In this document: piece after piece, positions 1 to 41,391 of the stretch
How the letters are laid out: the number at the start of each line of letters is the position of its first letter
Position numbering within the stretch: position 1 is the stretch's first letter
Source of the DNA: Oscillatoriales cyanobacterium
GTDB taxonomy: Bacteria > Cyanobacteriota > Cyanobacteriia > Cyanobacteriales > Microcoleaceae
Assembly (NCBI GenBank): GCA_004292955.1
Contig: RDXX01000052.1
Coordinates: forward strand, 1 to 41,391
Direction of reading: 5' to 3'
DNA length: 41,391 bases
Notes under the pieces: generated by a model
The model's database searches: none
The model's input: only the letters and a program-made list of their open reading frames with translations
Told to the model about the DNA's origin: nothing
Program-made: the position numbers and the translations under genes

Positions 1-39
1 AACCAGGGGCAAATAGTCTCGTGCGATCGCCCGAGTTGC

Positions 40-81
40 GGACAAAGCTACCCAAATAGTCAAGGATGGGTAGCTTTGTCC
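40..81. terminator. Hairpin upstream of the KaiC-like relic
   Basis: A 14-bp perfect inverted repeat (40-53 with 68-81) closes a 14-nt loop. No clear T-run follows, so it could be a terminator of a gene to the left of the window or another intergenic hairpin repeat. Confidence 0.4.
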
Positions 82-109
82 ATAAATTAAGTTACAGTTC
101 CTAACCCTG

Positions 110-1190
110 GGCTTTCACTTTTTGGCCGCAGGTGTGGCTGTGGGAGAAACGCCCCTGTTTATTACTTTAGGAGAACCGGAAGCGCAATTGCGCGCCAATG
201 CCGAAACTCTCGGTTTTGACATGGAGGCGATGGCCTTCCTCGATTTGAGCCCCTCCTCAGAATTTTTTACCGAAGTTCAAACCTACGACATTTTCTCGCC
301 GTCGGAGGTGGAACGAGAACCGACTACACAAAAGATTATCGATCGAGTCCAAGCTGTCAATTTCTACTCTGCTGCGCCGCTGCGAATCGGTTAACATCCC
401 GGTTGGGGCGATGATGGCACAAGGAAGTCTTTAGGTGATACCTGTGGAACCTTTGCTGTATTCGCCGGATCAGTTTGCGAGTATGGTACGCCAAGAGGTG
501 GAACAGGAAAAGACGCGGATTGTGATGATTGACAGTATTTATGGCTATCAGATTTCGATGCGCGGGCAAGATTTGGTGAATAATTTGCACGCTTTGTGCA
601 AGTATCTCAAGAATATGGGAGTCACGGTGATCTTGATTAATGATGTTCTGCTGCTGGGTCGAGCTGAGTCAGGAAAAATGGCGCTTTGTTTGCTACCGCT
701 AGACTTGGCAAAGTTTTGTAAAGAGTTGGTATCGGAATTTCAGAACAGCCTGAAGTTGAAACCTCAAAACGATCCGGTGACGCTGATTTTTGTGAATCAG
801 TGTCAATCGGCGATTGCCTGTTTGGAGGCTAGCTTGCTGCGGCGCATTCTCAGCAATTTGCTGTCTAATGCTATTAAGTATTCTCCTCCGAATACCGAAG
901 TAGTTTTTGAATTAAAACTAACTGAAACCGAGGCTGTTTTTTAGGTGCAAGATGCCGGAATTGGCATACCTTTGGCAGACCAAGAACGGCTGTTTGATTC
1001 ATTTTTTCGTGCGAAAAATGTCGGTATAATTCCCGGTACAGGACTGGGGCTGAGCATTGTTAAAAAATGTGTGGACTTGCACGGCGTCGAAATTGCGTTG
1101 AGCAGTGAAGAAGATGTCGGTAGTAAATTTACCGTAACGCTGCCGCTCGCAAAACTGGAAGAAGAGCAACTGTCGCCTGCAACGCCTTAA
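110..1190 (+). pseudogene. Decayed KaiC-like ATPase / histidine kinase
   Basis: This is the relic of a protein in which two KaiC/RAD55-type ATPase domains were followed by a histidine kinase. About 110-360 (frame 2) encodes the middle of the first KaiC domain (GETPLFITL, LDLSPSSEFF, FSPSEVE) but lacks the Walker A end. From about 363 the reading continues in another frame with the second KaiC domain (LLRRCESVNIPVGAMM, then YSPDQFASMVRQEVEQ and YLKNMGVTVILIND), so the end of domain 1 and the start of domain 2 are deleted. Domain 2 has a TAG at 432-434. It runs into a histidine-kinase segment (LLGRAESGK, then the N box LSNLLSNAIKYSP), hits a second TAG at 942-944, and resumes in frame with the G boxes (QDAGIGIP, GTGLGLSIVKK). 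The phospho-acceptor His region is missing. Two nonsense codons, a frameshift and deletions make a functional product unlikely. Confidence 0.85.
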
Positions 1191-1287
1191 ACTAGATGCA
1201 GGCACGATCTTGAGATATTCAGTATGGAAATCGCAGATGTAATCGCGCTAGTCCATCCGGCGATCGCAGTAGCGCTAGTTTTCAAAT

Positions 1288-1348
1288 GGTTTGTAGTAAG
1301 GACTTTAGTCCCCTAACTTTTATGAGGACTAAAGTCCTCACTACAAAC
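1288..1348. terminator. Long hairpin between convergent genes
   Basis: An arm of about 23 bp (1288-1311 with 1326-1348, one or two mismatches) is built on the core GGACTTTAGTCC and followed by a T-run near 1350. It lies between the plus-strand relic and the minus-strand DALR gene and could terminate both. The same core occurs near 7729 and in an array at 10668-10812, so it also belongs to a dispersed repeat family. Confidence 0.55.
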
Positions 1349-1364
1349 ATTTTTTATGATTAAA

Positions 1365-2219
1365 TCAAAGTTCTATAGGAGCAATGGCATTTAATAGCTC
1401 TTCTAGGATAAACCGCAGCAAGGATTGAGTTGCTAATATTAAACCCAATCGGGCTTGAGCGAGTTTTGGCTGTTCTGTTTTGACTTCGCCCCAAATTCGG
1501 CACTGGCTGTAAAAAGTCTGAAATGCTGCGCTCAAACTATTGGCTAATTTGAAATAATTAACAGGTTTTTCGGGTTGATTTGCCTCAAAAACCGGAGCTA
1601 AACAGTCTAGCACTGCGATCAGTTCCGAAATTAAACTGCGTTCTGCTGGAGCTACTAATAGCAGCCGACGATCGCCCTCGTCAACCCAAGGAATAGGATT
1701 TGGGGCCGCCAGCGACCAAATTTGCGGCGCTGTGGTGACATTCGGCTGTGCGATCGCAATTAACCGATCGCGATCGGCCATTCGCAGCAGGGAACAGCAG
1801 CGTGCGTGGCTGTACTGAATCGGAAACAGCCGATCGGCGGATATAACAGGAGATAAAGTGCGATATTCTGGAACAGGGAGGGGAATTTGAGCTAATCGCT
1901 GCAACCAGAAAGCTAAACCCGCATCAGTCAGCTCTAGCTCAATTATTCCTGACGGTGCGACTTGAACGGCGAAATCTGGACAACACAGCGGCTTGAGAAT
2001 TTCAGCCAACTGTGCGGCGATCGCCTGCGGTGTCTGGTCCCAAGTTGCAGCCCATTTCAGGGCGATCGCAGACACGTACACCACCCGCTCCCTATTTTTA
2101 GCCCGATTTAACGGAATTTCGCTCGTTGTGCCTTGCTCTTCGATCGCGAAGAGAAACCTTAAGAGCAAAAAACACTTCACTGTAACTTCCGGGCACTGGG
2201 ATATATTTAATGTATCCAT
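1365..2219 (-). CDS. DALR anticodon-binding domain protein
   Basis: This 284-aa protein resembles the cyanobacterial proteins annotated as DALR anticodon-binding-domain proteins, related to the C-terminal tRNA-binding region of arginyl-tRNA synthetase. The C-terminal third is helical and matches the DALR pattern (NYFKLANSLSAAFQTFYSQC, then a helix ending LLNAIAPIEL). The N-terminal part (IPLNRAKNRERVVYVSAIAL) resembles the region before the DALR domain in these proteins. There is no catalytic HIGH/KMSKS module, so it is not a synthetase; a tRNA- or RNA-related role is inferred from family only. The ATG at 2219 has no clear ribosome-binding site, and a start slightly downstream is possible. 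Confidence 0.65.
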   Translation of the reverse strand: MDTLNISQCPEVTVKCFLLLRFLFAIEEQGTTSEIPLNRAKNRERVVYVSAIALKWAATWDQTPQAIAAQLAEILKPLCCPDFAVQVAPSGIIELELTDAGLAFWLQRLAQIPLPVPEYRTLSPVISADRLFPIQYSHARCCSLLRMADRDRLIAIAQPNVTTAPQIWSLAAPNPIPWVDEGDRRLLLVAPAERSLISELIAVLDCLAPVFEANQPEKPVNYFKLANSLSAAFQTFYSQCRIWGEVKTEQPKLAQARLGLILATQSLLRFILEELLNAIAPIEL

Positions 2220-2575
2220 ATCGGCTATTCTTGCAGTAAAAGTGCCTAGAGACTGTTACCACTTGCGCTATCTTTGTACGTTAAACTGCTGATGTCAAAG
2301 GTAGTCGATCGGCTCGCCCGGGCGAGTTCACATCGAAGGAATGGGCTTTCTAGCGATTTTTGGGGTAAATATACAATAATTTACGATCGACTCATTGCCG
2401 AATTCTACCATTTTTATGTATTTTTTGCTACATTGAGTTTTTAGGTGAAACTGAGAAGAGTCAGCACAGTTAAGAAGCGTGTCAGCTCAATGGGGGGTTG
2501 GTTGTCTCACTTAGTATCGCAATGCAGGCAAAAGCTGTTTTTCTCACTAACTAAATATATCCCAGAGCCTCACTT
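2220..2575. other. Intergenic region between divergent genes
   Basis: This 356-bp gap must hold the start regions of the minus-strand DALR gene and the plus-strand Crp-type gene. It contains a 14-bp perfect palindrome at 2313-2326 (CTCGCCCGGGCGAG) and an AT-rich stretch around 2400-2445. I could not define a promoter or an NtcA-type site with confidence. Confidence 0.4.
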
Positions 2576-3397
2576 ATGCAATCAACTTCCACACCTCTAG
2601 AAACGATCGATCGACCGTTTATCACCTGGCAGCGAATTATCGACTGGGCCCAGGAACACTACCGCTGCCGGACTTTTAGCAAAGACGAGAAGATTCCCGC
2701 CAGACCCGGACTGCTCTATTTAGTCCAGAAAGGTTCTGTGCGGCTCGTCGGTAGCGCTCAAGTTAGCGCCGCTGCAACAAAGTCCAAATCCGTTTCCAAA
2801 ACTACAGAAGAAGCTTTTTTGGGCTTCGTCGGCGCCGGTCAGCCCTTTGAACTGGTTGCTCAGTCTCCCTTTACGCTCCAAGCTTACGCCCACGCCGATC
2901 ACACTCACGTAGTGTGGATGTACTGGCACGATTTGGATAATTGGCCTCACTTCCGCCGGGAAATTTTGGATGCGTTTCGCTACCAGCACCAGCGAAAGCT
3001 CCTCTGGCTGAGCACTTTGGGACAGCGCCGGACGATCGACAGATTGCTGGGTTTTCTCACTTTGTTGATCGAAGAGTTCGGCGAACCCTACGTAGGTGAT
3101 GGAGAACCGGATGTGGTGCGGGGCTATCGGTTGCCTTGGGCCTTGACTCACGCTCAAATTGGCAGCGCCATCGGCTCGACGCGGGTAACGGTGACGCGGC
3201 TGATGGGCAAATTGCGATCGAAAGGTTTGATTAATACTGAGGATGATAATTTAATCTGTTTGCCTGCTAAGGCTACTCCCCAAAAGACAAAAAATCAAAA
3301 GCAGGATGTAGAAGCATTCCTCGAAGACGATCTCGAAGACGATCTCGATGAAGATTTCGACGATTCTCTCGATGACGATCTCGAAGAATCTGCATAA
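2576..3397 (+). CDS. Crp/Fnr-type transcription regulator with acidic tail
   Basis: This 273-aa protein has a cupin-like sensor region (about 20-130), a long dimerisation helix (about 132-165) and a C-terminal winged helix-turn-helix (about 189-218). The recognition segment, IGSTRVTVTRLMGKLRSKG, is very like that of NtcA. The sensor part lacks the GE...R(T/S)A signature of cyclic-nucleotide-binding domains, so cAMP is unlikely to be its ligand; the effector is unknown. It is longer than NtcA (about 223 aa) and is not NtcA. The last 30 residues are almost only Asp, Glu, Leu and Phe, encoded by an imperfect short DNA repeat (3318-3390) that reads L-E-D-D again and again. The tail may have grown by slippage. 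The target genes cannot be read from the sequence. Confidence 0.8.
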   Translation: MQSTSTPLETIDRPFITWQRIIDWAQEHYRCRTFSKDEKIPARPGLLYLVQKGSVRLVGSAQVSAAATKSKSVSKTTEEAFLGFVGAGQPFELVAQSPFTLQAYAHADHTHVVWMYWHDLDNWPHFRREILDAFRYQHQRKLLWLSTLGQRRTIDRLLGFLTLLIEEFGEPYVGDGEPDVVRGYRLPWALTHAQIGSAIGSTRVTVTRLMGKLRSKGLINTEDDNLICLPAKATPQKTKNQKQDVEAFLEDDLEDDLDEDFDDSLDDDLEESA

Positions 3398-3520
3398 AAT
3401 CCTGCGGGTGATTGCTAACAGCACTTAGCTATTATAGTATGGCTGTTTTCTTCTTGCTTCTTGCTTCTTCGGTGTACGATGAGTTTTGTAAACTTTTCTC
3501 GTTCTCGAATGGTGCGAATG

Positions 3521-4192
3521 ATGTCGGACAAGCAAAAATCTCCAATCCCGAACAATCAGCAACGGGTGGTATTCTGCGACTTTGACGGCACGATAACTGT
3601 TGAAGAAACTTTTGTGGCAATGCTCAAGCATTTTGCACCGGAATTGTCGTCTCAACTGATGCCGGAAATGTACGCGAGAAGGATCAGTTTGCGCTCGGGA
3701 GTGCGGCAGTTACTAGAGTCTATTCCCTCGGAATGTTATGGGGAAATTGTGGAATTTTCTAGGGGACAACTGATGCGGCCGGGATTGGTGGAATTGCTGG
3801 ATTTTTTGGACGCGCAAAGGGTGGATTTTGCGATCGTTTCGGGCGGCCTGCGGGTTATGGTAGAGACGGTTATGGGTGATTTGGCACACCGGGCGATCGC
3901 AATTTATGCTGTAGATGTGGACGCTAGCGGCCCTCACTTGCAAGTCAATTCTGAGTTTGAAGGAGATACAGAATTGGTATCTAAGGTGCGAGTGATGGCG
4001 CAGCACCCAGCCCAGGAACAGGTGGCCATCGGAGATTCGCTGACGGATTTTAACATGGCTTTGCAGGCGAACTCGGTGTTTGCGCGCGATCGGCTTGCCG
4101 AATATCTAGACGAACAGCAAAAGCCGTATACTAAATGGGATAATTTTTTTGACGTGTTGGAAAATTTATCCCAGCAATGGAATTGCAACTAA
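3521..4192 (+). CDS. mtnX: 2-hydroxy-3-keto-5-methylthiopentenyl-1-phosphate phosphatase
   Basis: This HAD-superfamily phosphatase of methionine salvage dephosphorylates the 2-hydroxy-3-keto intermediate before the dioxygenase step. The catalytic motif DFDGT (Asp20 nucleophile and Asp22 in a 223-aa form) is followed by VSGG (motif II) and GDSLTDFNMA (motif IV), the expected order for HAD-IB enzymes. The mtnB gene 334 bp downstream on the same strand strongly supports MtnX over a phosphoserine phosphatase. The start is uncertain: ATGs at 3479, 3509, 3518 and 3521 are in frame, and none has a good Shine-Dalgarno. I chose 3521 because family members usually begin shortly before the DFDGT motif. 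Confidence 0.85.
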   Translation: MSDKQKSPIPNNQQRVVFCDFDGTITVEETFVAMLKHFAPELSSQLMPEMYARRISLRSGVRQLLESIPSECYGEIVEFSRGQLMRPGLVELLDFLDAQRVDFAIVSGGLRVMVETVMGDLAHRAIAIYAVDVDASGPHLQVNSEFEGDTELVSKVRVMAQHPAQEQVAIGDSLTDFNMALQANSVFARDRLAEYLDEQQKPYTKWDNFFDVLENLSQQWNCN

Positions 4193-4207
4193 ACTATTGG
4201 CCAAACA

Positions 4208-4302
4208 GGGCATAGGGCATAGGGCATGGGGCATGGGGCATGGGGCATGGGGCATGGGGCATGGGGCATGGGGCATGGGGCATGGGGCATGGGGCATAGG
4301 GC
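4208..4302. repeat. Heptanucleotide tandem repeat
   Basis: Thirteen full copies of GGGCAT(G/A) and a partial one, the A variant being limited to the two leftmost units and the last full one. It sits between mtnX and mtnB. The rest of the 334-bp gap (4303-4526) shows no gene; an AGAG close to the mtnB ATG may be its ribosome-binding site. Confidence 0.95.
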
Positions 4303-4526
4303 TGCGGTATGTGTATTAGACTTGAATTGCAAAAATCGGAAAACACCCTGAAATTATCTGCGTTTATCTGTGTTTATCTGTCTGACATCTGCGGTTGAAG
4401 GATCGATCGAAGACTTATGCAATCTTGTCTATTGGTAAAGTGCGCGTTGCACACCCTGCACTTAGATATGCCAGCACAATTCCTATTAACGTAAAAGGTA
4501 GATAAAAAACTGAGGATTAGTAGAGA

Positions 4527-5156
4527 ATGAGTGAGGATGTGAGATCGGATTTAATTGTAGCAGCCAAACATTTTTACGATCGCGGTTGGATGGCTGGGAC
4601 TGCTGGCAATCTTTCAGCCCGCTTACCAGACGGCAGTTTTTGGATTACTGCTAGCGGCCGCCAGAAAGGGCAGTTAACCCCTTCAGATTTTATCAGAATG
4701 AGCTCCGAAGGCGCGATCGTCGAACAACCCGTTCCAGACAGCCGCCCTTCCGCCGAAACCAGCATTCACTTAGCCGTTTACGATTGTTTTCCAGGCGCTA
4801 AAGCTTGCTATCACGTACACTCAATCGAGGCAAATTTAGTTTCTCGGCTAACAGCAGATGATTCAGTGCCTTTACCTGCGATCGAAATGCTGAAAGGTTT
4901 GGGGGTGTGGGAGGAAAACCCACAGGTGGCGATACCCCTATTTGCAAATTATTTAGAAGTGCCTAAAATAGCCAAGGAAATTTGTGAATATTTCGCCGTT
5001 TGTGTACCCTCTGTACCCGCGTTGTTAATTCGCGATCACGGCATCACAGTCTGGGCAGACTCAACCGCCGCCGCCTACAATTATGTAGAAATTGTAGAAT
5101 ATATTTTTCGCTACACCCTCGCAGCCAGCCAATTAAACTTAAATTTGAGATGTTAG
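4527..5156 (+). CDS. mtnB: Methylthioribulose-1-phosphate dehydratase
   Basis: This class II aldolase-fold, zinc-dependent enzyme dehydrates 5-methylthioribulose-1-phosphate in the methionine salvage pathway. Its 209 aa are the usual length for the family. The sequence shows AGTAGNLSARLPDG near the N-terminus, the substrate-phosphate loop TASGRQKG (41-48), and zinc ligands His96 and His98 in YHVHS and His171 in RDHGITVWA. The neighbouring mtnX belongs to the same pathway, so the pair is a split salvage locus; mtnA and mtnC/mtnD are not in the window. Cotranscription is uncertain because a tandem repeat separates the two genes. Confidence 0.92.
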   Translation: MSEDVRSDLIVAAKHFYDRGWMAGTAGNLSARLPDGSFWITASGRQKGQLTPSDFIRMSSEGAIVEQPVPDSRPSAETSIHLAVYDCFPGAKACYHVHSIEANLVSRLTADDSVPLPAIEMLKGLGVWEENPQVAIPLFANYLEVPKIAKEICEYFAVCVPSVPALLIRDHGITVWADSTAAAYNYVEIVEYIFRYTLAASQLNLNLRC

Positions 5157-5262
5157 ATTGGGCCAGTCTCGGACGCAAAATCTAATATTTCTAGGGCGTG
5201 CAGAGGCGCAGCTTGCCACTAAATATCGCGTCCAACCAGTTTTTTAGTCCGGGACTTTCATT

Positions 5263-5396
5263 CAGTTGACAGTTGACAGTTGACAGTTGACAGCGACCTC
5301 TACGCTTAAGTCCGAGGATTGGAGTAATGAATAGTCTGATTTTAATTTCTCCCGGGCTTGGGGCTTTCAACCAATTCTTTCTGGTAACGAACTAGC
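5263..5396 (+). promoter_or_regulatory. Shared upstream leader, copy A (before patatin gene)
   Basis: The segment starts with four CAGTTGA heptamers (5263-5290). It continues with a 38-bp stretch (5316-5353) that is identical, on the opposite strand, to 9281-9318, then two shorter matching blocks (5361-5376 and 5378-5387). It ends about 25-30 bp before the patatin ATG. Copy B stands in the same position and orientation relative to the SGNH hydrolase gene. It may hold a common promoter or be a dispersed repeat that landed upstream of both genes. Confidence 0.6.
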
Positions 5397-5419
5397 AAAT
5401 ATCGAGAAAAGGCAAAAAC

Positions 5420-6454
5420 ATGGCTAAATATACCCGAGTTTTATCGATAGATGGAGGCGGAATTAGAGGGATTATCCCCGCGCAAATTGGAGTCACCCTA
5501 GAGTCAAAGCTACAACAAAAAAGCGGCAACTCAGATGCCAGAATAGCTGACTATTTTGATTTAATCGCCGGCACGAGTGCGGGAGGAATTTTAACCTGTC
5601 TCTATTTGTTTCCGGATGCAAAAAATTCCAGCAGGCCTCAGTGGACTGCCCAAGACGCGGTTAATTTTTCGATCGATAGTGGCATCGACTTTTTTCAAAG
5701 TTCATTTTTGAAAACACTCGAATCTCTAGACGGTTTGATAGATGAGAAATATCCGAGCGATGCGTTAGAAAAATTCTGTTGGCAAAACTTCAAAGATTGC
5801 AAACTCAGCCAACTCCTGAAACCTTGTTTAATTTCCAGTTACGATGTCGAAAGGAGAAAAGCTCATTTTTTCAATCAAATAGATGCTAAAAAATATCCAG
5901 CAGCAGACTATTTTCTCAGAGATATCGCCAGAGCCACATCTGCTGCTCCCTCTTACTTTGAACTTCCCAAAATCTACTCTTTGACAAACGAATCCTACGC
6001 TTTAATTGACGGAGGAGTATTCGCCAACAATCCCGCACTTTGTGCCTATGCCGAAGTGAGAAATAAATTAAGAATTCCCGAGACTCGCTCCGACAAAGGC
6101 CCGACAGCAAAAGATATGGTAATTTTATCGCTGGGGACGGGACAAGCTCAGAAAAAATTTCCCTACGAGGAAGTGAAAAATTGGGGTAAAATTGAGTGGG
6201 TTCAGCCTTTGATTAATATCATGATGACGGGAGTTGCTGAAACTATAGATTATCAAATTATCCAAATTTTTGATGCCATTGACAAACCCAATCAATATTT
6301 GAGAATTTCTCCAGATTTAAGCCACGAACCACGACTGCCGATTGATGATGCCTCGGCAGAGAAAATATCAACTCTGGTGAGAATTGGCAAGGAGCAAGCC
6401 GAAAAGTATAATGAAGAGTTGGATAAGTTTATCGACTTGTTGCTTGCCGAGTAA
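5420..6454 (+). CDS. Patatin-like phospholipase
   Basis: This 344-aa patatin-family acyl hydrolase has a Ser-Asp dyad that would cleave acyl chains from lipids. The oxyanion-hole loop is DGGGIRG (11-17), the nucleophile elbow is GTSAGG with Ser53, and the catalytic Asp197 is in LIDGGVFANNP. No signal peptide or membrane segment is visible, so it is probably cytoplasmic or peripheral at the membrane. An AAAGG about 8 bp before the ATG supports the start. Patatins can be effectors in CBASS anti-phage systems, but no nucleotide cyclase or ubiquitin-like partner is adjacent. The neighbours (MlaE permease, SGNH hydrolase) fit lipid turnover better, though that link is inferred. Confidence 0.88.
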   Translation: MAKYTRVLSIDGGGIRGIIPAQIGVTLESKLQQKSGNSDARIADYFDLIAGTSAGGILTCLYLFPDAKNSSRPQWTAQDAVNFSIDSGIDFFQSSFLKTLESLDGLIDEKYPSDALEKFCWQNFKDCKLSQLLKPCLISSYDVERRKAHFFNQIDAKKYPAADYFLRDIARATSAAPSYFELPKIYSLTNESYALIDGGVFANNPALCAYAEVRNKLRIPETRSDKGPTAKDMVILSLGTGQAQKKFPYEEVKNWGKIEWVQPLINIMMTGVAETIDYQIIQIFDAIDKPNQYLRISPDLSHEPRLPIDDASAEKISTLVRIGKEQAEKYNEELDKFIDLLLAE

Positions 6455-6474
6455 TCAATAGAAATTAATTCTTT

Positions 6475-6542
6475 GGTACGTAGTTGCGCTTCAGCGCTCT
6501 TAGCTTATATTATAAAGAGCGCGCTTTGTGCAACTGCATACC
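6475..6542. terminator. Imperfect hairpin after patatin gene
   Basis: The arm GTAGTTGCGCTTCAGCGCTC pairs imperfectly with a downstream arm ending at about 6542, giving a long stem 20 bp after the patatin stop. The left arm is the same sequence that is repeated in tandem at 30987-31097, so this is a dispersed hairpin repeat that may act as terminator. Confidence 0.55.
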
Positions 6543-6589
6543 TTTTGTATAAGTTACCAACCGCAGGGCTGGCAGACTTAAAAAATATA

Positions 6590-6691
6590 TAGCCTTTCTC
6601 AAAAAGATGAGGTATAACAGACAGCTCATATAACTACTAAACTTAGGGGGCTAAAGCCCAACAACGTACCTCATTTTTGTGATAACCGCTA
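6590..6691. mobile_element. 102-bp miniature inverted-repeat element, copy 1
   Basis: The element begins TAGCCTTTCTCAAAAAGATG, ends in its imperfect inverted complement (23 of 28 positions over the terminal region) and is flanked by TA dinucleotides (6588-6589, 6692-6693). It has exactly the same length as copy 3 at 24823-24924. It encodes no protein. TA duplication and short inverted ends are typical of MITEs moved by IS630/Tc1-mariner-type transposases; none is in the window. Confidence 0.75.
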
Positions 6692-6703
6692 TATGTTGAC
6701 AAA

Positions 6704-7606
6704 TTGTGCAATAATTGCTGTACAATTGGCGAAAATCTCAGTAGTGGCAGTGCTTCGCCGTATTTGCAATTAATCGCCAGCAGTCAGTCATTGGTTAAAA
6801 ATTACCAAAAGCGCGATCGACATTTAGATGAAACCTTAAAGAACAGGTGGTTTCAGCGTTTTTTAGTGACGCTGTTCCTAGGTGGCCAAGTCTTGCTGCG
6901 CCTACTCCAAGGCAAAATTGACCGCCGCAAAATCATGGAACATTTAGTCACAGTAGGCTTGGATTCTTTGCGATCCGTGCTGCTAATAGCATTTTTTGCA
7001 GGCATGATTTTTACTGTTCAATCCGCGAGAGAATTGATTCGGTTTGGGGCGGTTGGGGCGGTGGGAGGTGCTTTTGCAGTGGCATTTTGCCGCGAATTAG
7101 CACCAGTTTTAACGGCGGGCGTGGTGGCGGGACAAGTAGGTTCTGCCTTTGCCGCAGAGATAGGAGAAATGCAGGTGACGGAACAAATAGACGCCCTGTA
7201 TATGTTGAGAACAAATCCCGTTGATTATTTGGTAGTCCCGAGGGTGATAGCTTGCTGTGTCATGTTGCCGATTTTAACAATTTTTTCGGTGGCGGTGGGG
7301 ATTTTGGGCGGGTTGTTTGTGGCGGTTAATTTTTATGAGTTGGAACCTTCGGTATTTTTGGAATCGGTGCGGACTTTTTTGGGGCCTTGGGATTTAGTAA
7401 CTGTGGCAATTAAGAGTGTAATTTTTGGGTTGATAATTGCGCTTGTCGGTTGCGGTTGGGGGTTGACGACGGCGGGCGGAGGGAAAGGGGTAGGCCAAGC
7501 TGCAACGGCGGCGGTTGTGACTTCTTGGGTGTTTGTTTTTGTGGCGGATTTCTTTTTATCGCTGTTGATGTTTCACGAGTTGGGAATTACGAGAAGCGGG
7601 GGGTAA
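6704..7606 (+). CDS. MlaE-family lipid ABC transporter permease
   Basis: This integral membrane permease is of the MlaE/TGD1 family, which moves lipids between envelope membranes. About five hydrophobic segments and the family signatures ELAPVLTAGVVAGQVGSAFA and EIGEMQVTEQIDAL are clear, as is the C-terminal FVADFFLS helix region. Family members are usually near 260 aa. The longest form (300 aa) must start at TTG 6704, and there is no in-frame ATG before the first conserved helix, so the true start is probably a TTG or GTG between 6704 and about 6870. A miniature element ends 12 bp before 6704 and may have replaced the original 5' end. The ATPase and MCE-domain partners are not next to it, as is usual in cyanobacteria. 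Confidence 0.85.
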   Translation: MCNNCCTIGENLSSGSASPYLQLIASSQSLVKNYQKRDRHLDETLKNRWFQRFLVTLFLGGQVLLRLLQGKIDRRKIMEHLVTVGLDSLRSVLLIAFFAGMIFTVQSARELIRFGAVGAVGGAFAVAFCRELAPVLTAGVVAGQVGSAFAAEIGEMQVTEQIDALYMLRTNPVDYLVVPRVIACCVMLPILTIFSVAVGILGGLFVAVNFYELEPSVFLESVRTFLGPWDLVTVAIKSVIFGLIIALVGCGWGLTTAGGGKGVGQAATAAVVTSWVFVFVADFFLSLLMFHELGITRSGG

Positions 7607-7615
7607 TTGTTGTTA

Positions 7616-7702
7616 GAAAACTCGGCGGTTGAAACCGCGTCTATACAGAAAACTCGGCGGTTGAAACCGCGTCTATACAAACGAAACCTGCCTCCGCAGG
7701 TT
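7616..7702. repeat. Tandem 32-bp repeat plus short hairpin
   Basis: Two copies of a 32-bp unit (7616-7647 and 7648-7679) each contain the small stem CGGCGGTTGAAACCGC. They are followed by a 7-bp perfect stem with a 4-nt loop (7685-7702). The position between the convergent mlaE-like and SGNH genes suggests terminator activity. Confidence 0.6.
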
Positions 7703-7752
7703 GAAGAAATAACTACATAAATTAAGTTCGTAGTGAGGACTTTAGTCCTTCT

Positions 7753-9216
7753 TCATGGCGCCGGAATATAAGGAGGGCGATAAACTCGAATTGCTTGAAT
7801 AGGAACTGTCCCGTCTGTTTCGGGGACGATTTCGAGGATGTGTTTGGAGTTGCTCAAATTCTGAGCCAATGTTGTAGGATATTCGCGACTTGAATCTGCA
7901 ATTTGTGGCGGAATGTATGAATCAACAAACATCGGCTTAACTTGCCACGAAATCTCAAAGCCTTTCGGAGTAGGCTTTTTCGAGTATTCATAGGCATTTT
8001 GCAGCCACCAGTTTCTCGGTTCGATCGCGACGCGGCCCGATTTTGAAACAAACATTTTGTCGTTGGTACCGCTGCCGTCGTAACCTGTTTGAGAACCTAC
8101 TACGTCAAATTTAAACTTGGTAGCATCGCTGTTAATCTCAGTGATTGTAGCTTTCCAATCTTCGACGATGAGCGGTTTTTGATTGGATACTTGGATGATT
8201 GCTGGCCAACCGACGCCGAGAGTAATGCTGGGTCTGGTGATGCTGTAAAGTTCGGGAAATTCTGAGGGTTTTTTGCCGTCGATCGCAATTTTAGCAGAAA
8301 TTGCCTTGCCGTTGAAGCTTCGATCGGCGATCGCATCTATCCGATTTCCTTCAAACTCCAAAACTAACTTGCCATCCTGCCACTTAACATCAGTACCCAC
8401 TGTATAAGTTTTGACTAAATTCTGCTGCGCTGTTTGAGGAGAACTTGGGTTGTATCGCAGGTAGGGTTTAATGAGAGCAGCTAGCAGAAAATTCCCCCAA
8501 GCGTTGAGGTGAATGCTGTCGCTCAATAGCTGTTTTGGCTGCAAGCGATTGTCTGTCAGATACCTGCGCCAAGGTGCGCGGATTTCCGCGATTTCGCAGC
8601 CGTATTTATTTGCCAACTCAGGCAACCATTTGGTAGAATGAGTGTTGTGCCATTCGTAGCCTTTGACTTCATTTTCATTGTCGTTTTTACCTGTCGGAAT
8701 CCAGGTTATGTGGTCTGAATGCAAGAGTATTTCGCTAGTAGTGCGGCGGCGGACATTGGCAATTATCGCTTCGTAATCTTCCTCACCTCCGTAGACGTGG
8801 AAAATCAGCAAGTCTGGATAAAAAGGATACAAATCATGTTCGCTGGGACGGATTAAAATAGACGAGGCAAAGCCTCCGATTGCGCGATTTTCCACAATCA
8901 AATCTGCATCGGGAAATCGCTTTTTTAAGTCCTGCACTACATCTTGCCACCAATCTTGCTGAGTGATGGATTGACCGTAAAATAGGATGCGTACTTGGTG
9001 GCGTTCTGTGGGAGTGCTGGTTGCAAGTAACCCCATTGTTCGTTGAATTCCCGCTCCAAAACTAGCATTATTTGCAAGAGGAGCGGGCGGGGGAAATGGG
9101 GTGGCGACGGCTATTTTTTTGAGAGCCGGAACTAACAGGAAGCTCAAACACAACAAAAGTAGCCACCAGTATCTATAAATCTGGGAGTTGATGCTATTTT
9201 TCGGCCGTTTTGCCAT
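7753..9216 (-). CDS. Secreted or membrane-anchored SGNH/GDSL hydrolase
   Basis: A 487-aa protein with an N-terminal transmembrane helix or uncleaved signal (about 15-36), a Pro/Ala-rich linker, an SGNH hydrolase domain (about 75-255) and a C-terminal region of unknown, apparently beta-rich fold (about 270-480). The esterase blocks are visible: Ser83 in FYGQSIT (block I), NRAIGGFASS (block II), HVYGGEEDY in place of the usual GxND (block III), and Asp233/His236 in SDSIHLNAWG (block V). It probably de-esterifies a cell-wall or exopolysaccharide acyl group outside the cytoplasm; the substrate is not readable. Its upstream leader is the same as that of the patatin gene. The start at 9216 places the hydrophobic segment as expected, with only a weak GGAAAAA ribosome-binding site. 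Confidence 0.8.
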   Translation of the reverse strand: MAKRPKNSINSQIYRYWWLLLLCLSFLLVPALKKIAVATPFPPPAPLANNASFGAGIQRTMGLLATSTPTERHQVRILFYGQSITQQDWWQDVVQDLKKRFPDADLIVENRAIGGFASSILIRPSEHDLYPFYPDLLIFHVYGGEEDYEAIIANVRRRTTSEILLHSDHITWIPTGKNDNENEVKGYEWHNTHSTKWLPELANKYGCEIAEIRAPWRRYLTDNRLQPKQLLSDSIHLNAWGNFLLAALIKPYLRYNPSSPQTAQQNLVKTYTVGTDVKWQDGKLVLEFEGNRIDAIADRSFNGKAISAKIAIDGKKPSEFPELYSITRPSITLGVGWPAIIQVSNQKPLIVEDWKATITEINSDATKFKFDVVGSQTGYDGSGTNDKMFVSKSGRVAIEPRNWWLQNAYEYSKKPTPKGFEISWQVKPMFVDSYIPPQIADSSREYPTTLAQNLSNSKHILEIVPETDGTVPIQAIRVYRPPYIPAP

Positions 9217-9242
9217 TGTTTGATTTTTCCGTTATCTAAAAC

Positions 9243-9379
9243 TTACCAGAAATAATTGGTTGAAAGCCTCTCACGAGTGAGGGAGAAATTAAAATCAGAC
9301 TATTCATTACTCCAATCCTCTTCCTTCTAGCTAGAGGTCGCTCTCAAACTGTCAACTGTCAACTGTCAACTGTCAACTG
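9243..9379 (-). promoter_or_regulatory. Shared upstream leader, copy B (before SGNH gene)
   Basis: Read on the minus strand this repeats the layout of 5263-5396: four CAGTTGA-type heptamers (9352-9379), a divergent spacer, the 38-bp identical block (9281-9318) and the flanking matches at 9254-9268 and 9243-9252, then the gene start within about 27 bp. Between the matching blocks each copy has its own short unrelated sequence. Confidence 0.6.
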
Positions 9380-9602
9380 TTGAACCCTAACTAGCAAGAG
9401 TAGCTGTAGGCTGTGCAATGCGAACCTTCCGAGAGCTTGTATGGTAGATGAGAATGCGGACTTCACGAGTAGCTTTCGGCTGTACAGTGCGCGCCTTACG
9501 AGTTGCTTGTTGATTCTTGATTCTGCTATATTAACAAATATACTGCGACAAAAGATGATATAATATTTGCTGATTAATTGCAAGAACTCGATCGCACGTC
9601 AA

Positions 9603-9947
9603 ATGGATTACAAAACAGCCCGCAGTTTTCTGATCGACCAAGGAACCGCCCTGGAAACCAAGAAAAATCCCGACGCCTTCCTGATGCGCCTCAAAGAAGG
9701 CCAGCCACCCGTACCGGGACAGGTGACATCGATTTTATTAGCTTTAAAAATATTGTTTGAAGGGCTTCAAGAATCTCCAATGCTCGATCGCCAATTAATC
9801 TCGGCCCTCCATTTACTCTCCGCAGACAGTTTGCTGCAATTTGAAGCAGGACGGGCCAGAGGAGTTTCTTGGCCGCCGCTGCTGAAAGAAGACTTAAATA
9901 GAATTGCGATCGGAGTCAAGAATATCTTTTCCGGAGTCTGGCAATAA
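9603..9947 (+). CDS. Small conserved cyanobacterial protein
   Basis: A 114-aa, mostly helical soluble protein starting at ATG 9603 (MDYKTARSFLIDQGTALET). It looks like the short proteins of unknown function found in many cyanobacteria with the pattern GQPPVPGQVTSILLALK and a C-terminal WPPLLKEDLNRIA. I believe some databases call relatives 'dethiobiotin synthetase', but there is no P-loop and the size is far too small, so that name should not be trusted. An upstream in-frame start at 9567 would add 12 residues that do not resemble the family start. No operon partner is visible. Confidence 0.65.
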   Translation: MDYKTARSFLIDQGTALETKKNPDAFLMRLKEGQPPVPGQVTSILLALKILFEGLQESPMLDRQLISALHLLSADSLLQFEAGRARGVSWPPLLKEDLNRIAIGVKNIFSGVWQ

Positions 9948-10828
9948 TTAGCTAAGTCAACTCCCGACGTTCAACAAGAGAAATTGTCAAACTCTACTCG
10001 CGAAAGCTTTCTAGGGATGCTAAAAGAGCGGGAAGTCCCGCCAGGGAGGCCGATACTAAAGCCTCATCTTTATACACTCGCGATCGGACTCTGCGGATAT
10101 TTTTAGCAGCCGAGGTTGTAGAGCCTCGCATCTCCCTATTGCTGGTTTCGACTAGCCCTAAATGTCTGGTTTCTCGGTTCAGGCAAAACATAGCTGTATC
10201 CTTATTTGATCCGTAGAGCCTCCAAATTTCTCGGGGCTTGCTCAATATTTATATTGTTACTCGGATTGGTAATAGGGATGAAACCATGAAATAATTATTC
10301 ACGATAGTCAGGGATCGAGTTAAACTGTATCATAACTCTTATCAAACTCCATCGCAAATCTTATTAATTTGTTACAGAAAGTGTTTGTTTAAGCCGATCG
10401 CCCGCAAGATAAGTTTCTAGTGGGGACTACAATAATCATCTGCGGACTCGCATTCCGAACGATCAAACCAATTTTTGTTACAGAGTGTGTTTGTTTGAGC
10501 CGATCGCCCGCAGCTACAAAGTCATCAGTCATTAGTCATCAGTCATTAGTCATCAGTCATTAGTCATTTAACTTGTTCCTAGGCTCTGCCTTGGAACCTA
10601 TACATAGAGGCTCTGCCTCGCTCTTAAAAATATCACTAAACCGAGGGTAAATTAGCAGCGGAAACCAGGTTCGTAGTGAGAAATTTAGTCCTAATCTGCG
10701 GACTAAAGTCCGCACTACGAACCTGTAGTGAGGAATTTAGTCCTAATCTGCGGACTAAAGTCCGCACTACGAACCTGTCCTAATCTGCGGACTAAAGTCC
10801 GCACTACGAACTTATTTGATATAACTCC
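9948..10828. other. Long repeat-rich intergenic region
   Basis: I see no convincing gene in these 881 bp. The region holds a direct repeat of about 36 bp with few mismatches (10371-10407 and 10477-10512, containing AGCCGATCGCCCGCA) and three 14-bp tandem units of GTCATCAGTCATTA (10521-10562). It also holds an array of GTAGTGAG...CACTAC hairpins (10668-10812). A start-poor 83-codon reading frame at 9994-10245 on the minus strand begins with TTG and resembles nothing I know. Confidence 0.6.
10668..10812. repeat. Array of GGACTAAAGTCC hairpins
   Basis: Three partly truncated copies of a unit of roughly 55 bp, each folding with GTTCGTAGTGAG on one arm and CGCACTACGAAC on the other around TTTAGTCC/GGACTAAA. 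The array ends about 16 bp from the end of the muramidase gene and may terminate it. Single relatives occur at 1288-1348 and near 7727-7750. Confidence 0.75.
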
Positions 10829-12139
10829 CTAAGAACCAGCATTTGCCAATTCTTCTCGCAGCACTTTCTGGTAGACTTTCGGCAAACTTGAACTCATAGA
10901 ATTGTTCTCAATTCCATATCCCAAACTCGTCCAAGTTCCCGACAACATTCGCAAAACATCAGTTAATCTTTCCTGCCGCAACATCTCAGGAATATCGGCT
11001 TTCCAAAATTTGCGATCGCTCAACCAAGCATAAACCACAGCATCTTGATATTCCGGTTCAAAACTGTAATCTTGCCACAATACAAAATTACCAGGCTTTG
11101 GATGATAGCGCTTCGCTTTATCTTTCCAAGTTGAAGTCAAAAATTGATACCTACCAGCAGCCGTAGTACATTTGCCAACATTCGGGCCGTTAACAATCTT
11201 CACGCACCAGTCAGGATGACGGCTCAAATCTAATACATATTTTCCGCCGTAAACAACGTGATAAGGCCGAGAAACATTGGACTCGCTAGCAGAAATAGTC
11301 CGCATCAAAGCTCGAATGTAAGGATCGCCCGTTTTCATAGCCAGCGGTGGCATTTTTCTCACCTCGCTCGCAGACTGCGAAAACTGCTGATTTCCCCGCA
11401 AATTTGCTACCAAAAAAACAGCGCAGCTAATTACAGCGCCGATGACAATTATAAATCCGAGAATTTGAAGTTCCGATCGCCTCAGCAAACTTTTTTGGCG
11501 GCGGCGCAGTTTCTCGGTTTCAAATGCAGTCATTTCCATTTCGGCGATTTCGGCTAATTTTCGATCCGCCCGCATCCGCCGCACGCGAAAATCGTGTTGG
11601 TATAGCGGCGCGGCTAATAGCGTTAAACTCGATAAAGCTCCTGCCAATTTTACCAGCCAGAAATCTAATTCACCGGCGATCGCCACATTTGTGAGAGTGG
11701 AGATTCCTGCGAGCATTTGCGCCGGATCGATCGATCGCACTGACCAATAATAAATCGCCATTTGCACCAACAGCGCCAGATTGAATGCAAAAAAAATCAC
11801 TACTACAGCATTCAACCCTTCTCGCAAGTGCGATCGCACTCCAGTATGCCGCCGCTTGAACTTGCGCGCCACTCGAAAGCGGCCCGGCAGCACAGTCAGC
11901 AAGGGATTGAGGATTTTGACGACCAAAAAGTGAGCGACAAAGAACAAAGGTAACTGAATCAGCCAAGCCGCCAGCAGCAGAGCCAGAAAGCCGATATCGT
12001 CGTTGGCGAAAGGAATGCCCCTGCGAAGGACAAAACTAAAACTCTGAGCGAGAGCAAATGCCCTTAACCACGAAATCGGATAGGGGAACCAAGCTGGCCA
12101 CTTGAGAGTTTTCATCATGCGGGGAAGGGGAAATTTCAA
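10829..12139 (-). CDS. Membrane-anchored lysozyme-like muramidase
   Basis: This 436-aa protein has four or more hydrophobic segments in the first 245 residues (about 45-80, 108-133, 145-180 and 225-247), a charged coiled segment (about 185-222), and a C-terminal domain like the lambda-phage endolysin family of muramidases (about 270-435). The catalytic-type Glu286 is in RTISASESN, followed by PYHVVYGG, DLSRHPDWCVKI and TTAAGRYQFLTSTWKD, the typical landmarks of that fold. It should act on peptidoglycan from the periplasmic side. Whether it is an active lytic enzyme or a wall-binding regulator is unknown. It is not in a prophage: its neighbours are ordinary chromosomal genes. A perfect hairpin (12329-12381) separates it from the gene upstream. 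Confidence 0.8.
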   Translation of the reverse strand: MKFPLPRMMKTLKWPAWFPYPISWLRAFALAQSFSFVLRRGIPFANDDIGFLALLLAAWLIQLPLFFVAHFLVVKILNPLLTVLPGRFRVARKFKRRHTGVRSHLREGLNAVVVIFFAFNLALLVQMAIYYWSVRSIDPAQMLAGISTLTNVAIAGELDFWLVKLAGALSSLTLLAAPLYQHDFRVRRMRADRKLAEIAEMEMTAFETEKLRRRQKSLLRRSELQILGFIIVIGAVISCAVFLVANLRGNQQFSQSASEVRKMPPLAMKTGDPYIRALMRTISASESNVSRPYHVVYGGKYVLDLSRHPDWCVKIVNGPNVGKCTTAAGRYQFLTSTWKDKAKRYHPKPGNFVLWQDYSFEPEYQDAVVYAWLSDRKFWKADIPEMLRQERLTDVLRMLSGTWTSLGYGIENNSMSSSLPKVYQKVLREELANAGS

Positions 12140-12255
12140 TGGCGGATTGTCAAGCTCTTAAGATTTTGCCAGATTTGGCGATCGAAAAATTGGCAATTCC
12201 TCTGCGGTTTGTACTGATGGGACTTGGGCGCGGGTGCGTCAGCCGATTTGAGATT

Positions 12256-12321
12256 CTTCGACTTCGCTGTACAAGTTTTAGATTTTAGATACTTCGACTT
12301 CGCTGTACAAGTTTTAGATTT
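12256..12321. repeat. Direct repeat, 30 bp, period 36
   Basis: Two identical 30-bp copies (12256-12285 and 12292-12321) contain CTTCGACTTCGCTGTACAAG, just before the terminator hairpin. The remainder of the 321-bp gap 12140-12460 shows no gene. Confidence 0.85.
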
Positions 12322-12328
12322 ACCCGTA

Positions 12329-12381
12329 AAAAAACCCGGTTTCTTGGTTCGCTACCAGGGACTAAAGAAACCGGGTTTTTT
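12329..12381. terminator. Perfect bidirectional terminator hairpin
   Basis: A 17-bp perfect stem (12329-12345 with 12365-12381) with core AAACCCGGTTTCTT and T-runs at the end on either strand. It lies between the end of the NAD(P)-binding gene and the start of the muramidase gene, both on the minus strand. A truncated third arm recurs at about 12417-12436. Confidence 0.85.
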
Positions 12382-12460
12382 ACCTAAATTGTTGGCTGTA
12401 AATGCGTATTTTCGTAAAAAAACCCGGTTTCTGGGAACCAGTGCACCAGTCCTAATTCAA

Positions 12461-13120
12461 TCAAACCACGCCAGCAAACAACTCCTCAAAACTCTTTTGC
12501 GGGGCCTCCGGCTTCGCCACAATCTCCACAACCTTGTTGCGAGAAGCAGGCTGAAACAGCGCCTCCACACAGACTTGAGCTACCTTACTGCGGGGAATGC
12601 TGCTTTCAAACAGTGTATCTGCACTCCTCATGACGATCGCATCTGAATTATCCTCATTTTTGAGACCGCCCGGACGGACGATCGTATAAGTCAAGCCGGA
12701 TTTTTGCAAATATTCCTCCGCCTGCTTCTTCCAAACCAGAATCAGCCAAAACAGATTCAGCGGGTGAAAAAACTGAGAAACGCACAGAGAAGTCACCAGC
12801 ACAAAATGCTCAATTCCCTTAGCCTTAGCTGCCTCCACCAAATTTTTAGTACCCTCCAAATCCACCTTGTAAGGCGCTGTGGGGTCAAAACCCGGGGCCG
12901 CCCCGGTCGCGCACAGCAACACCGTACTATCGCCGATCGCATCGCCCAGAGAAGTCGCATTTAATACATCGCCAATAACTAACTCAGCCTCCGGTGGTAA
13001 AATCTGCCTCGCTGTCTCTAGATTTCGGACGAGGGCACGCACTGGAATGCCACGCTTGACTAATTCTGCGACGATTCTGCGGCCAGTCTGACCTGTCGCT
13101 CCTGCTACAAATGCTTTCAT
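12461..13120 (-). CDS. NAD(P)-binding atypical SDR protein
   Basis: A 219-aa Rossmann-fold protein of the NAD(P)H-binding, NmrA/Tic62-like atypical short-chain dehydrogenase group. The nucleotide-binding loop GATGQTG lies at residues 7-13, with Arg residues (RALVRN) after strand 2 that suggest NADP. YKVDLEGTKNLVEAAKAKGI and YTIVRPGGL are further family landmarks. The usual YxxxK catalytic pair is not evident, so it may be a sensor or chaperone-like factor, as several photosynthesis-related members are, rather than a dehydrogenase. The substrate is unknown. The ATG at 13120 places the GxxGxxG motif at the expected distance. Confidence 0.8.
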   Translation of the reverse strand: MKAFVAGATGQTGRRIVAELVKRGIPVRALVRNLETARQILPPEAELVIGDVLNATSLGDAIGDSTVLLCATGAAPGFDPTAPYKVDLEGTKNLVEAAKAKGIEHFVLVTSLCVSQFFHPLNLFWLILVWKKQAEEYLQKSGLTYTIVRPGGLKNEDNSDAIVMRSADTLFESSIPRSKVAQVCVEALFQPASRNKVVEIVAKPEAPQKSFEELFAGVV

Positions 13121-13214
13121 AAGTCGAGTTATGCTGTTCTAGGGTAAGTTTTGTTACTATCTATTTCTCAATTGTAGGGAGGAAACTCCCCGACCACATC
13201 CCCAACCCGACTGA

Positions 13215-13319
13215 TTGGCGTGTATTACAGGAGAGCATGTCAGGAACCTCAGCCCCAACGGCATGAGGCTTGAAAGAGAAATCGGACAAGCCATTCTGAC
13301 CAGCCTAAGTCTTAACTGA
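13215..13319 (+). pseudogene. tnpB: Possible C-terminal scrap of an IS200/IS605 TnpB
   Basis: A short reading frame without a start ends in TGA at 13317 and reads ...GEHVRN, SPNGMRLEREIGQA, ILTSLSLN. It has the flavour of the variable C-terminal tail found just before the right end of cyanobacterial IS605-type elements. It is followed by a region that ends in an IS605-like right-end hairpin (13606-13622). The zinc ribbon and the RuvC domain are absent. This call rests on pattern memory and on the adjacent hairpin, so it is tentative. Confidence 0.4.
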
Positions 13320-13635
13320 CTACGTTTTTTGAGTCATGACACCCTGAGATGCTTTCGCTAGTCTCTTGCTCTGTCGCTGGTGGTTAAACAGTTTTAAGGT
13401 CACTGAAACAGTGCTGCTAGCCCAACAAGCTCAGAAAACTTTGACCGACAAGCTAACATTACCCCGAAAGGGAGGCTCAATTGAGCAAAATACTATGCGT
13501 ACAGGATTGGAAGATTTGAAGCGGTAATTGTCCCGTTGAAAGTGCAATACAAAAGCACCCCGAATTAACCAATCCCAAGGCGGTAGTAAATTCAAAAATG
13601 CAAAGCCGTCCTAGAAGGACGGGGTTTCTACCCAT
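13320..13635 (+). mobile_element. Probable right end of an IS200/IS605-type element
   Basis: These 316 noncoding bases end in a 7-bp perfect stem with a 3-nt loop (CCGTCCT AGA AGGACGG, 13606-13622) and GGTTTCTACCC. This arrangement is typical of the right ends of TnpB-bearing IS605 elements in cyanobacteria. In such elements the stretch between the tnpB stop and the right end encodes part of the guide (omega) RNA; here it would be an orphan. No transposase is left in the window. The right end lies directly against the ATG of the DUF1997 gene. Confidence 0.45.
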
Positions 13636-13642
13636 AATTTTG

Positions 13643-14359
13643 ATGATGAAGCAGAATTCCGCTGAATATCAAACTGTTGAAGCTTCTGACGAAAATTGCT
13701 ACGCAGATGCGAGTTTCAGACAGCCCGAAAGTGCAGGTGCGGATGCAGGCGAGGAAGTTGAGCCGATTTGGTTTCACACCCACTTTGAAGACAGCATGGA
13801 GATGTACGCCGATGCTGCAACGGTGGCCGAGCATTTCAACAATCACAAGACTTGGTTTTGTCAGTGCGCTGCGCCAATGAAGGCCCAGCCGATCGGCGAA
13901 AACGGCTACGATCTATTAATCGGTCGTTTTGGGGCCTTCGGCTACCGAGTTGAAGCAAGAATTGGTTTAGAGTTGCTGCCGCCTGACGCTGAAGGCTGCT
14001 ATTTGATTCAGACTATCCCGGTTCCGAATTATACCTCGCCCGGATATGAAGTGGATTTTCGATCGGCAATGAAGCTAGTCGAGATACCGTCTGACGAGTT
14101 TGCAGCCGATTGGCCTGCGTCGCAACGCGCCCAGCTACCGCCTGCGATTACCAGCGCCACCTGGAAGCTGGATTTAGCTGTAGGGGTTTGCTTTCCCAAG
14201 TTTATTCGATCGATGTCTCAACCTCTCATTGAAAAAACCGGCGATGCGCTTTTGGAAAAAATCATCAAACAAGTCAACCGCCGCTTGACATATAAAACTC
14301 AGCTTGTTTTCCATGAAAATTTAGGAATTCCCTTTCCCAAAAACCCGAAGAAACACTAA
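13643..14359 (+). CDS. DUF1997 family protein
   Basis: A 238-aa soluble protein of the DUF1997 family, conserved in cyanobacteria and plastids, function unknown. Family-like features are FVxCAAPMKAQPIGENGYDLLIGRFG-type wording (seen here as FCQCAAPMKAQP and YDLLIGRFGAFGY), a beta-rich middle, and a C-terminal amphipathic helix region (KIIKQVNRRLTYKTQLVFH). Two adjacent ATGs (13643 and 13646) are the likely start. An upstream in-frame start at 13598 would translate the right-end hairpin of a probable IS element and is unlikely. The first 40 or so residues are acidic and variable. The native promoter may have been replaced by the IS remnant. Confidence 0.8.
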   Translation: MMKQNSAEYQTVEASDENCYADASFRQPESAGADAGEEVEPIWFHTHFEDSMEMYADAATVAEHFNNHKTWFCQCAAPMKAQPIGENGYDLLIGRFGAFGYRVEARIGLELLPPDAEGCYLIQTIPVPNYTSPGYEVDFRSAMKLVEIPSDEFAADWPASQRAQLPPAITSATWKLDLAVGVCFPKFIRSMSQPLIEKTGDALLEKIIKQVNRRLTYKTQLVFHENLGIPFPKNPKKH

Positions 14360-14384
14360 CAAAAAAACGCTCGCGGTTGAAACC

Positions 14385-14480
14385 ATAGCGGATCGAATGA
14401 AAGATGAGGTACGTTGTTGGGCTTTAGCCCTCTTTCTTAGTTGAACTGCTTATAAGCTGTCATACCTCATCTTTTTAATA
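14385..14480. mobile_element. Degenerate copy 2 of the 102-bp miniature element
   Basis: In reverse orientation to copy 1: AAGATGAGGTACGTTGTTGG at 14400 matches the complement of the right half of copies 1 and 3, and TACCTCATCTTTTT at 14463 matches the other arm. The outer right terminus has diverged, and no TA duplication is visible. Confidence 0.65.
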
Positions 14481-14511
14481 CCAATTTTTAACGAAATAAC
14501 AGTATTCTTGT

Positions 14512-14579
14512 CCCCCCCCTGATTCATGGGGGGGCTAGGGGGGTGTTCGAGTGTTGCACAATTTTAGATAATTGGTATA
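14512..14579. repeat. C/G-rich inverted repeat with outer arms
   Basis: Between the DUF1997 and fusion genes, a CCCCCCC...GGGGGGG hairpin (about 14514-14535) is followed by a second G-run. Outer 9-bp arms ATACCAATT (14478-14486) and AATTGGTAT (14571-14579) enclose it. This may be another small dispersed element. The rest of the gap to 14664 has no gene. Confidence 0.5.
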
Positions 14580-14664
14580 AGAAACATTATATTATGCTTT
14601 TCACTCGCCGTCCTGCCGAGTACCCTTCAGGAAAGCTAACGCCTGCGTTTTTGTAAACCTAGTT

Positions 14665-17640
14665 TCAACCGCCGCCTGCGTTTCTGCGCCGCCAGCAAGG
14701 GAAGCTGACAAAGCCCTTATTTTTACTCACAGTAACGTGACAAGAAGATTTAATCGAACCAACATTAAAACCGCTGTTATTTCTAATCGCATTTCCCCTT
14801 CCTCCCTGACTCGCGACTGCCAGCAAACTGCCCTTAACCGTATTATTTTCTACAATTGCATTCTGCATCCCATTAATTTTTTGCTCAGTATCCGCATTCA
14901 CATAAATCAAAGGCCAATCACCCTTAACATTAGACAATAACTTATTCCCAAAAATCCTCACATCTCGAATCCGAGGCACTTGAGAAATACCGATGTAAGA
15001 ATTGCCAGTATTACCGACAATCTCCGCTTGCCGAACCGAAGTTCCGCCGCAGCAAGCATGAATCACAATTCCCCCTCCGTCATTGCTGAGAAACTCGGAA
15101 TCTTTCAGTTGATGTCGGTACACTTGAAAGTCATTATCTTGTATTAAAACATTCCAGCCGGCCCATTCGATCGCCCTACTGTTAAAACTCGTATTTTTCC
15201 CAGCGACTCCCGCGCCTGTATCGTCCGTCCACCAGCGCTTGCGGGCATCATCTCGAATCGCATTATTTTTAACAACCAAGCCATTTCCCGACGCTCGGAT
15301 TCCCGCCCTCATGGTATGATAAACCCAATTATCGCGAATCGCAATACCTTTGCGAAACAGACCCGGCTCAGCACTTGGTTCCGCCGCCAGCACAAAGTTT
15401 TCTTCAGATTTGCCAGCCTTGGAACGGTTGACTAAAATACCGAAATGGTTGCTGTAGTCGAATCTAACATCATATTGGGCGATCGCGCCTGTCTCGCCAG
15501 ATTTTACTTGATATTCAGGTTGCTGGTAATTATCTGTTATACTATCGTTAAGTCGATTGTTAGCAATTAAAACATTAGCCAAAGCATTAATTTTGATATT
15601 AGCCACATAGGGATTGGCATATCGCTGCCATGCTAATTGAAAATTCAGGTCTGGGACTGAAGAACTGGGTTCGGCAACGTTATTGCTGCGGAGGCCGTAA
15701 ACCACAATATTTCTATTTTGACTGTAGTCGAGATTGCTGAGCAAGTAAATTGGCGATCGGTTAATATCTAGATTAACCACACCAATATTGCTATCAGTAT
15801 TAGGATTTTCAGTAAAGATTCTTTTAAAAGCCGTGCTGTTCGGACTTCCCATCCCTGAAAGTTGCGGTTCGTATTTAGGAAACACAAATTTTGTCGGAGG
15901 ATTGTACAAAGTTTGTTTAGCATCTGTCATTGCGGGAGTTTCCCCTCGAATGACTACTCCCGACTTCAAATAGATACTGTCTGGAAACTCATAAGTCCCC
16001 GCTGGAAAATAGACAACTCCGCCACCGTTAGCAGCAGCAATATCTCGGGCAAAATTAAACCTGTCAATCAGAGTGCCGCCTTGGAAGTCTTGGATATTGT
16101 ATGCACAAGTCCATTTAATTTCCGATGTCCAAGGATAAGATTGTTTTCCGTATCGAGAATCTATCGGATTATCCGTTGGCCCGCCGCTGGAACTTCCGCA
16201 GCCTAACAGTTGTCCGGGAAATAGCGATGATTTTGCTTTGACAATAAAGTTGTTGATATTATTGAAATTAGTTACATAAAAACTTCCGATTAACGAGACA
16301 ATAAATATACCCAAAAACATATAAAGCTGAACTTGAGGTGAAATTAATCTTCTTTTCTCGTTATCTTGAGAACAAGGATATCTAACAGCAGCGAAACTGA
16401 GAGTCCACCAGGCAATATGTGCGTATTGAGCGCAATCAAACCAGGTAACAGCAAAAACCAGATAAGCAATAGCAACTGCTGCAATCCCGCCAATAGAGGA
16501 TTGCAGCGCTAAAGATAAATAATATCCCCAAAGTGCAATGCCAGCAATCAGCCCCAAAATACCAACTGATACAGTTGTATCGAGAATCCAATTGTGAGCT
16601 TTATAAGTAGGAATTTCTCTGGTGCTAATTTCACCTTTTATGTTAATATAGTCGTAGGTAAACTCGTTCAAGTTGACGACTCTCGGAGTTACTTGAGGAT
16701 TCCTGATATAGGGATAAGCAATCCCTAAGCCGTCGAATCCCCATCCAAATAACGGGCGTTTTTTGATTCCTCTGGCTGCAAGTTCCCACATGGGCGATCG
16801 GCTGGACACGACTTGTTCGATGCTCGGTTTTTGCCAGTTGAGGGGTCTGTTAAGCGTCATGATGCCCGCAGCGAGGGTGCCCATCAGGGCTATACCGGTG
16901 AGAATTTTGTAGTATTGGCGTCCCAACAAATAAGCACAGGCAACAATCAAAGCTACAATTGCACTGCGGGTAGAAGTTAGCAGCAGTGCGGGAACAGCTA
17001 AAATCAAAGTAATTGCAGTTAATTTAGTATTCGTAAATCTCCAAAACCAACCGACAATAGCAGTAATTGCCGTCAACGCTAAAACTACGGCTGCGTGGCC
17101 GCGGTGGGAGTACAATCCTATGGGCTGCTGTCCTTGAAAAATGCTGCTGGCTAAAACATCACCTCTGATTTGTTTCCCCATTGTAGCGGTGTAGTCAATC
17201 CGCCAGTCAATGATTTGGGGGAAGATACTAAGAGAAAGAATGATGCCACCAATTAGCAATCCTTGGAATTGGGAATTGATCAGTTGCGGGCGCGCGATTA
17301 AGAGCAAGCTGTTGCTGAGAGTGAAGGCGGCAATTAACAGCCAGTATAGCCAGCCATCTCCCATTTGATCTTGACCGAGAAAAGAGGTTAAGGGAAAAGG
17401 ACTGTGCAGAGTGGAGATAGCTCCTATTGAGAGAAATATTGTCCAAAGTATTAGAGAAATCTTCCATTGTCTGGAAATGGTTAGGACTTTTCTTTGTTCC
17501 CACAAAAGAGCGAGATTGACTCCTACTATTAGCCAGATAATTAATACCTTGGGGGAAGTCCAGATGATGCCCCGGCTGCTTCCCCAAGGGTTGATGAGAA
17601 TGATGCTGAGGGCAAACAGGATGGTGTAGAGGCTTTTCAT
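14665..17640 (-). CDS. O-antigen-ligase-like membrane domain fused to beta-helix
   Basis: A 991-aa protein in two parts. Residues 1 to about 460 form a polytopic membrane domain with about 11-12 helices, resembling the Wzy/WaaL/PglL (O-antigen ligase) family: SHRGHAAVVLAL, TSTRSAIVAL, then SRSPMWELAARGIKKRPLFG, GWGFDG and KAHNWILDTTVSVGILG with the conserved His-Asn. From about 500 to the end lies a pectate-lyase-type right-handed beta-helix, starting TLIDRFNFARDIAAANGGG and GVVYFPAGTYEF and continuing with Asn-rich rungs (VVKNNAIRDD, VLIQDNDF, RIFGNKL, IVENNTV). WaaL/PglL-type enzymes transfer lipid-linked glycans on the periplasmic face; the beta-helix probably binds or cuts polysaccharide. 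The start codon overlaps the stop of the PEP-CTERM gene by one base (TAATG), so the two are translationally coupled. I do not know this fusion as a named family. Confidence 0.8.
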   Translation of the reverse strand: MKSLYTILFALSIILINPWGSSRGIIWTSPKVLIIWLIVGVNLALLWEQRKVLTISRQWKISLILWTIFLSIGAISTLHSPFPLTSFLGQDQMGDGWLYWLLIAAFTLSNSLLLIARPQLINSQFQGLLIGGIILSLSIFPQIIDWRIDYTATMGKQIRGDVLASSIFQGQQPIGLYSHRGHAAVVLALTAITAIVGWFWRFTNTKLTAITLILAVPALLLTSTRSAIVALIVACAYLLGRQYYKILTGIALMGTLAAGIMTLNRPLNWQKPSIEQVVSSRSPMWELAARGIKKRPLFGWGFDGLGIAYPYIRNPQVTPRVVNLNEFTYDYINIKGEISTREIPTYKAHNWILDTTVSVGILGLIAGIALWGYYLSLALQSSIGGIAAVAIAYLVFAVTWFDCAQYAHIAWWTLSFAAVRYPCSQDNEKRRLISPQVQLYMFLGIFIVSLIGSFYVTNFNNINNFIVKAKSSLFPGQLLGCGSSSGGPTDNPIDSRYGKQSYPWTSEIKWTCAYNIQDFQGGTLIDRFNFARDIAAANGGGVVYFPAGTYEFPDSIYLKSGVVIRGETPAMTDAKQTLYNPPTKFVFPKYEPQLSGMGSPNSTAFKRIFTENPNTDSNIGVVNLDINRSPIYLLSNLDYSQNRNIVVYGLRSNNVAEPSSSVPDLNFQLAWQRYANPYVANIKINALANVLIANNRLNDSITDNYQQPEYQVKSGETGAIAQYDVRFDYSNHFGILVNRSKAGKSEENFVLAAEPSAEPGLFRKGIAIRDNWVYHTMRAGIRASGNGLVVKNNAIRDDARKRWWTDDTGAGVAGKNTSFNSRAIEWAGWNVLIQDNDFQVYRHQLKDSEFLSNDGGGIVIHACCGGTSVRQAEIVGNTGNSYIGISQVPRIRDVRIFGNKLLSNVKGDWPLIYVNADTEQKINGMQNAIVENNTVKGSLLAVASQGGRGNAIRNNSGFNVGSIKSSCHVTVSKNKGFVSFPCWRRRNAGGG

Positions 17641-19406
17641 TACTCTTTGTTTTTCCTATTTTTTAGTCTGGTAATGACAGGCAATATGGCTAGGGCAAAT
17701 AGTGTTCCTAATGCGGTAGTAGGTTCGGGAACGGCTTCTACGGGGAGGGCATCGTCGTCGGTGTTTTTAGATGAAACATTTTGAGTTTTTGCAGTGAGAG
17801 TATCGTCAACATACGATAGTTGTGGGTCTTGAAGTAACTTGCTGCTGATGTTGGCTAAATCTAGTGCATCGGAATTGTTATCCTCTGAAGATAGTTCTGG
17901 GTCTTGGAGTAAGTCGGCGCTAATGCCTCCGATATCTGCGTTATTTTCGTTGTTGTCTGTTGACAATGATTCTGAATCAAGAAGTAGATTACTGCTAATG
18001 TCAGTTAAATCTATCTTCTTTTCGCTGCTAGGAGTTGATGATTGTTCAGGATTTTCTAGCAATTCCCCACTGACGCTAGCTACGTTTAAATCTTCAGAGC
18101 TGGTACGAGTTGATGAGAGTTCAGGACTGAAAAGTAAGTCGCGACTGACGCTAGCTACGTCCACGTTATCGGTGGCATAGTTATTGTTACCTTTGGCAGC
18201 ACTGTCAAAAAGTAGCTTCAGGGCTAAGGTAAGGGTATTACCACTTCTGAGAGAAGAAGCGGGAACCGCCCGAATCGGACGACCGCCACCACTGGGGCTT
18301 GGTGCTGGACGCGGACTCGGCGCTGGAATCGGACTGGGTGCTGGACGCGGACTCGGCGCTGGACGCGGACTCGGCGCTGGAATCGGACTGGGTGCTGGAC
18401 GCGGACTCGGCGCTGGACGCGGACTGGGGCTGGGGGCTGGGCGAGGACTTGGGGTAGGAGATGGTCTTGGAGTCGGGCGCGGACTTGGGGTAGGGGATGG
18501 TCTTGGGGTCGGGCGCGGGGAGGGTGTAACAGAAACGCATCCGCCACCACCGCTAGCACCGGAACAAGGTTTAGGGCTAGGATTTGGGGTAAATGTGCTT
18601 GTCCAACCCCATGAAATACCATTGTAAATTTTGACAAATCCAACAGTTTTATTGTTGATTATTTTAGGCCCTATAAACTTAGCTAAGTAAAGTTCAAAAT
18701 TCCAATCATTGTTGTAAAAGTAACTTGGTTTTGGCCTTTGTATAGAATTGTAAGGTACGTCGAACGCAGAAAACAAAAGGTCTCCTGTTTGAGAGTTGGT
18801 TTTTCCAGATAATCCTCCACCGGGATAGAAAGGGTTGAGAGAATTGGGAGTATCAATTAAATCAAAATAAGTTTTTGTCTGACCATAAACCGTTATAGGC
18901 TGACCGCCAGTATTAACAGTTGCTCTTTGAATCCAAAAAGTATCATTATTGATGTTTGGATTTGGTTCATCCTGACGGTTCCGCTCGTAATCTACGGAGA
19001 AAGAAGCTCCTACTCCACCTTTATTGCCACCCGGAATAGGAAATGTCACTCCTGGATACTTACCAGCTAAATCACCTCCACAAGGAGTCAGAGGTTGACA
19101 GGGATAGTAACTTGTAACATTAAAATCTCCGTTTAAATTTGCACCTTTTTTGAATTGCCAGTTAGCTCCATAGCTTTGTCCTAGTATATTCAAAAAATCC
19201 CTGCTTCCACCCCGTTCTATTTCCTTTATATTTTTCGTCTTTACAGTAACAATGCCATTAAGATTGCCATCGGCACTACTTACCTGTACAGAATCAGAAG
19301 AACTATTTGTTTGACCTTTGATATTAAACGCAAGGCTATGCTGACACATCGGCTCTGTCAGTACCGCTGTTGCTAAAATAATCACGGATAATTTTTGCGA
19401 TTGCAT
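17640..19406 (-). CDS. PEP-CTERM surface protein A
   Basis: A 588-aa exported protein. In order: a signal peptide (about 1-28, ending SLAFNI); an N-terminal domain of about 250 aa with a conserved YYPCQPLTPCGG Cys pair, ending at IYNGISWGW; a stalk of Pro-Ser-Arg-Thr-Ala repeats (about 293-385); five acidic repeats of about 25 aa of the type DLANISSKLLQDPQLS (about 415-540); and a PEP-CTERM sorting tag near the end (AVPEPTTALGT, a hydrophobic helix, then RLKNRKNK). PEP-CTERM proteins are cut by an exosortase and displayed at the envelope or in exopolysaccharide; no exosortase gene is present here. It is paralogous with the protein at 21288-23279 over all segments. The following ligase/beta-helix gene overlaps its stop codon. 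Confidence 0.9.
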   Translation of the reverse strand: MQSQKLSVIILATAVLTEPMCQHSLAFNIKGQTNSSSDSVQVSSADGNLNGIVTVKTKNIKEIERGGSRDFLNILGQSYGANWQFKKGANLNGDFNVTSYYPCQPLTPCGGDLAGKYPGVTFPIPGGNKGGVGASFSVDYERNRQDEPNPNINNDTFWIQRATVNTGGQPITVYGQTKTYFDLIDTPNSLNPFYPGGGLSGKTNSQTGDLLFSAFDVPYNSIQRPKPSYFYNNDWNFELYLAKFIGPKIINNKTVGFVKIYNGISWGWTSTFTPNPSPKPCSGASGGGGCVSVTPSPRPTPRPSPTPSPRPTPRPSPTPSPRPAPSPSPRPAPSPRPAPSPIPAPSPRPAPSPRPAPSPIPAPSPRPAPSPSGGGRPIRAVPASSLRSGNTLTLALKLLFDSAAKGNNNYATDNVDVASVSRDLLFSPELSSTRTSSEDLNVASVSGELLENPEQSSTPSSEKKIDLTDISSNLLLDSESLSTDNNENNADIGGISADLLQDPELSSEDNNSDALDLANISSKLLQDPQLSYVDDTLTAKTQNVSSKNTDDDALPVEAVPEPTTALGTLFALAILPVITRLKNRKNKE

Positions 19407-19485
19407 TTTGGTATTTCCTTATTTTCAAAAAAGATTAGGCTTCGTTCAAATATGATGCCAAAGGCAATTGGGAAGCAAATCTGGC

Positions 19486-20160
19486 TTAGGAAGAGACTAA
19501 TTTAATTTCTACCCAGGGAGTAGAAAATAGACCTTTCACAATTCCTTTTAACTGCCTACGTTGTCCATTTTTTAGATTGACGTAAGAAATCTCTGTATTA
19601 GCATTTTCGTAGGTCAATCGAACATCATAAGTACCGGGGGTGAAAGTTCCGAATGACAATGAACGACCCCTACTCCGCTCGTAGGCTCCAAATAGAAGCC
19701 TATTCTCATTCCAGTAAAATTCTCCTTCCCAAAATACTGTGAAGCTTTTTCCAGGTGGAACCAATGGAAAATCACGCTCAGTCAGAGGTATAAGACTCAA
19801 TGCAAAGTCATCCATAAAAAGGGCTTTATCATTGAATCCTATGAATTCTGGGGTAAGGTGGTACTTATTGAAACGGATGGGTACTGAGGTCTTGTTGGTA
19901 ATCCGAATACCAACTCGCCAAGGGGTCTTTATATCAGGCATATTTTCTGGGATGCTCACTACCTGATTCGGCACAACAGTTTCAAAGATGACTCCATCTA
20001 CTTCAACTGAATTGTTGGTATTAGTTAACTGAACAGATGTTAATTCAGTAGTTTTGACTGCGCTCATATTTTTTGAAGCAAATACTTCGGGAGAAACATG
20101 AGCTACTGCTACTCCTCCAGACAAAAATAAAGCCACCAGAAATAGAAAAAAATACCTCAT
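19486..20160 (-). CDS. Secreted beta-rich module protein, cassette A
   Basis: A 224-aa protein with a signal peptide (MRYFFLFLVALFLSGGVAVA) and one copy of a beta-rich module shared by four loci in this region. The module begins SVEVDGVIFETVVPNQV and VSIPENM, has the central VGIRITNKTSVPIRF, a PGKSFTVFW turn, PGTYDVRLTYE, and ends STPWVEIKLV. The pattern suggests an Ig-like beta-sandwich; I do not recognise a named family. ATG 20160 is preceded by GAGAGGGCGAG, a good ribosome-binding site, whereas the upstream TTG (20175) is not needed. It lies 26 bp after the anchored protein and about 80 bp before the PEP-CTERM gene, so the three probably form an operon. Confidence 0.75.
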   Translation of the reverse strand: MRYFFLFLVALFLSGGVAVAHVSPEVFASKNMSAVKTTELTSVQLTNTNNSVEVDGVIFETVVPNQVVSIPENMPDIKTPWRVGIRITNKTSVPIRFNKYHLTPEFIGFNDKALFMDDFALSLIPLTERDFPLVPPGKSFTVFWEGEFYWNENRLLFGAYERSRGRSLSFGTFTPGTYDVRLTYENANTEISYVNLKNGQRRQLKGIVKGLFSTPWVEIKLVSS

Positions 20161-20186
20161 ATCTCGCCCTCTCAATTACCGGACAA

Positions 20187-20621
20187 TCAGCGAACAAACC
20201 AGAACCACACCGCCGCACCAATTACCATCAGCCAAAATAGTTTCCCGCCACGGACATTCGACTCGGACGGCTGCTTAATCAAAGTATACTTGTAATATCC
20301 CTTCATCGGCTGAGTATCATCCTGAACAGATCTAGACATCGGCCAATCAAACGCAGATTTCGATCGCTCGGACGGCATCCGAACTCCACTGGGTGGAAAA
20401 CCGTAGGATAGTGGTAGGCGCCAATGCTGCGGTAGGCTTTCTTGTTCGGCAATTTGCTTCTCCGTCAGCGGTACAAACTCCAACTTATACTCACCAGTCA
20501 GATGAGGTCTCATTATTTGATAGAAACTGCTACGAAATTGATGGCGTTCGAGCTTTGATGGTGGTCTGTAATTATATTTGTTGCAGCAATGTTTATCAGT
20601 GTAGTGTTCTTGCCAGTTCAT
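20187..20621 (-). CDS. Small C-terminally anchored protein, cassette A
   Basis: A 144-aa protein of unknown family. The N-terminal part has a Cys-Cys/Lys-Tyr-Asn segment (DKHCCNKYNYRPPS), the middle reads LEFVPLTEKQIAEQESL, and the C-terminus is a single hydrophobic helix GGKLFWLMVIGAAVWFWF followed by VR and the stop. This is a tail-anchor arrangement with no N-terminal signal. The paralogue at 25065-25559 has an almost identical helix. The start at 20621 is chosen because GAGGAATAATT precedes it and it aligns with the paralogue start. The upstream in-frame ATG (20666) falls in a leader that is conserved as DNA but not as protein. It is the first gene of cassette A. Confidence 0.75.
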   Translation of the reverse strand: MNWQEHYTDKHCCNKYNYRPPSKLERHQFRSSFYQIMRPHLTGEYKLEFVPLTEKQIAEQESLPQHWRLPLSYGFPPSGVRMPSERSKSAFDWPMSRSVQDDTQPMKGYYKYTLIKQPSESNVRGGKLFWLMVIGAAVWFWFVR

Positions 20622-21055
20622 AATTATTCCTCGTTGATGTCCCTGATAATGAACGAAGAGATTCATAGCGATGGGATAAGTCTAAGCGTAATTAAATAGA
20701 TTGGCAATAGTTATAAAAAAAAAACTATCTTAAAAAATTTAACTAATAAATAAAATTTATAATAGTAAGTAACTCAGGCTTAATTTAAGTTGATAAAACA
20801 TTGCAATCTACACAATATGAGTATTTATATGTACGTAGGGTAAAGTAGAGTTTACAGAATTTTTACAAGAGTGTCAGTTAACTTGACGGGCTTTTTAAAA
20901 CAGAGTGTTGCCGAGCGTTATACATGGTATGCGGTTGACTATAAAATTGGTGATTCGACAGCCGCAAAAAATACAATTTCCTCTCGAACTTGGCTCAAGT
21001 GAGTCTAAGTGTTATATGCAAGTAGTTTTACTTAAGTGTGTGATGCCAGTCGAAA
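20622..21055 (-). promoter_or_regulatory. AT-rich leader of cassette A
   Basis: This AT-rich stretch precedes cassette A. Blocks are shared with the leader of cassette B: AATCTCTTCGTTCAT (minus strand, around 20648-20662), and on the plus strand GGCTTAATT, AAAACATTGCAA and CAAGAGTGT (about 20778-20875, matching about 25878-25950). Conserved noncoding blocks in front of both cassettes suggest a common promoter or control region. I could not fix a -35/-10 pair with confidence. Confidence 0.5.
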
Positions 21056-21253
21056 GGTCGATCGCACGTTTGGACAATTAACTCAAAAGGTCGATCGCAC
21101 TTATTACACAATTTACTCAAAATGGCGATCGCACTTATTACACAATTTACTCAAAATGGCGATCGCACTTATTACACAATTTACTCAAAATGGCGATCGC
21201 ACGTTTAGACAATTTACTCAAAAGTTAGACAATTTAGTCAAAAGGTCGATCGA
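21056..21253. repeat. Tandem array of 33-34-bp HIP1-containing units
   Basis: Units lie at 21056-21088, 21089-21122, 21123-21156, 21157-21190 and 21191-21223, plus two partial ones. Each has the form (GG/TG)(T)CGATCGCAC, a short variable part, and ACAATTTACTCAAAA. Units 3 and 4 are identical over 34 bp. The array is between the end of cassette B and the leader of cassette A. A related shorter version (GGTCGATCGCAC...CTCAAAAAGTCGATCGCA) is at about 25982-26030 upstream of cassette B. Confidence 0.9.
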
Positions 21254-21287
21254 AAACAGACAGACAACAACCTCAATAAATACTCTA

Positions 21288-23279
21288 CTACTTCTGAGTT
21301 TTCCTGTTTTTGAGCTTGAGGAATATACCTAATCCGGTGAGTGCTAATAGCGTTCCTAATTCAGTCGTAGGTTCGGGAACGGCTTCGGCTGGGAGGGCAT
21401 CATCGTCAGGGTTTTTAGTTTTGGAGGCTAGGGAGTTGTTATCCTCTGAGGCTAGTTCTGGGTCTTCCAATAAGTCGCCGCTGATGCCAGCTAAATCAAG
21501 TTCATTTTCGTTACTGTCGGTTGATGATAATTCTGGGTCTTCGAGCAAGTTGCCACTGATGCTAGCTAAATTGACTTGGTTTTCGTTGTTGTCTGTTGAT
21601 GATGATTCTGGGTCTTCAAGTAAATCACTGCTGATGCTAGCTAAATTGACTTGGTTTTCGTTGCTGTCCGTTGATGATAGTTCTGAGTCTTCAAGTAAAT
21701 CACGACTAACGCCAGCTAGGTTTGCATTGTTCAAACTATTGTCCGTTGATGATAATTCTGGGTCTTCAAGTAACTCACTGCTGATATTTGCTAGGTCTGT
21801 GGCATCGCTATCAACACCAAAAGTTGCGTAGGTGCGGGCAGCGCGAATTGGCGAACTGGGCCGCCCAAAGGATGAGGGCGATGTAGTAGTTGTTGTTGAT
21901 GTTGAGACAACGACAGTTGATGATGTTGACCCCAGTGGAGATGTCACCCAAGGTGTAGGAGTTGGCCAGGGTGAGGGAGTCCAAGGTGAGGGAGTTGGCA
22001 AAGGTGTCGAGGTTAGTCGAGGTGATGGTGTTGCTGTTGTTGCCCATGGTGCAGGCGTAGGCCAAGGTGATGGAATCCAAGCTGACGGGGTTGGCCAAGG
22101 TGATGAAGTCCAAGCTGAGGGTGTAGGAGTTCGTGATGGAGTCCAAGCTGAGGGTACTGGTGCTGGCCCGGGTGTTGGTGCTGGCCCGGGTGTTGGTGCA
22201 GGTGATACTAATATTATTGTTGATGGTGTTGGTGACGGGCTTGGTGCAGGTGCTGGACGCGGTGTTGGCAAAGGTGAAGGGGTTGGTCGTGGTGTTGGTT
22301 TTGGTGATGCTGTTACGTAGCCTATGCCACCGCCGCCACTAGCACTACTAGCGACCGGTTCACCTTTGGGTATACGTATGGGTGGCAAGTCGAAGTCGGG
22401 AATGATGGGAATGATAAACGGGAATGGCTTTGGGCTTGGAGTTGGAGTTGGCTTTGGAACGGGAACGGGATCTGGTTCTTTGCGACGAGTTACTGTGTTT
22501 TTCCAACCCCATCTGATTCCGTTGTAAATGGTGATTGTTCTTTTCTTACTTGTTGGTGGCGTAGTCTCTTGAACTAGGTAGAGTTGCGCTGTGAAATAAT
22601 TGTTTCTTCTAGCAGAACTTAAACCTGAATTATATGGTCGATCCATAAAGAAGTCTTCACCCGCAAAATCAGTGTTGTTTGGACCGTCGTAGTAGGGATT
22701 TTGTTTTTTATTAAAATTATCGATAAAAGGAACACCATGTATCCGAGATGCACCTGGTATAGTGCTACCGTAGTTAGCTTGTACAATCTGAATCCAATAA
22801 AGTTTACCTTCACCTGGTTGAGGATCGCCCTTTCCTGGATGATACTTTAAGTGAAAAAGAGATCCCACTCCCCGATAAGTTTCATATTTTGTTTCAGGGA
22901 TAGACGTACTAGCCCCACCACACGGATCCTTAGGAGAGCAAGCTTGATAAGTTATTACCTCAAAACTACCCTTTAAGTCCTCTGCGGCTGCATTAAAAGT
23001 CCAACCAGACCGACGTTGATCAGACAGAAAAGACCATGCTGAAAGAGTTCTTTTAAAAATAGGCGTTCCACCATGGGGCAGAGGCTCCGACCATAATCCC
23101 ATACCTATCTCCGTTGTGGTTTCTCGATTCTTATCTATTTGGTAAGTAGATACGGGTTCGTAATACCTGGTAGCACCGGGAGTTGGGGGGATAATATTAA
23201 AAGCAATACTTGCTTTGCCCGTCAATCCAACTATCAAGAATGATGTTAACAAAACTTGGGAATATTGTCGAAATAACAT
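21288..23279 (-). CDS. PEP-CTERM surface protein B
   Basis: A 663-aa paralogue of the protein at 17640-19406. It has a signal peptide (about 1-28, again ending in AFNI), an N-terminal domain with the conserved YQACSPKDPCGG Cys pair and the end signature IYNGIRWGW, then a long Pro/Ser/Thr/Trp-rich stalk (about 268-480) including several S-A-W-T/I-P-S-P-W-P-T-P units. Five acidic 25-aa repeats follow (about 497-620; typical unit VNLASISGNLLEDPELSSTD), then the PEP-CTERM tag (AVPEPTTELGTLLALTGLG, basic end RKTQK). The stalk and repeats differ in length and detail from protein A, so these parts evolve by repeat turnover. A surface-displayed, possibly O-glycosylated protein is the inference. Confidence 0.9.
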   Translation of the reverse strand: MLFRQYSQVLLTSFLIVGLTGKASIAFNIIPPTPGATRYYEPVSTYQIDKNRETTTEIGMGLWSEPLPHGGTPIFKRTLSAWSFLSDQRRSGWTFNAAAEDLKGSFEVITYQACSPKDPCGGASTSIPETKYETYRGVGSLFHLKYHPGKGDPQPGEGKLYWIQIVQANYGSTIPGASRIHGVPFIDNFNKKQNPYYDGPNNTDFAGEDFFMDRPYNSGLSSARRNNYFTAQLYLVQETTPPTSKKRTITIYNGIRWGWKNTVTRRKEPDPVPVPKPTPTPSPKPFPFIIPIIPDFDLPPIRIPKGEPVASSASGGGGIGYVTASPKPTPRPTPSPLPTPRPAPAPSPSPTPSTIILVSPAPTPGPAPTPGPAPVPSAWTPSRTPTPSAWTSSPWPTPSAWIPSPWPTPAPWATTATPSPRLTSTPLPTPSPWTPSPWPTPTPWVTSPLGSTSSTVVVSTSTTTTTSPSSFGRPSSPIRAARTYATFGVDSDATDLANISSELLEDPELSSTDNSLNNANLAGVSRDLLEDSELSSTDSNENQVNLASISSDLLEDPESSSTDNNENQVNLASISGNLLEDPELSSTDSNENELDLAGISGDLLEDPELASEDNNSLASKTKNPDDDALPAEAVPEPTTELGTLLALTGLGIFLKLKNRKTQK

Positions 23280-23370
23280 GGGTTTTGACTCCTAGAGGTA
23301 TGAGGTTTAAAAGAAATATCAGCTTTTAAGGATAATTAGATGAAATAGGCTCTTTCACTTTAAGCTCAAT

Positions 23371-24636
23371 TCAAGAACGCACTAAGCGAAAGTCTACAAA
23401 GGGAGTTGATATTTGACCGCTCCAGATATCTAAAGTCGTGTATGTTTCTACAGACTCGTATATTTTAACCATTGTTTGATCGCTCCTATATGTAAACCTA
23501 ACTTGGTATGTTTCTAGAGTTAGAGGTTCAAAAACCCATATGCCACCATTTCCGGTAGGAGTCTTAAGTCCAAACTGCTCTTCCCAAAGCCCAAAAATTT
23601 CTGCTTCGGGAAAAAAGGTAATATCCTCTCCGGGCATAACGGAAAGAACATCAGAATTAGAGGGCCCGCTAAGGCTAATCCACCCACCTCCGAATGGAAT
23701 TAGTCCATCTACTCCCATAATTTCTAGAAATAAGGTGAAATAAAAGCTAAATCTAAGGGGAGTAGATGTATTATTGGTAATCCGAATACCAATCTGCACG
23801 GGGATTATAAAGGAGGAGTAGTAAATTGATATAGGTGATAAAAATTTCATTAGGTACAGAAGTTTATGTATTAAATTGTTTTTGGGTATGCTTAAAACTC
23901 GCTCTGGTACTAAAATTTCAAAGCGAACACCATCCATTTCCACAGCATTGCTGTCTGCTTCTACTGGTTGAACCAAGCGAAGATTTACAAAAGGAGTAAT
24001 CAATAGTTCTGACTTGCTCTCTTCTACATTTGTTATTTCGACATTATCTATCCCAGGTATTACTCTGTTTGCACAGTTGTGTTGATAGATAAACCTAATT
24101 TGATAATTTCCGGGCAATAGTGCCTCAAATAACCAGAAATTATGAAGTTTTATCGACCCGAAAAATTCGTTGAACTCAGTAGAAATTTTCAGTGCAAGTA
24201 AGTTATTTTCCCAGGCAAGACTTGCGTCGATCGTGATAGTTTTGGATTCTCTAGGCTCAACTAACATATAATTAATTTCTCTGGTTTCGTAGCACTCCTG
24301 CGATAAGTTTAAGTTCGATATAAATTCAGTCAATCTGCCCGCCCATCCTGTTCTATATCTGTTCGGTTGAACTTCAGATTCTGGCTTTTCGTTAACTAAT
24401 TGCCGCTGTAAGGCTTGACCCTCGGATGTTACAATTTCTGGAATCAAGGTTCCAGAGAGGTTGAAGTGGAAAGACATTGAAGTGTTATTGGTAATATGAA
24501 TATATAATTCTATAGGAGGCGTGATGCCCGCTCTGTTTTCAGGGATGGTGAGCGCCGTAGGGTCAGGCAGCATAATTTCCATATTAATGCCACTTACTTC
24601 CATTGCGTTGTTGTCACTGAATTGTTCTGATGTCAT
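23371..24636 (-). CDS. Tandem two-module beta-rich protein, cassette B
   Basis: A 421-aa protein made of two copies of the module found at 19486-20160. Module 1 (about 10-208) begins AMEVSGINMEIMLPDP and ends TPFVNLRLVQP. Module 2 (about 213-421) begins AVEMDGVRFEILVPERV, contains IGIRITNNTSTPLRF and YQVRFTYR, and ends STPFVDFRLVRS. Module 2 carries an extra hydrophobic stretch (about 243-270) after the IPKN motif. No N-terminal signal peptide is seen: the protein starts MTSEQFSDNNA. It may be cytoplasmic, or its signal sequence may have been lost. It lies about 90 bp before the PEP-CTERM gene of cassette B. Confidence 0.7.
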   Translation of the reverse strand: MTSEQFSDNNAMEVSGINMEIMLPDPTALTIPENRAGITPPIELYIHITNNTSMSFHFNLSGTLIPEIVTSEGQALQRQLVNEKPESEVQPNRYRTGWAGRLTEFISNLNLSQECYETREINYMLVEPRESKTITIDASLAWENNLLALKISTEFNEFFGSIKLHNFWLFEALLPGNYQIRFIYQHNCANRVIPGIDNVEITNVEESKSELLITPFVNLRLVQPVEADSNAVEMDGVRFEILVPERVLSIPKNNLIHKLLYLMKFLSPISIYYSSFIIPVQIGIRITNNTSTPLRFSFYFTLFLEIMGVDGLIPFGGGWISLSGPSNSDVLSVMPGEDITFFPEAEIFGLWEEQFGLKTPTGNGGIWVFEPLTLETYQVRFTYRSDQTMVKIYESVETYTTLDIWSGQISTPFVDFRLVRS

Positions 24637-24656
24637 GTTGGTTAACCTTTTGATTT

Positions 24657-25042
24657 TTAGAGATGAAGGATATCAATACTGATGAATTGCAACGGATTGA
24701 GAGAAGTAGCACCGGGCTTGTTTTCGGGGATAGCTAGTGCAATAATTTGTGGCTCTCTGATTTCCAGTAGGAGACCAGATTGTTTGATTTTATTGCTGTT
24801 ATTCGCTCCTTGAGATGTCATATAGCCTTTCTCAAAAAGATGAGGTATAACTGACAGCCCACACAACCCTTAAACTAATAGGGCCCAAGCCCAACAACGT
24901 ACCTCATCTTTCTGAGAACTGCTATATTTTGAACCATTCCAAGTTTTGAGTGTTCATTGCCAACTGCTTTTATACTGGCATAGGTTATTACCACGATCGC
25001 AGAAATTACTAAAGCCAATAAAAACCGCAAAAGATACTTCAT
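24657..25042 (-). pseudogene. Secreted module gene split by a miniature element
   Basis: The minus strand starts with a signal peptide (MKYLLRFLLALVISAIVV, then KAVGNEHSKLGMVQN) and is then interrupted by the 102-bp element at 24823-24924. Removing the element and one TA restores a continuous frame ...GMVQN-MTSQGANNSN, followed by the start of the beta module (LLLEIREPQIIALAIPENKP) and an early stop at LQFISIDILHL. The module is therefore both interrupted and truncated. ATG 24821, formed at the element border, could reinitiate a 55-codon fragment without signal peptide, but there is no ribosome-binding site. The SD-like AGAGAGCG before ATG 25042 shows the original start. Confidence 0.75.
24823..24924. 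mobile_element. 102-bp miniature inverted-repeat element, copy 3
   Basis: The ends TAGCCTTTCTCAAAAAGATG and the near-complement ending TGAGAACTGCTA are flanked by TA on both sides (24821-24822 and 24925-24926). It has the same length and orientation as copy 1. Excision in silico restores the reading frame of the host gene, which fixes the boundaries and the TA target duplication. Confidence 0.85.
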
Positions 25043-25064
25043 CGCTCTCTGGATTATCAAATAA

Positions 25065-25559
25065 TCAGCGAAAAAACCAGAACCACACCGCCGCACCAAT
25101 TACCATCAGCCAAAACAATTTACCGCCACTTCCTGAATCTGACGACCCAGTTAGCAAAACATACCTGTAATACCCCAGAACTTGCCCAGATTCGTTCTCA
25201 AGAGGCACAGAATTATCTCGACCATCCCAATAATTTCGGGGAGGATATTGCTGTTGATAATCCGAAATACTTTGCCAAGGAACTCGGGATGTTGGGCAAT
25301 AATTGTGAGGAATATTCTGCTTGGTATTCGGTGGATAACTGTAGCATAGCTGCTGTCGGAAATGCAGTGATAAGCGCTCTCTTTGAGCCAGTTCCTTTTT
25401 AGTAATCGGCACAAACTCCGACTTCAAGTCGAAAACAGGGCGCGGGCCAACTTGGCTACAGCAATTACCACAAAACTGATTGTGAGTAAGGTTTGATGGT
25501 GTAGAGCAATTAGATTTGTCGCAGTAATGTTTTTCACTACCCTGTTGTTGTCGGTACAT
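25065..25559 (-). CDS. Small C-terminally anchored protein, cassette B
   Basis: A 164-aa paralogue of the protein at 20187-20621. Shared parts are EKHYCDKSNCSTPSNL with HNQF near the start, SEFVPITKKELAQRERL in the middle, a Tyr-rich GYYRYVLL before the anchor, and the C-terminal helix GGKLFWLMVIGAAVWFWF plus FR. It has extra Cys residues (CGNCCSQ) that could bind metal together with the first pair. An AGGAGGAATT directly before ATG 25559 is the best ribosome-binding site in the region. It is the first gene of cassette B, followed 22 bp later by the split secreted-module gene. Confidence 0.75.
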   Translation of the reverse strand: MYRQQQGSEKHYCDKSNCSTPSNLTHNQFCGNCCSQVGPRPVFDLKSEFVPITKKELAQRERLSLHFRQQLCYSYPPNTKQNIPHNYCPTSRVPWQSISDYQQQYPPRNYWDGRDNSVPLENESGQVLGYYRYVLLTGSSDSGSGGKLFWLMVIGAAVWFWFFR

Positions 25560-26088
25560 AATTCCTCCTGATTAGTGCAGGCGCGAGTGAATATTGCTAA
25601 CAATATTCCTTCCCCTGCCTTCCTTCAAATACGGGACTTTCTGCAAACCAACTACAACCACAACACCCGATCGATTGCCACAAACCCAATGAATCTTTAA
25701 ACAACAGTGGCTTTCGATCTCAACAATCAACCAAACAATGTCTCTGATACAAATGAACGAAGAGATTGATATCAATAGTCACAAACTTAAGCGATGAATG
25801 ACAAGCTTGTCAACAGTTATTATAAATTATATTACAATAATTATATTGTGATAAAAAAATTTATATTAACTCCCTGGCTTAATTAAAATTCAGAAAACAT
25901 TGCAAATTGATGAATAAAGTTCATATTTATTCATAGAGTCAAGAGTGTTAGGGGCGATCGCTTATTATGTGATGGACGGAAAGGTCGATCGCACTTTTCA
26001 CACCATGCAACTCAAAAAGTCGATCGCATTGCACAATGCCAGCCGAAAGACCAACGTTATCAACCGCAAATACTTGGTCAAATGTAAT
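25560..26088 (-). promoter_or_regulatory. Leader region of cassette B
   Basis: This 529-bp gap shows no gene. It shares blocks with the leader of cassette A (AATCTCTTCGTTCAT near 25750-25766 on the minus strand; AAAACATTGCAA and CAAGAGTGT at about 25890-25950). About 160 bp lie between that first block and the ribosome-binding site that are absent from cassette A. Several TATAAT-like hexamers occur at 25820-25865. HIP1-type sites and a relative of the 34-bp array unit are at about 25950-26030. Confidence 0.5.
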
Positions 26089-26766
26089 TCAACTTTGTGT
26101 ATCCACTACGCAAAACTCTACATAAGGCGTGAATACTTGCCCCGTCCACATCGCATCAAACGATTCCTCCTCCATCAAATAATGATAGTATAGGATTTCT
26201 TCATCGCTGCAATAGTTTTGTCGATCCTCGTTGTATAATCTTGACCATTCCTCATTTATTAAATAATGATAGTATTGTACTGATTCATTAGTGACTTCAT
26301 ACTTCAATCGAATCGAATAATTCCCTAAATTTTTTAGCGGAAATCCCAAAAATTCACGATTCGTAAAAGGCAGAGACAATAGTAAAGTTTGCTCGCGTTT
26401 TTTTTTATTGTGATGTTTGCGATCCCAACCAATACGGGCATTCGGAAAGACCATTACAGACTTCCCCGGCTTAATTAAGTGAAAATCAAATACGTGAGGA
26501 TATCCAATGCCGTCCGCTTGGTATCCAGCATTAGTATTTTGACCGTCTGCTGCTAGAATTTCGGGAACAAAGTTATGATGGAAGCTAAAACAATACGAGT
26601 TTGACCTGTTGTTGGTAATGCGAACATATAACTTGACCGATGTATCATGATTTGATTTGGGTTTTGATGGCATGGGCACAACCACTACCATTTTTGACAC
26701 AAATATTTCAAATCGGATGCCATCAACTTCGACAGCATTGTTATTAAAAAATTCTCTTTCTGTCAT
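26089..26766 (-). CDS. Single-module beta-rich protein, orphan copy
   Basis: A 225-aa protein with one copy of the same module: it begins AVEVDGIRFEIFVSKMV, continues VKLYVRITNNRSNSYCF, PGKSVMVFPNARIGW and YSIRLKYE, and ends FTPYVEFCVVDTQS. Like the two-module protein it starts MTEREFFNNNA and has no signal peptide. It is upstream of the cassette B leader in the same direction, separated by 529 bp, and is probably its own transcription unit or the remains of a third cassette. The insert with two near-identical YYHYLINEEW/YYHYLMEEES pieces suggests a small internal duplication. A purine-rich GGGAGGGAAAGC before the ATG supports the start. Confidence 0.7.
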   Translation of the reverse strand: MTEREFFNNNAVEVDGIRFEIFVSKMVVVVPMPSKPKSNHDTSVKLYVRITNNRSNSYCFSFHHNFVPEILAADGQNTNAGYQADGIGYPHVFDFHLIKPGKSVMVFPNARIGWDRKHHNKKKREQTLLLSLPFTNREFLGFPLKNLGNYSIRLKYEVTNESVQYYHYLINEEWSRLYNEDRQNYCSDEEILYYHYLMEEESFDAMWTGQVFTPYVEFCVVDTQS

Positions 26767-27074
26767 GATGCTTTCCCTCCTTATTCATTCATCCTAACGG
26801 TTTTCGATTGGGTGAAGATATCGGGCAAAGGACGGGGAAATACCTTGTCCCTGCGGTATTTAATAGAATTAAAAACTGCTCGATCTAGTATTGTAGCCGA
26901 TGTAGTAGAAAACCCGCTCCCCTCGCCCCTCGGCAACCAGCAAGTGTCTCAGATCACAAGGCCGGTCGTAGCGAAGCGGGGCGTAAGCCATCGCCCTCAC
27001 TGCCCAAAAACCTAAAAATATGTCAAATTAAGTAAGGGGTTATAAAATAACTCTTGCCATATCCGTAGACAGTT
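26767..27074. other. Intergenic region between divergent genes
   Basis: 308 bp between the minus-strand module gene and the plus-strand hybrid kinase. There is a small imperfect stem around 26839-26863 (AATACC...GGTATT). I see no gene and no promoter that I would defend. Confidence 0.4.
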
Positions 27075-29288
27075 ATGACAACAAAACTAAGAGCTACAGA
27101 CACAGACAAAATGGAGATAGACTTGCAGCAGTTCAGGGCAGACCAAGAACTGATTCTCAACCAAGTAGATAATGCGATCGCTCTTTTCGACTCGTCTGAC
27201 AGCTTAGTTTTGTTTAACAAAAAATTGGCCGAGACTTGGGGACTGTCCCCAGAATGGCTGGCAACCAAGCCTAAGTGCGACTTGTTGTTTGCCGAAATTG
27301 TCGATCGCGGTTACTTGTCGCTTCAGCAGTGGGAAGAGTTTCAGCAAGCACTGCAAACATCTCAGGATGAAAGTTTATCATTTTATTTCGAGCAATCCAA
27401 TGCCGTTTGTTTGGAAGTCTTCGCCACAATTACCAACAGCGGCGGGCGGCTGTTTACCTTTCGAGACGTTACCGTATACCAAAACTCCCAAGCTAGTTTG
27501 AATGCAGAAGTCAGGCGCCTGACATTTCTTTTAGGCTTAACTGAACGCCTGCAAAACTCTCACAGTTTGCAAGAAATAGGTCAGTTTGCCCTCAGCTATC
27601 TGGTAGAAGCGACGAATGCTGCTTTCGGAGACGTAAAAGTGATTAGCGGTAAGGGAAAAGACAGGCAAGCGGCGGCGATTTCCAACCAAGTTTCTACTCA
27701 ATTTCTGGCTAGTTACGGGGAACCAGTCGCCGCTGGAATGCAAGAATTGCTCGACAAAGGTATTCCCTACGGCACCGGTTTGCTGTGGGAAGTGGTGGAA
27801 ACTGGTAAAGCTTTGTTTGTCGATGATTATGCCGAACATCCCAATGCTGTGCCGCAATTTCGGCATCCGGGAATCGGACAATTGGGCATTTTTCCGATCG
27901 CATCTACTGACGGCACAATCATCGGAGTGTTGACGCTGGAGTCGCGCAACGTCAAAAAACTGCAAGCTTCCCTCCACCAAGAAGTGCTCACGGCTGCTTG
28001 TCGGACTCTGGGGGCCGCAATCCAGCGGGCTCAGACACAAGAAAACCTCCGCCAAGTTAACGAACAATTAGAGTATTCTTCTCAGTTAAAATCCGAGTTT
28101 TTAGCCTCGATGTCCCACGAATTGCGGACGCCTCTCAACAGCATTCTCGGATTTTCTGACTTGCTGCTGCGCCAAACATCCGGCCAGTTGAGCGATCGAC
28201 AAGTTAACTATGTAGAACTGATCGAAAAAAGCGGTCAGCACTTGTTGCAGCTAATTAACGATATTCTCGATCTTTCTAAAATTGAAGCAGGAAAAGTAGA
28301 ACTCAATTTACTGCCTGTTCGCGTTCACGAACTCGCCACAGACTGTCTGAAAATGATTCAGCCGCGGGCAGATAAAAAGCGAATTGCTTTGTCTTTAGAA
28401 CTCGACTACCGCATTACTAAAGTTTTGCTCGACGAACGGCGAGTGCGACAAATTGTGATTAATTTACTTTCCAATGCTATCAAATTTACCCCCGAACGGG
28501 GACAAGTTAAACTTAGCGGGCGTCTGGCCTACGGCAATGAAATTAATGGCGATTACCGCCCTGATTGTTCTCCTGTAAATGCCAGCACTCCCTACTTTTG
28601 TCTTGAGGTGAAAGACTCGGGTATCGGCATTCCTCAGGATCGCTGGCACTTGCTATTTCGACCTTTTCAACAGGTGGATTCTTCCCTGACTAGGCGCCAC
28701 GAAGGTACAGGTTTGGGTTTGGCTTTGACTAAGCGTCTGGCGGAATTGCACGGCGGAACTGTTTCTTTTCAATCTATTTGCGATCGCGGCAGTTTGTTCC
28801 GCGTTTGGCTGCCTTTGACGGAGATGCGTCAAGAGTTGGGCAGCTTTGCTGCTTGTGCTTTGGATGCTAAGTTAGTTCCTGCTTCTGCGATCGCATTACC
28901 ACTTGGCAGCAAGCGGATTCTGGTGGTGGAAGACCAACCTTTTAACCAAATGTTAATTTCAGAGGTGATGGAATTGGAGGGCTACGGGGTAGAGATTCTG
29001 GCGGATGGTTCGTCAATGCTCGATCGCATCCATGCCGCCTCTGCTGCGCCGGAATTGCTGCCAGATTTGATTTTGATGGACATTCAGTTACCCGATGTTG
29101 ACGGGTTTGAGTTGATGCGCCGAGTCAAAGCAAATCCTGTCTGGGAGTCGGTACCGATGATTGCGGTGACGGCGATGGCGATGGCTGGCGATTGCGATCG
29201 ATGTTTGGAAGCTGGCGCTTCTGCTTATTTGAGCAAGCCGCTGGATCTAAATTTGGCGATCGCTACAGTCCGTTCTTTTCTCAACTAA
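27075..29288 (+). CDS. Hybrid histidine kinase (PAS-GAF-HisKA-HATPase-REC)
   Basis: A 737-aa soluble hybrid sensor kinase. A PAS-like domain (about 20-135, with NAIALFDSSDSLVLFN and FTFRDVT) precedes a GAF domain (about 150-320), a DHp helix with phospho-acceptor His348 in SHELRTPLNSILGF, an HATPase_c domain (N box NLLSNAIKFTPE, G1 DSGIGIP, G2 GTGLGLALTK) and a C-terminal receiver with phospho-acceptor Asp669 in LILMDIQLP and Lys in YLSKPLD. The GAF lacks a bilin-type Cys-His pair, so its ligand is unknown. There are no membrane segments. It precedes a receiver-adenylate cyclase gene by about 220 bp on the same strand, so a relay kinase to cyclase receiver is plausible. Confidence 0.9.
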   Translation: MTTKLRATDTDKMEIDLQQFRADQELILNQVDNAIALFDSSDSLVLFNKKLAETWGLSPEWLATKPKCDLLFAEIVDRGYLSLQQWEEFQQALQTSQDESLSFYFEQSNAVCLEVFATITNSGGRLFTFRDVTVYQNSQASLNAEVRRLTFLLGLTERLQNSHSLQEIGQFALSYLVEATNAAFGDVKVISGKGKDRQAAAISNQVSTQFLASYGEPVAAGMQELLDKGIPYGTGLLWEVVETGKALFVDDYAEHPNAVPQFRHPGIGQLGIFPIASTDGTIIGVLTLESRNVKKLQASLHQEVLTAACRTLGAAIQRAQTQENLRQVNEQLEYSSQLKSEFLASMSHELRTPLNSILGFSDLLLRQTSGQLSDRQVNYVELIEKSGQHLLQLINDILDLSKIEAGKVELNLLPVRVHELATDCLKMIQPRADKKRIALSLELDYRITKVLLDERRVRQIVINLLSNAIKFTPERGQVKLSGRLAYGNEINGDYRPDCSPVNASTPYFCLEVKDSGIGIPQDRWHLLFRPFQQVDSSLTRRHEGTGLGLALTKRLAELHGGTVSFQSICDRGSLFRVWLPLTEMRQELGSFAACALDAKLVPASAIALPLGSKRILVVEDQPFNQMLISEVMELEGYGVEILADGSSMLDRIHAASAAPELLPDLILMDIQLPDVDGFELMRRVKANPVWESVPMIAVTAMAMAGDCDRCLEAGASAYLSKPLDLNLAIATVRSFLN

Positions 29289-29511
29289 CAATAATTATTT
29301 GCAGTTCCAGCAGTGCCATTTATTACAATTTATAAGTGAAAACGTTAGACTCAATAGTAGATAAATTTCTATAGGACTTGCGCGCACTTGCCTCAGAAAC
29401 CCGGTTCCTGCCAAAAATATCGAGTTTAATAACTAGAAATATACGAATCAACCAGGTTTCGAGCATCTACACGCGCCAGTCCCGAGCTAAATTCAATATA
29501 CATCATATTCC

Positions 29512-30978
29512 ATGTCAAACAAGTCGCCCTGCATCATGTTGGTTGATGACGAGCCAGCTAATCTAATTTTACTGGAAGAGTTATTGCAAATGAAAGGATA
29601 CGCCACAGTATCAGCGCGATCGGGCGATGAAGCCCTCTCCCTCGCCCGTGTATCTCGACCGGATTTAATTTTACTAGATATTATGATGCCGGATATGGAC
29701 GGTTTTGATGTGTGCGAGATCCTGCGGAATGATACGGCTTTGCAAACTGTACCGGTAATTTTTTTGACTGCTCTCGATGACGATACCTCTCGCCTCAGAG
29801 GGTTAGAAATTATGGCCGACGATTATTTAACCAAGCCTTTTAACAGTCGCTTGCTGCTGGCGAAAGTTGAAAATATTTTGCAGTTGAGCCAAATGCGATC
29901 GCAAGTTGTGTCTTCCCAATTCAACCAGCAGGTAAAAGAGCAAAGCAAGCGCCAAATTGCCGCCGCCTGGGAGGCCAACGAATATCTTTCCGAAAAATTT
30001 CACCTATTTGTCCCGGAACAGCTTCTCGAACGAATTGCGCCCCAAGGGATAGAATCAATTCAGTTGGGCAATGTCACAGAAGAAGAGCTGACTATTTTAT
30101 TTTGCGACATTCGCGGGTTTACGGCGATCGCAGAATCTCAAGAAGCACGCGAAACCTTTGAATGGTTGAACGCTTTTTTTACGAAAATGAACGATTGCAT
30201 CACCTCCCACGGCGGGTTTATTGACAAATACCTCGGCGATGCTATCATGGCAGTATTTGACCAACCGCATTCTCACGCTATAAATGCGATCGAAGCCGCA
30301 GTAGCCATGCAAGAAAGTTTGCATGAATTTAATGTCGAGCGCCACAAATACAATTTAGAATATCCCGTCAATATCGGTACTGGAATTAACACAGGTATCG
30401 GCATGATCGGCACCTTGGGTTCCGATCGCCGGATGGACTCTACAGTCATCGGCGATGTGGTAAATACAGCTTCTCGGTTAGAAAATTTAACTAAAATATA
30501 CGGTTGCCAAATAATTGTTAGCGAAAATGCGATCGTTCATGCGAGAGAATTTCTAAATAGCATAAGTCCGAACTCAAGCTCAAAAGAAAGTTTATTATTA
30601 AAGTGCGACTTGGAAGTGGAAACACCGGAGAATATGATTTCCACTTCTCACGCAACAGCAGCCGACAGCCATTCGCCCACCCACAACTATTACTATCGCT
30701 GGATCGATCGAGTAACGCCGCGCGGCAAACAGCAAGCTATTGAAATCTACGAAATCTGGCCAGCATCCAGTCCCGACTCTGAAGCCAAGCAGCTTACCCA
30801 GGCTTTATTTGACAAAGGAATTCAAGGATGGCAATCCGAAAGATTTGTCGCCGCCTTGGGATATTTTCAGCAACTAATCGAACAAAACCCTGCTGATACA
30901 GTGACCCGTTTTTATATAGAAAAATGCCAAGAAAAACTAGGTCTTATACCTGCCAATATCAGCTCCGAAATGAGATAA
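29512..30978 (+). CDS. Receiver-domain adenylate cyclase
   Basis: A 488-aa response regulator with cyclase output. The receiver (about 6-125) has phospho-acceptor Asp56 in LILLDIMMP and Lys108 in LTKPF. The class III cyclase domain (about 190-430) has metal Asp199 in FCDIRGFT and Asp243 in KYLGDAIMAVF, base-selecting Lys239 and Thr311 (STVIGD), and Asn318/Arg322 in VNTASR. The Lys-Thr pair is that of class IIIb adenylate cyclases, so ATP to cAMP is expected. A low-complexity insert of about 60 aa (about 347-405) interrupts the end of the domain, and a short TPR-like tail follows (ALFDKGIQGW...YFQQLIEQNP). It probably acts downstream of the kinase at 27075. Confidence 0.9.
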   Translation: MSNKSPCIMLVDDEPANLILLEELLQMKGYATVSARSGDEALSLARVSRPDLILLDIMMPDMDGFDVCEILRNDTALQTVPVIFLTALDDDTSRLRGLEIMADDYLTKPFNSRLLLAKVENILQLSQMRSQVVSSQFNQQVKEQSKRQIAAAWEANEYLSEKFHLFVPEQLLERIAPQGIESIQLGNVTEEELTILFCDIRGFTAIAESQEARETFEWLNAFFTKMNDCITSHGGFIDKYLGDAIMAVFDQPHSHAINAIEAAVAMQESLHEFNVERHKYNLEYPVNIGTGINTGIGMIGTLGSDRRMDSTVIGDVVNTASRLENLTKIYGCQIIVSENAIVHAREFLNSISPNSSSKESLLLKCDLEVETPENMISTSHATAADSHSPTHNYYYRWIDRVTPRGKQQAIEIYEIWPASSPDSEAKQLTQALFDKGIQGWQSERFVAALGYFQQLIEQNPADTVTRFYIEKCQEKLGLIPANISSEMR

Positions 30979-30986
30979 ATAAAAAA

Positions 30987-31097
30987 GGTACGTAGTTGCG
31001 CTTCAGCGCTCTTTCATAGAAGGTACGTAGTTGCGCTTCAGCGCTCTTTCATAGAAGGTACGTAGTTGCGCTTCAGCGCTCTTTCGCAACTACGTAC
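30987..31097. terminator. Tandem 35-bp hairpin repeat after the cyclase gene
   Basis: Two full 35-bp units (30987-31021 and 31022-31056) begin GGTACGTAGTTGCGCTTCAG; a third, shortened unit (31057-31085) is followed by its inverted 12-bp end GCAACTACGTAC (31086-31097). The last unit therefore forms a long stem. Placed between convergent genes (cyclase and hisG), it may terminate both. A relative is at 6475-6542. Confidence 0.7.
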
Positions 31098-31159
31098 TTA
31101 AAAACTAACTCCATAAGAGTGGCTGTTACATCCTGGACTGATCCTAATTTGATCGCACA

Positions 31160-31804
31160 TCAAACCGCCGTCAAAACCTGCTCTCTCAACTTCCCAATCA
31201 AATCATTAACCCCGCCAGAATTCAAACGATAACTCAAAGGATGACCAATCAAATAAGCCGAACTTTGAAACAAAACATCAATTTCCACCAAACCATTTTC
31301 CCGCAAAGTTTTGCCAGTCGAAACCAAATCCACAATCGCCTCCGACATACCCGTAATCGGCCCCAACTCCACAGAACCGTAAAGCGGCACAATTTCCACC
31401 GGCAAATTCAAATTATGAAAATATTCCCTTGCACAGTGTACGAACTTAGAAGCAACTCTACCGTGAGGAGGCAAATCCACACTGCGTCTGTAAGAACTAG
31501 ATTCCTTCACCGCCACCGACAGCCGACACTTGCCAAATTGTAAATCAATTAAATTTGCAACTTTCGGAGTTTTTTCCCGCAAAACATCATAACCCGCAAC
31601 GCCCAAATCAGCTTGACCGTATTCCACATAAACCGGCACATCGTGCGTCCTTACTAGCAAAGCTTTTGCCGTTCCGGTAGTGTCATAAATTTGAAGTTGG
31701 CGGTTAGAGGAATCGAGAAAAGCACTGAAGTCTAATCCAACGGATTTAAACAGTCGAATGCTATCTCCTAACAGTCCGCCTTTGGGAAGTGCTACGGTAA
31801 TCAT
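31160..31804 (-). CDS. hisG: ATP phosphoribosyltransferase, short form
   Basis: HisG catalyses the first step of histidine synthesis, joining ATP and PRPP. The 214-aa length and the absence of the C-terminal regulatory domain mark it as the short form, which needs the HisZ subunit (not in the window). Motifs are [10 protein letters not shown] at the N-terminus, [10 protein letters not shown], and the PRPP-binding loop ending [20 protein letters not shown]. The start is taken at ATG 31804, which gives the normal beginning MITVALPKG; an in-frame start at 31885 would add 27 unlike residues. The gene stands alone, as is usual for scattered his genes in cyanobacteria. Confidence 0.93.
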
Positions 31805-31925
31805 ATTGATTTGAAATTCTAAATTGCTGAATTTGGGATGCGGAATCGGCGCTGCCCGAGCGGAAACAGCTTTTTCCTCAACCACAATAGCACAAATTGT
31901 TCAAATATCAAAATAAGTTCAGGTA

Positions 31926-31952
31926 TTGCTAATAATTGTGTTTGTGTATAAT
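31926..31952 (+). promoter_or_regulatory. Possible sigma70-type promoter for the GST gene
   Basis: TTGCTA (31926-31931) and a consensus TATAAT (31947-31952) with a TGTG extension just before it; the spacer is 15 nt, shorter than ideal, so the extended -10 may matter more. It lies about 60-80 bp before the GST start. Confidence 0.4.
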
Positions 31953-32029
31953 ATATTGTATTGAGGCTGAGTTAAATCGAATTTTCTTAAGGATTGTCTG
32001 CTAAATAGATGATAGCTGAAAGTAAAACT

Positions 32030-32680
32030 ATGACCAAATTGACTCTGGTAATCGGCAACAAAAATTATTCGTCTTGGTCGCTGCGTCCTTGGCTGGCGAT
32101 GAAACAAGCTGGACTAGATTTTGCCGAAGTGAGAATCCCCCTAGACGGGCCGACAACTCATGGGGAAATTCGGCGCTATTCTCCCTCGGGAAAGGTGCCA
32201 GTTTTAATTGATGGCGACTTGAAAGTGTGGGAATCTTTAGCAATTTGCGAGTACGTTGCAGAACGCTTTGCAAATGATTTATGGCCGGCGGATGTAGCGC
32301 AACGGGCGATCGCCCGTTCCATCTGCGCCGAAATGCACGCAGGCTTCCAAAATCTCCGCGAAAATATGCCGATGGACTGCCGCAACCGCTATCCGGGAGA
32401 AGGAATGACCCCCGGTGTCGAAGCAGAGATCGATCGCATCTTGGCAATTTGGCGCGAATGCCGCCAAAAATTCGGCACCAGTGGGGATATGCTGTTCGGA
32501 AAATTCACAATTGCTGACGCCATGTTTGCCCCCGTTGTCATGCGTTTTGTCACCTACGAAGTCAAATTAGCTCCCGAAGCAAAAGCTTATGCTGATGCGC
32601 TTTTGGCACTGCCTGCAATGCAGGAATGGCTAGCAGCAGCTTGCAGCGAATCGGAAAGTATTCCACATCTTAAAATCTAG
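32030..32680 (+). CDS. Glutathione S-transferase family protein
   Basis: A 216-aa cytosolic GST-fold protein. The N-terminal thioredoxin-like domain begins TLVIGNKNYSSWSLRPWLAM, with a Ser-rich active-site loop, and includes the glutathione gamma-Glu contact region GKVPVLIDGD...VWESLAICEY. The helical C-terminal domain has FTIADAMFAPVVMRF. It probably conjugates glutathione to electrophiles or acts as an isomerase; the substrate is unknown. The chosen start (32030) matches the usual family beginning MTKLTLVIG; an ATG 21 bp upstream is an alternative. It is followed 59 bp later by a response regulator gene on the same strand. Confidence 0.88.
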   Translation: MTKLTLVIGNKNYSSWSLRPWLAMKQAGLDFAEVRIPLDGPTTHGEIRRYSPSGKVPVLIDGDLKVWESLAICEYVAERFANDLWPADVAQRAIARSICAEMHAGFQNLRENMPMDCRNRYPGEGMTPGVEAEIDRILAIWRECRQKFGTSGDMLFGKFTIADAMFAPVVMRFVTYEVKLAPEAKAYADALLALPAMQEWLAAACSESESIPHLKI

Positions 32681-32739
32681 CAAAAATCAGTTTGCTTAAC
32701 CTAAAATCTCCTACCAAAAATCTCATAGTTAAAATCAGG

Positions 32740-33426
32740 ATGCGGATTCTTTTAGTTGATGATGAAGTTGAGTTGACTGACCCTTTGAGTCGAGTTTTAA
32801 GCCGCGAAGGTTATACAGTTGATGTCGCATTTGACGGCGCAACTGGCAGCAATTTAGCAATGCAGGGAAATTACGATTTGCTAATTTTGGATTGGATGCT
32901 GCCGAGACAATCCGGATTAGCAATTTGTCAGCAATTGCGATCGCAAGGACGGAATACCCCAGTCCTATTTCTCACCGCCAAAGACACCCTAGACGATCGC
33001 GTACAAGGACTCGACGCAGGCGCAGACGACTATCTAGTCAAGCCTTTTGAACTGCGAGAGCTCCTAGCCAGAGTCCGCGCCCTACTGCGCCGCCCCCCTA
33101 CTTTTGACCCCGAAGTGGCTGTCGGGCGCCTGCAAGTTGCAGATTTACAGCTAGACTACGACAATCAAATAGCCTATCGGGGCGATCGAACAATTGACCT
33201 ATCAGAAAAAGAATGTCAACTATTAGAATACCTAATGCGACATCCCGGTCAAATACTAACACACGAACAAATCCACCAATACCTGTGGAGTGAAGCAGAA
33301 AAACCCAGCAGCAACGTATTAGCAGCTCAAATTCGCCTCCTGCGCCGCAAAATAGAAGCCCCTAGCGAATCCGTCCTAATTCACACAGTTTACGGCAGAG
33401 GCTATCGCTTTGCAGAACCCAGTTAA
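32740..33426 (+). CDS. OmpR-family response regulator
   Basis: A 228-aa DNA-binding response regulator. The receiver (1 to about 118) has phospho-acceptor Asp51 in LILDWMLP, acidic pair in LLVDDEVEL and Lys in LVKPFELREL. The C-terminal winged helix (about 130-226) has the typical SEKECQLLEYLMRHPGQILT, AAQIRLLRRKIE and HTVYGRGYRF. It resembles the cyanobacterial RppA/ManR-like group, but I cannot assign an orthologue. No sensor kinase is adjacent. Its last codons are duplicated downstream as part of a 122-bp tandem repeat. The start at ATG 32740 gives the normal MRILLVDDE beginning; the 16 residues that an upstream start would add are not family-like. Confidence 0.88.
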   Translation: MRILLVDDEVELTDPLSRVLSREGYTVDVAFDGATGSNLAMQGNYDLLILDWMLPRQSGLAICQQLRSQGRNTPVLFLTAKDTLDDRVQGLDAGADDYLVKPFELRELLARVRALLRRPPTFDPEVAVGRLQVADLQLDYDNQIAYRGDRTIDLSEKECQLLEYLMRHPGQILTHEQIHQYLWSEAEKPSSNVLAAQIRLLRRKIEAPSESVLIHTVYGRGYRFAEPS

Positions 33427-33632
33427 TAATAGGAATTCTGCTCATCTTCCATCTTCCTTCGTGTCCTTTGCGCCTTCGCGGTTCCATCTTTCTTCCGAAG
33501 CATTCTTCCTTTTACGCCAGAGGCTATCGCTTTGCAGAACCCACTTAATAATAGGAATTCTGCTCATCTTTCATCTTCCTTCGTGTCCTTTGCGTCTTCG
33601 CGGTTCCATCTTCCATCCGAAGCATTCTTCCT
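33389..33632. repeat. 122-bp tandem duplication including the gene's 3' end
   Basis: Unit 1 (33389-33510) covers the last 12 codons of the response regulator gene, its stop codon and the following spacer. Unit 2 (33511 to about 33632) repeats this with few changes, so the sequence coding YARGYRFAEPT plus stop appears again as a noncoding echo. The two units are similar enough to suggest a recent event. Confidence 0.9.
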
Positions 33633-33651
33633 TCACACCCTAAAGCAATCC

Positions 33652-34488
33652 CTACATATCTTGACAAACCAAAGTAATTACCGTCACCTCCGGCGGACAA
33701 AATAACCTCCCCGGCGCATAAGTACCCAAACCGCGATTCACGTACAACCAATTACTCCCAACCCGATGCAAACCGCTAGCCCATTCCCAGTGACGAACTA
33801 CTCGATCGCAAGCCGACACAAAAGGAACAAATTTTCGGATTCCTTCAGGAATCAAATAACCAATTTTTCTCACCCAAGCATACAAAGGCCCGATACCAGG
33901 AATCACAATTTGACCCCCATGAGTGTGTCCCGAAAACTGCAAATCAATCCGCCACTGTTGCAGATTTTCAGCAGTATCAGGATTGTGAGACAATACAATC
34001 CGAGGAATCGCCGGATTGATTGATGCCATTAGAGGCGCAGGTGCAAAATCGCCAGACCAAAAATCTGCAAACCCAACTAAAGCCAATTCAGACCCCAAAG
34101 GATAAATCGCTTCATTGTACAAAACCCGAATACCTGCGTTATTCAAAGCATTAGCAACCTTAATTTTTGCCCCTGGATAATAGTGATCGTGATTGCCCAA
34201 AACAGCGTAAATTCCCACCCGACTTTGCAAATTTTTCAATCGCTGCACCAAGCCGTAAATAGGCGCCGGATCGTAGGTAATAAAATCTCCGGTTAAAAAA
34301 ATTAAGTCTGGTTCCGCTTCATTAGCCGCCACAATCGCCTCTTCTAGCAACCATTCCGACAGCCGCTCCCCGTCATAGTGAAAGTCCGTAAGCTGTACAA
34401 TTTTAGTACCCGATAGATTTGCTGGAAGATTAGCGATCGGTATTGTTAAACAGTCTACTCGCAGTTTCCCAGTTAATAACCTGTGCAT
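33652..34488 (-). CDS. Metallophosphoesterase, YkuE-like
   Basis: A 278-aa calcineurin-type phosphoesterase with the complete dimetal set: Asp35/His37 in LTDFHYDG, Asp68 in LTGDF, Asn99/His100 in LGNHDHY, His168 in LSHNPD, and His188/His190 in SGHTHGGQ. It resembles the YkuE family of metallophosphoesterases. There is no clear signal peptide; the N-terminus (VDCLTIPIANLP) fits family members that begin near their first strand. The substrate is unknown; envelope-lipid hydrolysis by relatives such as LpxH-like enzymes is only an analogy. Confidence 0.87.
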   Translation of the reverse strand: MHRLLTGKLRVDCLTIPIANLPANLSGTKIVQLTDFHYDGERLSEWLLEEAIVAANEAEPDLIFLTGDFITYDPAPIYGLVQRLKNLQSRVGIYAVLGNHDHYYPGAKIKVANALNNAGIRVLYNEAIYPLGSELALVGFADFWSGDFAPAPLMASINPAIPRIVLSHNPDTAENLQQWRIDLQFSGHTHGGQIVIPGIGPLYAWVRKIGYLIPEGIRKFVPFVSACDRVVRHWEWASGLHRVGSNWLYVNRGLGTYAPGRLFCPPEVTVITLVCQDM

Positions 34489-34829
34489 AAATATAAGGTT
34501 TATTGAGAGAGCGCAACCTCTAGCTTAGCAAATAAACAGACAATACTGCAAAACTAGATGTTTTTCCCTCTTTTTTCTGCCATCTGACTAATAACTACTA
34601 ACTGATGACTAATGACTAAGAAATCAGGACACGGCTAAGAAATCAGGACACGGCAGTGCCGTTTCCCTACAATTGATCGCGGTAGGGAAACGGCACTGCC
34701 GTGTCCGACCTATCTGACTAATGACTAATGTTCGCGATCTCTTAAGCTCGCACTATGACTAATGACTAATGTTCGCGAGCTCTTAAGCTCGCACTATGAC
34801 TAATGACTAATGACTAATAACCAATAACT
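34489..34829. repeat. Repeat-filled intergenic region with a perfect hairpin
   Basis: This 341-bp gap contains a 25-bp perfect stem (34646-34670 with 34682-34706; arm starts GGACACGGCAGTGCCGTTTC) with an 11-nt loop. A partial direct copy of the stem start lies just before it at about 34627-34636. Two 41-bp tandem units (34731-34771 and 34772-34812) contain TCTTAAGCTCGCAC and GACTAATGACTAATG. No gene is seen. The hairpin can terminate the minus-strand cyclase gene. Confidence 0.8.
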
Positions 34830-36248
34830 TTATTTTTGATAAATCACCTCAAAAGTTTCGATAGCTTTTTTCTTACCTTTAACTATCACAGAGCCAATTT
34901 TCCTAAATTCAAATATATCTTGAGTAGCGCTGTAAACACTGTCGCTCACCAAAATTTGTCCTCCCTCAGCCATTGACTGCAACCTAGATGCAATATTCAC
35001 CTCATCCCCTATGGCAGTATAATCCATGTGCTGCGGCGAACCAATATTACCAACAACTACCTCCCCCGAACTAATCCCAATACCAGTCAGAAAATTATCC
35101 GTAATCCAAGGAACCGACATCCTCCCAATCCGTCGCTGCATATCGATCGCAGTTTCGATCGCCTTCCTTTCGCGATCGGCCACCTCCGAAGGCGCCCCAA
35201 ACATTGCTACAATCATATCTCCCACAAACTTATTCACAGTACCTTCATGACTAAAAATTACCTCTACCATCTCCGTGAAATACTCATTTAAATACATCAC
35301 TATTTTCTCAGCAGGCAGCTCCTCACACTTAGTAGTAAAATCTCTAATATCCGAAAAAAGCACCGTTAAATTGCGCTTAGTTGGATTTAGAGAAATATCT
35401 CCTTTAGCTTCGATAACTGCTCGCACCACCTGGGGAGAAAGGTATCTTTCCAAATTATTTTTAATTCGTTCTTCCTTCAATTTACTTTCATGTAAAAGCG
35501 CATTCTCGATCGCCGCGGCCGCTTGCGATGCCAAAGCCGTAAATAATTTTAAATCCTGTGCCGTATAGTTTACAAGTTCGTTATGACTAATATTGATAAC
35601 GCCGATTGTACCGTTCTGAGTTGTTAGAGGTGCACAAATCATAGAACGCATCTCATTGTCTCCCATAACATATCTCGGATCGGACAATACATCATTGACT
35701 ATTTCAGCTTTACCAGAAACAAAAATATGACCTGCTATCCCCATATTGGAACCGATTTTTGTTTTATGGTTGTACTCTTTACCCCTAGCAGAAACAATCT
35801 CCAGTTTTCCTGTCTTTTCATTCATTAGCATCACTGAAATATTGGTAGACTCAATCAACTTTTTCGCTTCAGTTACCACCAATTGACTGACTTCAGCCAC
35901 ACCCAAACAAGTAGCTATTTTGCTTGAAAAATCGTACAAAAAATTAACTTCTTCGTACTTATCTAAAGTATCAACAGCCAGAGTTCTTATATCCAAGTCG
36001 GCGCTGGCAGCATAACTCAGCATATCGGCAATAAATGCTGCTTTTTGACTTCCTGTTACGTAACCGATAACTTCATCGGCTAGGATGATAGGATAAGTAT
36101 TGAAGTAGGTCTGACAATCTTCGCCCAATAAAATAGCCCCTTCAACATTCCGAATAGCCATCGGAGCGTCTAAAACACCGAGCGCGCCCTCAATAACCAC
36201 CCGCAAATCTCTCTTAGAAATCAATTTTTTGAGATTGATACGAACCAT
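34830..36248 (-). CDS. GAF-domain adenylate/guanylate cyclase
   Basis: A 472-aa soluble class III cyclase. The first 95 residues are of unknown type (possible small sensor), followed by a GAF domain (about 105-250), a linker helix (KEERIKNNLERYLSPQVV) and the cyclase domain (about 290-470). Catalytic residues are complete: metal Asp300 in LFSDIRDF and Asp344 in FVGDMIVAMFG, Lys340, Thr411 in YTAIGD, and Asn418/Arg422 in VNIASR. The Lys-Thr pair suggests ATP as substrate (class IIIb). The GAF has no Cys-His bilin site and may bind a nucleotide or another small ligand. It lies 247 bp downstream of the receiver gene of the large photoreceptor-like kinase, on the same strand, so a link between them is possible but not shown. 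Confidence 0.88.
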   Translation of the reverse strand: MVRINLKKLISKRDLRVVIEGALGVLDAPMAIRNVEGAILLGEDCQTYFNTYPIILADEVIGYVTGSQKAAFIADMLSYAASADLDIRTLAVDTLDKYEEVNFLYDFSSKIATCLGVAEVSQLVVTEAKKLIESTNISVMLMNEKTGKLEIVSARGKEYNHKTKIGSNMGIAGHIFVSGKAEIVNDVLSDPRYVMGDNEMRSMICAPLTTQNGTIGVINISHNELVNYTAQDLKLFTALASQAAAAIENALLHESKLKEERIKNNLERYLSPQVVRAVIEAKGDISLNPTKRNLTVLFSDIRDFTTKCEELPAEKIVMYLNEYFTEMVEVIFSHEGTVNKFVGDMIVAMFGAPSEVADRERKAIETAIDMQRRIGRMSVPWITDNFLTGIGISSGEVVVGNIGSPQHMDYTAIGDEVNIASRLQSMAEGGQILVSDSVYSATQDIFEFRKIGSVIVKGKKKAIETFEVIYQK

Positions 36249-36495
36249 TTACTTTGCTATTAATCATGAGTGAGCGATCTATCGTTATTCATTCGTTTGT
36301 AACCAGTCAGCCAATTTGAGGATAGAGATTTTAGATTTTAGATTTACAAGGGCAGATAACTCTGGGAGCTTGAAACTTAGTCTAAAATTTTTGGAGCATC
36401 CACGACTATAGCCGGGGGATTGTATCCGTTTTTGGGCAGGCTAGCAACCACCAAAAACCAAAAAATATTCTTGTGAATTGATTGTATACCTCTCG

Positions 36496-36885
36496 CTACA
36501 TCTGTGCCGTCAAACCCAGAATTTCCCTAGCTTTGACCAGCACTTCTTTCGGGCGAAAAGGTTTAGTCATATAAAGATTTGCCCCCACAGCCATACCGCT
36601 TTGCTTATCATATTCTTGTCCCTTAGCTGTCAACATAATAATGTAAACGTCCTCCATACCTAGTTCATTTTTAACCGTATTGCATACCTCTAACCCGCTC
36701 ATTTTCGGCATCATCACATCGAGAAAAACCAAATCCGGCTTTTCTTCCTTAATTCTGTTCAACGCCTCAACTCCATCTCTCGCAGTCAGCAACTCTACAT
36801 CATCCTCATCTTCCAACTTTTCTAGAGCCTGCTCCATCAAAATCAGAATATTCGGTTCGTCATCCACAATTAAAACTTTTTTCAC
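36496..36885 (-). CDS. CheY-like single-domain response regulator
   Basis: A 129-aa receiver without output domain: acidic pair in LIVDDEPN, phospho-acceptor Asp56 in LVFLDVMMP, Thr in IMLTAKG and Lys in MTKPFRP. The GTG start overlaps the TGA stop of the large kinase (GTGA), so the two are translationally coupled and this is most likely the cognate receiver. Its own target is unknown. The 247 bp after it, up to the cyclase gene, contain no gene. Confidence 0.9.
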   Translation of the reverse strand: MKKVLIVDDEPNILILMEQALEKLEDEDDVELLTARDGVEALNRIKEEKPDLVFLDVMMPKMSGLEVCNTVKNELGMEDVYIIMLTAKGQEYDKQSGMAVGANLYMTKPFRPKEVLVKAREILGLTAQM

Positions 36886-39800
36886 AACAATTTCCCATGA
36901 ATGTGTTTGCTCAGCCCGTTATCCTCTACAATATCTCCCAAAACAATTATGGAGACTTTTTCCAAGCCCTTAGTAAGGCGCAATTTTTTGACTAATTCTT
37001 GCTCTTGAGATAAGGCTTCGTCAATAATAATTAAATCCAGCTCGATCGCTCTCACTCGATCCAGGCATTCTGTAACATCAGATGCCTCCATCACATTATA
37101 TCCCTGAAAAAGCAACGCAGCCGACAAAATTTTGAAAGTAGAAGCATTGTTAACAACGACCAACACCGTCTTATTAGACATCCCTTGTCGCAGCAGCAAG
37201 CCGATCTCCTTTAACAGTCCCGCTATATTTATAGGCTTGGTAAAATACCTGTCAACTCCCAAACGCCAGCCCCTGTCTCTGTCTTGAATTAGAGACACGA
37301 TGATAATCGGAATCCCCCGAGTTTCTGGGTCATTTTTGAGAACTGCCGCCACATCAAAACCGTCGATGTGAGGCATCATTACATCTAAAATAATCAGATC
37401 CGGTTTGACTGCTTTAGCCTGAGAAATAGCATCTCTACCGTTAATTGCCTCCGCGACTTTATATCCTTCTTGTTCCAGTGACTGCCTCAATATATCTCGG
37501 ATGTTAGGCTCATTGTCAACAACTAAAAGTTGCTGGCCTCCTTTAACGCCGAGCGGAGTTCTGCTGAGCACTTGCTGTTTCAGTTGCCCGATTAAATCAT
37601 TGATAATTTTGCATTTTTCCACCGACTCAATATTTTTAACTAGCGGTATACTAAAGAAAAAAGTGCTGCCCTTGCCTAACTCGCTTTCTAGCCAAATTAT
37701 ACCGCCGTGGTGTTCAACGATTTGTTTAGAAATTGGCAGCCCCAAGCCAGTGCCTTTAGGCTTTTCGGTCAGGATATCTCCCACTTGTTTAAATCTTTCA
37801 AAAACTTTGCTTTGGTCTTCTGGTGCAATGCCGATGCCAGTATCAATAATGCTAATAACCAGCTCGTCACCCTCTACTCTTGCCCGACAGGTGACAGAAC
37901 CTGATTCTGTGAACTTGACTGCATTCGAGATTAAATTGATCGCGACTTGAACCATGCGATCCCGGTCTACTAATACCTGTGGCAGTCCGGGACTAAAATC
38001 TTTAATCAACTTTAAATTATTCTTTTCTAATAAAGATGACGTAGCGGCGATCGCCTGTTTTAAGATTTGCACTGGATTTGTCGGCTGTAACTGCCATTCA
38101 ACTCGCCCCGCTTCCATCTTAGCAATATCCAAAACATCATTAATTAAAGATGTCAGCCGTTCAGCTTCTGAGACAATAATGTTAATATTATCTGCAACTT
38201 TATTTAAAGCTTTTTTGATTTTTCTGTCTTCCGATACGACTCCGGGAACAATCACTTCTTCTAGTTTTTCTTTAATCAGCGAAGCAAAACCCAAAACCGA
38301 AGTTAAAGGCGTCCGCAGTTCGTGAGAAACTGTAGCCAGAAAATCAGTTTTCATTCGGTCAACTTCTCGTTCCACCGTCACATCTCGAATCAAAATCACC
38401 GAACCGAGAGATCGATCTGCTTCGTCTTTTACCGCTTCTTTCAGAATAGTGGTCGCTAAAGCTTGACCTATCCTAGAATTTTCTAGTTCCACTTCCAGCG
38501 TCACAATTTCTCCCTCTCTATGTTCAGTCGCCTCAACCAATTGGGCTAATTTTTTAGGAAAGATTTCGGATACTTTTTTCCCCTTCAGGTCAACATCTTT
38601 TAATTCAAACATCGCCAGCAGTGCCGGATTAAACCTGGTAATTTTAGCTTCAATGTCAGTGACTAATAACCCGTCAGCCAAATTGTCAACGATCGCATTT
38701 AAGTCTGCCAAAGTCGTCCGCAATTCCCAGGACTGCTTTTTAGTGCGATCGAGCAATTCTGCTTGGTGCATAGCTACTCCCAATTGACTGCCAACCTGAG
38801 CCAGCAACCTCACTTCTCCTGCTTCCCACTCACGGGAACCAGAGTTCTGGTAAGCTGCTAGCAAACCCCAGAGATTTTCCCCCACAAAAACAGGCGCTAC
38901 ACAATATGCTTTGGCTTGAATTTGTTCCAGAATTTCGATATGACATGGAGAGTGACCAATTTTATAGATGTCATCAACTACAAAAATTTCTTGATGGCGA
39001 TACCTGCCACCCTCAGTTTTTTGTAAATAATCATCTTGCCAGACTGTTTTAATTTTATCAGTTACTAAAGGTATCCAACCTTCTGCTACCGACTCCGACA
39101 CAAATTCCCCGCTCCAGTTTGGAAAAAAACGGTAAACTCCAACCCGATCGCAATTGAGAATTTGCCGTACTTCTTGAGTTGTTGCGCTAAATATTTTGTC
39201 AATATTTAGCGTCTGGCGAATCCGTTCAATTACTCTAGTTAATGTGCGTTCCTGTTCGGCTGCTTTCGCCTGCTGTTTAGCTTGAAACTGTATTTGTTCT
39301 AGGTACTCGGATTGCTGCAAAGCCACGCCCAAATGAGTGGCAATTTGATTCAGTAACTTTACTTCTGTGTCTTCCCAGTGACGCGCACCTGTGTGTTGAA
39401 AGGCACTGAGCAATCCCCAGAGTTTCTCTCCTTTAAAAATCGCAACTACCGCACAGGATTTGACACCAAAATATTCTAAAGCTTCTATGTGACAATCGCT
39501 CTGGCCGGCATTGTAGATATCATCAGCGATAAAGGTTTCCGCACACCGGAATCGACCTCCTTGGTGTTCGTTTAAGTAGGGGTCTTCCCAACCGCTGCCT
39601 ACCAATTTCGGCCAGTTTCCCGATTCAGATTCAAAGATAAAGTCGCCGAAATAGTCTTCACGAAATTGATAAATGGCAATGCGATCGACATTCAAAAGTT
39701 TGCGAACTTCTGTCGCTGCTGTCTGGAAAATTGTTTCCATATCTAAGGTTTGGCGGATCTTATCAATCATCCGAGTTATGGCTCGTTCTCGGTCTGCTTC

Positions 39801-40508
39801 CTTAACCAGCTCTTCTGTGCGTTTTCGCAATTGCTCCTCTAGAGTAGTCTGGAGTGCTGTTGACCGCCTATGAGCTTCATCTAAAAGTTTTGCTTGCTGT
39901 ATTGCTACTCCTAAATGCACCGCAATTTGACTGGCAAAGTCAATTTCATCTTGCTGCCACTGGCGTGGGGCGCGACATTGGTGAATGCAGAGCAATCCCC
40001 AAAGTTTATTTCTTTTGATTAAAGGTACGATTAAGTTTGCTTTGACATTAAATTGAGCAAGAACAGCTATATGGCAATCGCTCAATCCGGCTTGATTGAT
40101 ATCATTGACTGCCTGAATTCTTCCTTGCTGATACCGCATTGAATATTGTTTACCAAAGCAGTGATCGTGCACCTTTACAGCTTTTACTGAATGAAACTCT
40201 GGGATCACGTCTTCTGACACAAATTCCCCGTCGTCAAATCCTGACTGCTGGTAAAATCGAAATATTGCTACTCGATCGGCATTCAGCAGTTGGCGAACTT
40301 CCCGAGCGGTTGATTGAAAAATAATATCTAAGTCTAACGACTCGCGAATTTTGGTCACTACAGCAAATAGCGCCTTTTGTTTGGCAACGATAGCGGGTTC
40401 GGGTTTCGAGGCCGACTCTAGTTCGGCAACGCGCGCTTTGAGGGTTTTTATCTCGCTTTTGAGGGACTCGTAATCTTCTGTATCTAATCCTAGATAATTT
40501 TCTGACAT
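36882..40508 (-). CDS. Triple-GAF cyanobacteriochrome-like hybrid histidine kinase
   Basis: A 1208-aa soluble kinase. Order: coiled coil (about 10-35), GAF1 (about 45-205), coiled coil, GAF2 (about 245-400), GAF3 (about 430-585), PAS (about 600-715), DHp with His729 in SHELRTPLTS, HATPase (N box NLISNAVKFTE, G1 DTGIGIAPED, G2 GTGLGLPISK), receiver with Asp1042 in LIILDVMMP, and a second shorter receiver-like segment (about 1112-1205, Asp1163) that lacks a clear Lys-Pro end. Each GAF has the Cys-His of phytochrome-family bilin attachment: Cys145 (LSDCHI), Cys339 (QSDCHI) and Cys522 (HSPCHI). GAF1 also has a DXCF motif (Asp-His-Cys117-Phe), 28 residues before Cys145. GAF2 and GAF3 look like the red/green type. 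An AAGAGAG lies before ATG 40508. Light sensing is the likely role. Confidence 0.88.
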   Translation of the reverse strand: MSENYLGLDTEDYESLKSEIKTLKARVAELESASKPEPAIVAKQKALFAVVTKIRESLDLDIIFQSTAREVRQLLNADRVAIFRFYQQSGFDDGEFVSEDVIPEFHSVKAVKVHDHCFGKQYSMRYQQGRIQAVNDINQAGLSDCHIAVLAQFNVKANLIVPLIKRNKLWGLLCIHQCRAPRQWQQDEIDFASQIAVHLGVAIQQAKLLDEAHRRSTALQTTLEEQLRKRTEELVKEADRERAITRMIDKIRQTLDMETIFQTAATEVRKLLNVDRIAIYQFREDYFGDFIFESESGNWPKLVGSGWEDPYLNEHQGGRFRCAETFIADDIYNAGQSDCHIEALEYFGVKSCAVVAIFKGEKLWGLLSAFQHTGARHWEDTEVKLLNQIATHLGVALQQSEYLEQIQFQAKQQAKAAEQERTLTRVIERIRQTLNIDKIFSATTQEVRQILNCDRVGVYRFFPNWSGEFVSESVAEGWIPLVTDKIKTVWQDDYLQKTEGGRYRHQEIFVVDDIYKIGHSPCHIEILEQIQAKAYCVAPVFVGENLWGLLAAYQNSGSREWEAGEVRLLAQVGSQLGVAMHQAELLDRTKKQSWELRTTLADLNAIVDNLADGLLVTDIEAKITRFNPALLAMFELKDVDLKGKKVSEIFPKKLAQLVEATEHREGEIVTLEVELENSRIGQALATTILKEAVKDEADRSLGSVILIRDVTVEREVDRMKTDFLATVSHELRTPLTSVLGFASLIKEKLEEVIVPGVVSEDRKIKKALNKVADNINIIVSEAERLTSLINDVLDIAKMEAGRVEWQLQPTNPVQILKQAIAATSSLLEKNNLKLIKDFSPGLPQVLVDRDRMVQVAINLISNAVKFTESGSVTCRARVEGDELVISIIDTGIGIAPEDQSKVFERFKQVGDILTEKPKGTGLGLPISKQIVEHHGGIIWLESELGKGSTFFFSIPLVKNIESVEKCKIINDLIGQLKQQVLSRTPLGVKGGQQLLVVDNEPNIRDILRQSLEQEGYKVAEAINGRDAISQAKAVKPDLIILDVMMPHIDGFDVAAVLKNDPETRGIPIIIVSLIQDRDRGWRLGVDRYFTKPINIAGLLKEIGLLLRQGMSNKTVLVVVNNASTFKILSAALLFQGYNVMEASDVTECLDRVRAIELDLIIIDEALSQEQELVKKLRLTKGLEKVSIIVLGDIVEDNGLSKHIHGKLL

Positions 40509-41090
40509 GGGTTTAACTCTCTTGTGGTTAGTTTATTAAGTATTGATAGTTGTTTATTTTGATAAGTATTAACTCAATTTAATTTTTTTTCAACTAACTT
40601 TAGAGAGGATTTGCTCGCTCTGGTTTGATAATTATTGATTAAGGCTCAGTGCGCTAGATTGGCGATCGCACGAGTTGAATTGTCGATCGAACGCTACCCC
40701 GATCGAAGCTGGCTTACGCACGCAACTGCTACAGCATTTTTATAATATAGATGACTGGAGTAACAAGCTGTTTAAAACCCGCTGAGTCCCCTTCAGACTG
40801 GCATTCCCCGCCCCGCATCTATATTCTTTTGGCAATTTTCCAAGCTCAGACACAGCGCCGCATCCCGATCGCGCGCGGCTACCACGGGGAAGATGTCCCC
40901 TACAAAACACTATATATATACATTGCGACAACTGCGAGGGATTGCCCCTACAGCATCAATCTGGCATCTTGCACCACAGTCCGCAACGGACTCGCGTGCG
41001 GGTTCCACCAAATAATGGGCTTTTTTCGCCTCTCTATCGTTTCATCAGCTTTCCTGATGACTCTCATCAGTTAAGCTGTCGTTACAGGCC
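40509..41090. other. Long intergenic region between kinase and psbA
   Basis: I see no convincing gene. The region holds HIP1-type sites (about 40662-40690), a TATAATATA stretch at 40741-40749 and a CCACGGGG...CCCCTAC imperfect hairpin (about 40884-40906). Open frames here have no family resemblance. It must contain the minus-strand kinase promoter, which I could not place. Confidence 0.4.
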
Positions 41091-41119
41091 TTTACAAACC
41101 TTAACGATACCGTTAATAA
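41091..41119 (+). promoter_or_regulatory. Likely psbA promoter with overlapping palindrome
   Basis: TTTACA (41091-41096) and TAATAA (41114-41119) are separated by 17 nt, about 50-70 bp before the psbA ATG. A perfect interrupted palindrome TTAACG-ATAC-CGTTAA (41101-41116) fills the spacer and touches the -10, a good position for an operator. Confidence 0.45.
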
Positions 41120-41166
41120 TAGAGACATCATCCGAACATTGAAAAACCAATAGCAATCATAAACAC

Positions 41167-41391
41167 ATGACGGCAACCTTACAACAGCGCGAAAGCGCCA
41201 ATATCTGGTCGCAATTCTGCAACTGGGTAACATCAACCGACAACCGCATTTATGTAGGTTGGTTCGGAGTCTTGATGATTCCTACCTTGCTGACTGCAAC
41301 AATCTGCTACGTAATCGCCTTCATCGCTGCTCCTCCAGTGGACATCGACGGCATCCGCGAACCAGTTGCTGGTTCCTTGATGCTGGGTAAC
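41167..41391 (+). CDS. psbA: Photosystem II D1 protein, 5' part
   Basis: The first 75 codons of psbA, cut by the window end. D1 is a reaction-centre core subunit of photosystem II in the thylakoid. The reading is clear: [34 protein letters not shown], the start of the first transmembrane helix, then [18 protein letters not shown]. Residue 73 is Leu where the D1 proteins I know have Tyr (SLMYGN or SLLYGN), and [11 protein letters not shown] differs from the common TATTCFIIAFI, so this may be one of the less typical D1 isoforms. The diagnostic residue 130 and the C-terminus lie outside the window. The ATG has no strong Shine-Dalgarno. Confidence 0.96.

Follow-up and report, generated by a model that had tools for sequence, protein, structure and literature searches.

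A tandem PEP-CTERM cassette of an Oscillatoriales cyanobacterium in which a variable head and its Ig-like partner appear to be exchanged on a constant tail-ligase platform

PEP-CTERM proteins are numerous and diverse, and the role of their variable parts is largely unknown. The 41,391-nucleotide stretch of an Oscillatoriales cyanobacterium analysed here (the window; contig RDXX01000052.1) raises this question in a concrete form: which of the genes next to a candidate PEP-CTERM protein belong to it, and to which of its parts? The original prediction, made from the DNA alone, was that a small anchored protein (A) and beta-rich module proteins (B) are partners for export, folding or attachment of the PEP-CTERM protein (C). 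We find that C is a chimera, whose N-terminal head goes with B and whose PEP-CTERM tail goes with a fourth gene, D, which was not part of the predicted set.

The predicted tandem duplication is real. Two copies in the order A-B-C run in the same direction on the reverse strand, from 20621 to 17640 (copy 1) and from 25559 to 21288 (copy 2), and all three members are paralogous between them: A1 (20187..20621; an ORF start at 20666 is possible, homologues favour 20621) and A2 (25065..25559) are 42% identical, C1 and C2 44%, and the other three B modules of the window are 29-36% identical to B1. Conserved noncoding blocks were also found before each copy, at 20648-20672/25752-25776 (88%) and 20777-20806/25876-25905 (87%); the two upstream regions share 178 nt at 70% identity, and the DNA upstream of copy 1 is 92.5% identical over 467 nt to a relative (L046). 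D (14665..17640, reverse strand) follows C1, its start overlapping the C1 stop by 1 nt, and there is no D after C2. Across the order, the conserved unit is B-C-D, not A-B-C. Copy 2 also contains a leader-like sequence near 25041 (by eye) that is cut off from B2 by an unstranded inverted-repeat element, MITE-like by eye (24820..24927, arms 24820-24847 and 24900-24927) and by a truncated B module (24657..24866, reverse strand; B profile E 4e-07).

A is a small protein with, in A2, an N-terminal Cys motif (zinc-ribbon-like by eye) and a conserved tail, GGKLFWLMVIGAAVWFWFFR. The A-B-C order recurs within one genus, g1, which holds all 16 of the 61 family genomes with A; among the 243 order genomes A was found in five, that is, in one of 109 genera. 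It also lies ahead of cassettes L103 and L108, whose heads are unrelated (in L108 the end of A is altered), and no co-variation of A with C was seen (Mantel r -0.11, n=9, near-duplicates removed). A would be an addition to the cassette in this one genus, so that the prediction of A, B and C as usual neighbours stands for B, a well-supported companion of C, and fails for A.

D is a membrane protein whose first part (about residues 1-440) belongs to the Wzy_C O-antigen-ligase family and whose second part (about 471-991) is beta-helix-like. It scores 48 bits against PF04932 (cut-off 31.7), its profile matches 7tpg, named a putative cell surface polysaccharide polymerase/ligase (E 3.6e-4), and R281, H349 and GWG (299-301) are invariant in the 17 rows of its alignment, the Arg and His being what we take to be the functional residues of the Wzy_C/O-antigen ligase superfamily. 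D may have a role in glycosylation. Against TIGR03097 (PEP_O_lig_1, putative O-glycosylation ligase, exosortase A system-associated), a ligase tied to the exosortase by its name, D matches part of the model with 21.1 bits, far below the curated cut-off of 188.1; it differs in lying beside one substrate candidate and in being sometimes fused to the beta-helix-like part.

C1 (17640..19406) and C2 (21288..23279), both on the reverse strand, begin with a signal peptide (by eye), followed by a C-type head (18582-19337 and 22455-23210) and a Pro-rich region; C1 continues with repeats and a PEP-CTERM-like tail, C2 with 25-residue repeats and a VPEP-TM-basic tail. These ends are clear by eye and fall under the curated cut-offs of TIGR04155 (9.8 and 14.0 against 21.6) and, for C2, of TIGR02595 (13.6 against 16), which does not list C1; PF07589 lists neither. 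Among ten relatives scanned, three exceed the TIGR02595 cut-off (22.1, 17.7 and 17.4) and none that of TIGR04155. Three PF09721 (exosortase) matches over cut-off occur in the same genome, and a hydrophobic leader is present in 40 of 47 relatives' C genes by a crude, untrained hydrophobicity test. The combination of signal peptide, diverse N-terminal part, PEP-TM-basic tail and exosortase in the genome is what Haft et al. (2006; PMC1569441) describe for the PEP-CTERM/exosortase (EpsH) system, and the diversity of PEP-CTERM proteins is stressed there. What sets C apart here is its place in a B-C-D cassette where head and partner form an exchangeable block; the word "ligase" was not found in the main text of that paper.

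The structure model of the B module, a check of fold proposed with the original prediction, is Ig-like. B1 (19486..20175, reverse strand) has a hydrophobic leader and one such module (pLDDT 90.6), B2 (23371..24636, reverse strand) has two modules and no leader, and the orphan B3 (26089..26766, reverse strand) has one and no leader. The original prediction took B3 for an eroded third copy. The gene is intact and belongs to the B family. It may be what is left of a third cassette, though profile annotation of the locus shows neither an A nor a C next to it; the DNA at 26254-26785 is 68% identical to positions 15672-16200 of L033, part of that relative's leaderless B. The hydrophobicity test used for C finds no leader on the adjacent B in 25 of 47 cassettes, which is why B may often be cytosolic. 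A B model was made from the four modules of the window and 68 others, out of 94 after deduplication, and a head model from the two heads of the window and 39 of 39 others. In profile and in fold the B module weakly resembles protease inhibitors and AsaP1; the part of AsaP1 that it matches is presumably the prodomain. It differs from BsuPI/chagasin inhibitors and AsaP1 in having few Pfam matches, all of them weak: at E up to 0.1, Inhibitor_I42 is matched by 5 of 72 members and BsuPI by 1, PF09394 reaches 14.5 bits against 27.2 in B2, and neither PF12690 nor PF09394 is listed for B1. A Z so low can mean a common arrangement.

The gene order of other genomes supports the prediction of a dedicated multi-gene unit around the PEP-CTERM protein. 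Among the 243 order genomes, the C head occurs in at least 32, B in at least 40 and D in at least 41, lower bounds as many genomes had candidates scored in part; some weak D matches, such as those in G140 and G211, could belong to other proteins with Wzy_C. By hand count, at least 26 of the 32 C genomes have B and at least 24 have D. Of 54 D ORFs in named genomes, seven were set aside for lying close to the edge of a contig. Among the remaining 47, 37 have a PEP-tailed gene immediately upstream, and in 14 of these the two genes overlap by 1 nt; for control ORFs, called mechanically and some 200 residues or longer, the share with such a neighbour is 19 of 613. The ten D loci without one are L112, L127, L132, L133, L138, L142, L147, L149, L154 and L155; in L132, L133 and L142 the ORF upstream of D ends in a degenerate tail motif.

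B follows the type of head. In 37 D-linked cassettes (strict PEP/PES tails, at least 130 residues, D within 400 nt), less three near edges (L104, L119, L122), B is upstream of 27 of 27 C-type heads and of 1 of 7 other heads, with many loci from one clade and hence not independent. The head of that one, L117, sits in an overlapping shifted ORF, and correction by hand gives 28 of 28 C-type heads with B and 0 of 6 unrelated heads, B being absent within 1.2 kb upstream in all six. L132, with a C-type head and no B, lies outside this count. C-type heads without B do occur: first-pass scoring, which in many genomes took part of the candidates, gave no B match for 6 of the 32 genomes with C. Looking 2.5 kb upstream, B was missing for 2 of 50 head ORFs from the named loci and for 5 of 69 from the remaining ones, sets that overlap and include some near contig ends.

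Co-variation divides C in the same way. In 45 cassettes reduced to 40 by removing near-duplicates, B and C head co-vary (Mantel r 0.575, n=40, p 0.001), as do tail and D (r 0.622, n=23, p 0.001), whereas D and head hardly do (r 0.061, n=32, p 0.11) and tail and head do so weakly (r 0.153, n=27, p 0.006); tail-B (r 0.261, p 0.001) and B-D (r 0.158, p 0.005) are not zero. With near-duplicates kept (n=35), B-C is 0.653, and 0.645 given D, while D-C falls from 0.127 (p 0.01) to 0.003 given B. The B-C correlation drops to r 0.368 (n=10, p 0.036) when the Microcoleus clade is taken by itself, and the next module upstream correlates with the head nearly as well as B (0.449 vs 0.561 on the same 26 cassettes). 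Relatives L034 and L035 carry different B-plus-head blocks between the same flanks, and L054 keeps the block of the window. The edges lie in the B leader (20128) and the C tail (18082-18554; left edge 18082 in L034 and 18554 in L035), and the exchangeable block at 18160..20128 (reverse strand) takes in mature B1, the C1 head and, in comparison with L033 and L034, the Pro-rich region as well. Judged from these alignments, B and the head have been exchanged between relatives as one block, with tail and D nearly constant.

The exchanged and constant parts also differ in rate of change. With sequence ends set by hand, B and head give dN/dS values of 0.65-1.33 and D of 0.13-0.21; values near 1, from few pairs with small dS, could reflect relaxed constraint. 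Two genomes out of the 32 with C, G217 and G229, gave no match to an exosortase or to D. Both keep B and a head, in G217 without leader or tail; the head gene of G229 is 98.7% identical, and the two differ by seven synonymous and two nonsynonymous changes in the head and by six and nine in B, which gives no clear constraint for B.

We consider it fairly probable that the locus encodes a surface head that changes fast and can be exchanged, with a cognate Ig-like partner, while the platform of exosortase and ligase stays constant. The sequence comparisons behind this reading show B-C-D order, co-variation of head with B and of tail with D, block exchange at one site, B accompanying C-type heads and not the six others, and high dN/dS of B and head. 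The cartridge would be B plus the head, and the platform the repeat/PEP-CTERM tail plus D. C would be exported via its signal peptide and its tail processed by one of the exosortases of the genome; D, probably translationally coupled to C, would add glycan to C or link it to polysaccharide; B would bind the head in folding, masking or co-display; and recombination at the conserved leader and tail would swap both together and so diversify the outer display. The original prediction is partly supported, with a block of head and partner on a platform of tail and ligase in place of a three-part export set. That A and B help export or attachment of the PEP-CTERM part now seems highly improbable: the A-B-C order does recur in the genus, but B tracks the head more than the tail and A was found in that genus alone and is uncorrelated with C (n=9).

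Co-inheritance on one DNA block means that B and head could correlate without binding, and B and heads might simply be neighbours that evolve fast and recombine in a single tract, with no specific relation. Linkage would account for the correlation, tandem copies and repeats favour recombination, many cassette copies are broken, dN/dS is near 1 and some heads lack B. We nevertheless regard this as unlikely, as D, despite its 1-nt overlap with C1, is almost uncorrelated with the head, B is missing beside all six unrelated heads, and B and head persist jointly in the two genomes without detected exosortase and D. Still less probable is a pair akin to polymorphic toxin-immunity systems, which combine a variable domain with an adjacent co-varying partner, orphan partners and domain exchange. 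The exported head would harm neighbours or block phage, B would be the immunity protein and B3 a spare immunity. All three of those features recur here, with tandem B genes, many leaderless B genes and the weak likeness to inhibitors and AsaP1; but the variable part is N-terminal, not C-terminal, and the protein carries its anchor signal at the C terminus, the tail and D point to display, and no family was matched by any of 41 heads in NCBIfam (E up to 0.1) or by window C1 in PADLOC, nor was a catalytic signature seen by eye in the head.

If the favoured reading of a cartridge on a platform is right, the head/B pair may have a role in recognition. We tentatively entertain, though as rather unlikely, a self-recognition or surface-variation system of filamentous cyanobacteria, in which strain-specific cartridges are swapped between tandem cassettes and species and the pair encodes identity or evades phage or competitors. 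These genomes themselves split variable head and partner from constant tail and ligase, which would hint at how filamentous cyanobacteria vary their surface. The stretch between the two cassettes (21050..21210, unstranded) carries 34-bp tandem repeats with GCGATCGC, and a related copy is present at 25980-26006.

C, the PEP-CTERM-like surface protein of the window, is a chimera: its head goes with B, the Ig-like module protein encoded upstream, and its repeat/PEP tail goes with D, a ligase-family protein, despite D touching C. Within the genus, D proteins are 80-91% identical to the window's, against 26-57% for C heads and 19-46% for B modules. In Mantel tests on intercassette distances, with near-duplicates removed, correlation was higher for B-head (r 0.575, n=40, p 0.001) and tail-D (r 0.622, n=23, p 0.001), and lower for D-head (r 0.061, n=32, p 0.11), A-head (A being the small anchored protein; r -0.11, n=9, p 0.76), tail-head (r 0.153, n=27, p 0.006), B-D (r 0.158, n=32, p 0.005) and tail-B (r 0.261, n=27, p 0.001), which is why we pair head with B and tail with D. 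When near-duplicates were kept (n=35), B-head correlation was 0.653 and stayed at 0.645 with D partialled out, while that of D-head (0.127, p 0.01) fell to 0.003 with B partialled out. The B-head correlation was 0.368 in the Microcoleus clade alone (n=10, p 0.036), and across the same 26 cassettes the second upstream module correlated with the head nearly as strongly as the first (0.449 versus 0.561).

These genes lie on the minus strand as two cassettes, A1-B1-C1-D (20621-14665) and A2-B2-C2 (25559-21288), with an orphan B gene at 26766-26089. The original prediction of a duplicated three-gene cassette named genes that are indeed present, and sequence comparison bore out both the paralogy between copies and their common upstream DNA, but its list lacked D (14665-17640), whose start codon overlaps the C1 stop by one base. 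D (991 residues) has a membrane part of the Wzy_C O-antigen-ligase family (PF04932, 48 bits against a cut-off of 31.7); its other, beta-helix-like part scores 21.1 bits for PF12708, under that family's cut-off of 27. The two parts recur in one ORF in a distant locus, L131 (=L061); many relatives have the Wzy_C ligase alone.

A search with both A proteins of the window matched 16 of 61 family genomes, all belonging to the window's genus, and a 15-row A profile found A in 5 of the 243 order genomes (1 of 109 genera). The C head occurs in 32 of these 243 (19 genera), B in 40 (21 genera) and D in 41 (23 genera); by hand count from the match lists, 26 of the 32 C genomes have B and 24 have D, the order search giving no B match in six. 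The gene order is B-C-D at many loci, L131/L061, with D first, being an exception. Among 70 loci from named genomes (Microcoleus, Tychonema, Nostoc, Planktothrix, Chlorogloeopsis, Oscillatoria, Argonema, Roseofilum, Okeania and others), which are not independent because many come from one clade, a PEP-tailed gene lies directly 5' of D in 37 of the 47 cases away from contig edges, versus 19 of 613 control ORFs, and 14 of the 47 also show the 1-nt overlap. At L089 and L148, a more distant D gene follows a short PEP-CTERM gene, with neither B nor a C head present.

Among the D-bearing cassettes compared, the presence of B follows head type. B lies within 1.2 kb upstream in 27/27 of those with a C-type head (28/28 with L117, whose head is in an overlapping, shifted ORF, added by hand) and in 0/6 of those whose PEP tail bears a head unrelated to it (L103, L105, L108, L121, L135 and L148). 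The other heads of L108 and L135 contain NIDO domains, and A precedes two other-head cassettes, L103 and, with a changed end, L108. Against this pattern, C heads without B occur beyond these cassettes: no B was found within 2.5 kb upstream for 2 of 50 head ORFs at the named loci (L132, and L122 at a contig edge) and 5 of 69 elsewhere. Of 47 cassettes examined by a crude test, 25 have a B without a leader.

Sequence comparison further shows that head and B have been exchanged as a block. The window shares one site with three relatives, flank matches being at about 80-95%: L033 in G016 (window 8785-14390 and 26880-27514), L034 in G028 (26990-29295) and L035 in G020 (26909-30996). In L034 and L035, the A1 region (83-86%, from 20128 upward) and the D-plus-tail region (87-88%) match the window, but the B-head block that they enclose is a different one. 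In all three loci the right edge of the exchanged block is at 20128, within the B1 leader; the left edge is at 18160 in L033, 18082 in L034 and 18554 in L035, beyond which a weaker match (80%) continues in L035 through the Pro-rich region. Cassette order is also changed in L033: the far cassette contains the A1-like gene, and directly 5' of D stands a 92.6% match to the B2-C2 block of the window (21447-24823). Between the window and L033, D has a dS of 0.32 but B2 one of 0.03 and the C2 head one of 0.12, as would be expected if the block had moved recently. The match of L054 (G026) is unbroken across 16345-20251, so this locus keeps the window's B-head block.

The exchanged parts also appear to change rapidly: in the few pairs compared, B gave dN/dS values of 0.65-1.21 and the head 0.70-1.33, versus 0.13-0.21 for D, 0.20-0.26 for its beta-helix part and 0.26-0.77 for A. 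The head-B pair can outlast the loss or absence of the display parts, since G217 and G229 (95% and 94% complete, the latter with 7% contamination) keep both and gave neither an exosortase nor a D match in genome searches. The G217 head ORF starts at MAFSII, the expected start of a mature head, and stops after the head; its B is without a leader. The two genomes differ by 7 synonymous and 2 nonsynonymous changes in the head and by 6 and 9 in B.

Most likely, C would be exported and then anchored or released via exosortase, D would modify or link the exported C, and B would be the cognate partner of an exchangeable head. Among the closest known systems is the PEP-CTERM/exosortase (EpsH) system (Haft et al. 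2006, PMC1569441). The sequences show the block exchange, the head-B pairing by descent and the rapid change; binding by B, the enzymology and the purpose of the system are what we infer.

Several minor features accompany the cassettes. The C tails contain 75-bp (25-residue) tandem repeats at 17817-18162 and 21378-21798, with a motif like ISxDLLEDPELSS, and the left edges of block exchange fall in or near them. Between the cassettes, 34-bp tandem repeats with a unit based on GCGATCGC occupy 21050-21210, with a further copy near 25980, and a small inverted-repeat element (24820-24927) separates the leader remnant from the module remnant of copy 2. Elsewhere in the same genome, contig C147 carries a broken B-module array without C near its end (L058, 9645-12036), and contig C25 a second B-C-D locus (L057) with another PEP tail type and no A detected.
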